From assembly GCA_947650285.1 (NCBI GenBank), contig CANTFL010000251.1:248001-312000 (forward strand): a DNA stretch of 64,000 bases, in the 5' to 3' direction. The notes below the pieces were generated by a model, which worked only from the letters and a program-made list of their open reading frames with translations, was not told the DNA's origin and searched no databases. This DNA comes from Hyaloperonospora brassicae. Its lineage: Eukaryota > Oomycota > Peronosporomycetes > Peronosporales > Peronosporaceae. The position numbers and the translations under genes are program-made. Of the stretch, positions 1 through 64,000 are shown one piece after another. The first letter of the stretch is position 1. Each line of letters starts with the position of its first letter.

Positions 1-419
1 AGCCTCTCTGTGCCGCCACCTTCAACATGATACATCAGCCCCATTGACCCCTCGGTCCAGCAACAGGGCAACTAACTCCACACACGCCGATGGTGATGAC
101 CCTGCCCGCGAGCTGCACTGACTCGACGAGGGTGGACAGGATGACGCAGTTCATGATGATGCATCAATGGGATGTACATGCACCTACCAGTCTCAAGGTC
201 CCGAGCACGGTCTGGACCTTTGGTCATCTTTGAAGAAGGGCTTGGGACCTCCTCGCTCTTGCATAGTCGAGGTCATGGGTGCCACGATCTCGCGTGGCGA
301 CGACACTTGAAGCTGCATGGCCACACTCACAGCGTCAGTGAGAAGCTCCGGTCTGTGTCGGCGGTCTCATTGCCGAATTCACTTCCGCCTTTGCATCTCT
401 CCATTCCCCCACTGATGCG
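1..419. other. Upstream non-coding region
   Basis: No coding sequence is recognisable here. The short open frames have no family features and overlap the next gene's promoter. The last 60 bases carry pyrimidine-rich promoter-like sequence. Confidence 0.5.
366..410 (+). promoter_or_regulatory. Possible oomycete initiator and flanking element
   Basis: CTCATTGCC at 366-374 resembles the oomycete initiator (core TCATT followed by pyrimidines). CCATTCCCCC at 401-410 resembles the flanking CAWTTTNYY-type element. They lie 10-54 bases before the ATG of the protease homologue, which is typical of short oomycete 5' leaders. This rests on motif resemblance only. Confidence 0.25.
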
Positions 420-1364
420 ATGAAGGCCTTCCGCTCGACCCTTTTGGCGTACGTCTGCTGTGCTAATTGGACGCTGTTTCCCATCTCTCCAGCGGATGCA
501 ATCGACACTGTCGTTCCCATTGAACACCGCGTCCCGGAACCCCATAACCCCGAAACGACTCCCAATGCAATTGCAACGCAACACGCTCAAGACGAACCTC
601 TGGACGCCCACACTGCAAGTGCCAGTGCACCGAGCAGCACCGCAGTCGACACACTGCAGCCCTCTGTTGAAAAAACGATTCGCGTCGTTCCCATCGGGAC
701 GAAACCGTACGTCGTTGGGCTTCGCACGACACGGGACGGCAATAGCTGGTGCAGTGCGTCGCTCATCACGCCCACGCACCTCCTCGCGGGCGCGCGCTGT
801 GCCTGGGGCAACCTGCGCTGGGCCGCCATCGGCTCGCACTACCGCAATGGCACGCAAGACGGCGAGCAGATTCGGATCGCAGCGATCCTGAACAATCCCG
901 ACGCCTCGGCCTTCACCTTTACCAATGACGTGGCGATCCTCGTGCTCGAGCGACCCAGTGCGTTTCCACCGGTTGCGTTCGCAACGGCGCAGGATCCTGC
1001 GGTCTACGACGGCGAATGGCTCGTGAAGATGGGGTGGGACGACACGGGCGGCGAGTTGGACGTCATGACGTACGAGCTGAGGCGGGCGGACGTGCAGGTG
1101 ATGAGCAACGCCGAGTGCCTGAAGCAAACAAACGTGGACGACTCGATGCTGTGCTCGCGCAGTGCGGCTGGCGAAGCCGCGTGCACAGGTCATTTTGGTG
1201 GCCCTGTGGTGCGCGAGGCGCCCAGTGGCGACGTAGTGGTTGCGATTGTGAGCTGGGGTCCCGACTGCACGAAACTCGGCTTCCCCAGTGTCTACCAGCG
1301 CGTGTCCAGTTCGCTCGCGTGGATCGAATCGATCGTCGGTCGAAAGTGCACGACACAGCCGTAG
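420..1364 (+). CDS. Secreted trypsin-fold pseudoprotease (glucanase-inhibitor-like)
   Basis: A single-exon gene for 314 aa. The first ~27 residues (MKAFRSTLLA..., ending near ADA) look like a signal peptide. A low-complexity stretch rich in Thr, Ala and Ser follows to about residue 85, then a chymotrypsin/S1 domain (about 88-306). The S1 landmarks are present, but the catalytic residues are not all intact. The usual AAHC motif reads AGARC, so the catalytic His is Arg126. Asp170 is kept in TNDVAIL. The usual GDSGGP reads GHFGGP, so the catalytic Ser is Phe259. Paired Cys residues (111/127, 245, 255, 283) are consistent with S1 disulfides. Loss of catalytic residues in a secreted S1 fold is the hallmark of Phytophthora glucanase inhibitor proteins, which bind host endoglucanases in the apoplast. 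That role is inferred from family and architecture. The protein is unlikely to be an active protease. Confidence 0.85.
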   Translation: MKAFRSTLLAYVCCANWTLFPISPADAIDTVVPIEHRVPEPHNPETTPNAIATQHAQDEPLDAHTASASAPSSTAVDTLQPSVEKTIRVVPIGTKPYVVGLRTTRDGNSWCSASLITPTHLLAGARCAWGNLRWAAIGSHYRNGTQDGEQIRIAAILNNPDASAFTFTNDVAILVLERPSAFPPVAFATAQDPAVYDGEWLVKMGWDDTGGELDVMTYELRRADVQVMSNAECLKQTNVDDSMLCSRSAAGEAACTGHFGGPVVREAPSGDVVVAIVSWGPDCTKLGFPSVYQRVSSSLAWIESIVGRKCTTQP

Positions 1365-3263
1365 ATAACGTGTCGGTCTTTGTAGCATTGAGTCAAATGG
1401 AGGCCAACGATTGTGTGCTGCAGCCCATTGCTATCAAGCGATGCAGATTCAGGTTCAATTGACAGCGCACGCTCACACGTACAGCGTCAGTTCTATGAGG
1501 ATGTGCGTTTGTTTACAGCTGCGACACACCTTTGTTCCTGTTTGGTTTCCACTTGCTCCTGACTGTTTCGATCAGCGACTGCACGTCGTCGTCGTCGCAG
1601 TACTGCAACACGCGTCTCATTGCACTGACGTTGACGCAACGTACTCGAGTTTGCATTCGAGTGCTGATGTGGACGCGTACGTCAACACATCGAGATGGAC
1701 AGTAAAAGAGATTGTGACGCTGTGCGCACGGTGTGCTCTCTTTTTGACAGGTTGAGTGAGGCAAACCAGACCTTCGCACATTTGAACGACCCGATGGACA
1801 GCACGCCGATGCAATGCGTGACGAGGTCATCTAAAAGTACCTCGTTAATGATGTTGACCGCGACGAGAGGTATGCGCGATAGAGTCGTCCAGAAGACTCG
1901 GGTTGCTCATGTTGACGGCGCACTTGAGCTCAACAAACCACAGGTTCAATGCTGTGGTCACATACAGCATGACCAGTGTGCGTAATATGCACTTGCGCAA
2001 ACCATCTTGAGCGTACGCCTTTGTTCGCTACTGCAATGTCCATCCATTGTATACGCAACTCATAGTCAGGCGTGTGCAATGCATGCTCCAACTACTCATC
2101 AAAGTTCCATCAACGATCAGTGGCACATATCTCTTGCTACGCGATTGTCACTTGTGTATCGGTTCGGGTCGGACCATCCATTGCCGTTTCGATCCGGTGC
2201 CATGTCGCGATACATTTGATCAACGAAACACATAGTTGCGGCTCGAGTTTTCTTGCTTAGCTTTCAGACTTCATCGCTGGTAAGTGCAAGAACTCGGCGG
2301 TTCGTAATCGTTTGCGGGACATGTATGTGTGATGCGCTCGCTGCTGGGAGCGCCATGTGTCCTTGTGTCGCACTTCGGTGGATATGACGTCGCGTGAAGG
2401 ATCGCAGTTTGTCGCGTCGGCCTCTGCGGATTGTGAAGGGGCAGAACAACGCGACAAGTGGTCTTTTCGACGGTCATGTATGTTGTAGAATGAGCCGAGT
2501 AGAAGAAGTCTAGCCAGCGTGCCTCATGCTTCATGCAGCATCACAATGACAGCACACCTATTCGACGTCTTGCTCTGTCTGTAACCGAGACACGCACTGG
2601 TCGTGTTACGATGTCGTGTATGTTTGCCATGGAAAGCAGCAGCGTACTGTACGTTCTCGTGCCACAAATCCCTCTTCTACAACGAGAAACATCGAGCACG
2701 TCCAACATGGCCAGTTGTGTACGACTTCGTAGCCTGCTATAACTGAGGACGTCACCCGTGTCCAGGCGATGAAGCACGTGACTTGGTGGAAAAAGTCTGC
2801 AGACCCAATCGGTACGGCGTCGTCTCACTGCCCCCCCCCTCACTAGACAACGAATGCTAACGAGCTCAATCCAAGGCACCTTCCTGGCCACGACTATCTA
2901 GACCCAGAAACCCCGCGCCAAGCAGTACGAGTGACAAGCACTCGACCGCCAACACACAGACAGCACTAGCGGAAATGCTGTCGTTTGCATCGTATATCGC
3001 GTTGCAAATCCCCGAAATCAGGTGCAGCTTAGAGGAGAGAGAGAGAGAGCGAGCGAACCATCCGACTCAGAAGTCGGGATTTGTCCACGAGCTCATTTAT
3101 TCACAGCCCACAAGATACGATCGATATCCGCCGCCTCAGTCGCCACCCCCTCAGTCAGTCTGTCAGTCTGCCATTCCCTCAGTCCGTCAGCGAGTCAACC
3201 AGTTCCAGAAACCCCACCGCTGTCTCTCGAATGCCAGCGAACCACAACGTCTAAGTCCCCATC
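1365..3263. other. Intergenic region without a supported gene
   Basis: About 1.9 kb between the pseudoprotease and the choline-transporter-like gene. Short open frames occur on both strands, but none shows a domain, codon pattern or intron structure I can support. It holds a C9 run near 2830 and a GA-rich microsatellite at about 3031-3052. Confidence 0.5.
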
Positions 3264-5826
3264 ATGACGTCCACGTCCCCCACCGACTATACCCACATGC
3301 CCAGTGATCCCCACAACAGCAGTAGCAACAGTAGCAGAACAACAGCAGTAGCAGTAGCAGTGCAAACCACAGTCGCAATAGCACTTTGTTGACCGCTGCA
3401 GAGCACCAGCGACCAACAGAGCGTCAGCCGCTTTTAGGGCCGCGCACAGCGGCCGCACTGTCCCCGAGCACCGGTCAGTCGTCTGCGACGCTGTGGCACG
3501 GCACGTTCCCTGTCAATGGGACCGCCGAAGACGGACCCCGTCATCGGCGCCAGTGCACCGACACGCTGTTTGTCGGAGCGCTGGCGCTGTACTGGATGGG
3601 AATGATCGCTGTTGCAATCACTGCGCTCTCGTACGAGAGCAGCGCTTCGTTCGCCCAGGAGATCGAAAGCGGAGTGGACTTTCAGGGCCGCTCGTGTGGC
3701 CCGCATCGGTTCGTGTACTTCCCCGACTTTGAGGCGAATCCCGACTTTGGCGTCTGTGTGACGGTCTGTCCCCGCGCGGCAGGAGACCTCCTGACGGTCG
3801 ACTTACCGCTACTTGGAGCAAACTCAGCAGGTGGCCGGCAGCCGGAGACACTGCTGCATTCGGTCCACTTTACGTCCTACGCGTCCCATCCACGAGCCTA
3901 TGTGTGTGCCCCCGCAGGAGGTGAGATTTTGGATACTGAAGCAGTCGAACAGGATGGATTGTCAAGTTGATGGAGCGGTATTGACTCACATACCTCTATG
4001 TGTTCTCTCTCTCTGTGTGTGTGTGTTGTGCTGGTGTCTTGTTGTTCCGCAGTGGATCTCCATCAAGTGACGATCTTGCAGTTGCAAGACACTGTTGGTC
4101 GCTTTGTGGGAGCTCTTGCAAGTGTAAGTGTCATTGCCGTTGCAGGACTGACTGTTGTGTCGAGCGAAGTTTTTGAGGTGCTGACAGTGTGGGTGCAGTG
4201 TTGGCAGGTGCTGATCATTGCGACAGGCATTGCGCTGTCAACAGCGGGGCTGTATCTAGTGATGCTGCGATACTGCGGCTGCATCAGCGTCTTGTTCTCG
4301 ACCGTAGCGATTGAATCGACGTTGGTCTTCAGCAGCTATCGGCTGCTTCGTGCGGCAGCCGACCCGGTGTTGTACGAGGACGACCCAGTCATGCTGAGCT
4401 CTCTCCAGATCAGTTCGGTTGTCATGTGCTGTGCTGCAATTCTCTTTCTACTGTTTGCAATGGTGAATATGCCTCGACTGCTGCTTGCAGGCGCGTTCAT
4501 CACGCATGCGTCGCGTGCATTGTCCCAGCTCAAGCGCCTCCTTATGCTGCCGTTCATCACGTACGTGCTGTTGTTGCTGCTGTTCGGGTGGGGCATCTTC
4601 GTCACAGTCTGCATTTTCGGAGCTGGAGAGACGTCGACGCGCATCGCAACTGTCGCCGCTACCTCTCCAGCCTACATTCGTGTTGCCACCGAGTCGTTTC
4701 AAGTGAGCACAAAGCTTCGATGGCTCTTCATCTACCATCTCTGCGGAATGTACTGGTCGGTGAACTTTGTTTTGTCGACGAGCGAGATGATCACTGCCAC
4801 AGCCATCTCGCTCTGGTACTTTTCACCGGAGAATCGGATCACTGGACGGAAAGACTTCAAGATTGCCGATCCCGTGTCGTACGCAGTGCACACGACTGTC
4901 AAGTACCATCTCGGAACGTTGGCCTTGAGCTCGTGTTCGGTCGCGCCTGTAGAGCACATCCGATCGTTTCTCTTGTACCTCGAACACAAGAATGAGTTTG
5001 AGGCCAACACTGTCACGAAAGTCATGGCCAGGAGTTGCTGTGTACGTAGCTGCATTTGTGTACAGCAAACGTTCACGCAGCATCGTTGACGATCGACTGA
5101 CTTATGTTCTACTGTTCTGTGTACCCAGTGCTGCATTTGGTGCTTCAAGTACTGCCTCCGGTATATCTGCAAGGAGGCTGTATACGTCACTGCAATCCAA
5201 GGCACTAACTTCCGCACGTCTGGAAAGGTGCGTGCTCTGCTATGAGATTCTGCAGTGCAAACCGATTGGCAGCTCTGATGCCGTTGTCGTCTGTATGTCG
5301 TCATTGACCGCAGTTGGCCTGCACGCTGATATCCTCCAACTTGCTCCGGGTTGGAGCGCTTAGTCAGATCGGGTATGCGTCGGTGCTTCTGGGCAAACTG
5401 ATCGTTTGCACCATTACAAGCCTCATCTCGTGGTTTCTTCTAGACGATGTACGTTGATCGCCCGAATCGAATGAAGCTCTCGATGCCGATGTCTGACGTA
5501 ACTGTCGTTGCTTTGTTCTCGATGCCACAACCTCAGGCTTCTTCCCCCGTGCTGCCGCTCGTTGTCATTGTCCTTTTCTCCTACGGCGCAGCTCATGCCT
5601 TCATGACGGTGCGCTTTTGATCTTGTGCAGATAAAGTCGTATGGAACGAACGTCTGAACGTGAACCATGTGAACAGATCTACGAGACGTCCATCAATATG
5701 CTGCTCATGTGCTTCATCCTCGACGAGAACTTGCACGGCGGTCGGAGCAACTCGGTACACGCGCCAGCCCCTTTGATCCAGTCCGTGAACGACCATTTGC
5801 GACCAAAGTGGCAGACGGTCATGTAG
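3264..5826 (+). CDS. Choline transporter-like (SLC44/CTL) membrane protein, six exons
   Basis: A multi-pass membrane protein of the CTL/PNS1 family, involved in choline uptake or phospholipid supply at the plasma or organelle membrane. I built the exons from splice signals and family similarity: exon 1 to 3920, then 4053-5041, 5129-5227, 5314-5448, 5537-5608 and 5677-5826. All introns are GT-AG, 68-132 bp, and all phases agree. Family landmarks are an early hydrophobic helix after QCTDTLFVGAL, the YFPDFEANPDFGVC loop, the EFEANTVTK segment running into the Cys-rich CCIWCFKYC motif, and a C-terminal MLLMCFILDENLHGG (usual form DTLFLCFLEDLE). The 5' end is problematic. The only credible ATG is at 3264, but the frame breaks in an AGC/AAC-rich tract near 3330-3340, where one missing base would connect it to the exon 1 frame. 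This may be an assembly error, a polymorphism or a missed upstream intron. Confidence 0.8.
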
Positions 5827-5845
5827 CACTCGGCCACTCGTTCAT

Positions 5846-5876
<31 letters not shown>

Positions 5877-6483
5877 TGCAGCTACTGCTGCGTCATTCAC
5901 AAGTATAAAGAGCCAACACGACCCGCCGATCATCGTCTGCGTGGTGTGCACCGCCGTCTGTTTTACCACGCACAAGCTGAAGAGAACTGGATGCTGTTTC
6001 GATTGTGATGCACAGATAGTGCAACAAGGGGTACAACACTGAGCCAAGTGGCAGCTGCTCTGGTGTCAGCAAAGTATCCAGTCAGGTGGCCATTGTCTTT
6101 ATTACGCCAAGAAGCAGCAGCAGTAGCAGTAGCAGTAGCAACAAAACAAGACATTGAGTTCAGACGTCTCAAGTCCAAAGCATAACACTACATCGTAACC
6201 CTCGGCCCGTTTTTCGTCGACCGCCTCCTAGAGGTGACCTGATCCATCATTTGGGAAAAGACCGGCCGGCCCCCACCCCCACCCACCCCACCGTCAACAG
6301 TCTGATAGTCAGACCAAAAAACGTCGAGTCGTTTGTGTATTTTTCTTCTCGGTACGGTCGTCCACTTTCGTCCACTTACATACACCAAGTCCACGTCCGC
6401 TCTCGGGGTGCGGGGGTCTGCGACTGTCCATCCCGCTTGATCCATTCACCAGCTCGAGCGCTCGTTACACACCCACTCGCACA
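5827..6483. other. Intergenic region with simple repeats
   Basis: No gene is seen. The stretch contains an AG microsatellite (5851-5876) and an AGC/AGT trinucleotide tract (about 6113-6140). It then leads into the promoter and 5' leader of the FYVE gene. Confidence 0.6.
5851..5876. repeat. (AG)13 microsatellite
   Basis: Thirteen uninterrupted AG dinucleotides, 25 bp past the stop of the choline-transporter-like gene. Confidence 0.95.
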
Positions 6484-6490
6484 CTCATTC
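6484..6490 (+). promoter_or_regulatory. Initiator-like element of the FYVE gene
   Basis: CTCATTC matches the core of the oomycete initiator. It sits about 80 bases before the chosen ATG at 6566, a normal leader length for oomycete genes. It also argues against a start further upstream. Confidence 0.3.
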
Positions 6491-6565
6491 GCGAGTCTCC
6501 TTGCAACTAACGACCGACCGACCGACCGACCGGCCGAACGAACAACTGCCCGTTGGCACTCTCCA

Positions 6566-9130
6566 ATGGAGCCACTTCTCCCGTCGTCCCCCACGCAGAT
6601 GCAGCCGAACAAACGCTGTGGTGCACAGCCACTTGCGCTCGTCACGTCCGACTCGACGCGGACGGGCAGTCGAGACCGAAGACCCCACTGCATTGACCCG
6701 TTCCACGCGCAACTTATCGCGAACGACAGCCCGACGCGAACCGAGTGCAGTGTCGATGCAGTGTCCGATTTACTACTGCCACAAGTGCCACGTGATGCAA
6801 ACGGATTGAAGCGGGGGGTACCTGTTTTGCCATGCAACAGCGACAAGTTGACTGGAGGTAATCGTACTACTGCAACAACAACAACAACAACAACTACTGC
6901 TACTACTACTGCTACTACTGATGGTACGAGTCGTACGATGACTCCTACTTCGTTATCACTTGTGTCTTCACTAGAGACGGCATTGTCGTCGTCAGTGGAG
7001 AACGAATCGATGGACAATGGTATCAATGGCCCAAGTGGTCTAAGCACGTCGCAAAAGTTGCTCGACAAGTGGTTGTTTCGCAGTGGAACGCCAGTGCTGA
7101 CCGCGTCCGTGACGTCCAAGGAGTCGATGGGAAGCAGTGTCATTGGGGACGACGACGACGAGGCAATGAACGTCGTGGTCATGAACACGAACCTCTTGCC
7201 GCCGCCGTTTGCCAACATGTACGCGTGCGAGTCCTGTCGCGAGGACATTGGCTCGCTGTTGTCCCAAGGCCGACATCACTGTCGGAACTGCGGTGGCTCG
7301 TTCTGTGCCGACTGTACAACGCAGTCGATCGTCGTGCCCTATCGCGCGTATATTTCACGGGGAGAGCTGCGCGTGTGCGATGGCTGCTACTACCGGATTG
7401 AGAATTTTCAGAAACAAGTCCAGAGCACAAGTGTCACGTGGAGTGGCCTCGTGCCACCGCCGAGCGAGCAGATCAAACAGGACTTTGACCTGTCGGAAGA
7501 CGAGGATCCGGTCGCGATTTTCAACTGTGCGCTGTTCTTGGACACGACGCCGTTCTACGGGCACCTCGTGCTCACGCGCAAGCGCCTGTGCTTTCAGAGC
7601 TATGCAGACGGCAAGAAGCGCAAAGTTCCGTACTCTCGCGTGCTGTCGCTGTTGAAGCCGCAGTTTTACTACATTAATGGATTGCAGGTGAAGACAAAGC
7701 AGAGAGAGACGTTCTTCTTGGCCGAGTTCAATGGTCTTCGTGACATGTGCTTTCTCCGACTCGACCAGCTCATTCGGGCGTACCAGGAAGCCAGCAAGCT
7801 GAAAAACCTACGACCTGGCAACTCATCGAGCCCGAAGGAGCTCCGGAGACAGGCACTCGATCGCCGACGCTCGTACAAATTGATCTCGGAGTACATTACG
7901 TCGTCAGGAGGGTGCACTAGCAGTTCGAGCAGCTCGCTCATGTCATCCTCGTCGTTCATATCGACTGTAGGATTCATTGACGTTGACGACGACGAACTGA
8001 CTGCTGACGCGCCTCTCAGTAGCATTGTCGAGGACTGTGGCCACATTGACGATAGCAAATCGACGGCTAGTGACGAAGAACCATTTGAGCCGTTGCCACC
8101 AGATACGCTGCTCGAGAAGATGACGATTTTGCTGGATTGTGAGCTGCGAGCCGATGTGAAGCGAGTCTTTGATCTGTTGTGGAATGATGGTCCTGGCCAG
8201 GAATTCTCGCGCGCGATCATGGAGAAGGCACGCGATATCGACATTGAAATCGAGTCGTGGAAGTTGGTTGACAAAAGCGATCCCGTAACTGCTGAAGCAG
8301 TTCGAAAGGGCTTTGAGATCTCCAAGGAGAATGACTATACTCTTTACCGCACAGTGCGATCCCAGCATCCGCCGAAGACGTCGTTTCCAGGTCTACCGCC
8401 CTACGCCGGGTGCACAAGAACGCAACGATTCCGCCTGGACACCATCTCGAATGACGGAGACAAGTGGGACCGTTTTGTCATCACGGAACTCAACCGCATG
8501 AGCAAGATTCCATTCAGCGATTACTTTGAAGTGGAGATGCGCTACGTGTTTTCTCGTGACGGCAACAACTATTGCCACGTCCAAGTAGGTTTAGTCGTCA
8601 ATTTCCTCAAGGCCACGTGGTTCAAGAGCCAAATCAACTCGTCTACGCGATCAGAGTCGAAAGAAGCGCTCGAGTCATGGGCCAAGCAATCGATTGAATT
8701 TCTCGAGGCTCAACGAAACCGCGTCGTGCCGCTCTCTCCAACGATCAAAGCGCTATCTGCTTCGGGCAGCTTCAGCGAGCTTGTGTCGGGGATAGACAGT
8801 GCTCATCATCCTGCAGTGAAGTCGAGTGCGCATCTGACGCCCACGAGCACTTGTGCGCCGGCAGCTAGGAGGTCACCATCATCATTGACCACTGCAACAG
8901 GTGCTAGTGGCCGTGCTTGGTCGCCGTTGTCGCTCGTACAAGTGTTCCTGCTCGGTTTGCTGGTGTATGGTCTCTCGCTGCTCCGTGGGCATCAGATGCA
9001 AATGCAGCGGCTTGTTGACGAGACGACCAAATTGCTTGAGCAGCTTCAGAAGCAGCAGAGTATGATGCAGGCACAAGCACCGGCCATGCAACAGAGTTGC
9101 GAAGATTCCCGCTACCATCCGATACAATAG
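6566..9130 (+). CDS. FYVE-GRAM-VASt protein with C-terminal membrane anchor
   Basis: An intronless gene for 854 aa. The open frame runs further upstream but has no ATG before 6566. Residues ~1-200 are low complexity with a poly-Thr run. A FYVE zinc finger follows (about 215-280): CESC at 221, RHHCR at 236 and the RVC motif ending at Cys271. These bind PI3P on endosomes, although the WxxD signature is absent. A GRAM domain lies at about 314-405 and a VASt/ASTER domain at about 516-712, with the conserved PFSDYFEVEMRYVF strand and a TWFKSQI segment. Residues ~785-806 form one hydrophobic helix (LVQVFLLGLLVYGLSLL), followed by a Gln-rich coiled tail. GRAM-VASt-TM is the layout of GRAMD1/Aster and yeast Lam proteins, which move sterol between membranes at ER contact sites. 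The added FYVE finger suggests an endosome-ER bridge; that is inference. Confidence 0.85.
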   Translation: MEPLLPSSPTQMQPNKRCGAQPLALVTSDSTRTGSRDRRPHCIDPFHAQLIANDSPTRTECSVDAVSDLLLPQVPRDANGLKRGVPVLPCNSDKLTGGNRTTATTTTTTTTATTTATTDGTSRTMTPTSLSLVSSLETALSSSVENESMDNGINGPSGLSTSQKLLDKWLFRSGTPVLTASVTSKESMGSSVIGDDDDEAMNVVVMNTNLLPPPFANMYACESCREDIGSLLSQGRHHCRNCGGSFCADCTTQSIVVPYRAYISRGELRVCDGCYYRIENFQKQVQSTSVTWSGLVPPPSEQIKQDFDLSEDEDPVAIFNCALFLDTTPFYGHLVLTRKRLCFQSYADGKKRKVPYSRVLSLLKPQFYYINGLQVKTKQRETFFLAEFNGLRDMCFLRLDQLIRAYQEASKLKNLRPGNSSSPKELRRQALDRRRSYKLISEYITSSGGCTSSSSSSLMSSSSFISTVGFIDVDDDELTADAPLSSIVEDCGHIDDSKSTASDEEPFEPLPPDTLLEKMTILLDCELRADVKRVFDLLWNDGPGQEFSRAIMEKARDIDIEIESWKLVDKSDPVTAEAVRKGFEISKENDYTLYRTVRSQHPPKTSFPGLPPYAGCTRTQRFRLDTISNDGDKWDRFVITELNRMSKIPFSDYFEVEMRYVFSRDGNNYCHVQVGLVVNFLKATWFKSQINSSTRSESKEALESWAKQSIEFLEAQRNRVVPLSPTIKALSASGSFSELVSGIDSAHHPAVKSSAHLTPTSTCAPAARRSPSSLTTATGASGRAWSPLSLVQVFLLGLLVYGLSLLRGHQMQMQRLVDETTKLLEQLQKQQSMMQAQAPAMQQSCEDSRYHPIQ

Positions 9131-10300
9131 AGAGACTTACTCACGTACATGACTGATACTAATAAACGGTTGTAGTTTGACAACTCGGTGCTCAACATGC
9201 GATCGATCAGCTCGTGCCGAAATGGACGGACGACAGCCAATGTCGACAAAGATACACACGTTCCGCTTGTGTGTGTGATACAAACAGCGTCGAAGGTGTA
9301 AGCTATTTCGGTAAAGCGTGTGGTATGCAATACCATGTGACAGACGTTTGATCTGCTGAACGGAATCGATTCAGTCGACTGGGATTTCTCTTGTACATAC
9401 TGTACCAACGACCGATCGAGACAATTTGATGGTCGCTACGATACTTGACTTGACTTGTGCGTGAAACAAGAAGCTGTGGAGGAAAACACTGAATCGAGTG
9501 TTGTTTCGTGTGCCTACGTCGCTGTCGAGTTATCAACCACCGATCTGAGGAATGCAATGATGAGCAAGGCAAAGCAAAGAGCGTGAGCTGTGCTACACAA
9601 TACATCGTATGAATCGATGCAGGGCCTGCCCAGTGCCTTTTATCGTAACGAGCAAAGGAATGTAGATATGCCATTGTTCTTCCTTGCCACGCACCAGACT
9701 CGGTTGGTCGATGCAAAGTCTCTCTCGCTCATTGTAGAGCTAAGCTGAAGCTGGCCGTCTATGAAAAACTTACGACATCGCTTTGGCGACTACACAATCC
9801 ACCAGCGCAACGTTTCGTGTTTGTTCGCGGCTGGACATCCCACAGGTTGCGGAAGAAAAAGCTCGAAGCTGAATATCGCGCACTTGGCACAAAAGTTGTA
9901 ATGCTCAGGCCTTATTTTCATTGCAGCCTACATGTGTTGCAAGCCCCTCTTTCCTTTGACAGCGAACGAAGACGCGATCTGGCGGTACAAATGCTGTGCG
10001 ACTGAGCTTTGATCCTGTACGACAACTCGATGTCTTGACGCACCCAACACGAGCGGTCAACAACTGTCGAAACAAATCGATCGAGTTCGGGCAAGCGTCA
10101 CTCGTCCTGGCGTAAAAAGCGCTTTGTAATAAAACAACAAAACGAAAAAGCGAGAGATCGAGCCTCCCCATCGCTATCCTGTCTCAAGCTGCACTACTCC
10201 ACCCCCTCCGAGAAAAACACAGGAGAAAGTAGACACTTGTCGCCGGACAGTTCACCAACGTGCAGCTCCGCCACCGAAACCAAAAGCTCCGTCGAGTGCA
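9131..10300. other. Intergenic region without a supported gene
   Basis: About 1.2 kb. The minus-strand frame at 9303-9716 has no domain or composition supporting expression. The last ~150 bases form the promoter and leader of the methyltransferase gene. Confidence 0.5.
9161..9166 (+). terminator. Possible polyadenylation signal AATAAA
   Basis: A canonical AATAAA lies 31 bases after the stop codon of the FYVE-GRAM-VASt gene. Confidence 0.4.
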
Positions 10301-11755
10301 ATGCCATTCACGCAATCCGAACCGACGACCAGAGCTCCTGTTGACCTGCAGGTACCCACCACCCCGTCGTCGAACACGTGCACCAGTGCCCCCTCGTCGT
10401 CCGTCTCCGTTCGACACTGTCGTCGCGTCCTCGTGGTCGGTGACGGCAACTTTTCCTACTCGTTGGCGCTTCTAAACCAGTTCCAACAACAACAACAGAG
10501 TGACGACCCCAACGAAGTGGTGGACCTCATTGCCACATCCTACGACAGCTTCGACGAGTTGGTGGCCAAATACCCCGAGAGTCGACGCATTTGCGCCCAA
10601 TTGCGGGCGAGAGGGGCGACCGTCTGGCACCGCGTGGACGCCACGAACCTCCGCGAGTCGCTCGTGGCCGCAGGGGCCACACCACAGCAGCTGCGCTTCC
10701 AGTCAGTGATCTTCAACCACCCGCACGTTGGCGAAGAGAACGTGCGACGGCATCAGAGCCTCTTGTCGCACTTTTATGCGTCGGCTTTAGCTGTGCTGGA
10801 GCACAAGGAGCAGCAGAGAGAGCTGAAGAAGGAGCTGAAGGAGACGAGGGATGGGATCTTTTTGACTTTGGCAGACGGACAGCCCGAGCGGTGGCAGGCC
10901 GTGCACCGGGCGCTGCGGAGCGGACTCGTGTTGTACCGGGAGGTCGCTGATGTCGACCGTGACGAGGTGTTTGGTCTCGTCTACGACCGCAAACGACACC
11001 AGAACGGCCGGTCGTTTTATCAGGTGACGCTCTACGGCGAGAAGCGCGCGCAGAAGAGCACACTGTTTATCTTTCGACGACCGGAGAGCGGTGTGACGAC
11101 AAACGCTGTGGCAGTGAATGCGACGAGCACGAGCACTGCGGAGATTGTGTGTTGTCGCGACGAGAAGACTGCGACGTCTCGAAAGCGGAAGGCCGAGCGC
11201 GACCACGGGCTGGAGTTTGCCTGTACGCAGTGCGACCGAAGCTTCAAGTCGACGCAAGGACTGAGAACGCACGTGCACATGGTGCACGAACTCGGAGCCA
11301 GTGGTGCAGGGCAAGAGGTTGTGCTTCATTGCAAGTTGTGCAGCCGCACGTTCAAGACAGAGGACGCCAAGCGACAGCACGTGCTCGCGAAACACGGCAA
11401 AGATCCGCTGATTCAGCCAGACTGGTTCCAAAAGCAGCAGCAGCAGCACGAAGCTACGAGTGCCGCCAGTGATCCGACGGCACTGTCTCCTTCGAGTACC
11501 GACGGACTCACGGGCGTGATCACTGGACCAGCAGCACCACTTGCCAAGGCAAAGACGTGTGCGATATGTGAGCTCTCGTTCGCGACGGTCGAAGACTTTG
11601 ACGCCCACTGGCAGGAGCTCCGGCCACGATCAGCAGTGAAGCGCAAGTGTACCAACTGCAGTCGCGAATTCCACGAGGAGCGTGCGCTACGTCAACATCA
11701 AAACTTCTGTGGCCAGAAAGAGACCGACCGAGTGATCGAAGACACTGACACGTAA
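10301..11755 (+). CDS. BMT5-like rRNA uridine-N3 methyltransferase fused to C2H2 zinc fingers
   Basis: A single-exon gene for 484 aa with ATG at 10301. The N-terminal half (about 40-265) is a DUF2431/BMT5-type Rossmann methyltransferase. Its SAM-binding loop is VLVVGDGNFSYSLAL (residues 43-57), and FNHPHVG followed by a long helix matches the family's FNFPHVG motif. In yeast, Bmt5 makes m3U in 25S rRNA in the nucleolus; I assign the reaction by family only. The C-terminal half carries four zinc fingers: CTQC...HxxxH (about 307-330), CKLC...H (about 345-367), CAIC...H (about 420-440) and CTNC...C (about 450-470). Between the two halves is a Lys/Arg-rich segment (SRKRKAERD) that could act as a nuclear signal. 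The zinc fingers are an addition to the plain yeast enzyme and may help RNA binding. Confidence 0.8.
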   Translation: MPFTQSEPTTRAPVDLQVPTTPSSNTCTSAPSSSVSVRHCRRVLVVGDGNFSYSLALLNQFQQQQQSDDPNEVVDLIATSYDSFDELVAKYPESRRICAQLRARGATVWHRVDATNLRESLVAAGATPQQLRFQSVIFNHPHVGEENVRRHQSLLSHFYASALAVLEHKEQQRELKKELKETRDGIFLTLADGQPERWQAVHRALRSGLVLYREVADVDRDEVFGLVYDRKRHQNGRSFYQVTLYGEKRAQKSTLFIFRRPESGVTTNAVAVNATSTSTAEIVCCRDEKTATSRKRKAERDHGLEFACTQCDRSFKSTQGLRTHVHMVHELGASGAGQEVVLHCKLCSRTFKTEDAKRQHVLAKHGKDPLIQPDWFQKQQQQHEATSAASDPTALSPSSTDGLTGVITGPAAPLAKAKTCAICELSFATVEDFDAHWQELRPRSAVKRKCTNCSREFHEERALRQHQNFCGQKETDRVIEDTDT

Positions 11756-12205
11756 CTTGCAGAGCTGCGCAAACTGGCAGATGTTTCTGCGCTGAGCTGA
11801 GCTATTAGAATCGATGTTGCAACTGTTTTGGCGTTACACGCCGCTGCATTGTTTGTAGGTGTCCATTGTGGAAAACTGCTCTTGATGCATGGGATGAGGA
11901 ATGGGTTTGAGGTTCGCAAGTGCGTTTATAGCGTACGATGCGTGGCGTATGCACGTTTGGTAAGTCATATAAAACGGATAACAAACAAGTACAAACGCAT
12001 GCGACGCAGCTCGTAGGAAAAAAGAGAGAGGCTTCTGTCAAGAGAGCTGTTTAGTGGTACTCGTATACGGCCATAAATCGTTTACGCAGCCCTGGATACG
12101 AATATGGGTCGTCATATCGCGATATCCTGACTGCAACAGCACATCAGAACATTCATAAAACTCGTCTTGTAACAGACACTATAGCTCACCCTGCCAGCGA
12201 GCGAT
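11756..12205. other. Intergenic region
   Basis: 450 bases with no recognisable gene. It lies between the methyltransferase stop and the DIM1-like gene and probably contains the latter's promoter. Confidence 0.5.
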
Positions 12206-12370
12206 ATGCGCTGTCCGTTTCGCCACCTAAATCCGAGCTCTTCACCCCTTTTTAACGAGCCACCGGCCAGCAGCGCTTCCCCGATTATCACAATACACGG
12301 ACCAATCAAACCACACCAACACGCGCGGCCACTCGCTAGTGTGTTATTTCGTCGCCATCGCCACTCTCGC

Positions 12371-13405
12371 ATGCTGTCGCACGCTGCGACCTCTCTCCGT
12401 CCCCGTTGGCTGTCCACGAGCAACGTCGCCCGACTGCGCGGTACCCCACACCTCAAGCGCAAGTTGGGTCAGCACCTGCTCGTGTCCGATGACGTGTTGC
12501 ATCAAATTGTGGCCGCTACAGGACTTGCAGCAGACACTTCTTCGTCGGACATTGTCCGTGTGCTCGAGATCGGTCCAGGCACGGGCAACTTGACGTCCGC
12601 CTTACTGCAAATCAGTCCTCGAGTACACGTCCATGCGGTCGAGTTTGACGATCGTATGGTGGAGCGATTGAAGCGCCGGTTCCCGTCGGAGATCGAGTCC
12701 CGCAGTCTCGTGCTCGAGCATTCGGACTTTGAGGACTTTCGCTTCCACGCCGACCTGTCGGAGACGCCGCAGGACGACGCGATCCCGTTTGATGTCTGTG
12801 CAGCCAATATCCCGTACCAGCTGTCGTCACTCGTAGTGTCTCGACTGTCGAGCTACATGCACCGGTTCCCCACGAGGTTCAAGTGTGCTGTGCTGATGGT
12901 TCAGGAGGAGTTTGCACTGAGGTTGTTGGCGCCGCCAGGGCACAAGAACTACAGTCGCTTGAGCGTCAACACGGCGCTCGTAGCGGACGTCACGTCGGTG
13001 GCAAACGTGTCGAGGCGACTCTTTTTGCCGCCGCCAAAAGTGAACTCGCGCGTGATCAAACTCGTGCCACGTGCAGCACTGACGCCTGTGCTTCCTACGA
13101 CTGACGAGTGGTTCTTTCCAAAGTTTGATGCACTGCTGAGACTTTGTTTCGAGCGCAAGAACAAGACGCTGAGAGCGTTGTTGCTGGCAAAGACTGCAAG
13201 ATCACACTACGTAGTACAGCACGAGGGAGGGGAAGATGTGCACCAAGTGGTCACGGAGCGTGTCGAGGCCGCTCTGGAGGCCAGTGGACTCACGTCCAAC
13301 CGAGCAGTAAAAGTGTCAGTAGGTGAGTTCATGAAGCTCCTGCAGGAGCTACGTGAGCGCGGAATCGATCTGCGCCCGAGCACCACACGCCATTTTCGAA
13401 ATTAG
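12371..13405 (+). CDS. DIM1/KsgA-family rRNA adenine dimethyltransferase, probably mitochondrial
   Basis: 344 aa from the ATG at 12371. An in-frame ATG at 12206 would add 55 poorly conserved residues. I prefer 12371 because the protein then opens with MLSHAATSLRPRWLST, an Arg/Ser/Ala-rich, acid-free leader typical of mitochondrial presequences. The enzyme dimethylates two adjacent adenines near the 3' end of small-subunit rRNA. Landmarks are LGQHLL (usual LGQNFL), SAM motif I VLEIGPGTG (64-72), acidic loop VEFDDR, motif IV NIPY (146-149), MVQEEFALRLLAPPG, and LPPPKVNSRVIKL. The C-terminal FERKNKTLRAL stretch is like eukaryotic DIMT1 rather than bacterial KsgA. This combination resembles plant mitochondrial DIM1B. 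The gene ends convergently with the next one, 197 bp away. Confidence 0.85.
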   Translation: MLSHAATSLRPRWLSTSNVARLRGTPHLKRKLGQHLLVSDDVLHQIVAATGLAADTSSSDIVRVLEIGPGTGNLTSALLQISPRVHVHAVEFDDRMVERLKRRFPSEIESRSLVLEHSDFEDFRFHADLSETPQDDAIPFDVCAANIPYQLSSLVVSRLSSYMHRFPTRFKCAVLMVQEEFALRLLAPPGHKNYSRLSVNTALVADVTSVANVSRRLFLPPPKVNSRVIKLVPRAALTPVLPTTDEWFFPKFDALLRLCFERKNKTLRALLLAKTARSHYVVQHEGGEDVHQVVTERVEAALEASGLTSNRAVKVSVGEFMKLLQELRERGIDLRPSTTRHFRN

Positions 13406-13422
13406 ACGTATACTATATTCAC

Positions 13423-13428
13423 AATAAA
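13423..13428 (+). terminator. Possible polyadenylation signal AATAAA
   Basis: AATAAA lies 18 bases downstream of the DIM1-like stop codon, in the space shared with the convergent gene. Confidence 0.45.
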
Positions 13429-13602
13429 ACACTCTCACTGGTGTTACTACCGCTTCCATCCTTCACTACGAGTTCGTCGTGTCGCGTATCTCCATTCTTC
13501 TTCGCTCTCAGTTTCCTAGCTTGTCTACATCGTCGTTGGAAAAGTTGAAATAATTAGGCTCGCCTTCCGCTTGACCGTTGTCACACGAAAAGCGACGCGT
13601 GC

Positions 13603-14889
13603 TCAATGGGGGCTGCCACTCTTCTGGCGCTTGCTATGATGGTGGAGAACGTGGTGTCGATGGTGCGCGTGGGAAGCACGGGGTTCGTCGGCAATGGGAG
13701 ACTCATCGTTGTCTGCCATACCCGTCGGACTTGCGCGTTGCCGCTTGAGCAAGTTCTTCGAGCTGCGTTCACTTCGTGTCGATCCGCCACCACCCTTCCC
13801 TCCTCCAGGCACCGGTCCAGAAGGGCTTTTCACAGCTGAGCCCTTGGGTGAACTTGACAACGTTGGCTTGGCCTTGCGTGTGACAATGTGGAGAAAGCTG
13901 TCTCCAACATCGGCGCACAACTTTTGCTTCTTCCTACCCGGAAACATTGGCTTCACATTGCGTTCACTGCTGTTACTACGACTATGAGTAACGGTATCAA
14001 CTTGCTCGCCAAAAGCTGCGCGACGCTTGCGAGGCTGCGGTGCAAGTTCCACAAAGGTACTGCTCGAGGAGCTTTCCACTCTAGACGGCGATCGAAACCC
14101 TGTCTTGTCGCGTGTTCCAGCCACCTCGTTTGCTTCACTGTTCGCATCTCCATTCACGTCCAAACTGTCATCTGATTCCTGTTCCGGCGAGGTCACCGAC
14201 GAGATCGAGACTTGCCCAATGCGCTGGCACAGCGACAAGGACGTCGTCTCGCTTCCCTCCTTCTCCACCGTCACGCACACTGTGTCTGCAGCCAGTAGCG
14301 GTGATCTTACCACGTCTTGACGTCCATCACTGTCTTCTTTCTCGTCTTCAACTGCACCGGTACCACACGACCCGCTCTCCTCTTTCTCCTCCTCTTCCCC
14401 GCCTTCTCCCTCCCTCCCTACGTCCCTGTGCTGAGCCGCCCCTCGCCCATCTTCCCCATCCTCCTCCTCGCCCTCCTCCTCTTCGTCCCTCTCTTTCTCG
14501 TCCCTCTCTTCTCGCTCCGTCTCGTCTTCCCGGCGCTTCATCTTCCGCGTCAGCTCTTCAATCGCAGCAAACGAGTCCAGTCCCTGTCGCTTGAGCCGCC
14601 CGAGCTCCTGCTTCACAATCAGCGCACGCACTGCATCTTCGTAGTTCATCTGGAACTGCCGCATGACGCCGCGCACGGCCGACGCCTCGGGCGGCTCCAA
14701 ACTGGCCACGATACGCCCGAGCAGCAGCTTCACGGCGTCCTCGCGCGTCGTGCCGCGCGACAGCAGCAGCTGCAGCTCGTGCTTCACCACGTGCTGGAAC
14801 GTGCGCTGCGCCTCGAGCATGCGCGCGCTGGCAAAGCCCGTGCTGCGGCCCACAGGCGCCGCGCGCCGCGTCGTCGTCGGAGTCGCCAT
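13603..14889 (-). CDS. Acidic, low-complexity protein of unknown function
   Basis: A single-exon gene for 428 aa with ATG at 14889. I do not recognise the family. Residues ~20-125 look ordered and helical, with regularly spaced Leu/Val (for example HVVKHELQLLLSRG and AVRGVMRQFQMNYEDAVRAL). A very acidic run of Glu/Asp with Arg/Lys follows (about 125-185), then a Ser-rich tail with several basic clusters (PRKRR, GRKKQK, KNLLKRQR) and a His-rich end. The basic clusters suggest a nuclear protein. The gene is divergent from the centrin-like gene across a 207-bp intergenic promoter, so the two may be co-regulated. The composition is low complexity, but the long frame, promoter and ATG support a real gene. 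Confidence 0.65.
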   Translation of the reverse strand: MATPTTTRRAAPVGRSTGFASARMLEAQRTFQHVVKHELQLLLSRGTTREDAVKLLLGRIVASLEPPEASAVRGVMRQFQMNYEDAVRALIVKQELGRLKRQGLDSFAAIEELTRKMKRREDETEREERDEKERDEEEEGEEEDGEDGRGAAQHRDVGREGEGGEEEEKEESGSCGTGAVEDEKEDSDGRQDVVRSPLLAADTVCVTVEKEGSETTSLSLCQRIGQVSISSVTSPEQESDDSLDVNGDANSEANEVAGTRDKTGFRSPSRVESSSSSTFVELAPQPRKRRAAFGEQVDTVTHSRSNSSERNVKPMFPGRKKQKLCADVGDSFLHIVTRKAKPTLSSSPKGSAVKSPSGPVPGGGKGGGGSTRSERSSKNLLKRQRASPTGMADNDESPIADEPRASHAHHRHHVLHHHSKRQKSGSPH

Positions 14890-15096
14890 GCGCTTCGGGG
14901 CCGAGAAGATAGAAAATGCAGCGCTTGCGGGCGTCAGCGCAGCTCTGATTGGTCAAAACGCTCTTTTCGTACGCCTCGTGCAGCGGACTTGCTTTTCAGC
15001 CAATGATATGCGGTGCTGTGATTTCAGCCAATCGAAACGACGATTCACGCACACGCCCGTCGTCACGCAGTCGTCGTCGGACGAAGGAGAGCTGCG
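14890..15096. promoter_or_regulatory. Compact bidirectional promoter with three CCAAT boxes
   Basis: The 207 bp between two divergent start codons contain ATTGG at 14948-14952 (CCAAT on the minus strand) and CCAAT at 15000-15004 and 15028-15032. The last two share the context CAGCCAAT. CCAAT boxes bind NF-Y in eukaryotes. Control of both genes from this stretch is inferred. Confidence 0.5.
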
Positions 15097-15756
15097 ATGG
15101 CGCGCCGCATGGCACCGGCGCGCGCGGTGCAGACGTACGAGCGACAGGCGCTGCGGGAGGACGAGATGGACGAGCTGCGGGAGGCGTTCCGTCTGTTTGA
15201 CGCGGACGGCAGCGGAGCGGTCGACCTCGAGGAGCTGCAGACAGTGATGCAGTCGCTCGGGTACGAGACGACGTCCAAGTGCGGTGAAGTGCATCACGAG
15301 GGGAAGCGCTGCAGTGACGAGAAGAGAGTCGTCGACATGGAGACGTTTGTGGACATGTTGGGGGCTGCAGAGGAGGAGGTGAGCCGTGCGAAGAGCTCGA
15401 CGATTTGTCGCAAGGAGCGATGGAATATCGAGTCGGACTGATGGGTGTGTTTCTGTGTTTGTGTGTTTGTTTGTTGCTTCTTCGTCTCCTTTGCGTTCTT
15501 CACTGCTGTGCACTGTCGTGTGTAGCGCGACGCGGTCGACGAGCGCGAAGAGATCCAGCGGGTGTTTGGTCTGTTTGATGACGACAAGACGGGCAAGATC
15601 TCTTTTCGCAAGTTGAGACGCGTGGTACAAGAGCTGAGCGAGGCCATCACGGACGCCGAGTTGCTGGAAATGATTGAGCGGGCCGACTTGAACCAGGACG
15701 GCGAAGTGGATGCGGACGAGTTTTACGCAATGATGACGAAACAGACTTTCACGTAG
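15097..15756 (+). CDS. Centrin-like EF-hand protein
   Basis: Two exons (15097-15378 and 15526-15756) around a 147-bp GT-AG intron encode 170 aa, the usual centrin length. EF-hand 1 is canonical (DADGSGAVDLEE, residues 35-46). EF-hand 2 has lost its loop and is replaced by a Cys/His/Lys-rich insert (about 60-80). EF-hand 3 keeps the centrin signature LFDDDKTGKISFRKL, but the twelfth loop residue is Lys123 instead of Glu. EF-hand 4 is canonical (DLNQDGEVDADE, 148-159). Centrins act at basal bodies and centrosomes, which fits an organism with flagellated zoospores. The start at 15097 follows directly on the CCAAT promoter; Met5 is an alternative. I am confident of the centrin/calmodulin superfamily and less sure of the precise centrin subtype. 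Confidence 0.8.
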
Positions 15757-15842
15757 ATCAGCTGCGCTGCGGCAAGAGCACGAACGATTTCCAACCTGCA
15801 ACAGCACGTCTGACGTGCCCTCGACTTGCTTCGTTTGCAGTG

Positions 15843-17040
15843 TTAGTCAGCGACCGCGTCGTTGAGTGCGACGCAGATCACGGCCTTGTGATGACCGCTG
15901 TACTGGCGGATCGCCTCGCCCTGGCTCAGATCCCAAAGACGAGCGCTCTGGTCCGACGAACATGTCACCAAATATGACGACACGGCCGAGAAAGCGCAGT
16001 CCCAAACCCACCGCTGATGGCCTTGCAGCGTATGAATGAGTCCGCTACTGCTCGGTACCGGAGGCGCAGTAGGACCGAGCGTGGAGCTCACGCTCGACGA
16101 TCTCATTTGTCTCTGAGAGCTGATTGATCCGTTGCCGAGCATCTCCGCTTCTGGGACGTCGCTGACGGCTGAAGCGGCCATGACAGCTGGGAGACTCCAC
16201 ACCTTGGCCGTTTTGTCGGACGAGCACGTCGCTAAGAACTTGCCATTGGAACTGATTCGCGTCTTGAGGATGTAGCTGTTGTGCGCTTGAATAGAGCCAT
16301 GCAGCTCGTAGTGGCCTTCCGGTTTCAGCTGGTAAAAGAAGCACTTGCCATGATCGTTTGCCGCCACGAACGCACTACCGTCTCGCACAACGTCTACGGA
16401 GCGAATGCTGCTCTCTCCTGATTCTCCCGTTGGTGGCTCTAGTTTAGTGACCATGGCATTTGCCGTGAGGTCGTAAACACGCACGAATCCGTTCTGATCG
16501 CCAACAAGAAGCTCGGCCTGATTCGGATGCAGCACGACAGAGTTGAGCGGGACCCCCGCGTTGTAGCTGCGCTGGCAGCCAGGAGCCCTCAAGTCCCAGA
16601 TCTTGACGCTGCCATCGTCCGAGCACGAGTACATCCACTTGCCATTGCGCTGGAAACCCAGCGACGTGACGTTGCCCGCGTGGCCGTCGTAGCTCGTCAC
16701 GTGGTTCGGGTTGTTGCTATTGATCTCGAACAGGCGAATGTGCGGGTTCCCTGCTGCTGCCATGTACTTCTTGTCCGGCGTAATCTGCAAGCAGTTGACT
16801 TGCTACAGAGTTGTATCGAAAAAGACCATAGGAAGAGATGGACACACAGACAGATATTAGTTGCAAGTACGACTACAGAGCGAACACTGTCAAAGAGCTG
16901 AGAGATTATCGAACAAGATTACGACACGACGGCCCTACCGAGTCGGGGTACTTGACCGTGCGGTTACACGTGCCGGATGCGGCCTCCCAGAAGCGTATCG
17001 TGTGGTCATAGCCTGCCGTTGCCAACACGACGCCCGCCAT
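15843..17040 (-). CDS. LST8: LST8 homologue, WD40 subunit of TOR complexes
   Basis: Two exons, 16939-17040 and 15843-16802, joined across a 136-bp intron, give 353 aa. The protein is all WD40 repeats and matches LST8/GbetaL along its length. The first exon encodes [16 protein letters not shown] and ends at KYPDS. The second opens with [13 protein letters not shown] and contains [54 protein letters not shown] and [18 protein letters not shown]8 binds the TOR kinase domain and is shared by TORC1 and TORC2, linking nutrients to growth. Compared with the human protein (326 aa) it has a Ser/Pro-rich insertion of about 40 residues between two blades near the C-terminal third. It was chosen on the ATG at 17040, matching the family's N-terminus. 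A 22-bp tandem array begins 114 bp upstream. Confidence 0.92.
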
Positions 17041-17153
17041 CTTGCGCGCTCTGCTTTTGTACGCGATACAAAACGCATTCGCACTTTTCGCTTCGCGAGG
17101 CGTCAAGTTTCAAGTTTCAACGTAAGGTATGAAAAAGCAATATAACAATATCT

Positions 17154-17417
17154 TGACAGTGAGATCGATAAATTATGACAGCAAGTACAATCGATCTTGA
17201 CAGCAAACACAAGTGAATTTGACAGCAAACACAAGTGAATTTGACAGCAGACACAATTGAATTTGACAGCAAATACAAATGAATTTGACAGCAAATACAA
17301 TCGATCTTGACGGTTAAAATGATTGAGTTAGACCGCAAGGATAATCGATTTTGGCAGCGGTGATGATTGATTTTGACCGCAAGAAGAGCCTCTTTTGACA
17401 GCAAGCATAATGTATAG
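17154..17417. repeat. 22-bp tandem array, 12 units, upstream of LST8
   Basis: Units start at 17154, 17176, 17198, 17220, 17242, 17264, 17286, 17308, 17330, 17352, 17374 and 17396. The spacing is always exactly 22 bp. The consensus opens TGACAGCAAAYACAA and ends near GAATT. Central units are almost identical; outer ones have drifted (for example TGACCGCAAG) but keep the spacing. The array lies 114 bp upstream of the LST8 start codon, in a probable promoter region. Short open frames through it are by-products of the repeat. Confidence 0.95.
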
Positions 17418-17658
17418 CTTGCCATCGACAATACTGGTCAATTGTCCGACACAGACGAAAATGATCAGGTGCGCGCAATCCTTATTTAAGAGGCGCAAAA
17501 AACGTTCTCCATACCTAATTGCGTATTGTATGGTGTCCAGCTGCCGGAATGTACGAGCAGAGCTCAAGCAAAGACAGTGGGTGATCGATTTGATGCGTGA
17601 AGATACAAGCAAGCGATACATTGGCAGGTATGTAGGCCATGATGTTGCAGCCACTGAA

Positions 17659-18021
17659 TATCAGAACGTAGGCGCACTTGCGCAGTAGAAGTAGGAAGTA
17701 AAAGTAAAATATATTGAGTGTTAAGAACTACATCCTTCAACACTACGATATGCATGACCAGAAACGGAATCTGCAACTTGACCATGTCAAGTCACACATG
17801 GTGTCCGTCTCTTTCAGCCCCATGTGACATCCTGTCACATGGCTTCCGTCTCTCACAGTCCCAACTGTCCAGCTATTCCCCTGTCCCACACGTCCCATTT
17901 GGTCGATCGTCCCGTCGTGGTCCCACATGTCACGTCGTACGGTAATCAGCCAATCAGGTGACACCGTCCCATGGTTTAGCACTTGAATCTTGAAACCCGT
18001 CAAACACGATAGTTTCTAACA
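17659..18021 (-). repeat. 3' LTR of the first Copia element
   Basis: 363 bp. On the element strand it begins TGTTAGAA and ends TTCTGATA, a decayed TTCTAACA, giving inverted termini. The purine tract GAGGAGGAG (plus-strand 18022-18030) lies directly before it in the element's direction. Confidence 0.9.
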
Positions 18022-21000
18022 CTCCTCCTCGGTGTTAGCCTGTGTGGCCTTCAACTTAATCATGGACCTCAACTCCTCCATCCTTGGCGCCGGCAACGAC
18101 TTCGTCAGTATGTCGGCCAGGATGCCCTCAGACCGCACACATCTTGGCACCACAGTTCCTTTCTGTGCGTGATGGCACATAAACTTGTAGCGTATGTCCA
18201 CGTGCTTGGCGCTCGAGGTGCTCTTCTCTGACTCGAGTTGCTTGATCGCCGCTTGGTCGTCAATCCACCTCGGCATGGGCTCACGTACGCGTAGCTTCAA
18301 CTCGCTCAGTAGTTCTTTCGTGCCAAGCAGCTCCCGACCAGCTTGCGACGCTGAGATAAACTCAGCCTCCATCGTGCTCAGCTATACACCCGATTGCTTC
18401 TTGCACAGCCACAGAACCACAGCACCATATACAGTTAGCACACACCCTGATATCGACCTACGGTCGACCTTGCTCGCAGCGAAATCGGCGTCGCTCCAGC
18501 ACTCGACCCGCACATCCTCTGACGTATGTCCATCACCCCCCTGGTGCAGCTTCAAATCCTTGGACATCTTCAGGTATCGCATGATGCGCATCGCGGTCTT
18601 ACAATCCTTAATGTCGACTTGTGAGTCTGTCTTGTTGCCTTGTGCACTGCAAAACAAATGTCTGGGCGTGTGCATCTTGCAATCCGTAGCAAGCTTCCCA
18701 CCAGTGACTGAAAGGACTTCACACTCGGATCGCCCTTCGCTCCTCTTGCTGGTGAGTACTCGGCGTCCTCTTCGTCATCCATGTTGCACTCGTCTCCAAT
18801 AGAGGTGCGAACCCCATTGGATGACTCCATCTCGAAGTCCCTCAACAGCAAGTCGATAGTCGGTTCTTTATCCAGAACATAGCCGTTAGGGTCGTCGAGC
18901 TCAATTCGTAGCCCGAGGAACTTGCTTACAATCCCCAAATCCTTGATCGATAGTGAGGTAGTGTCTTTAAAGAAGTCGTGCACAGCGTTCTGTTCGATGC
19001 CTGTGGCCAACAGATCGTCCACGTAGACACCGACCACCGTGCATGTATTGCCCTTGTACTTGAAGTATAGGCGCATGTCCGTGGTACATTGCTGATACCC
19101 GCTTTGTCGTAGCTTGGAGTCAAGTAATTTTCTCCACAGCTGCCCAGCCTGTTTCAGTCCATATAACGACTTCTTCAACAGCAACGCTAGGTCATTTGGG
19201 GTCTTCGCGTTTAGGTCCTTTATCTCTTTCTCCTTCACTGTCGTCCCCTTCGGCACCTTCATGTATATATTCAGGTGCTCCTCCTTTTCAGCCTTGACGT
19301 ACGCATTGGGTACCTCACCGTGGCGGGCTGGTATCTTCCAGCGTCTTGAAAGCACCAGGATCAGCTTTACCTTCCCCGAGTCCATGACCGCTGCAAACGT
19401 GAGGGCATAGTCCACTCCGAACACTTGTTCGTTTCCGCAAACGACCAACCGAGCCTTGTACCGCTCGATGTCCCCGTTCGCGTCGGTCTTTGTCTCGTAG
19501 ACCCTTTTTTTGTGTAGAACATGTGCATTTCCTGGTGGCACAACGATCTACCAGACGTCATTTGCCTTGAGTGCGTCTATTTCTTCGGTCATGTCCACGT
19601 GCCATTGGTTGCGATGCTTACTCTTCATCGCCTCACCGCAGTTTTTCGGATCTTGCTCGATGACTGCATTCACCACGTCGCAATTGTCCGCCGAGGTATC
19701 GGCTTCGGCCATTTTTGTTTGACTCAACATTATCGACCTTGTGCCATGGCGCTCTCTGGTCCATATCTGCTTTCGACCTTTTCGAACCTTCTTCCCGCAC
19801 TTCACACCATCTCGACGATCTCGTGCACCCGCTTGACGATCATGTCCTGGCTCCTCCTGACGTCTTACCGGGTCAGGATAAGTCTTTCTTCCATCTTGGT
19901 CATCCTTTGGTGCTTCAACGCTTTGAACGTGTTGGGTCACCACGACCACCTTATCCACTGGAATGTACGCTTTGTATCCCTTCGTTTCGCTCCCTCACCC
20001 AATATTGATGCCAGCCTTCCCTCGCTCACCGAGTGATTTGTTCGTCGGGTCTCTGTTCACAGTGCATGTCGACCCAAAAGCCACGATGTCTGTCAGCACG
20101 GGAGCTTTGTTCGTCAGAATCTACATGGGTGATGCAACTAGAGGGTTGGACTTGGTCTTGCTTCGGTTCAGTATGTAAGAAGCGTTCTCTGCAGCATCGC
20201 CCCAAAACGTGAGCGGCAGTTTTGATGCAAAGATCATGATTCGCACCATGTTCATGATGGTGCGGTGCATCCGTTCAGCCTTGCCGTTTCTTGCTTGGTT
20301 TCTAGCCTCACTTACTTGACGCGAGATGCCTTCCAATGAGCAGAAAGTATCAAGTGTCTTATATTCGCCACCTTCATCGGTGCGTAAGACATGAATCCTG
20401 CAATTGAACTCGCGCTCGAAGCTTGCCAAGAAGAACTTGAACTTCAACGCGGCTGCATCTTCCGTATTGGCCAAGAAAACTCGACAATAAATTGATCGGT
20501 GGTAAATGAAATTGACCATATACCAATTTCCCAAACGATCTCGGGGGGTCATGGGACCCTTGAGATCCGAACAAATGACACCTCGATCACGTTGATTGGT
20601 GAATTCATGCCCGTGTCTCTCTTCGACTGAACTCCCTTGGTATGCTTCCCCTTGGCACAGGCCAGAGACTTTTGACGTATCGAATCTGTCAATCGTATAC
20701 CTGATGTCGGGTCTTTGGCCATCTTGACAATCGTGTCGAAACAAAGATGTCCTAGGCGCCGATGAAAGTCCATTAAGGTACCACACTGAACGTCCAAGAC
20801 GGATTCATGTTCAGGTGGATTAATGACAGTCATAATTGTCTCTCGTGGTACCTTGGGATTACGGTCGCTGCGATTCGTCACAGCGACAACCGAAACGTTG
20901 ATACAACATCCCACATCCATGACGGGCGTCCCACCCATACCAGATGACAACACGCGCCTCGCTCCTCGATATTCGAGCACGCAACCTTTGGCCTCAAGCG

Positions 21001-21480
21001 ATCCGTACGGAAGGATGTTACGCTCGAGGTTCTTCGCCTACTGAACATTGAGGAGTCTCGTTGTGTTCACGACTCCAAGTGCAATAACTTGGATGTCCAT
21101 GGTACCTTTCAGGGTGGTCCGCAGTGCAATGCCATCTGTGGCGGCCGTCATGCACTCAATTCGACAATCTGTAGGGTCGGTGAGCAGACTCGGATCATTG
21201 ACCAAGTGTCTGCTCGACCCGCTGTCGAGAATCGATTGACCAGGCGAACGATTCGAACCATGGCCAACTGCAAAAACAAACTTCGCACCCGAGGACTCCT
21301 TCCTCGATTTCGGGCACCGCGACCGAATATGTCCCACTTCTCCACATCTGAAACAAGTCCGGGAATCTGTTCGTGATAACGATGATCTTGATTTGGGCTT
21401 GTCCTTCAACTCCTTCTCAGGCTCGATAGAGTTCACCACATCGCGCCCAAAATTCTTCGAGTGAGTGTCTACCTTCACGT
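18016..21480 (-). pseudogene. Copia pol: zinc knuckle, protease, integrase, RT, RNase H (broken)
   Basis: Read on the minus strand. The order is a CCHC zinc knuckle CFRCGEVGHIRSRC (near 21,330), an aspartic protease ILDSGSSRHLV (near 21,220), a GAG-pre-integrase HRRLGHL segment (20549-20980), an integrase with LRTDEGGEY and NGKAERMHRT (20121-20786), Copia RT from EAMKS...NDVW (19548-19958) through YVDDLL (about 19,010-19,030), and RNase H beginning MEAEFISASQAGRELL (18016-18372). The frame changes between most of these blocks, so at least four frameshifts or stops are present. The RNase H frame terminates inside the 3' LTR. Confidence 0.88.
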
Positions 21481-23840
21481 TCTTGCGTAATATGTGGCAC
21501 TTCTTCCCGTTCGAGGTCACATTGTATTCGCGTAGTCGTTTCATGACAAGATCGACGTAGATGAGATGATCATGTTCCGATACCTGGTAGACAAGAATGT
21601 CATCCATGTAAACAATAACAAAGTCGAGATCTCCAAGTATTCTTGACACGCATGCTTGGTATTCATCCAGCGCGGTAGATATTACCATCGGAAGTCTTTT
21701 GTAATGAAACTTTCCAAAAGGTAAGCAGAAAGCAGTCAACCGACGACTCTCCGGTGCTATTTGTCGCGTATAGTATCCCATGTTGGCATTCATGGTTGAA
21801 AACAGTTTAGCAACACCAAATTTCTCTTACCTGTGGCACGTAATAAGGGCTACGCTTCAGAAACTTGTTTAGGCCTCTGAAATCGTTTAACAGCCTCAAT
21901 CGCCCATCTGGCCCCGATATGAAGAATGCGGGAGACGACATCTCTGAGTCGTACACTTGCTCAAGCACATCGAGATTCACGAGTCGTCTAATCTCCTTGT
22001 GCGCAGCTTCTTCTTGGCACTTTGCCGCTGGAAATGGTCTTTGCTGCACGGGTTTAAAATCGTCGGTGACGGGAAGGACGTAATCCGGCATCTTCATTTT
22101 ACCCAATCGTTCATCATAAAGCTCCTTGTATTCACCAAGAAGCGTCATAAACTTGCCACGAACATCTGGAGTAACGGAGGCATCGCTAAGTAACTCAGTA
22201 GGCTTAATACCTGTTACGAGAACCTCTTTCAGCTCAGCCGTGGTATGAATGTCATCTTTGTGTGATAGTTGCAGATCCTTTCCCGTATGTAATACAAGAG
22301 TATTGCCTTCCCATTCGATCGTTCTATCTCGAAAGTTAACGATCGTACCCAAAGCGTTTAAGACGTCTCTACCGATTATTATTGCATCCTTGGCATCTTC
22401 GATGACGTTAAAGCTATGATTGAATGAGGAGTTGTAATTTAAGTCAGGGAAGCGGAATTTCACCACCGTCGAACCTGCACTTTCCACGAAGCCTTTAACC
22501 TGTTGAAACTTCATTGAGTGTGCTTTCACTTCTTGGCCTAGTTGCTTGTTGGCGCGCAGAAGCGTTTGATTGAAAAATCTGGTACAACAACCTGTATCCA
22601 GTAGTGCCAGACATGTATGGTTTGTTTTCACCTTTGAAAGACGTACGCGTAGTCTCATCGGAGGTGTTGGCTTTGGTTGCGCATACAACATGATTGTTAT
22701 CACCTTTATCTCTTGCTTTTCCTCATCATGGATATCGTCATCGCTGGATGAGTAGCTGCTGATGGTTTATTCCACACATGTTGCTTCCCTTGCTACCGCG
22801 TTTGCCACCTTGTGCACATACTTTGGTTTGCCGGTAGTCGTGCTAAGCTTGCGTTGTTGCGTAAAGCATTCTTTGTCACTGTGTGACGCTGTCTTATGAA
22901 GCTTGCACCACTTCTGTTTATTGCTGCTTCCAGGATGGTGTAGCGTAATAATTTTCCTTGGTCTTGAATGACTGTTACCTTGGTTGAGGTTATTGCCTTT
23001 CTGCTTGGCCCTAGGAAATTGACGTGATGCGGGATCATGACGTCCACTCTCTTTTCTTTGCCTCATTTCAGACACTCCGAAACGGCCGAAGTAGCGAACT
23101 ACGTCCGTGATTGTCCTCAGGGTAATTCCACTTCTTTCGTAGGCCAGCTTCCAATCACTAGGCATTGCGCGCTTGAAGTACCGAATCATCATCTCATCTG
23201 ATAGGGTTACAGAACCAGATGGGAGATCCGCCATCATTCGCGTCAGATCTCTCATACGACAATAACACAGCGCTATCGTTTCATCACGCCGCTTGGCAAA
23301 CATAAGGAGTTCCTCTTCTAATTGATCACTGTAATCGACTGGCACGAAGTGCCTTGCCCACATCTTGTACGCTAAATCATACGCGTCGTCATCCTTTATG
23401 TTCATGCCTGCTGTAGTGTCGACGTAAGCTTCGCGGGCTTCATTCCCCAGCAACACCAGAAGGTGTAAATGTGCGTCTTCTCTTCCCCAGTTGTTTTGGG
23501 TCCAGATGTGGCGGACCTCGTGGGTCCATTGGAGGTATTCTTGCGCTGTACCACCACTGAAACGAGACAGTCCAATTCGTACTGCTTCGCGACGCACAAC
23601 GGTTTTTTTCTGACTTAGTCTGTATGTCAAATTGCACCTTGCTTGCTATGGTGTCCATAACTTAACTTGAATGCTGTAGTTTTTGTCTTCTCAATTGCTT
23701 TTGAGAATTCTCAAAGTGACAACCCTAGGATCGCAGAGGGGTTATGAAGAAGAACGACTCTTAGCTATTAGATGAATTGCTTTGTACTAGCTTGTATAAA
23801 TGAGAAGTGATATTAATGTTAACGTTTGTTCGCTGTCATT
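21480..23840 (-). pseudogene. Inserted Gypsy 5' half: gag, protease and partial RT
   Basis: Same orientation as the host Copia. The gag (22767-23630) has a retrotransposon-gag core (LSRFSGGTAQEYLQW, FKRAMPSDWK). Its N-terminus is in another frame across a T7/A7 run near 23,605. The protease-RT frame (21807-22703) has the protease motif LLDTGCCTRFF and the RT finger motifs SSPAFFISGPDGRLRLLNDFR. After a frameshift near 21,830 the RT continues (NANMGYYTRQ, palm motif YMDDILVY) to about 21,475. There the frame passes directly into Copia gag sequence (SKNFGRDVV, then the zinc knuckle). No Gypsy RNase H, integrase or 3' LTR is present. Both edges are approximate. Confidence 0.8.
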
Positions 23841-23841
23841 G

Positions 23842-24483
23842 CTACACCTTCACCCTGTCCGTGGTCTGGAATCTGGGATCTGCGTTGACAGTTAGCTGCG
23901 AGCTGCAACACGAGCCGCATTCAATGACCCCCGACGTCATACCGTTTGAAAGGAAGTTGAATCCGATCCATAAGCGCAAGTTCAAATTGCGCCAACTCTT
24001 CTGCTTGCCGCAGGTAGACAGTGCGATGGATGTCCAATCTGAGCAACATCGTCTTTCGCAGGTGTGGGTCAGCATAGTGAACGACGTTGTCCAGCACAAG
24101 ACTTTCTGCACCCCCACAGGCATCACTGACGGCCGTCAATTATAGAAAATGGCCCGTCCAGTTTCGATGAGGTGCCTTGGGGCCGTAAACAACTTCATGC
24201 TCTGTGCCGGTGAGATCTTCGTCGTGAAGGTCGGTAGCACTCTCTGCATCGCGTGCTCGAGGGTTTGGCTTTCAAGCCACCATGTTTCCACCTGACGACG
24301 ATAGTAGGTCTGCGCTTTTCCAGCTAGGTGCTGGCCCATGACATCAACCTTGATCTCCTCCGGCCACACAAAGCCACATGCACGTTCTGCAAACCCGACT
24401 TGTCGAACAAATTCTTTTCCCCGCTCCATGAATCCACAGCCAAGGCCGTGGTAGAGCTCCTTTCCATCGAAAGATTGCAACAC
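23842..24483 (-). pseudogene. Copia gag, N-terminal and central part (broken)
   Basis: The blocks FDGKELYHGLG, AGKAQTYYRRQ (24136-24483) and ESLVLDNVVHYADP...RQAEELAQ (23921-24139) align in order with the gag of the second Copia element at 62.9-63.4 kb ([36 protein letters not shown]). A stop and frame change separate the two blocks. The C-terminal zinc knuckle is displaced to about 21.3 kb by the Gypsy insert. Confidence 0.8.
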
Positions 24484-25019
24484 GATTTTCCGTTGCTACG
24501 CGTGTGACATGTCTATTCTCGGAAGCCCTGGGTGAACATATCCTCGGTTGGAGATACCCATGCCATGATGGTATCCCGCAGGTAAATCCGTCCTGTATAC
24601 ACCGGGGTAAGGTGCCTAAACCATGTTGATTTCCGGACCTGCATATCCTGCAGAAGGTATATCAACACCTGCCTGTTGTTGTCGCCGAACACCAAATTCG
24701 GTAGCTGGCGACACATTCGAAGGTCCCTTTAGAGAGACATGCTCCAGGGTCCGAAGACTCAACCCTGCCCGACCTCCCTCTCACGACTGGCGACACTCGA
24801 CTCGGGTGAGTTCTCCCAATGCTTGTCGGCTTGCTCTCTCTGGGAGACCTCCATCCGATTCATTCTTTGGGAGAGGTCCCCAAGCATAAACAGCTTTCGT
24901 TTATCGCCACCAATGGCGCTGCCGACTTTTCTTCCAAATGATCGTCGCCGGCCTTGCCTTGATCGTCGACCGCCACGCCGTGTGTAGCTCGTTTAACCGC
25001 ACCGTCGTCACGTTTAGTT

Positions 25020-25031
25020 GGGCTCATAACC
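25020..25031 (-). other. Primer-binding site matching the initiator tRNA-Met anticodon arm
   Basis: On the element strand GGTTATGAGCCC follows the 5' LTR with no gap. It is complementary to GGGCUCAUAACC, the anticodon stem-loop of eukaryotic initiator tRNA-Met (anticodon CAU). This is the half-tRNA primer used by Drosophila copia. The same 12 bases recur at 62332-62343. Confidence 0.75.
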
Positions 25032-25394
25032 TATTAGAATGTAGGCGCACTTGCGCAGTAGAAGTAGGAAGTAAAAGTAAAATATATTGAGTGTTAAGCA
25101 CTACCTTCTTCAACACTACGATATGCATGACCAGAAACGGAATCTGCAACTTGACCATGTCAAGTCACACATGGTGTCCGTCTCTTCCAGCCCCATGTGA
25201 CATCCTGTCACATGGCTTCCGTCTCTCACAGTCCCAACTGTCCAGCTATTCCCCTGTCCCACACGTCCCATTTGGTCGATCGTCCCGTCGGGGTCCCACA
25301 TGTCACGTCGTACGATAATCAGCCAATCAGGTGACACCGTCCCATGGTTTAGCACTTGAATCTTGAAACCTGTCAAACACGATAGTTTCTAACA
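25032..25394 (-). repeat. 5' LTR of the first Copia element
   Basis: 363 bp, matching 17659-18021 over its full length with scattered substitutions. It is flanked by CTGAA on its outer side. Confidence 0.9.
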
Positions 25395-26289
25395 CTGAAT
25401 GGTGTTGAGCGCGGTCAAAATACTGCTGGATGTTGAATGACGTGCTAACTGATCAAAACGGGATCGACACGGCCCCGTGACATAGGCTGCGAGCAAAATG
25501 AGTGGAATAGAATCTTTCGATCGCTCGATTGCTCTGCAGTTGGAGTCACTTAAGTGTGTCGATCGTGCACACGCCTAAGCACGGCATGGACGCTGGCCAC
25601 ATTTATCGTGCACGCTAACTGTGAGAGTTCCGGCGCGCATGGGGCAAGTAAGTGGAGTACTCGAGGCAGATGACGTAGTGGTCATCCCTTCCTGAGATTC
25701 CATCAAGGCAGTAAGAATGCGCAATATTCGATCAATATGGACGCGGTCATCGTGCCGCCATTGTCATGTGCTAATGCTGATTGCTATTCTAGGGCGGTAA
25801 TGCCTTGATACTGCCGATCTTTACTTGTACAAAAAACGTGATGGTGACGACTATAACAGAGATTATAGGTAGCCCTATAGACAGATCAGGTGCGAATACT
25901 TCGGTAAATGCGTGACAGTGAATTGACTCTCTAAAATACGTACGAGCTTCGGCACATGAATCACCGGCCGTATGAGTTTAAGAAACGTTACTTGGACCAT
26001 CAACATGAATTTAGCCGATTGCGAGATCGCATAGCAGCAATTTAGTCCGACAACGGTCACATCATGAGCGATCCTCGAGTCAAACAGATTGTGCTACCAT
26101 GCTTATCTCGAACGCAACTGCTCCTGAATGTCCTGCTGCATCTCCCCACAAGCGTTCTCGGAACGTGACATTGGTATATGTGCCCGCTTCCTCTATGAGC
26201 AAGCGTCTTCGGAGTAAGACTCCTTCAGATCCGCCCATTATTATTCTTGCGGGACAATCGACCAGAACCCAAATCAGACTGGATCCCGA
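25395..26289. other. Non-coding flank
   Basis: No gene or clear element is seen. The sequence becomes AT-richer and more decayed towards the degenerate Gypsy region. Confidence 0.4.
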
Positions 26290-26789
26290 TCAAATTCTTC
26301 GAACGTACCGTCTTCTCGCGCTCCCACGAAGCGACCTGCGGCCCGGGGTAAGCAGAAGTCGCGAGCGCATCCATTGGTTGAGTGGGCCAACGAGGAATTC
26401 AATATTTAATGTTTGGTTTATCTGACCCCGGCGTTGTCGATGATAGATTCGTCGGATCTTTGGCGCAACTAGTTTCGTGAGCCTTAGAACCAGCATCCTG
26501 GATCCCTGACCCCGCGTTTACAAATCATACTTTTTTTCGGCCGTAATCCGTAGATGTCTCCCCTTAGCATAATCAATGCAATTTCCCCTATAATCTTCCA
26601 TGATGTTGTCTCGATATTGTGTTCCATTTATTAGGCCTATCGGCCGCGATCACGATCTCGATGGGCCTTGATCGCCATAATCATCCAATATATGACCCTT
26701 CCATCACTATCTGCGCAGCCGGCCTGTACATCTTCACATCCCTTTAATTGAACACTAAGGATGTAATCTTGCGATCCCTTCTCGTAAAA

Positions 26790-26999
26790 TTAATTGACAT
26801 TAAATCGATTTACACAAGCCCACACGCGTTCAAAGTCCAGTAACAAAGTAACGCGATTTATATCCACCTCATCCACCCAGTCGGGGTCACTGTTTCCTTT
26901 CCAATAGACCATAAATTGTATTTTTACTTGTCCAAAACGGGTCCTCCTATCGGATCGTACATCGGCGACTCTTTCCACTTCGACTTCATTATCATCCAA
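26790..26999 (-). pseudogene. Chromodomain relic of a Gypsy pol
   Basis: A 69-codon frame contains IQFMVYWKGNSDPDWVDE followed by LLLDFERV. This matches the chromodomain pattern (YLVKWKG...W.....L...F). It would be the C-terminal end of the decayed Gypsy polyprotein. Confidence 0.6.
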
Positions 27000-29900
27000 T
27001 CCAGTCTTCTGGCTATTTATGGTAGGACTGCCTCATCAAAGTCGAACTGATACGCCTCCGTCACTCTGAATCTGAGGGTAGGGCAATTAGGGAAAGCTCT
27101 CACTCGTTTTATATTCGATGCTTGTACGACCGGAAATAGCTCGCAATTTATGCCGGCAATTTTAGATCGTACCGCGCACCCTCAGCACAATTTCGCGACT
27201 CGGAAAATCCCATGCCTCATATGCGCCATATTTCAAAAATATTATTTCTGTACCCCATCGTGATACAACCGCATTTGGGATTTAAGCTCTAGGCTTGTAA
27301 GCTCCAGATATGCATTATGTCGTTCAGCCCGAATCCTGTATCGCGGCCTTATAAGACGCTCATTTACAGCCGATCTAGCTCATTTATACTGTCGTTGTAT
27401 GCTATAACGCTATCTACGTGGATCCTAATCTCGTAACTCAGTGCTCTCAAAGGGCAAAGCAGATTCTAGGGTAGATATAAGACCCCATCCGTGTATTAAA
27501 CAAAAAGTTTTTCTCCGCGTACTCGATCTTGAAAACATTATTCGCAAACGTTAGCCTTTCAACATACTCATCCCGTTTTCATAAAATAACACCCGTGACA
27601 TTCATCTTCAGAGCTCTCGCCAAAGTTTGAACCATGGTTTTAGCCGTTTCATCTGCCTGCAACCTATATGCAATTGTAGCCCGTGTTGCAAAGTTATTAT
27701 TCTAATTTTTTGGGACGTGGATCGGTGACCAACCAGTTGAGACGTCACTTACTGGCGGAAAATGACATCAAGTGATCTAGTGATTCAATAGGAGATGGAA
27801 GGTGATCACAAGGAGGTCAACGAACCGATCCAACTGTCGACAGAATGATGGATGTGGAACAATCTGAGACGAGGCGTAGAAAGGGATGATTTCCATGGAA
27901 CAATCTGGGACGAGTCGCAGGTATAGATGCTTTCCATGGTGCAATTTGGGACGAGGGAAGGGATGAAGTCAAGCGATCCGCTTGGAGGTTGGTCAAGGAC
28001 AAGAATGTGGGTGTTGAAGCAGGTGAAGACTGGGTTACAAATCTGCACACGAAAGTCTCTTGATGTGTGAACCTATGGAATGTCATATTGACTGGTATCG
28101 GCAACGATCATGAAGACTGTGGCAGGATATATCTGGGAGAGGTGAACACGGGACCAGGTGATGCAATTTGATCCTGTAACAAAGGTGCAACATTCTGCAG
28201 ATCGTTGATACTATTTACCAGTCCCACAATGGAAGTACTGATTTTGGTTAGTTATAGCCCGATCTGGAAGTGTGAGCACTTATGGGAGTCCAGATGGCTA
28301 TTTCAAGACGCGTGGATGGTCCCGCTGATCAGATAAACCTTGAAGGATGGTATTGGAGCACACACGATAAACGGGAGAATGTCTACTGTTTAATTATACT
28401 GTGTCGATTCTCAATTATCTCGAATTGGGCATCAGATCGGTCTTGTTCTCAATGGATTACGGATATGTCGTTGATGGAGCCATAGGATCATGATGAATAT
28501 GCTTGTTGAAGATCCATGAGTGTTGTCTCAAAAGTTCAGACCGAAAGAGCCAGTGGAAGCCGGTTGGATTGACGTCGCAAAATGGATTTGGACGCATTTG
28601 GTATTTGAGTACGATTTAGTGCTCTCCGGTGCCGAAAATGGGAATTTGGTACCGTATTTGGGATTTGGTGCTCGTTTGGCGTTTAGGTAAGATATCGTAA
28701 ATATAGGCTCTATCTATCCTTGGAGTACAGGTGACGATATTTGACACGTGTTCAAGGGGGCGGTCAAGCTTAAAGGAGATATCGGTTTGGAGAGTGACCT
28801 ACAGTTTAAAATAGGCTATAAGATAGGTTGGCTAGTAATTTGGTTGTTTAATAAAATAGACTTGAACTCTACTTCTTCTGCTCACGACGCGCGTCCCCCT
28901 TCTTTTCCGGGCAAGATTTAATTGGATTCCCCGGCGGTGCAAGGCACCTGTATTGTTAAGGCATTGAAGACCGATCTTGGAATGTTGGCCAAGATCGAGA
29001 AGAGTGATCCCGGAAGATCTGGTCCGGATCAATTAAGCTCTCACAATCAACTCAACTGCTAGGGTAGCAGCAACAACGTAAAAGAACTGGACACAAGATC
29101 GCGAGACGGCTTAAGTGGTTGGAAGATCTGGACAAGGAGCTCAAGACAAGACCGAGCAAGATCGAAGCGATCTGCCAGATGGATATGCACGTTTCATTTC
29201 GGCGAAACAGGAAACTTATCTGGCCTAAGCTGCGCACTTCCGACAATATCGTCCGATCCCAAGACCAGATCGGATCGATCCCTAAGGCAAGATTGACGCA
29301 AGATTATTATTTGCTGAGTAAAGATTTCCGCACAGCAAAGACCCCGATCCCGAAGACAGATTGAGATCGGTGCGATCCAAGATCAAACTCGCGACATCTG
29401 CACATAGTGATCGCCGCGACTACATATCAAGATCGCAGAACCCCTGTTCGTGGTGTGAAGATTTCCGCACCGAAAGCGAACTCTCACTTCAAACCCTCAG
29501 CGAGATCGACATCTCCCAAGGCCATTACGAAGATCTCTAGCCAGCCCAATCGACGGGTACACAAGGTGAGAACAAGGCTATACAACAAGGCACGGATTGG
29601 AGTACCCCCCGTGAGTCGGCAAGTCTATGCAAGTGGAAGATCGACCCTCACACAAGCTATTTTGTGAGATCGACTTCACCACACCCGCTGCTTGTGCCCT
29701 GCAATACTTTAAAGCGCTCGGAAAATATCCGACATGGAGCCTGGCTCTCTGTCATTACATATCACTTCACTTGCACTAAACCGCCTGAGCACACATTCTT
29801 CGTAACTTTGCAATGGTTTGAGCGGACCTGGATTTACTTGACTTGGCAATGACCTGCCCCTAAAAAATACCCACTCACAGCAAGAACTCTGTGATGCTCT

Positions 29901-31245
29901 TAGAGGATTGAGGCAGAGACGGAATGAGATCCATGGCAATCATTTGAAAAGGGTAAGAGACCTGAACATGACCAGTCGATATTCACCTGCACTCGGAACA
30001 TCTTTCCCGGTTTATCTATCCGTGCATTCACCTATAAATCTATGTACACTTTTGTACAGATCTCTCTAGTGAAAATGAGCTCGGGTAGGCTGGTAATTAT
30101 GGTCGATCCCTTCATATCCTCCTTCCAAACCAGCGTGGTAGTGGTGTAGAATCAATTTCTGCAAAAATCTCTTATTATTAGCTGCATCATTTCAGATTTG
30201 CTTAAATCTATCTATGGGGTGGATCGGGGGCATGATTAACACTTCGTCTCTTTACCTCATAGTCGGGCGTGATCAGGGAGGTGGCCCTCGCTTCGGACGC
30301 ACTCAACATAGTCAGATCTCCTATTCCATACACCATCAACTATTTTATTAAGCCTCTTCGTCCTGCGCTTTCTTAGTACGTTCGATCCAAATTCTCTGGA
30401 CAACTTCTTCTCACAGCACCTCCTAATCTTGACGTCTTAATGAGGCGGATCTAGTAAGCGCTACCATCTCTTTTACCTTCTTTTGGACTTCTAGGTGTCA
30501 ACAACTCGTCCAACCGATTGAGTGTTATCCAATTTTGCCGATCTGCTTCTATCACGACAAAACGGTTCTTTTCTTGGTGCAAAGCTTCACTCGCAAGCCG
30601 AATTGCACTTTAATTCCAGTGGAAATTCATTAATCGGCCACAATCACAATCTTTTCATCGCAATGTGCCGCGAAAACTGCATTCTTCGCGCTTTACGTTC
30701 AATTCGCCTCGCCTTTGTGAAATCACCAGATTCGAGTCGCCGCAAATGATGACTCGTTCCCTTTTCCCATCTGCCAGCAGAATGAAACTTAACATCAAGC
30801 TTCGAAACTCTATTTCATTTACAGTCTGATCCTCAGTATATTCATAAGCCACCGTCACGATCTCTTACCCTGGAAGTCTTCAACAACCGCGCTATACGCC
30901 CCACTCTTCATCTTTACCCAAGCGGATCTGTCAAAGCTGACCACTAGCAGTCGTTCATTTACTTCCACTATAGGAGGCGGCATACTGATACTCTGTCTGG
31001 GTACATTTTGGGGATGATTGCGATTATTATTTCGTTTACACCTTCTTGAGGATTACTAGTATCAGCCAGCGTCTCCAGGATCTCATATTCATTCCTTTCG
31101 CATTTGTGATCCTCCATTGTAAAAATTAATAATAGTGCTTCTTACCTTTCGAAGCGCGCCTTGAGTCCAGACGATTTCATAAAGTGATTCAAGATTGAAT
31201 GGCGGGTGAGGAACTTGATCTCTCTTGCTACCAACATGGTGTAGC

Positions 31246-31557
31246 TTATATAGAGAATTCGGAGAAAAGCCAGCACTTCTTACTCCACCATGCCGTATTG
31301 ATCTTATTGGCCTTCAGTGTGCGACCCGTAAACGTCACCGGCCAATACACAACATCGTAACTTTTCAGCAAAGCTTCCGAGACTACGTACTTGCTTGTAT
31401 ATACCACGATCATTGAAGATCTTTCTGGATCAAAGTGCTTAGGGATCGGAGTTTTGGCGATCTTCGCTTTCAGCCTGGTGAACGCGATCATAGCCTTTTC
31501 CCAATAATTTGTGTCTTCACTATCCGCTTTGATCCCAAGATCCCGGTATGTTTCCAC
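31246..31557 (-). pseudogene. Gypsy RT/RNase H junction relic
   Basis: A 103-codon frame contains YWEKAMIAFTRLKAKIAKTP, KHFDPERSSMIVVYTSKYVV and DVVYWPVTFTGRTLK. These are the typical connection and RNase H-like segments of oomycete Gypsy elements (catalytic-type position in VVYTSK). It is isolated by stops on both sides. Confidence 0.65.
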
Positions 31558-33551
31558 TTTGGTCGTTAGTACGTTTAGATTATTCAGGCGGCGTGTTTCA
31601 TAAAATCCCGACTTTCGCTACTCGTAAAACACCGAGACATAAATTGAAAACATTTCGGTTAAACGACTGTAGTAATTTAGGATACTAAAGAAGGACTACA
31701 TCGCACTCAGAGTATACGGAAATGAAACATCCACCAGAGATACGAAGAAAATTCGGGTGAGCTTCCAATCCCGCTGAAGAAACGTGATGTTTCACATAAT
31801 CCACTTGCGTCGTCACCGTACAGCTTCGTGAGACTGATCGACAAATTTCACCTGTCACGCACCTTTCACAGTCTCTCCACCATCTCGTACAATGAGAACC
31901 ATGACTATGCCGGGATCAATATATCGTCGATGTAAGATCTGCGTCCTAACACTGACGGTCTTGGACCCGGATCCGATTTACCTTTGGTAAAGACATCATT
32001 CAATTTTGGAGATCCGAACGTGAACTCGTCGGATCTGGCCTCGATCTTTATTACCCATACATTGTGTTAACCATGGGACGTTGTTAGATATGCGGGGCAT
32101 TTTTTCCACCCGAAATGAATTTGTATCCATTCAAATAGACCGGACAGCGAAATGAATGCTGAGATCATCTTGGCCCGCTCCGTCATTTCCACCACTCAAA
32201 AGCCACTAGTTATATCAAGGGATCAAGACCAAAAAGCTTTTTCCATGTCCTGCATCAATTCACTTATCAGTGGTGAAGGGTACACTATCATGTATGTGAG
32301 CTGATTGACCGTCGGTATTCGATACATAATCGTATGTCTGTACCGTTCTTCGTGATGATTATCACTATCGGCGAAGGCCAGGGTGATGTGTATGGCTTGA
32401 CGATCTTGGATGACAACAATCCTTTGACCAAATCCGCCAATTTTTCACGGAATATAGGAACGACTGGTCTCGCTCGTTTTGCAATCGGGTTTGCTCCTTT
32501 TACATTAATGTCGCAGACAGCTCCACGTGCTTCCGGAGGTAAGGCGTTACTTTACCTAGGAGCAACCGACCATTCTTGCATATTCATTCTCGTACATCCT
32601 CTTGATCTTCCGACAAAGGTACTTCTGGATCGCCAACTTGAATATCATTAATGATGACTTTGGCCTTAGACGTGATTGTTTCGGGTAGTACTTCTATGTG
32701 TTGATCCACGTCTTCCGCGTACAAGTTTCCACTTTCGTGACGGTGAACATAAGAATCTGCCTATTATTTCGTCGGCAAATTGCGGTCCGTTTCCACCGTA
32801 TTAGTCCTACCAGTCACCATCTTGGACGTTCTATGTTCTTCATGATCTCCCATCTTGATCTTGTTTTCATGATGGCGACTGAACTGCTCTAGGTTGGACG
32901 TGTCGTCATTGGACCCACCTGATCAATCACAATTTTCTTCTCCTCTGGCTTCAAAATATTCGATTGATCTTGTACCTTCTTACCACTATTCGTCATCTTT
33001 ATGGCGCCGATTGTAAAAGGCGACGATACATAAAAGCCCTCTCTCAGCTCGGACACGCAAATTGTCGTCTTCGCAAGATCTTCGTCCGGTTTATGTAACC
33101 TCCCATGTTGAGTCCCCATCGCGTCTACCTAATGACGGTACGGTCTATGTCGAGGATCAGCTGCCTCTCTGACCAACTCGACGAGCTTGGTCAACTCTTG
33201 ATCCTGTACAAACAGCTTATCAAGTCGATCCTGCACTGTGTCTTTGCCTTCGACCTTGTTGACTCTTTGAATCGGCACGGTAGGTGTCAGTGGGTGTGGT
33301 CAATGTCGGTCCTCTTCGTATATCTCCTTATTCCTTACTTCCGTGATATCCCTTTGCTCTTTTGGCCTAGTCAATATCTGCTTAGGATTCTGGTAGATTG
33401 GGTGATATACTAGAGTTTCCGTGTGATCGTGGGTCATCTCTTCCACCCGATCAGTAATCGCCTCAATCTCCAACGCTTGTCACTCCTAATATTTGCGTGA
33501 ATTCACTGACACATAAACTAGAGATCGCGGTATCAGGTCGTTTATCATCCA

Positions 33552-34262
33552 TTAGCCTAGTGGTCCCTTAAAACTTAGGACCACTTCGTGACTGCTAATA
33601 TTAGTGAGCTGTAAATACTTTCCAGGTCTTTCAGACACGGTATTTACTTTCGGCACCCAAATGGCGCATCTTCGTATCCAGAGCTTGGATTTCGGAGGAA
33701 CCATGCCGATCCTCACCTGCGTCAATCCTCCAGCAGATATAACAACATGCTGATCCTCAACATTTATCGCTTGTGTGGTCGATCTGTACGGCAATCTTCG
33801 CTCCGCCAAACATATACGAACCTCATCTGGAAGACATAACTCTATGTCTGCCACATTTTAACGAATCCCTGCCGGTACCATGAATTCCATGCCCATTATT
33901 GCCTATTGACCGACTTACTTTCCGACCCATACATCAAAATAAACCATTAAGAATCCATACAATGTGATCATGATCTTGGTCCTTCCAACTTTTGTACACG
34001 TCCTCTCGCCGATCCCAACATATTATTGGGTATGCCTTAGGTCGACCTTACAACCCACCTTACGAGAAAAAAATTTGTCGATGATCAGAACTTCAGCGCC
34101 AGATTCAGACAACACATTATCATACTCGTTGTTTATCTTGTCCAAGGCTTTCGCTTGCTTTGAACACTTTTTTGGTGTGTGGTAATTCCAGTACTCTCGC
34201 GGTTCGCCTGGTGCAAGATCGATCTTCATCCTTATAGACGTTGGGTCGGGCGTATTCGTCAA
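33552..34262 (-). pseudogene. Gypsy aspartic-protease region relic
   Basis: Two frames (33552-33854 and 34023-34262). The first holds MADIELCLPDEVRICLAERR and PPKSKLWIRRCAIWVP. The second contains SESGAEVLIIDKFFSRKVGC, where a D-S/T-G protease motif appears as ESGA. Both resemble the protease-to-RT spacer of oomycete Gypsy elements. They are separated by a stop-containing gap. Confidence 0.5.
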
Positions 34263-37200
34263 CTCATTTCGTGCTTAAATTAGAACAAACAACTGAAGGA
34301 AACTCGCACGTATTAGCAATCGGTACAACCGGGTCGTTAGCCTCGACATTTTCCTTCTTCTTTTTCACGTATGTATGAATGCAGAGTCTAGAACGCTCGG
34401 CTCGTGCCAGATTCCATCCCGGCGAACGTCCCAGTTTAACATGTCCGCCTCTTTGGGTGAGTATATCCCAGCATTCTGGGTAGGAGCATATCACTTGCGA
34501 ATCAGGTTGTATAATTATCGTATGGGACATTTGCCACTTTCATGCCTCTCTCCAAAATAAGCGCACACAAATAAACACCTTTCCGATGGATGTCCTTTTC
34601 GACTGCTCATCTGGCACTTTAGTGTCTTTCAACACCCAAGATCGTCTTCCATGAGATCGATTATTACTATCCGGATCTTGTGATCGTTCGACATGATTCC
34701 CATCGCGTTGGTGGCCATGTTGAAAACTCCGGTGCGGCGGACTCCAAGGTCTTCTTAATTTCCTGGATCCGCATTACCTTACCAATCCTGACGGTCTTAT
34801 AAAACCTATGTCCGATCTTGGGATCCGGCCACACACACTCGGCGTCGGTCCGCATCTACATCCGATCCACTTGACTCAGAATTCGATCCACTGCGTTTGG
34901 TTTCTTTCACTCGAATTGCTCGTACCTCTTAAGTCAATTTCGATGCTGTCGGATTCAAACTCGTACCCGAAAGTGGTCAAAACTTGCTCGTCTGCATTGG
35001 CGCCTTATTGGCCCATACCTTTTATACGATGGTAGGCGCGCAGGGGTTCTTCCATGTCGTCAGCACACATCAATAGTAACAACGTCAACTGCTTGATCAA
35101 ATCTCGAACTTCCATCGTATCAATACAATGATACACATGATCGCGTATCATAGAGGACGTCTTCTCTCGTATCGAGATCTTTGATCAGATCTCCGCCACA
35201 TTCAGCCGATATAGATACTCCAGCTGAGTCTCATCCGATTGTTTCTTTGCATAATACTATGGTAGACTAGTTGATACGCCATGTCCTCTATATTGGATCC
35301 TGAATTCCCACAATAGGGGCTTCCATTCCCGTCAATTTGATCGGCTTAGCTGCCTGTACCAGTTTCGCACCGATCTCGTGAGCAGTCCAAATATATAAGC
35401 ACTTTTCTGCATCCGGAGCTTGGTCACGCAAGAATGCGGACTTGACTTTGCCAATCTAGCTCCTGGATCGACCTTCGTCTCTGCCTCGACCATTAAGCTC
35501 CTTTAGATCGCTGATGGCCGAAACTCGTAGCCTCTGCGTCGTGATTCCGCCACATGGTGTATTTTCGGCAGCAGACATCTGTGTTAGGTAAGATACTTCT
35601 TAGTAAGATCATAAGGATCGTAGTTGTTAGATCGACTACGATGCGACTCCCTCACCGACCCTATCTCCACATGTTGGACATTATCTTCTGTGTTCGTGGC
35701 ACATACCGGGCATCAAACAGAGTTTTGATGTACTATCCTTCTCCGGCTTTCTTCGTACTTCTTCATAGCCGCTTCAAAGTACGACTGCAGCTTTCCAGCG
35801 GGTAGCTTTCGTGCCTCGGTCGATCTTCCCTTCGTCGAAGTCATCTTGCAGCGGATCAATGCAGCGCCGGATGGTCCCAATGACATCCGATATATATAGA
35901 ACAAATTGTCTAATTCCAGGTCCAAGTTTACTGACGCGTACTGCGATTATCCGGTATTATACATTTTCGGTGTGTCTGCGATCGGCGTGATCGCTTGTTC
36001 CGATGCCCCGTAACTGTCTAATGATCAATGGTCCGCTCGATCTTCCTATCTGATAGATCTCCACTGCTGATCGACTTGCTCAACATTTCAGGCAGCGATT
36101 TTTCCGCATTGATCACTTGGTCAACATAACAAACCTAAAGTGTCAGCGCTTCGAAGGATTCAGATGTAAATCCGGCGTCTTGTAGCAATTGCACAAGACT
36201 GCATATTGCATTCAACTATTTCGCGGGTGAGACATCGTTGATGTCAGAATTCGTAGACGGACCGATTAGCTATTGATTTAATATCATCAGCACTAAATCA
36301 CTGAACAACAGTTTCTTTAACCCCTTCCCAAAATGTTTTCCCAGCAATTAGACCTACCAGTCTTCAGGCCAGACCGTCATCTAGTCCTCTCATTCCTTCA
36401 ACATGATCAGTCGCTCGAATGTTGCCATAGCGCGATCCTGTGGATCCGATCCAGTCTTTCGATCGTGTGGATTCTATAAACCTTGAAGTCCTGTGGATTC
36501 GATCTAGCTGTTTCTTTTTTTCATTCGCTCAGACTTCAGGTTATTCTTCTTCATAGTTGGTGCAAGCATTTATTGGTGTTTAGCTTTTTCTAAAAGAGAT
36601 TTCGCCCAGCGAATCATGATTTGCAGCATGATGCGCGGTGGACCCCGAGGAGACATTAGGAGGGGTAAAAGGTCTATCTTCCGAATCGACAACTTATTCT
36701 TCATCTTTAAATATCTTGTCATCAAGACCCTCGCAATCCCTTGACAATCTGAGGACTCTTAAACGTCGCGAGTGTGCAACGATCCCTCCTATGTTGAAGC
36801 TTCCATCCCATATTCTCTCTTTATCTTCGCGTATTTACAAACGGCCTCACGGTGAAATCTCGAGTCAATAAAAGGTCCGGGCACGCGGACCATTGTGCTG
36901 AAGCGAGTTTCAAAATAATTGCTGATGTGATTTCGCCTCTCCACTGGTTCACAGACGACGGACTACCGGAGGGGTTTTTCGTTTCGGTGCTTGATTCCTT
37001 CCTCGCCTTGAGTATGTGTCGATAGGGCGGGCTGCACTCTTCTTAGTGGACTCTTTTCGATGCTATACTTGACCTTGATTGGGACGGGGGTGATCGTGTG
37101 GAATTCTTCACATGGTCACAGGTCACTTGTAGGTAGTCGAAATGAGATACCGGGATCTCGACGAGATCGCCTTGTCCAATATGTGAATCTTCGTCTGCTT

Positions 37201-37780
37201 GAACTTCTGACCACTTGAGCAGTCTCGCGATCTTGATCAACCTTGCTTTCTTACTACGTCCGATCGCAGTTGTTGTGACGTCGTGAGAGTCCTGAACGCA
37301 CTTGGCCCAACAGTCCAGGTGCGACATTTTTGAAGACGAGAGACATGAATATTGATGCCGTCGGAAGGTTAAAGATCCAGCTCGGAAGAGATGACTCGTA
37401 TCTTTTGAACCAAATTGAACTCTGTATAATCTTAGCCAAACAAATCGAGAAATCGACGACCTAGCCTATCTATACCAAAAACACTCGCCACGCGTCGCTC
37501 AATGAATTCATCTGCCTCTTCTATCCCGTAGGATCCCGATTTACCCCCTACCCCTGTCTCAGGTCAGGATATGATCTGGGATCGGATCCAATTTTGGGTC
37601 GGATCCACTATAAAATCGGATCGACTCTCGGATCCGATCTCCTCTTGAATAGGATATCCTATAAGATTGAACCTCCTCTCGGATCCGAACCCCCCCTTGA
37701 TAATAGGATCCACTCTCGAATCGGATCCGGTAGTCGTCCTCCACCTATCCACACTTCGTACCTGGGCTGAATGGCACGGC

Positions 37781-40700
37781 AAACCTTTCTCCGTACCTTT
37801 TTTACATTAATCTTCTATACGCTTCATTACGATTATGCCTGCCGTTGAACCTCGAGAGGCATAGCTTGTAGATGTATCGACTGGTAGCTGCAAACGTTTA
37901 AGAAGGCCCTAGATGGGTAAAGATTGCAGCTAGCGAAAAAAAGAGTCTCGTCGACGGAGAGCCGGTAAACTCCAACAAAGACCGTTTTGAGTCTCGTCGA
38001 CCACGAGACGGTGAGCTTTGGGTTAATGCCCCGTTTTTAAAAGATTTGCACAAGTGACAAGAAGGTTGGCTTCAGCCGAGGAAACCGTAAATCTTCAATT
38101 TGGGCGTAAACTGCGTCCGGTGATCTGTAAAAGCGCGCAAGGCTTCGGCTTCCATCCGTTGGTGTGAAGTCACAGGATGAGAGAGGGTTTTGAAGCTGCT
38201 GAGCTCAAGCAGGCTTATAAAGAAATTGGTCGAAAGGGATCAGTTAGACGATAACCACAACTAAACCCCGAATAGTCAAGCCGCGAGGGAATTATCATAA
38301 CGTACCAGCCTGTGTCGCCGACTTAACTCGGCGATCGTTGTTTTTGTACGGTGAGACTATGAGCGAACAGATCTAACTAACTACTATACCACAACTGATA
38401 TCTGCAAATTCACCAGTTTGACAACAATTGCGACCTCAAGCTCGATGATAAGATGTAAGATTCTTTTATGAATTTGATAGGAGCTGGAATAGAAGCTGGA
38501 CAAGTTCAGTGCGACGTGTTTGACGCGACTCGTCGTGGTGGCCGTTTTTAGCCCAACTGTCTGAAGAAATGGACCAGAGATGGTACTTTTTGACCGCGTA
38601 TACTCATGCGTGGAATCATACATACACATTCACGTATATCGTCTGCATTCCCTCGTTTTATCATTGATTATAAACCTCTACATCTAGACTCGACGGCGGT
38701 CGTCTTACAATAGAGAAATTGTGATTTGACGCTTCCAACGTAGCCTAACAGTGTTGTTTGTCGTTCAAATGTAAGTCCACGTTTCTTTTGACTCTCTCGC
38801 CCATATTTTGTGTTTCGGCATTTATTATGCGCAGCTTTTGTGTCGATATTATCGTAAGATTGAATGCGATGAGACAAAGTCGTGTTTAATCGACGCGTAC
38901 TTGATGCTTTGTAAGATGTTTGAGTTGCGACTCGAGGCATTATGCGATGACGCAGAAGCAAGCACCATCGACCAAAAATCGATTGTTAAGAGCTGACGGC
39001 ATTATTTTGGTGCTATTGCGCGTGGTGGCGTGGGTAATTACGAACACATGGGAAAGATGTTACGTTGACATAGCAACAATTCTGGAGGAATATTGTAAAC
39101 GTCACTAAGAGGAATTTGCTAAACGGTGGTAGCGGTGTCGGGTTGATCAAAATTCTATGGTATGGTTGCTGCGAAGATAGACGCAATAATACTGGTATCT
39201 GCACGGAAGACATAACGCCCGTAAGCGTAGCAACTCGGTCCTCCTGGGCCACCTCAAACATGCAATAGAATATACTGATACATCACTATGCTACGCATTC
39301 TAAATAAAGATGCTTCACTTGCCAAGATGTTGAATCATGCTGCTTGTGTCAGAAAGATATGTATCATGTGGCAAGTTACTGGCGTGTCAACAACTTTTAT
39401 GTTGCAAACCTTCGTGCCTAATGGGTACATAAGCCTGACTCGGCATTTCCAATTTGACGGAAATGTTATTTCTTTAATTTACTACAACACATACTAAATA
39501 ATATCAAGAATACCGAACAATCCACGTGATTTTGTACATGTGTATGTTTGGCCGTATGCTATTCACCACGAATGCGTCTTTTGTTGTGTGCTTTTTTGTT
39601 GCGCTGTGCTCATTGTCGTGATTATGTAATGCATGTCCATATACCCGAAGCGAAGTGGGATTGAAAATAAATACGATCCTTATGACGCGATTCTATGCAC
39701 CGCAAGATGAAAAAATGGAACTGGGATGCACACGTTACGTACGACTCTTACCTGCATCATCTACATGGAAAGGATACGATTTTTGCTGCCTGAGGTTAGC
39801 TGCACTAAAGCGTCGGCGTGGGCCCCCGTACTGGTAAAGCTGTAGCTCCATGTGGGACAATGTAATATCGTCGAAACATTGAAGTATGGTGCACATGATA
39901 GTCAGATACAGACACGATAGTTTCGTGATACCGTCAAACGCCTCCATGTCGTAGTTTCGTCGAGACAAGTATACTAACTTGCGTGGTAGCGTCACTTTGA
40001 GCGTACGAACGCTGTAAACATATATAGCGGTAATTCTTCGATTTTCAATCCAGTCGGATCCCATCAAGTCATCTCAACGGTCATCGGTCAAGCCCATATC
40101 TTCGGATGAAGCGTTTAGCGTCTTGTTTCGCAGATCCATAGCTACGAGAAGTCTTGGATAGATCCAGTACTTGATCGGAGTGAAAAAAAACTATGTGGGA
40201 GAACTGAGATGTTGCGTAAAGGCAAACCACATAGCAAAAACAGCCATGTTGTGTGCGCAGCGTTGTAAATAGCGTCCGTCACTGATACTGCCCGAGTCGT
40301 AAGGATGACCTTTCGGTTGACCTCACCTACTGCTGCACTGACACCGATTTACGAAACGTACCTCTTGCTCTCGATGTAGCTGCCACTTTGCTTGTCGTAT
40401 ATTTCCATTGCCGATGTTGAGGGCGCAAAGTCATGGATAATAATTGTGATCAGGAAGGGTAGGGCCGGTAGGACATCACTTCAGGTTAGTCGAATTGTGT
40501 CGAAGCAACAGAAGACGGAAATGGTACAGCCTCGCAAAGTGACAAATGAATGGAAAGGCCTTTTCGCTTCATGGGATCGATTGAACATCGCGCATAGCGA
40601 CAGTTAGTTGTGCTTGCATTCAACACGTAATCGATTTCGCCATGTTCCCACGGCAGATCGCGTCGGGGAAGGTCCGCATTTTATAGCAAAGAAGTACGTG

Positions 40701-43280
40701 CTGTAAAACAATCCCCAAGATGGACAACGAAGTGGTCAACGGATCCGAAACCCGATGGGACGATACCATACCATCGCGTGTGCTTCACCTGTCGCTACGA
40801 CGAACTCGTATGTAAATCAACGACTGGTCCAGATGTAACTACGATCCTAGGCATGCGTTACATTCGTACTCATCGTAGATGTGGCTGGGTGAGAATGTGG
40901 TTCTTACTGCGAGGAAGTGTTGCCCAAATTGACGCCCGGGTTGTCGACCGAAGAACGCTTGCGACGTCAGTGCTTCAGCGTTACAATCGTATCGTCACAG
41001 GAAGGAATGGGTCGAGCAGTAGACCCAAAACTCGACGGGTAAAAGTGTTTGGCTAAAACCAACCAACGATGCAGCTGCATTGGCCGCAGACACACAAGGA
41101 CGGCGACTGCCGAATAAGCCCTGCTGCTTTCACACACACTCTTCCTCAAATTATCTGCCTTTGTTACCATTAGTGGCTGTGACACAGGCGTCCGGCAGAG
41201 TCATCTCACCTAACGAATTACGGGCGTCGTCTACTGAGTCAGCCAGGTGCTCTGATGGTCGAATGTAGCCGTTTGTGTTGTTACGTAAAGGGAAGCTAGT
41301 GGACGCGCTTGTAAATGTAGCGCGTATTGTATGTGAGAAGAGAGGAGAAGATTGATGTTAGTTTTGTTCATTTGGTCCTGTCGTCCTCAGGTGCAGCCGA
41401 TCTCAGCGATATATGACGCCATGTTGATGTGTGAACGCCGCGCACTTGTACGTTCGTTATCGCTAATGTATGGTAACGGCTACGCCACAATGTACATGGA
41501 TAGCCTGAATCCCAAGGTATGATTGACGCTTCACGCACGGCCCGAAGATTTACGCACTGCGGGCACCTTGCAAGCCTCCACCAGAAATTGTGCGTCAAGC
41601 GTCTCATCTTGCTTACAACATCATAGAGCGTGTTTTACTGCAGTCAAACGTACGTGCACGACCCACATGCCAAGGGTGAGTCTGCGATGCTTTTCTAGCA
41701 AAGCCAACCACACACGCTGTATATAGGCAGTGTCGGGCACAGCAATGGCTGATGTCAGTAAGGAGATACTTGTAAGGAGTTTATCGTGATGTACTCGTGT
41801 GTGTGCGAAGCATCTCGAGTCGCTCGTTTTCTCCCAAGAGCGAACAGCCATTCGTGTCAGTTCAAGAGCTCCTCTACCTACGCCATGTCAGCACGACCCC
41901 TGCGTCGTTGCTGCTTGTTGTCGTGCTTTTTCTTAGTCATATACACATAGCACGGCTACAACGCGTGCAGCTTCGATCACATTGGCAGCGCCATGATTGA
42001 TAGCTGTATCCCGGTGAGGTAGGATTGGCAATAGATGAGCCAGCAAATGTGCTTGTCGTACAAGGTCGAAAGAGAGGACAGCAGCTGTTCAAGAGGCGGG
42101 AGCACATAGCTGGTTTAGATAGATCGGAAGTTACATCTGATGCAGCATCTTCGCAACAGACTATTGACCGCTACCCTCACGTTCATACGGTCACGGTCAG
42201 AACGCGGAGCTGCTCTGCTTGATATGCGCATCTCCATTGCCCGCCCTACATGGTTCGCGAGCGATAAACAGCGAGGAAACACACGGAAAAGTGCGGACAG
42301 ATCGGCTAGCAACGACACAACATCGCACAGAATGCCCGTTGGTCTCACAAAGTCGCAAGGGCTTCGGACGGAAGACCACGACAAGCCCGACAGTTGCAAG
42401 ATCGGCGTGACAGACGTACTGCGACGACGAGAACTTAGCTGCCGTCGTACCTGTCTCTTTGTTTCTAGGATGGGAAGCATTTTTTCTACAGCTTGACAAC
42501 ACGAGAACGAACCGAAGACATGGCTCGTACCCATCGCGAGCTGCCTTCATTTGCGAGCAGGCCAGTAGGACGAGATCTGCCGAGAACGGAGGACGTGACG
42601 CGAAATGAGAGAGACGATACGATCGACGACGTCTGCAGACACCAGTTGGCGAGCCTTCCTAGTGAAACGTTCTCAGTCCGTGTCGAGCTCAATTGTTTGC
42701 TGCAGGTGATAGAGCAAACCATTGAAAGATGTAGTGTTAGTGAGCATCGCTAAGCCTTCTGTGCTCAGTATTTTACAATAAGGTGCGGTCGTTACAAAAT
42801 CAGAGAGAGAGAGACAGAGCCAAGAAAACTTCAGCGACGAGACGAGGCAGTGATGATTGGAAGCGATGGTGGTAGTGGTGCTTTCTGCCTTCATGTGCAA
42901 AAAGACTGACAGGGATCTGGATGCAGCGGGAGGCGTAGAGGTCGGCGTTGGCATCCTTTGCCAAGGGCGATCAAAGTACTGAGACGTCGCTACGTTCTTT
43001 GCCAGTCGACATGCACGGCAGTACGCTTGGTTGATATTGTTCAGTACGCGCTCAAGTGTTAGTTTGCTTTCGATATGACAGCGGATCCACAGCAACCAAC
43101 GTTAATAAATAGCCTCACTCAGTTTCAACACCACCTTTCATCTCCTCCAGCTCACTGCACAGCTCAGCGTACATTAGACACTACTACACCAGCTCACATA
43201 GTCGATTCTTCCCACAAACGTGCGATCTTCACTCGATCAAGCGTCGGTACAATCTCCCACGTCGACATGCTTTGCTCGTC
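37781..43280. other. Gene-poor region
   Basis: 5.5 kb with only short frames on both strands. None shows a domain, paired splice signals or family motif I can support. Around 37,950-38,340 are a few hairpins (for example GTCTCGTC/GACGAGAC-like arms and CGCCGA/TCGGCG) that could be the end of an old element. Confidence 0.4.
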
Positions 43281-46148
43281 TCATTGTATCGTCCGCCGCA
43301 GTTTGTTCCGAAACTCTTTCTTCAGTGCCGACAAAACGTGAATGTCATCGTGCAAGTCAGCAATCAGCTGGTCCGGCGCTTTGCTGTCCTTGCGAAGAGT
43401 TGCTAGCAGCACCTTCTTATTGTGAAGAGACTCAAAGATCACCTCGAAATTCTGCAGCAGCAGACCAAAGTACTTTTGCTCTGCCAAAGCAGCGCGCATT
43501 GACGTATCCATCGAGCTGTTACTTGCGTTCGAGTTGGCCGTGTTGCTACTGCTGCCTTCTTCCCCGGTCGTCTCAGAGTTTTCCGTGCTATTCTCTTCCG
43601 GTGAGTGACCACGTAAATCACCGCTGCCTTGGCCACATCCGTTGTCGCCGCTGTTCTCTCTGCTGACGGCGCCGCCGGTGCCATCAGCGCCTGCAGTACC
43701 ATCACGGAACGCAGCAATAGCGCGTGCACTGTTATACGCGTCCGAAGTCGGTCCAGTCGGGACAGACCGTTTGTACCGCTTGTGGTTGCGCAACATCGGA
43801 GTCCCGGATCCGATCAAGGGCCCCGTCTCTTGATTCTGATGCGCTTGTTGCTGCTCGTGTGCAATCGACTCGGACGCTTCGGTCGTGCAGTTCTCGTCAA
43901 TATACTCGTTTGACTTGATCAGATGCAGTAGATCGGGCCGAGCATGCAGTCGCTGGTGCAGGTAGTACACGTCTGGTCTGCCGTCGCAAAAGTTGATGTA
44001 CTCGCGGTCGTCCACTCCTACAACCATCACAAGAGACAAGCAACAACAAGTCAGTACATCTTCCAAGTCCGCATGGTGCCGACATATTCCTCGATAGCAG
44101 TCGTTATCACGGTCGCATCTCGTCAAGGGGTGTCGACTCCTTTGTTGCTCGAGCCACCAAAACACGGAACGAGCTCAATGTACGCGACCCCCAGCAAGCA
44201 GAAGCGATATGCAGGTTTGCTCACTCTTGTTCATACCAGCAGTTGTAAACTCAAAGCACGTCTTGGTGTACGCAAACGTGAGCTCTTTCCAGATCTCCCA
44301 CAGCTGCATGCTGCTCCACTTGAAATTGCGCGAGTTCGTCGCGCTGCCGCCTGTGCCAACAGAATTCCGTTCTGCTCGTGAACCAGCGGATCCGGGTGGA
44401 TGCTGACGGCTCAGCAGCGCAATGTACATTTCACGAATGTCGACCCAAAACTGCCAACGCGACAGCTCTGCGGCCAACCGGTCAACGAAATCGGGCGACA
44501 GCACAACATCCACGAGGCGGATCACATCTTCTGACGTCACAGGCACTTCCTTCGGATGCGGGTCTCCTTTGAATTCCTCATCAAGGTACTGTCGACTCGT
44601 AGTAAGCGAGTCATCTCGCTGCGATCGCGGGCCTCCACTATCGCCACCACTCGACGGCGGGGACGGACTCTGACTGCCATAGTTGACATAACTCCGAGAA
44701 CGTGAAGAGCCATATTGGGACTGCGACGTCGGGCCAGCACTACGCTGCTCATACCGTGATCGATACGGCGTATCCGAACGTGACCCCGACATCGAACTTG
44801 CGCCATTGCTAGATGGTCGTCTCCCTTCCATCCGTTGCGGGTGCTGCTGTGGTGACATGGTCTGTTTGTGCTGCAGAGCTGCACTACTAGTGCTACCAAC
44901 GGTCTTGTCGATACTAGCAGCGTTTGCCATGTCTTTTAGCCGCTGATTCCGATAGTATCGATACAGTGCCTCGACCATCACGTGCTTCTTCACGTTCTTC
45001 AGGCCGCGCAGTTTTAAGTGCGAGCACTTCTTACGAAGTTGCTTCGACGTCCACGTCTCGTAGCGCGTACTATTACGCGGATGACGGGCTTCTCCGAGCG
45101 GCTCGTACTGCATTGGATCTTCACTTGGCGGATCGCCATACGATTTCGGTGCATGCGAAGAGCGAAGACGAGATGCGGTAGCACTAGAGCTACTACCACC
45201 AGCACCAGCACTAGCAATGCTGCTCTTCACAGGGATGCCCGTTCCACTCAAGCTGCTCGATGCACGACGAGACATGGTCGTCGACGTGGTACCGGCTGCA
45301 CTCGCAGCTTTCTGCTGCAGTGGCAGCATCCGGACACTTGGCCCTCCTCCTCCGATCTTGTTGGCGGACTCGTACCCGTTGCGCAGTGGACTGCTGTACT
45401 GCTGCTGCTGCTGTGGCAAGTGCCGCTTCAAGCCACGAGTGGCGACGCTGGTGCTCGCTGGTGCGTTCTGTACCCAGGACTCGCCAGTCATGGCCGGCGA
45501 CGACACGGGCGAGAGGCGGTTGTGGTGATTGTACGACGACGACGACGACGTGACTCTTGTCGTGCCACGACCAGCGTCTTCGGACGCGCCAAAGTACGGG
45601 AGCGGCAATGGCGTGGAGGGCGACGCGACCGCAGCTGCGGGTGCATTGCCATTGCCACTGTAGGGACTGGAGAGCGACGACGCCGGGTACAAGTGACGGC
45701 GCGTGACGCCAGGGAGGACCCGACCTGCACTGGCACTGACCACGGACGTCGGAGCCGACAGTGACAGCGACGACGGGGCCAGTGCACTCTGACTCGGTGG
45801 GCCCTGCGCTTGGCTCGGCGACGTCTGTCCGAGCGACCGCGTCACGGTCGGAGCACTGTCGGACGTGGCCGACGACGTGGTCGGGGGACACTCGTTGGCT
45901 GCACTGGCCGCGAGCGAAGGCGCGCGTAGCACTGGAGGCAGCCGCCGCATGGGGCTGTTGCTCGCGCTACTGGCGCTCCGGCGCGCATCGTGTCCGTCGA
46001 CAGAGCTGTCGGGACTGCTCGAGCTCGAGCCGCGGGGCGCGACAGTGTCCGGTGGTGACGTGGTCGTCGTTGGCAGTGGCGGCGGTGGCGGTGGCGCTGG
46101 GGTCGGGGCCGCCGACAGCGCCGTCGGGAAGCTGCTACTGCCGGTCAT
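43281..46148 (-). CDS. Large Ser/Pro-rich protein with SAP-like helix pair and C-terminal coiled coil
   Basis: Two exons, 44225-46148 and 43281-44017, around a 207-bp GT-AG intron with matching phase, encode 886 aa. The frame extends upstream only to a GTG, so I chose the ATG at 46148. Residues 1 to ~350 are disordered (poly-Pro, poly-Ser, poly-Gln). At about 361-400 is a helical block, WTSKQLRKKCSHLKLRG followed by NVKKHVMVEALYRYYR. It resembles a SAP-type DNA/RNA-binding helix-turn-helix. Another disordered stretch follows. Then comes a conserved-looking C-terminal half (VIRLVDVVLSPDFVDRLAAEL, QLWEIWKELTFAYTKTCFEF) and, in exon 2, a helical end (EQKYFGLLLQNFEVIFESL...). I do not recognise the full family. 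A chromatin or transcription role is a guess from the SAP-like block. Confidence 0.7.
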
Positions 46149-46400
46149 GTTCTTAAGGGCCAGAGAGATTGTGGGGCTTTCGCCGAGTTGGATGCACGAC
46201 GGCGTTGCGGTGGTCGTCGTCGCGGATCGATCGCGAGGCGGTCGTGGCAAAAGAACGGGGCTGGTTGGGTGAGTGAGTGAGAGTGGGTGAGTGAGTGGGC
46301 TCTTTCGCTTTTCGACTGAGCCGCTCAACTCGTTTCTCTCACAGAAGGCGAAGATAGAGAGCGGGGGCGATCGGCGGATCAAGTGGCCGCACCCACAGAC

Positions 46401-46530
46401 GGAGAGAGAGAGAGAGAGGGACACAGAGGAGGAGCCACACGCGGCTGTCGGTCGGTCGGGCCGTCCGTCTGTCTGTCTGTCTGCGGGTCTGTCTGTGGGT
46501 CTGTCTGTGGGTCTGTCTAACTGCCTGCCT
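46401..46530. repeat. GA and GTCT/GTCTGTGG simple repeats
   Basis: A GA run at 46401-46418. A CTGT-type tetranucleotide tract runs from about 46459 to 46520, degenerating into a longer GGGTCTGTCTGT pattern. Confidence 0.8.
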
Positions 46531-47542
46531 TTCGCTCTGGTTGTTTAAACATATGGATAGAAACACGGACATGTCGTTAGCGGTGGTCGATGATTCGTTT
46601 GGACAGGGCGAGACATTGCGAGGCCGTTGCTTTACCGGCAAAACGGGGTAGTTGGTTGGTTGTTGCTCCGAGGGCAAATTAGCTTCTGATTCGGTCCGCG
46701 GTGTTCCAAAGACGAAGGCCGCCGAATTCCGAGGCAAGCGAGATCCCGTTCAAATCGATAAGCGGGAGCTGAAGTTCTGGATGCACGACCACTGGGCACA
46801 TCCGACGACCAAAGGACGGACGGACGCACGGACGGACGCACGCGCGGTAGTGGATATATCCGACGACCAGAACGTGTGTACATTACGATGAACACTCGTT
46901 GTCGCTCCGGAGGGTATGAAAAAAAAAGCGCACGTTCTTGTCGCATGAAGAGATCGATGCTTGTGCGGTATGCTGTACATTGCAAAGCGGACGTCGAGGT
47001 AGCTACAGCTGGTGCACGGCATGGCGTGGATCACTACCGTCTCAGTGAGCCTACTGAGGTACAGCATCCGTGTAGTCGCACGATTACACGGTCGTGGAAA
47101 CTAAAGGAGGAAGCAGATCGAGTAATAAGCAGCCGGCTACAGAGCGGCCATCAGCTCGTCGTCCGAATGGCGGTGGACCGCGATATGGCTTCGCGATGCA
47201 TAGAGCTTGACTCGGACGTACGAACGATCTCGAAGGAAGGAAGAAGGTAGCGCATGGTTCGTCAAGCAGGGCAAATGCTGCGTGATGACAAAAGGTGGTC
47301 GGACCTGCCAAAAGATGACCGTCGGTGTACTGTCGTGCCAAAACGTGCGTGTGTTCCACGACCAACCACGAAACATTCGGCAGCCTCCTGTGCGGCAACT
47401 ACCTTTTCCACCAATAGCAGTGACGAGCGGCAGATGGGTCGCAGCAGGTGAGACACTGTGTCTCTTCTGAACGAACGTTGCGGAATTCCGCGGAACCCGT
47501 CAGCCGCTATCGCCGACCGTCTCGGATCCTGTTTCACGACCA

Positions 47543-47564
47543 GGTAGGTAGGTAGGTAGGTAGG
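47543..47564. repeat. (GTAG)n microsatellite
   Basis: Five consecutive GGTA/GTAG tetranucleotides. Confidence 0.85.
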
Positions 47565-48205
47565 TGCTCGCAGGTAACGTACGGTCGGCAATGCCTGAGC
47601 ACTCATCCCGCGCTGGGCACGGAATGAGTCGCGAAAGGCCAGTCACTCTGCACAGACGGCATGGACAGGCGACAGACAACCGTTCACGGACACAGTGCAA
47701 CACGCCCACTGTTCCCGGGAGGTGGTCGTCGTAAACGCGAAACGTGGCGGGCGGCAGCTGCCGGCTGAATGCTCACGAAAGACCACACGCACAGTCGTAC
47801 ATCAGGATCGATGCAGTGTGTCTGTGCGTGAGCGGACGGCAGCTGCCAGCTATTGTCGCGCTGTGGTCCGAGCTCGAAGGGTACAAACCGACGAACGTCT
47901 TCCCCACTAGACGTTGTAGTGTCGTTCCGTACAGAACACACTACGGGCGTGTCGGCCAAGTGCAAACGGAAAGAGTCTGTTTGTGTGTTGCGCGTGTTTG
48001 CGCAGGCTGCAGGACTGATGCCCTCCTACATGCGCAAGTGCGACCAGATGCAGAAGTTTCGGACAGGTGTCGTACAAGAAAAGCGCACGTGGAGATCGAA
48101 ACCGCCCGGTGTGTCGGAAGACGTCGTGTGGATTTCTATATTTATACTTCCGGGTTGAGCGGAACAACGGCACGTGTGGTCGGTCGCAACCTGTATCGAT
48201 ACAAC

Positions 48206-48495
48206 TTACGACACCGTTTGAAAGTGGCGCGACGAGAAACGATGGGGGCGAAGGACTTGTTGAAGGGAGGAGGGAGATAGCACTGTGAGGTCATCGTAGC
48301 TCTGCTTCCGCTGTCGCTGTGCGAGCAGTTTGTAGGCATCGGAGGTTATCACACAAGTGAACCGACAGTAACAAGCGCCAAATGTACCTCAAGTGCGTGG
48401 TAGAACCCGTCCATGAAGTCGTCGTAGCAATCGTTGTGCATCCGAAGCAGGTCTTCCTCTCTCTCACACCACTTGGCAAACGTTGAGCCGCGCAT
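48206..48495 (-). CDS. Possible small two-exon gene of unknown function
   Basis: ATG at 48495. Exon 1 is 48388-48495 (36 codons, beginning MRGSTFAKWCEREEDLL and ending FMDGFYHALE) and ends at a GTACAT donor. A CACAG acceptor at 48317-48318 closes a 71-bp intron. Exon 2 is 48206-48316 (36 codons plus TAA). Both junctions are in phase 0, giving 72 aa. Exon 1 is acidic, with paired Cys, Trp and Tyr residues, and looks more like protein than chance. I recognise no family. The 15-bp direct repeat flanking the 121-bp array lies about 50 bp upstream of its start. It could equally be a chance frame. Confidence 0.3.
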
Positions 48496-48560
48496 GTTTA
48501 TGCTGGCTGGCTGACTAAGCTGTAACAGACTTGCGCGACGTGGCTATGATTTGGATCACG

Positions 48561-50184
48561 ACATTCCCAAATTTTCACGGTTCAGCTCAAGCCAGTCTTT
48601 TTCCCTTCGGGGCAGTCACGTCGGAGGGAATCCTCCCCTTGGGGAGCCGACGTGGTCGAAGATCTGACGCGGGCACGCTGCACTCGCAGTCGCGGGAGTG
48701 GGCGTAGGAGACCGACGGGTCGCGCAAGCGGCCCTAGCAGGGGTGTTTTACGGACTGGAGGCGTACCCCGCGCCACGTGTCGCCGCTGCGGCGAGCGCAC
48801 ACTCCACGTCAAGGGGCCGCGCGAGCGGCTGAAGGGGCCACCATCGCAGATGGTTGAGCTCCTCGGAGAGATATACGGCGGGTTGGCGTTCTCCACGCCA
48901 CGCAGTCACTTCGGTGATCGCACTCCACGTCGGGGGCCGCGCAAGCGGCTGAAGGGAGCCACCATCGCAGATGGTTGAGCTCCTCGGAGAGATATACGGC
49001 GGGTTGGCGTTCTCCACGCCACGCAGTCACTTCGGTGATCGCACTCCACGTCGGGGGCCGCGCAAGCGGCTGAAGGGAGCCACCATCGCAGATGGTTGAG
49101 CTCCGCGGAGAGATATATGGCGGGTTGGCGTTCTCCACGCCACGCAGTCACTTCGGTGATCGCACTCCACGTCGGGGGCCGCGCAAGCGGCTGAAGGGAG
49201 CCACCATCGCAGATGGTTGAGCTCCGCGGAGAGATATACGGCGGGTTGGCGTTCTCCACGCCACGCAGTCACTTCGGTGATCGCACTCCACGTCGGGGGC
49301 CGCGCAAGCGGCTGAAGGGAGCCACCATCGCAGATGGTTGAGCTCCTCGGAGAGATATACGGCGGGTTGGCGTTCTCCACGCCACGCAGTCACTTCGGTG
49401 ATCGCACTCCACGTCGGGGGCCGCGCAAGCGGCTGAAGGGAGCCACCATCGCAGATGGTTGAGCTCCGCGGAGAGATATATGGCGGGTTGGCGTTCTCCA
49501 CGCCACGCAGTCACTTCGGTGATCGCACTCCACGTCGGGGGCCGCGCAAGCGGCTGAAGGGAGCCACCATCGCAGATGGTTGAGCTCCGCGGAGAGATAT
49601 ATGGCGGGTTGGCGTTCTCCACGCCACGCAGTCACTTCGGTGATCGCACTCCACGTCGGGGGCCGCGCAAGCGGCTGAAGGGAGCCACCATCGCAGATGG
49701 TTGAGCTCCTCGGAGAGATATACGGCGGGTTGGCGTTCTCCACGCCACGCAGTCACTTCGGTGATCGCACTCCACGTCGGGGGCCGCGCAAGCGGCTGAA
49801 GGGGGCCACCATCGCAGATGGTTGAGCTCCTCGGAGAGATATATGGCGGGTTGGCGTTCTCCACGCCACGCAGTCACTTCGGTGTTCGCACTCCACGTCG
49901 GGGGTCGCGCAAGCGGTCCTAAAGGGGTTTGTTGCCTTATATGGCAGCATACCCGCGTTGTACGTGCTGCCGCTCCGGCGGTACGCATGTCCTCAGTCTA
50001 CTTGGTCGCCTTAGCGGTCATGATGGACTCGTAGTTGGCTTCGGTAGGAGGGTCTCTGACCTCGTTGCCGTCGCCCCTGGCTCTACGGAGCCCTTTAGTT
50101 GTCGACCCGATACCCGGGCCGTACTTCTTGTCACACTTATCAGTCGTTAGTTATCATAATAATGGACGTACTTGACACCACCAC
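48561..50184. mobile_element. Candidate inserted segment with 15-bp direct flanking repeats
   Basis: ATGATTTGGATCACG occurs at 48546-48560 and again at 50185-50199, bracketing 1,624 bp that contain the 121-bp array. Sequence outside the repeats differs, which is what a long target-site duplication would look like. The segment has no coding frame apart from array by-products and is full of short hairpins (for example CACGTCGG/CCGACGTG around 48,608-48,655). Class unknown. The repeats could instead be a recombination footprint. Confidence 0.4.
48800..49918. repeat. 121-bp tandem array, nine units plus a partial one
   Basis: Units start at 48800, 48921, 49042, 49163, 49284, 49405, 49526, 49647 and 49768, with a truncated tenth at 49889. 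The period is exactly 121 bp. Units are nearly identical. Two linked variable sites (CTCCTCGG or CTCCGCGG; ATATACGG or ATATATGG) are shuffled among units, which suggests unequal exchange or conversion. Each unit contains several small hairpins (GCCGC/GCGGC, CCATC/GATGG, TCAC/GTGA, GGCG/CGCC). The repeated 117-codon minus-strand frames are by-products and not genes. Confidence 0.95.
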
Positions 50185-50199
50185 ATGATTTGGATCACG

Positions 50200-52302
50200 T
50201 CAACTAGAGCTGTCGAGATTCTGTTCTGCTTGTACCCCTTCCTTGCAAGATACAACGCTCTTAAGCCGACCACGATGTGGCCACGCTTCGGCCCGAGTTG
50301 AAGCGGACCTCTACGCACGAACTGCTGCGGCTTGCAGTGCACTTGAGCGAACGCCCTGTACGTAGCGGTATGGAGAAACTGTCGAGAGTGTAGATTGTGA
50401 GCGCCGCCGTTCTTCATGCGGTTGCACGTCGCGCTCGGAGATTTGCCATTGTGAGGGATATGGTACCACGACGCTCTGATCCCGCATCTTGCCTTCCTGC
50501 ATCTCAGCAGAACAGGAGGTAACGCGTCCGTCGGCCGTTACTAAGAGGGTTCAGCCGGCTCGCAACCTTTCTCGAACACGGACGACGACGAATCATGGAA
50601 TCTCATCGTCACATCCGGATGTCGTGCCCGCTTTGTGGGACTCAGCGAGAAACTGCCGTGTCTTCTGAACTCCTGTTTTGCAGCTGACTCACTTGTTTCG
50701 GTCGAACGGCGGGTTGACTCGAGCAGGGAAGGATGTATGTCACGATATAGACTAGCGATTGTGCGTCACATGCACGAAGAACGACATGAAGTGCTGCGCG
50801 GAGCGAAAGAAGAGCTCGTTCATCTCTTCGTCGTGACTAGACACGGTATGCTATCGGCCCTCCATCACAGGTAACGTATCTGTGTATCGGTAGCAGCGAG
50901 TCTACTTTGCGCATCTGTGTCTGTCGTGCACGGTAGTAGATTGACGCTGCTGACGTCCTGCGCTTGACTCTCAGTAGCTGTAGGATGGCAAGAAGACCAG
51001 GTGAGCACTTGGCGGCTGCAGGACTGAACGACCAACACGCGCGGAGAGAGCCGCTACTTCTCTTTTACTCGTCTCTTGTGCATGAACATACTACACGAGA
51101 CGCAATCAAAACGCCAATGATCTGCTTGCAAAAGCTATGCGATGACGGCTGTGCTGGACAAGTCAGCGACGTCACCATGTCGCATGAGGTGTTTCGTTGG
51201 ATCCAGGACATTCGACATCTATATTCCATTCTACATAAGGCCATAACGGACTTTGTGGCATCTTTCTCTGATTGCCGACCATGACGGAAGTCACCCATAC
51301 GAAACTGTTTTACCTGAACAACTCGACCTTGCCACCGGTAATCATGATTGCATCACTACACATGAGCACATGTCTACTTTGTAAATGCCCTGTGCTGCTG
51401 TACGACATGCACAATCCTTCAGCGAGCTGAGACGTATACCTTCTTTGCTTCGGCGATTACCAAATTACAATTGCAGTCAGCAAATTGCTTTGCAACAACG
51501 TCCGCATTCAGCTAGCTCGCTCCATCGAATTCATGTTTCCAGGCAAGCGGCTCGAGTAACACGATGATCGCATATTTGCCGAAGAGAAGCCGCAAGTCGC
51601 ACGGCAGCGCTTGGTGAATACAAAAAAGCTTGCGAGTGATAGCTTAGCCGCTGAACGATCCACCCCTTGCACCGTGATCCGGTCGATGGTCATCACCGAT
51701 TGATGAACCTCTGCATTGCCTTGTTCACGACTCAGTTACCCACCAAGAACTCGCGTGGAGCTTCAAAGTGGAAGCAGGTGCGTCCATCTCCCGTGAAAAG
51801 CTAACAACATAGTTTGCTGATCGATGATGTCAGGAAATTCGTGCTTGATGCTTGCAAGTATCGTCGAGCGGAAGTGTGCGTCTGGCAAAAAGGAAATGGA
51901 TGGCCACTTTGTTGACGCTGGATACGGTTTTCGGAATAAACAAAGGACAGTTCGCGGTTCCACCCGAAGCCAAGTCGACAGCGATTGACCTGATAGCAAG
52001 ACTGATGCGGCAGAAGACTTCTTTCGTATGCTGCAAATGCTCCACAATGGTGCTCGGTGTCAGGGATCTCTAAGCTCGCTTTTAAGTTGGCGTCATGTCT
52101 ACGAGTAGGCCGTCGAATCTCTTGTGTGCAAAACGGACAAACGTTGACATTCTGGCGTCGATGGCATCGTTAGCGTCTGTATATCAGGGTCTGCGCTTTG
52201 TTGGATCTGAAGGATTGCAGAAAGTGTCTACGTGAGCAGCACCACGCTGATCGGTCTATCCTTTGTGTCGTTGCGCACTCGTTATCCACAATCCGACAGA
52301 TG
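50200..52302. other. Gene-poor region
   Basis: About 2.1 kb between the array segment and the young Gypsy element. Frames up to 106 codons on both strands show no recognised domain. Nothing here can be supported as a gene. Confidence 0.45.
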
Positions 52303-52307
52303 GTTTC

Positions 52308-52695
52308 TGTAACGGGGCACACCCTTGCGTAACTTAACGCAAGGGATTTGGGTGCCCCGACGGACGTACACGTGGCGAGCGAGGAAGCGTAGGTAGGGTA
52401 AAAGTAGAACTGTTATATTAATAAATTAAGTCTTTAAACTACTGTCTCTTCGTTTGACTTAATTTAATTATACTAATATAACTGCATGTATGGTGACGTC
52501 TCGTCACCACTCATTGCGCGCGTCTTGCGGCGATTGGTGGGTTGATATCATCACGATATCAACCAATGAACAGCCCCTTTGGTCGACCCTTCAATATCAC
52601 CACTTTGGTGATATTGTTTAAAGAATATCCATCTTATATTCTTTATTGTCACTTTCCTTAAGTGACAATATCATGTAACGGGCTGCCCCGTTACA
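52308..52695 (-). repeat. 3' LTR of the young Gypsy element
   Basis: 388 bp, apparently identical to 59895-60282. It contains consecutive stem-loops: CCCTTGCGT/ACGCAAGGG, GGTGACG/CGTCACC, GTTGATAT/ATATCAAC, AATATCACCA/TGGTGATATT, AAGAATAT/ATATTCTT, TTGTCACT/AGTGACAA, and a terminal TGTAACGGG/CCCGTTACA. Confidence 0.95.
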
Positions 52696-52709
52696 TCACC
52701 CCCCCTTAA
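52696..52709 (-). other. Polypurine tract
   Basis: On the element strand AAGGGGGGGTGA directly precedes the 3' LTR. This is the expected position of the plus-strand primer for reverse transcription. Confidence 0.75.
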
Positions 52710-52825
52710 CTGATAGTCACCGTATGACTATCGAAATATGGAGGCCACCCGTTGGCCACCATTGGGACAGGGAGTACTTGTTTCGTCCGTTCCACTCACT
52801 TTCCGCTTGACCTCGCATAGTTAAC

Positions 52826-54430
52826 ATGTCTATGCGAGGTGACTCAAGACCCACACAGCCTGGTGCTGTGCAAGCCTCTGCGGCAGACGATTCGTCGTCT
52901 GCCGCCCCTTCTTCGCCTGCAGCAACAGGTGCTGCAGGTGCACGCGGTATCACGCCGCGTGCGTACGATGACCCCGATGTGGAGGTCATCTACTCTGGCG
53001 AGTCAGACGTGTCTGACTCGGGCAATGCTCCAGAGGCGTCTCGCTCACCGGCGACGCCTCAGTATTCGCCAAGGCCACTGCCGAACGAACGGACTCGTGA
53101 TTCGCATCACAGTCTGTTCGGCAGTGATGACGATGATCAGGGTGGTGAGTTCTATTCTTCACCACCGCCGGCTCGTGCGTCTTCGCACGAGCGTGATGAC
53201 GATGGCTCGCGCCATCGTCAATCTGGGAGCCGTGGTACCGACAAGGGTACCACTGTGAAGCGTGATGAGTTGAAGCCGTGGCGTTTGCCCGAACAACTCA
53301 TCAATAGCCTGTCTCACGAGACAGGCCAACACCATCGAATACCCTTATTCGATGCGACTGAGCTTCACGGCTTGGATCCCAGCGCGAAGAACTTTCGCGC
53401 TGAAGAAGATTTTTATCTCGATGTCTTCCTTAGACATCGATGGTACAATAGCAACCAAAAGCGTGACAAAACATCGCTTTTGGCTGCGTGGAACGCGTTT
53501 GTCCAAAACGTAAAGAATTTTGGACGAGAAGGGTGGCTCAAGAAACTTGAGGCAACACGCCTCAGGTTCGAACGGCGAACGCCAACCGGTGCTAGGTACC
53601 GGTTGCATTGTTTATCGAGTGAGGCAGGCATTCCTTGCCTCACATGGGGAGACCCTTGTGCGAGTTGTGTTGACAACTCGCAGCGTGCACATAGGGATGT
53701 GTACTCCCTAAATTCGCCCTGGGGAAGGGCACATCTCTCGGACGAGATGCGTGACGCGATTGCAAACTTGCAATCCGTCTACAAGCGCCTAGGGCGCGTG
53801 TTTACCGATGGGCCACAGGACTCATCGGATGGGTCTCGTCATACTGGTGGACGAGACCTTCAACATCCATTAACAGCTGAGAGCGGGGCTCCCAGCTGTT
53901 CCAAGAGGGTGGATACCCCCGCCACTGGACGAGGTAGCTCGTCCTTGATCCTGAATCGTCACGGTGATTCAAGATACGCTCCACTAGAAAGCGTTGATCA
54001 CCGTGAGCATCCACCAAAGGATGTGGTGGAGGAGGAACGACCTCCTCCAGAACCCCAGGCCCACCATCTCGACCCTCACGAGATGGATCGCGCAATCGAT
54101 GAATTGCGCGATGACTTGAAGCACGAGCGCGACCGACGCTACGCTTTGACCGACACCGTGCGGAAGAACCGCAAGGGTCACGAGGCTGATCGGGCGAGGG
54201 ATCGCGCCGATTATGCCACGGCGCAGCTTCAGGTCGAGCGGGATGTCCGCTCCCTTTTCGGCGAGCTGGCGACAGCTCGCGGAGAGATAACTCGGTTGAA
54301 TACCGAGGTATCATATCTGCGCGACCAGACGGATCGTCTGGAGCGCGAACGCAAGAACTTGATGGATGTTCTTGAACGTGGGGGCTATCTTCATCGGAAG
54401 AAGAAGGCTCGTGCTGACAGTACGACCTAA
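52826..54430 (+). CDS. Antisense accessory ORF of the Gypsy element
   Basis: A clean frame from ATG 52826 encodes 534 aa, running against gag-pol between the chromodomain and the 3' LTR. I do not recognise the protein. Residues 1-150 are acidic and Ser/Pro/Ala-rich. Residues ~150-330 look globular, with Trp/Tyr/Phe/Cys-rich blocks (FYLDVFLRHRWYNSNQKRD, LLAAWNAFVQNVKNFG, CLTWGDPCASCVDNS). Residues ~400-525 are a heptad-like, highly charged coiled coil (DDLKHERDRRYALTD, LNTEVSYLRDQTDRLE) ending in a basic tail. The last 629 bp (53802-54430) overlap pol on the opposite strand, including the chromodomain, and both frames stay open. Antisense extra ORFs are known in some plant LTR elements. The function here is unknown. 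A role in packaging, RNA binding or control of antisense transcription is speculation. Confidence 0.7.
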   Translation: MSMRGDSRPTQPGAVQASAADDSSSAAPSSPAATGAAGARGITPRAYDDPDVEVIYSGESDVSDSGNAPEASRSPATPQYSPRPLPNERTRDSHHSLFGSDDDDQGGEFYSSPPPARASSHERDDDGSRHRQSGSRGTDKGTTVKRDELKPWRLPEQLINSLSHETGQHHRIPLFDATELHGLDPSAKNFRAEEDFYLDVFLRHRWYNSNQKRDKTSLLAAWNAFVQNVKNFGREGWLKKLEATRLRFERRTPTGARYRLHCLSSEAGIPCLTWGDPCASCVDNSQRAHRDVYSLNSPWGRAHLSDEMRDAIANLQSVYKRLGRVFTDGPQDSSDGSRHTGGRDLQHPLTAESGAPSCSKRVDTPATGRGSSSLILNRHGDSRYAPLESVDHREHPPKDVVEEERPPPEPQAHHLDPHEMDRAIDELRDDLKHERDRRYALTDTVRKNRKGHEADRARDRADYATAQLQVERDVRSLFGELATARGEITRLNTEVSYLRDQTDRLERERKNLMDVLERGGYLHRKKKARADSTT

Positions 54431-57400
54431 GCCTCCCCACGTAAAACGTAGGATGCGTGCGCATCCTACGTGGCAATTCGAGTGTGTATGCATTGCCCTT
54501 GCGATGCAACACTCGAAATGGCCCAATGTATTTCGGCAGTAGTTTACTACTGCCGACACTAGTGACTGCATGTCCAGGTAGGTTTACCGTTGACAGTAGT
54601 ACTAGGTCATTAACCTTAAATGAAAGAACATTTGCTCTTCCATTCTTGTCTGCGTTCCGTTTCTGACGGTCCACCGCATTTGCGATGGAGTCCTGAACGA
54701 AACGGACTACCGCTTCTCGAGTCAGCAGGAAGTTCTCTGCTGACTCTTTGTTTTGTCTAGCAGTGCGCTTCGTGCGCACTGCTAAGAGATTGCTCTCTTC
54801 TTCAGCGAGGTTGTCTTCTTCCTCGCTGGCATAATCGTTGGCGATGCTGAATATACCAGCATCGTCATCATCATCCGAATCAATAATAGCGTCTTCGCTA
54901 TTATTGAGATGATCTTCTTCATCGATGTCGACTTGATCGACATCGGCATCATACGTGACGACGTTTGCGTCGACACGTGATGAGCAAGAGTCAAAACGGT
55001 TTTTGCTCGAGCGAGTCCCTCCCCCCTTATCCAAGAGTCACACTCTAGAAGGGTGGGCACACGTGGATGGCGTAGGCCATTCACGTAAAACGGTGTGTGC
55101 TGTGTTGAAGCATGCACCGAATTATTGATGGCGAATTCCACCATGGGTAGGAATTCGCTCCAACTCGGAAACGAGTGGACATATCCTCGAAGAATCTCTT
55201 CGAGGACACGGTTCGCACGTTCCTTCTGACCATCTGTTTCTGGATGGTCAGAAGTGGACATCTTCAATCGTGTTCCGAGAGTACGGAACACGGTTTGCCA
55301 AAATTCCGCCGTGAACCGAGGGTCACGGTCGGATACGAGTTCACGGGGTAACCCGTGGAGTCTAAAGACCGTGTCTAGAAAGACACGAGCACAACCTTGA
55401 GCCTTGATTGACTCAGGGACAGCAGCAAGATGGACCATCTTGCTGAATCGGTCCACAAACACAAGAATACCATTATTCTTGTGAGCGTCTTCGGGAAACC
55501 CGAAGACGAAGTCCATTGAAACGGACTGCCAGCACTCTGTCGGAACAGGCAGAGGCTGCAATGGCGCACGGGATGAAGGACTAGGCTTCACCCGTTGACA
55601 TACTTCGCAAGCACGGATGTACTTGCGAACAAACTGATACTGGCGGGGCCAGTAAAAGTCGCGACTTACCGTGAGGTAAGTCTTTTCTCTACCACGATGG
55701 CCGCTTGTTGGGGCATCGTGACACTCATACATGATGCGCAATCGCAAATCATGATGAGCGGGTACGACGACACGAGGCGTGTCGTCGGCAACAGCTGTAT
55801 AGTACAGCAATCCGTTGCGTGTACTATACCGATCCGATGGGGATCGGTACAAAGCCGGTAAATCCCTCATGGATTTACTGGATGGATTCACCAGATGATC
55901 CATCAATCGCAGAAGATCCTTATCTTCCGCGTATGCCTTTCGTACGTCGTCAAGTAAACTTGACGACGGGACACTGACTGACAGTGTCGCAACAGTTGGC
56001 TTATCCTCACTGTTGATTTGTGCGTCCGGCTCGAAATCGGGCCGGCGCGAAAGAGCATCCGCGACGACATTGAGTCGTCCCGGTCTATACTCCACGGAGA
56101 AGTTATACTCCGCGAAGAAAGACAGCCACCTCGCCATTCTTTGCGAGAGGTGTGGGCTGTTTACGGCCGTGCGTAATGACGCATGGTCCGTGTAGACTAC
56201 AAACGGTCTATCTCCCAAGAGATAGACGCGAAATTTAGCCAGTGCGTATTTCATGGCAAGGAGTTCCTTGTCATGCACTGGGTAATTACGCTCAGCTGCT
56301 TGCAGCTGACGCGATTGATAACAGATGACGCGCTCCGCGCCATCTGCATCGAACTGCATTAACGCACAGCCGATTGCGAAATCGCTGGCGTCACAGACCA
56401 CATGAAATGGTCTGTCCTGATCTGCAATCGCCAAGATCGGCGATTGCATCAAGCTTTGCTTGATACCTTCAAAGGAACGCTGGCACTCAGCGTTCCATGA
56501 CCACTTGACATTTTTCTTGAGCAAGCAAGAAAGATGTACCGTCATCTCGGCGTAGTTGCGCGAGTACTTGTGCAAGTACGCCGCAAGACCAAGGAACTTT
56601 CGAAGTCCCTTGACATCGACTGGCACTGGCCAGTCGGTGATCGCCTTGATCTTTTCGGGATCAGGGCGTACGCCGTGTTTCCCCACGATGCACCCAAGAA
56701 GTGGTATTTCGCTAGCCGCGAATATACACTTCTTGAGGTTGGCGTACAACTTATGCTTGCGCATAAGTTGAAGAACCTGACGAACGTGAGTTCTGTGAAC
56801 TTCAACGTCCGTCTTCCCGTCCATATCCCGGCTATGGACGAACACATCGTCGAAGTAACTCGGTGCGAAGTCTCGCACCGGTCTCAACAGATTTGTTACA
56901 CATCTGTTGAATGTTGCAGGGGCATTACTCAGCCCCTGTGGCATCACTAGCCACTCCCACAGCATCCCGCTGGGGGTACTCACTGCTGTGAACGGGACGT
57001 CCCGTTCACGCATCAGGATCTGATAGAATCCATCCATCAGATCCATGGACGAAAAGATGGTACTCTTTGACATACCATCTATGATTACGTCCTTCCTCGG
57101 TATCGGCGTCTGAGCCGGTACCGTTGCAGCATTCAACTTGTTGAATGCGTGCACTATCCGCCACCCTCCTGTGGCCTTTCGCACACAGAAGGTCGGAGAG
57201 CTGTGAGGGGATGTTGATTCCCTCACATGGCCCGCTGCTAAGCGATCGGCAAAGAACTTGTCGATCGCTATCACTTGTTCACGAGGCAGTGGCCACTGCT
57301 TCATGACACAGTATTTCGAGCCCGGTTTGAGCTCGATCTCGTGTCGAGTGCCTTTGTCCTTAGGCAACTCGCAAGGTACGGATTCAGGGAACACATCCCT

Positions 57401-58708
57401 GAATTCGATCAAATCCTTATACAAAGGATTTGCCTGAAGTGACTCCCAGGATTGGGACGCGTATCGCTCAATCCGAGTCTTCTCATCGAGGACACTTTCG
57501 TCCATCGATGAGCTGCTGAGAACCCGTTCGTTCTCAGCAAATACTGTTGCCGACCGAATGTCGGTCACATACTCGTCCTCTGTGACGAGTATGCAGATCT
57601 GCTTGACTTTGCCACTACGCAGATCACGCAAGAACCGTTTCGGTTCTAGCGTTGGCAACTGAGTTATCTCCGAAGTCAACTTCGGAGGCACAATCAGATC
57701 AAGCGTATAAGCGCCTACGCTTGATCCGTCATTAACCAAGACGTTCAACGTCTCGGTTTCTTCCTGGGATCTTGCTTCCACAGGTTGCTGAGGGCCTGAT
57801 CCCTCAGCAAGCAACTCTTGAGGAACTCCTTCCTCAAGTACGTGGGGACTTATTCCCTCGACGTCTTCCGACTGTGGCTGTGCAACCACAGTCAGGAACC
57901 GATCCTCTACGGTCGACTCTCCAGTCGACCTAGGATTTTCATGTTGCCCCTTGGGGGCAACAGATTTCTTTCTTCTAAGATGCTGCCCGCTAGGCATGCA
58001 TCCATGTCCCGGTCCACTCGACTTATTCGAGTGGTGGACCTTCGGCGCAGCCTGTACTTCTGTACAGCCGCCGGGAGCTTGCTCCACAGTGTAGTGATCA
58101 ACTACACTGTGACCTTGTGCAGTCGTGCTAACGACCGTACCGCAAGTGAGGCCATCGCACTCACTCGCAGAACATCCACACGCTTGTGGACGCTCCAAGA
58201 TGTTCATCAGATGGCCATCTGATGAACAAGCAGCAGGCATCTTCACGGATCGATGCTGCCAGCTCACCCTTGGCTCGTATTTTCTGAGCCAAGGTAATCC
58301 CAGGATGACATCAAATTTGTCATCCAGATCTAGTACGATGAAATCATCATCGTACTGCTCGCCCTCTAACGTGTAGTGGATTCCTACTACACGTTTCTCA
58401 ATGGTTATCGATGCGCCTGTTGCAAGGCGCACCGTCATCCTTGTGAGGGGAATGTCGCGCTCAACGAACTTGAGCCTACGACCCTCTAGTGACTGGCGAC
58501 GAACAAAGTTGTTCGACGCCCCACAGTCTACTAGGGCACGAAGCGACAAATCATTTGTCGCTTCCAACTTCAAGGTGATGAGCGAAACGTCATCACCAGG
58601 TGCAGAGACACACAATGATTGTGTATCTGGAGCAACTTTCGTCAAGAGATTTGCAAATTCTCTTGAGGTTGCTGGATCAGTAGGGCGCTCCGCCCCTACT
58701 GACCCCAA
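53802..58708 (-). CDS. Gypsy pol: protease, RT, RNase H, integrase, chromodomain
   Basis: The frame has no ATG at its 5' end (it opens on TTG at 58708 within the end of gag), consistent with expression by -1 frameshifting. In order: aspartic protease ALVDCGASNNFV; RT with SSPTFCVRKATGGWRIV, the active-site YFDD (about 56,838-56,861) and LPQGLSNAPATF-like MPQGLSNAPATF; RNase H with VVCDASDFAIGCAL and YTDHASLR; integrase with an HHCC finger (HDAPTSGHRG...CEVCQ), MDFVFGFP, VSDRDPRF and GQKERANRVLEE; and a C-terminal chromodomain (FLVERILNHRDD, YLVQWRGYPPSWNSWEP; about 53,830-54,000). The main frame (54782-58708) breaks near 55,030 at a G6 run, after which the C-terminal frame (53802-55034) continues. 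One indel separates them. It may be a sequencing error, an inactivating mutation or recoding. All catalytic motifs otherwise look intact. Confidence 0.9.
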
Positions 58709-58717
58709 CCATTTTTT
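58678..58717 (-). promoter_or_regulatory. Gag-pol -1 ribosomal frameshift signal
   Basis: In the gag frame the heptamer A-AAA-AAU (plus-strand 58711-58717) matches the X-XXY-YYZ rule. Nine bases further is a stem-loop with arms CAGTAGGG and CCCTACTG extended by GCG/CGC with one bulge (58678-58701). The pol frame is exactly -1 relative to gag and is open here. This is the textbook arrangement; activity is not tested. Hairpins are abundant throughout the element, so the stem alone is weak evidence. Confidence 0.7.
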
Positions 58718-59850
58718 GATGGCCCGTCTCGCTGTTGCGGCTTCGCAACAGCGCTGGACCCACGCCCATTGCCCTTTCTGGCGAATGGTCGTCCATTTCG
58801 CTCAGTACTGTTTGGTACTGGGCGCGGAGCACTACACTCGTATGCGTAGTGCCCTAACTTCTGACAGCGATTGCACCTCTGCAATCGCTTGTTGCTTGTA
58901 GAGCGAGGTCTCTCGCTCTCAACATAACAGAGGTCCATTGGTTCTGGACCTCCGATCTCTTGTCGTCTCGGTGGACGGTAAGAGTTTGAGCTAGCATGAG
59001 CCTGTCTCATGCTAAAGTCTTCCTGTTCCGCGGCTGATATCGCTTCTTCAAGCGTATTCAGCTCAAGGCGGAACAGGTGGCTCCTGACGGGCCCTTCTGC
59101 GAGCCCTTGCATGAACACCGTAATCAACGTGTGTTCATGAACTGGGTTTGCAGTTATACTACTCGCAAGGAGTCGTATATGTTGTGCGTAAGCGTGCACA
59201 TCACGCTTACCCTGCTTGAGTTTCAGGAGCTCTGAACGAGCCCTGAACTCAGCACGTGGCGGCTCAAACGTTTGTCTGAGCCGGGACTTGAAGTCATCTA
59301 GCGACCTAAACACATTTGGGTCGCTACTCTCGAGTCCCAGGGACCAAGTTTTGGCACGCCCTGCCAAGTGGGTCTGAGCAAATGTGAGTTTCATTTGCTC
59401 ATCTTCGACGCGACGAGCCCTTAAGGCTCTGTCGAGTTCGACAAACCATAGTAACAGGGAGTCCTCCGGGACTCCACTGTACTTGGAGATGTCGACTTTC
59501 ATCACTTCGGGACGACGCGCATGCGCCGTCCCGCCCACAGCAGCATGGAATTGCTGCTGTCTCAACAGCTCCGTCTGTTGAGCACCGAGTTCTCTCAACT
59601 GCTCGGCCTGTTGAGAGCCTTGCTGGTGAAGCAAGGCTACTTTCTCCCTCTCGAGAGCAAGTTCATTGTGAATGAACTTGGCGATAGCAGCATGTTGTTG
59701 GTCTCTGTCTAGAGACTCCAACATGGTGCTGACGACGAGTTCGCCTACGGTAGAACTCATTCGTTCTACCGCACCCCATTCGATGTCACTCAAATGGGTA
59801 AACCCTTCACGCGTGGCGTGAAAGGTGTCTTCTTCATCCAACATGTTCAT
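58696..59850 (-). CDS. Gypsy gag
   Basis: 384 aa from ATG 59850. It has an N-terminal acidic and coiled-coil part (LALEREKVALLHQQG, LRELGAQQTELLRQQQ), a retrotransposon-gag core (TFAQTHLAGRAKTWSL...LKQGKRDVHAYAQHIRLLA) and a C-terminal CCHC zinc knuckle CNRCQKLGHYAYEC. Gag forms the cytoplasmic particle that packages element RNA. It terminates at a TAG inside a stem-loop just after an A-AAA-AAU heptamer, so pol is most likely made as a -1 frameshift fusion. The start codon lies inside the stem of a 12-bp-arm hairpin (59834-59859). Confidence 0.9.
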   Translation of the reverse strand: MNMLDEEDTFHATREGFTHLSDIEWGAVERMSSTVGELVVSTMLESLDRDQQHAAIAKFIHNELALEREKVALLHQQGSQQAEQLRELGAQQTELLRQQQFHAAVGGTAHARRPEVMKVDISKYSGVPEDSLLLWFVELDRALRARRVEDEQMKLTFAQTHLAGRAKTWSLGLESSDPNVFRSLDDFKSRLRQTFEPPRAEFRARSELLKLKQGKRDVHAYAQHIRLLASSITANPVHEHTLITVFMQGLAEGPVRSHLFRLELNTLEEAISAAEQEDFSMRQAHASSNSYRPPRRQEIGGPEPMDLCYVESERPRSTSNKRLQRCNRCQKLGHYAYECSAPRPVPNSTERNGRPFARKGNGRGSSAVAKPQQRDGPSKNGWGQ

Positions 59851-59876
59851 GTTGGATGATGTGGTCCTTGGAAGGA

Positions 59877-59892
59877 CTACAAAGTGCTACCA
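59877..59892 (-). other. Primer-binding site
   Basis: On the element strand TGGTAGCACTTTGTAG begins two bases after the 5' LTR. It starts with the TGG expected to pair with a tRNA 3' CCA. I cannot assign the tRNA from memory. Confidence 0.6.
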
Positions 59893-59894
59893 GG

Positions 59895-60282
59895 TGTAAC
59901 GGGGCACACCCTTGCGTAACTTAACGCAAGGGATTTGGGTGCCCCGACGGACGTACACGTGGCGAGCGAGGAAGCGTAGGTAGGGTAAAAGTAGAACTGT
60001 TATATTAATAAATTAAGTCTTTAAACTACTGTCTCTTCGTTTGACTTAATTTAATTATACTAATATAACTGCATGTATGGTGACGTCTCGTCACCACTCA
60101 TTGCGCGCGTCTTGCGGCGATTGGTGGGTTGATATCATCACGATATCAACCAATGAACAGCCCCTTTGGTCGACCCTTCAATATCACCACTTTGGTGATA
60201 TTGTTTAAAGAATATCCATCTTATATTCTTTATTGTCACTTTCCTTAAGTGACAATATCATGTAACGGGCTGCCCCGTTACA
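59895..60282 (-). repeat. 5' LTR of the young Gypsy element
   Basis: 388 bp, apparently identical to the other LTR. GTTTC follows immediately outside, matching the five bases before 52308. Confidence 0.95.
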
Positions 60283-60454
60283 GTTTCATCTTGGGCTCCT
60301 TTTGTTGTAAACAGCAGATAACTTGAGTTGGTGGTGGTTCAGCTGGCCGTGTTTCAGGAAAGCCGTCACCAGATTATGGTGCGGCAGCACATGCAATCCA
60401 TCCGAGCTCTGGTACTATGCTTCATAGTGGCTCGTCGGACTGCAATGTACTTTG

Positions 60455-60846
60455 TGTAACGGGGCAGCCCGTTACATGAAAATGTCATTTGAGAGATAAT
60501 GACAATAAAGAATATTATGTTAAATATTCTTTTAACAATATCACCAATAGTGGTGATATTGATGGGTCGACCAAAGAGTCTGTTCATTGGTTGATATCTT
60601 GACGATATCAACCCACCAATCGCCGCAAGACGCGCGCAATGAGTGGTGACGAGACGTCACCATACACTCAGTTAGATTAGTATAATTAAGTTAAGTCAAA
60701 CAGAGAGACAGTGGTTAAAAGACTTAATTATATTAATATAACAGTTCTGCTTTTACCTTACCTACGCTTCCTCGCTTGCCTTGTGTACGTCTGTCGGGGC
60801 ACCGAAACCCTTGCGTTCAATTCACGCAAGGGTGTGCCCCGTTACA
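60455..60846 (+). repeat. Diverged solo LTR of the same family, inverted
   Basis: 392 bp, beginning TGTAACGGGGCAGCCC and ending GCCCCGTTACA. It is the reverse complement of the young element's LTR with many substitutions. Flanks CTTTG (60450-60454) and CCTTG (60847-60851) agree at four of five bases, suggesting an old target duplication. Stems of the LTR hairpins are kept while loops differ. Confidence 0.85.
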
Positions 60847-61482
60847 CCTTGAGTGAATTCGCCGTTTGTCGTCAATATAAGCGCATACCTTGCATCCCAT
60901 GTGCGTGTGCAGCCGCCACGAGATGCTGCTTCGACGAAGATAGAAGGAGAAAAGAGACGAAGAGGCTATGGCGATCAAAGCGCGGTAAGTTTGCACCTAT
61001 ACGATGCAGTATAGCCGGATTTGCAGAGCTGCGAACTCGCACTCGACTCGACAACCTGAATCAAGACCGAAGTTGGCGACATAGGAAGTAACGATAATTC
61101 AAATGGTATGGCACCGCAGCCGCTGCCGCTTGAGTTGAGTCTGTGTACTCATAATCAGATCGTGTGTAGACACAATTGATGGGAAGAGCACACGTGGGGG
61201 AGAAGTGAAACGTACCATGCGAGCCACACATGGCCTACGTGTGCGACTAAATCGCTAAGCAGAAGAGCATGTGCAACTTGACCAGATCCTCTAATTCTGG
61301 ACAACCACGTCGGAAACAGAAATCAGGGACAGAGAGACACACCCCAAGACATTTTGTCGACGCTCAAGGGACAGCGATACTCCTTCTCGGCCGACATGTT
61401 GTACTACATTGGCAAAGCCTTTCCCCCAGATCATTCCAAGTGAGTGAGAAGATGAGGTATATTTAGGTACGCGAACGACCCG
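60847..61482. other. Non-coding region
   Basis: No supported gene. The 126-codon plus-strand frame at 60711-61091 begins inside the solo LTR and has no domain. Confidence 0.5.
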
Positions 61483-62039
61483 CTATATCCTGTCTACAGG
61501 TAACAAAGTCACCGTGTGGGACCACTGCTTTATATACCAGGTTAGTACTAGACCTCGGACCGCCACACGACGTTGCGCATGGTGTTGCCGCGAGATGACC
61601 ATCCCCCTCGCGGTCAGTGCGGGGCCCTGTAGTTCGGTATGTTCGGCTAGGGAAACCTCCAGCCAGTGATTGACATCACTGTCGAGGAAGGCCGCGGCCT
61701 CTGAGACGACACGGCGCCCCGAGGTAGCGTGCACTTGAACGGAGGCACATGAGTCCATAGCGAGATTGGCCAGTCGATCCGCCATCTTGTTGTAGTCGCG
61801 GTAGCAATGGCCCCAGCTGGTGACGTCATATCGTCTGCTAAAGCCCGTGCTTCCCGAAAAGGCAACTTCAGGTGTGGCTTGCGAGGGGGTGATGGGTACG
61901 AGGTTGTGATAGCACGAGCGCACTGTCCCCAACGACATGCAAAGGTGAGTATCCGATAGCATTTGTTTGGCGGAGACCGTTGACTAGCTCCCGGTATTCC
62001 GCGACATTTTTAATAGTATGAGTAGAGCTGTAGGACATG
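61483..62039 (-). pseudogene. RNase H domain relic, probably from a retroelement
   Basis: Two overlapping minus-strand frames. The upstream one has KNVAEYRELVNGLR and LHVVGDSALVLSQ, the downstream one CYRDYNKMADRLANLAMDS. These are the E, D and final-helix motifs of type I RNase H as found in oomycete non-LTR and related elements. A frameshift near 61,900 separates them. The 5' side is cut by the LTR starting at 62040. Confidence 0.65.
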
Positions 62040-62331
62040 TGTTGGAATGTTGGAAATGGGTGCAAGGGTACGTAAAGGCGATGGGAGTGTTCGGCCGGTG
62101 ACTTGGGGTTTTATTTGGAAACATGATGTCACAAACTCGCTGTGCGCACAATATGAACGCCGAGTGACAATCAGGATAGTGATTCGAGTAGGGCTAGAAT
62201 GCGTGCGAAATGGATGACTGGAGCAGAGAGCTTTGGGGAGCATAACAGAGAAGAGAGAACTAGTAAGGAAATACAACAGTATCTTATTGTTCACCTCCGG
62301 CTTCCTTCTCACAACACGCATCTTGCCAACA
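62040..62331 (+). repeat. Probable 5' LTR of the second Copia element
   Basis: 292 bp beginning TGTTGG and ending CCAACA, directly followed by the primer-binding site. The left end is inferred from the inverted termini and from truncation of the RNase H relic at this point. The partner LTR is outside the window. Confidence 0.5.
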
Positions 62332-62343
62332 GGTTATGAGCCC
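62332..62343 (+). other. Primer-binding site (initiator tRNA-Met anticodon arm)
   Basis: GGTTATGAGCCC, identical to the site at 25020-25031 in the first Copia element. It follows the LTR end CCAACA with no gap. Confidence 0.75.
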
Positions 62344-62344
62344 A

Positions 62345-64000
62345 ATGGCCGCAACTACTGAACCGACGACGAAGCCACCAGGGGGTATCCCGCGAGCCGC
62401 GCCAAGGACCGGCTCGCCAGCGAGTGCGCCTACCGCACCCGCAGTCGTCAACGATTGACCCACTCGCGAGGGCGGGCAGCGAGACGATGAGATCCTCACC
62501 GCGCTCGCCGCACTCACCGATCGACTGGCGAGCCTCGAGTCGTCCCAGAGAGTACGAGACGAGGAGGAGCGCATGCTCGTGGACGTGGAGAGAGGACTGT
62601 TAGCCTCGAAAATCGGCTTCAACATGCGCGGTCGACCGATGACGATCGACGCGATCGAAGACGCAAGGGTGAAGGCACCGGTGCCGCGTGGGTACCAGCG
62701 CGCGACTGATCTTGGCGCGTCGCGATTTGCATCGCTCGAGCCACCTCGCACCCGCGCAGCACCTCAGCTGCAGCAGCGCGCACCTGCGCATGCGCCACCT
62801 CCACAGGAGTATGCAACGCTACCGCCGCCGCAACCAGTCGCTCCGCCACAAGCGTATGTGCGACCGGGCCTCAACGGCTATGGGATGCCGTCGGCAAGCC
62901 AGCGAAGTTGAACATACGCAAGTTCGATGGTACAGAGCTGTACCGCGGACTCGGGGGCAGATTCTTTGATTGGGGGCGTACGTTTGTGCGCGCGGTGAGC
63001 CTCGAGGAAGCGTCGTGTGGTTTCGGATGGACCGAAGACGTCAAGGTCGACCTGCTTGGGCACTTTCTCGCCGGCACGGCTGAGAGGTACTATCACAAGC
63101 AGACCGATACCTGCTGGACGCAATCACCCACACTGGAGTACATCATGGAGCAGCACCTGCGCACGTTCAAGACGTCAATCACGGCAAGCCAGGCGATGAA
63201 GTTATTCATGGCCAAGAAGGACGCACGGCGCACCTGGGCCAATCACTTCCTGTATATGGTCGCCGTCAGCGAGGCGCGTGGTAGTGCCGACTCGCTTGTT
63301 CTCGATAACATCGTCCACCATGCTTCGCCGGAGCTGATGAATGTGATGCTGTCCAAGTATGAACCCACGCGAGTCGACTACCTGCGCCACGCCGAGGATC
63401 TGGCGCACCTCGCGCAGTCCATCGAGCACGGCAGCAGCGCGGTGGGTCGTGAGGTCGTCGCCGCGCACGTGGAAGGCAAACCCAAGGGCGCGATCACGTG
63501 CTACCGATGTGGGTGACCAGGACACATCGCGTCCGACTGTCGCGCGCGAGTCGTGCACGACGACGAGACACCCGCGGAGGGTGGAGGCGCCAGCATGATC
63601 CTTGCACTGACCGAGAAGCGCAGGGCGACCACGAAGAAGCGCATCAGAAGGAAGAAGGGATCGCGCGGCAAGGACGCCGCAGCGACCAATGCAAGCGATG
63701 GAGCGCGAGCCATGGACGACTCATGCGGCTTCTTGCTTGCGACGAGCGACGGAGTACGAGCCACGGACGGCACACGCGGCTTCGTACTTGAGGCGACCGA
63801 TGCCATGGGCGTCTTCCGAGGAGACTGGATCCTCGATAGCGGAGCGAGCCGGCATCTTGTATACGACGAGTCGCTGCTGCTCAAATCGACGGCTTGCAGC
63901 CACGAGATTGCGATGGCAGACGGCGAGTCGCTTCACTTGACGCGTGTTGGCAGCGTGCGCCTCGAGGTTCTCGCTCGCAGCGCTGAGGCGGTAGTGACGC
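62345..64000 (+). pseudogene. Copia gag-protease, interrupted
   Basis: ATG at 62345, one base after the primer-binding site, opens a Pro/Ala/Thr-rich N-terminus. An in-frame TGA follows at 62456-62458, then a coiled-coil segment (ILTALAALTDRLASLE) and a Pro/Gln-rich linker. A frameshift near 62,900 leads into the gag core (62908-63516: [22 protein letters not shown]). The zinc knuckle reads CYRCG-stop-PGHIASDC, with TGA at 63514-63516. The frame then stays open through a Lys-rich linker to the protease motif WILDSGASRHLVYDESLL (from 63826) and the window end. Confidence 0.8.

Follow-up and report, generated by a model that had tools for sequence, protein, structure and literature searches.

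The element at positions 52308 to 60282 of the window (the 64,000-nucleotide stretch of Hyaloperonospora brassicae DNA analysed here) is a complete Ty3/gypsy LTR retrotransposon that is written, from one LTR to the other, as a chain of short perfect hairpins, and in the element's own family (family A) these hairpins are maintained by selection. The pairing is Watson-Crick only, without tolerance of G.U, and is of near-equal strength on both strands. The trait is also present, more weakly, in three sister families (B, C and D), at unrelated positions and with a hairpin size specific to each family. In family A the hairpins are densely packed along the whole genome and have perfect Watson-Crick stems of about 8-11 bp; we tentatively propose that both strands would thereby fold on themselves and could escape small-RNA silencing.

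Organization of the element

The element is flanked by the target-site duplication GTTTC (52303 to 52307 on the left and 60283 to 60287 on the right) and is bounded by 388-bp LTRs of the form TG...CA that are 100% identical, both on the reverse strand, the 3' LTR lying at 52308 to 52695 and the 5' LTR (in the gag-pol orientation) at 59895 to 60282. The gag ORF (384 aa; 58696 to 59850, reverse strand) carries a Retrotrans_gag domain, which scores 59.4 bits against a Pfam cut-off of 24.1, and two CCHC zinc-knuckle models also match gag, with scores under their cut-offs. The pol ORF (1308 aa; 54782 to 58708, reverse strand) encodes protease, reverse transcriptase (RT), RNase H, H2C2 and the integrase core, and the Pfam matches to protease, RT, RNase H and integrase (residues 55-157, 509-674, 738-868 and 986-1155, respectively) follow the Ty3/gypsy order. 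The LTRs with a short target duplication, the gag domain and the order of the pol domains are shared with Ty3/gypsy elements, such as yeast Ty3 and the oomycete elements of Peronospora, Phytophthora and Globisporangium. The likeness to the oomycete relatives rests on the RT protein, which is 67-94% identical to named hits from these three genera, the closest (94%) being a protein of Peronospora effusa. A further ORF of 534 aa lies on the forward strand near the 3' LTR (52826 to 54430); its named relatives are from Hyaloperonospora arabidopsidis and Peronospora matthiolae, and its predicted structure, which is of low confidence (mean pLDDT 55.8), comprises helices and a C-terminal helix of about 100 residues.

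When 479 bases of RT were searched against the 100.6-Mb assembly, all 40 scored matches, among 1831 candidates, were 100% identical after rounding. Family A is recently active and very successful in its host, and is one of a clade of sister families. An LTR of a sister subfamily, 90% identical and without an attached element in the window, is found at 60455 to 60846 (reverse strand), where the majority of the stems are retained and the loops are altered. A search of the element against Rfam gave no matches, and a search of viral contigs gave 16 pattern hits, none of them a relative.

Hairpin content and coding freedom

Counted as perfect, non-overlapping hairpins with arms of at least 6 bp and loops of at most 24 nt, 177 hairpins are tightly packed into the 7975 bp of the element (52308 to 60282), with a modal arm of 8 bp (next 9), a modal loop of 5 nt (next 4) and a mean span of 24 nt. 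As described in the initial annotation, which was made from the sequence alone, they are real and are spread over the LTRs and every ORF (gag, pol and opposite-strand); the 3' LTR has seven with arms of at least 7 and loops of at most 10, and the density outside the opposite-strand ORF is about the same as that inside it. All nine of the hairpin arms and palindromes quoted in that annotation pair perfectly, among them a loop-free 22-bp palindrome within RT at 56988 to 57009. For the region from 56,821 to 57,299, the count defined above gives ten non-overlapping hairpins and one across the left edge rather than about fifteen. Upon counting perfect inverted repeats (arm at least 6, loop at most 10) in 1-kb segments, each of the nine segments from 52 to 61 kb was found to hold 16-25, and 54 of the 55 others 0-9. 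The one exception (49,001 to 50,000; 15 inverted repeats) contains two small repeats recurring every 121 bp. Long-range regular spacing of the hairpins was considered and discarded, close packing alone being seen, and a simple count of loop words revealed no obvious loop motif.

Inverted repeats with arms of at least 8 and loops of at most 10 number 53 in pol against a mean of 1.0 (maximum 4) in 200 synonymous shuffles, 13 against 0.4 (maximum 2) in gag and 22 against 0.7 (maximum 3) in the opposite-strand ORF. In family A, synonymous, codon-order and dinucleotide shuffles each retain at most one-fifth of the repeats with arms of at least 6 and loops of at most 10, and about one-thirtieth or less of those with arms of at least 8. 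The density therefore exceeds that of synonymous shuffles, and it also exceeds that of host genes, these being the two comparisons on which the claim had been made to depend.

The suggestion that the hairpins were fitted through codon choice holds in the main. An 8-bp hairpin with a loop of 2-8 nt can be reached by synonymous choice in 356 windows of pol (feasible windows), and 86 of these hold such a hairpin. Feasible windows occur in pol at 90.7 per kb against 75.4 (sd 6.8) in four shuffles of amino-acid order, and at 103 against 75 per kb in gag and 127 against 92 in the opposite-strand ORF. On these counts strong amino-acid moulding is rejected, and the proteins are mildly moulded at most. 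An initial impression that hairpin placement is independent of codon phase was borne out for arms of at least 7 and became weaker for arms of 8.

Controls and sister families

In agreement with the initial annotation, nothing comparable was found in host, Copia and distant Gypsy controls, where nine ORFs (four host, one Copia, two other RT ORFs and two distant Gypsy) carry 0-1 repeats each with arms of at least 8. For each of the ten ORFs of families A-D, one or more of three measures lies above the maximum of 100 synonymous shuffles; among the nine control ORFs this is so for a single one, and only slightly. That one is the host ORF at 3998 to 5089, which has five repeats with arms of at least 6 against 1.6 in its 100 shuffles (maximum 4). 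A mild excess is also seen over the window's first 44 kb, where arms of 7 and 8 occur at 2.4 and 2.7 times their numbers in three shuffles.

At RT loci sampled genome-wide (inverted repeats per kb, arm at least 6, loop at most 10), family A has 15.6-21.2 at seventeen loci, the window's own included, and 12.0-14.7 at four further loci. The sister families, which share about 67-70% RT identity, are of intermediate density, with 11.2 in family B (L043, L045), 6.0-7.3 in family C (L041, L042, L076) and 7.3-9.6 in family D (L048, L079, L080). Distant Gypsy elements, with 28-32% identity and sampled at six loci in four places (L039/L083, L040/L082, L073 and L078), have 1.2-5.3, the 30 other RT loci (L009-L038) 1.3-3.7, and locus L081 2.0.

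The families also differ in the geometry of their hairpins. Family A has arms of 8-11 and span peaks at 23-24 and 26 nt, and the span is 20-22 nt in family B and 22-23 nt in family C. Family D has arms of 5-6 and a sharp span peak at 13 nt, with arms of at least 8 hardly in excess; in 86 of its 13-nt windows the outer five positions are all paired, where shuffles lead one to expect 7.1. These hairpins of family D are weak (median -3.8 kcal), so that the trait cannot in this family be put down to stability alone. When pol is compared between families, the pairs in which both partners have changed are Watson-Crick in a fraction of 0.28-0.46 over twelve comparisons, with most values close to 0.3 and about one-third expected by chance, which rules out conserved structures common to the families. 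The occurrence of the trait in sister families at unrelated positions and the size peculiar to each family were not anticipated in the initial annotation, and neither was the near strand-symmetric, Watson-Crick-only pairing.

Pairing on the two strands

The local folding energy of family A is -403 per kb on the sense strand and -399 on the antisense strand, against -228 (sd 5) in six dinucleotide shuffles, and the G.U fraction is 0.059 and 0.053, respectively, against 0.137 in the shuffles. Families B, C and D show the same pattern in folding energy and G.U with a smaller effect. The difference in energy between the two strands of single hairpins is -0.12 (se 0.12) in family A, 0.11 (0.11) in B, 0.07 (0.19) in C and 0.00 (0.03) in D. 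One-sided breaks of stems that are shared are A.C in 21 cases and G.T in 16, and among singletons A.C in 83 and G.T in 104. Opening a 25-nt site costs 9.75 and 9.57 kcal on the two strands against 6.68 in four shuffles, about 3 kcal extra. A genomic RNA under selection for its own fold would be expected to accept G.U more readily. As the strands are nearly symmetric and G.U is not preferred, the agent responsible mainly sees both strands, or DNA, and a plain model of structured genomic RNA is insufficient for near symmetry with Watson-Crick-only pairing. The symmetry may be inexact: in the orientations used, each of the six control stretches has its better fold on the antisense strand, by 7-25 per kb, but families A and D lean to the sense strand by 4 and 11 per kb, and a small sense component is thus possible. 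One control, L040, folds below its own shuffles (-223 and -248 against -200 per kb).

Maintenance and origin of the stems

Maintenance of the hairpins by selection in transmitted lineages is shown for family A only; in families B, C and D, stem avoidance is not significant, the differences being too few. In the 7.2-kb interior of eight copies, with stems defined as those found in at least five of the eight, shared changes fall within stems in 31 of 319 cases against 92.2 expected, and at third codon positions in 11 of 175 against 53.3, whereas avoidance is much weaker among singletons (268 of 1180 against 341). With the laxest definition of a stem, the corresponding figures are 76 of 319 against 114 for shared changes and 385 of 1180 against 423 for singletons. 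At the few non-coding positions of the interior, shared changes show no avoidance of stems (4 of 28 against 5.2). In 1.8 kb of RT from 13 copies, where a shared change is one present in two or more copies, shared third-position changes fall in stems in 2 of 67 cases against 19.4 (stems in at least seven copies), or in 11 of 67 against 25.6 when a stem in any single copy counts, and singletons are neutral (89 of 341 against 93.8). Since the copies of family A are of unequal age and recombine, the sites are not independent and significance figures are indicative only.

Where divergence is greatest, in one stretch each of copies c53 and c47, the centre of the hairpin in the window's copy is retained for 13 of 22 (c53) and 30 of 49 (c47), some of those lost in c47 falling in gaps, and many of the hairpins kept vary in the loop alone. 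Among 14 LTRs, which are non-coding, one stem is intact in every LTR and a second in 13; the loop varies in sequence in both and also in length in the first, and a small number of stem changes have a matching change in the partner arm. The avoidance of stems by shared changes and the persistence of the LTR stems support, for family A, the earlier suggestion of a selected nucleic-acid structure, and argue for selection more than for template switching.

Correction of near-palindromes by template switching had been offered as the other possible cause, and it is less well supported. Over 21 rows, there are 52 shared one-sided stem breaks against only two shared two-sided paired changes, and two-sided changes confined to a single row are paired in 17 cases and unpaired in five. 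Two-sided transitions number 18 at true partners, and between 5 and 13 when the register is displaced in six ways, which indicates real but modest compensation. For six of 19 two-sided paired changes, a one-sided intermediate was found among the copies. An early impression that clusters of arm-copied changes were absent was overturned when the cases in which a hairpin occurs in one copy but not in another were counted systematically: of 270 such contrasts, 137 are single-base differences, and 13 have three or four changes that are confined to one arm, although most of the 13 look like losses in a single copy. At interior position 6464, copy c54 has a private hairpin that arose through changes in one arm alone and looks arm-copied, and copy c47 shows a similar, less clean gain at position 4781, where the second arm also carries a single change. 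Arm copying may thus create some hairpins, but it leaves unexplained why stems are afterwards protected from one-sided changes when two-sided changes are not numerous.

Possible function of the hairpins

We tentatively favour escape from silencing, as proposed above, in which the property selected would be short-range self-pairing itself rather than particular structures. Self-folding would take place both in the gag-pol RNA and in its counterpart, either the transcript of the opposite-strand ORF or a full antisense RNA, and strands so folded would resist annealing into long double-stranded RNA and hinder the access of guide RNAs, while the stems would stay short. The outcome would be escape from oomycete small-RNA silencing fed by transposon loci; this benefit, with the presumed antisense transcription that it requires, is the least certain part of the reading. 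The higher cost of opening a 25-nt site on either strand and the opposite-strand ORF in all four families fit this reading, and the weak hairpins of family D, the similar hairpin density inside and outside the opposite-strand ORF and the modest excess of compensatory changes count against it. In Phytophthora, the primary source of 25-nt small RNAs is transposable-element loci, according to one study (PMC3804510). In a broader form, it is conceivable, if somewhat doubtful, that a clade of oomycete retrotransposons keeps its whole genome as near strand-symmetric modules of a family-set length, which might shield both strands, irrespective of sequence, against foreign pairing or be read by a hypothetical length-measuring factor.

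Selection on the gag-pol sense genomic RNA only, for packaging by Gag, particle compaction, stability or translation, would account for dense structure along the whole length and fits the A-rich sense-strand loops of family A (0.32 against 0.24 outside) as well as the slight sense leaning of families A and D where all six controls lean the other way. It appears unlikely, given that the loop bias is weaker, absent or different in families B, C and D, that the sense stems show no greater tolerance of G.U than of A.C (shared breaks 16 G.T and 21 A.C, singletons 104 and 83), and that in none of the four families do the hairpin energies of the two strands differ beyond their error. A cause at the DNA level, either through hairpins in single-stranded cDNA or through palindromes bound in double-stranded DNA by a protein whose footprint is constant within a family (about 20-26 nt in families A-C and 13 nt in family D), would fit the near symmetry of the strands and the strictly Watson-Crick pairing, and the sharp span of family D, with its excess of 13-nt windows, makes such a DNA-level ruler the rival that fits this family best. 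Overall we regard a DNA-level cause as improbable, however, since the count of loop words shows no obvious motif and we know of no protein that reads self-complementarity irrespective of sequence; loops of 4-5 nt in families A and B, moreover, fit single-strand hairpins.

A mutation process, in which snap-back template switching by RT copies one arm from the other and perfects near-palindromes without benefit, would likewise yield near strand symmetry, unrelated positions and family-specific lengths, and would affect the non-coding LTRs. The excess of two-sided paired changes over displaced registers, the 13 lopsided contrasts and the gains in c54 and, less cleanly, c47 are in its favour; yet shared one-sided breaks far outnumber shared two-sided paired changes, one-sided intermediates exist, the contrasts include many single changes and the lopsided ones are mostly losses, and the coding stems show purging of changes more than copying, so that we doubt it as the main cause. 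Chance, base composition or codon bias is scarcely credible, having been refuted for family A by all three kinds of shuffle, and the slight excess in the host ORF at 3998 to 5089 is a weak side note on its behalf.

Self-pairing of both strands against silencing is our preferred, tentative reading, and in a more general form the pairing probably helps the RNA or DNA of the element survive in its host. If the hairpins help, they would be a cheap sequence-level defence, open to any element largely through synonymous sites, and as the size and strength of the hairpins vary naturally among the families, the effect of structure on small-RNA silencing would be directly testable. Mapping of Ty1 and Ty3 RNA has found stable, highly structured regions making up to 30% of the genomes, and, unlike Ty3 with its ordinary structured regions as given in that report (PMC11381356), the present element consists of uniform short perfect hairpins end to end. 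Near strand symmetry and family-specific size are hard to square with ordinary RNA-structure selection, and thus point to something not yet understood.

Relation to known systems

In the open PMC literature, judged from titles and the beginnings of abstracts, no prior description of such a retrotransposon was found, as the initial annotation had supposed, and we know of no retroelement architecture of strand-symmetric, family-sized self-pairing modules. Genome-scale ordered RNA structure is a feature of some RNA viruses, in which folding lies below that of shuffles, synonymous sites are involved and positions are unconserved between relatives. The element resembles these viruses in that its whole length folds far below shuffles, largely through synonymous sites and at unconserved positions. 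The viral structure is specific to the genomic strand and tolerates G.U pairs, whereas that of the element is nearly strand-symmetric, depleted in G.U and Watson-Crick only on both strands, is local, has a family-dependent size and is carried by a retrotransposon.

Quasi-palindrome correction by template switching would give short perfect inverted repeats, alike on both strands, and the few candidate arm-copied gains among the element's copies are similar to its products. The element differs from this process in the rarity of shared two-sided changes (2 against 52 one-sided) and in stems that are purged of changes.

An extra opposite-strand ORF is known in plant Gypsy elements, and the ORF near the 3' end of the present element is like these in position and strand. 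No opposite-strand frame of at least 200 aa was seen in the distant Gypsy loci L082 and L083 (9.8 kb each, of uncertain completeness). The opposite-strand ORF is here present in all four hairpin families, with frames of 465-505 aa in the complete copies of families B, C and D (L055-L057).

Divergence is unevenly distributed along two copies of family A, the hairpin-rich Ty3/gypsy family of the retrotransposon at 52308-60282 of the window. In the gag region of copy c53 (L066), the initial ~1.2 kb is far more diverged than the remainder, at up to 25% per 200 bp, a pattern that looks as if recombination had occurred between subfamilies. Copy c47 displays a similarly raised divergence, near the opposite end from that of c53.

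An LTR of a sister subfamily (window 60455-60846), 90% identical to that of the family-A element, lies 172 bp from it, and the best 40 scored of 2967 candidates include 94-97% matches to this LTR at 39 further places. Elsewhere in the genome, a family-A-like LTR (90%; L056 1048-1440) is located immediately outside a complete element of sister family C (L056 1586-9408). Internal direct repeats are present in the gag-pol of families B, C and D. At L082, a perfect direct repeat of 3183 bp (143-3325 and 6355-9537) flanks the 988-aa RT frame of a distant Gypsy element; its two copies would be either LTRs of exceptional length or the product of a duplication that happened recently.

For the family of the opposite-strand ORF (window 52826-54430, + strand), the predicted structure comprises a helical stretch at moderate confidence and a long C-terminal helix, and one relative carries the automatic name "core-binding domain protein". 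Its product is a possible partner of the hairpins.

In window 49001-50000, a pair of small inverted repeats comes back every 121 bp, so that this stretch appears to be a tandem array with no relation to the family-A retrotransposon.
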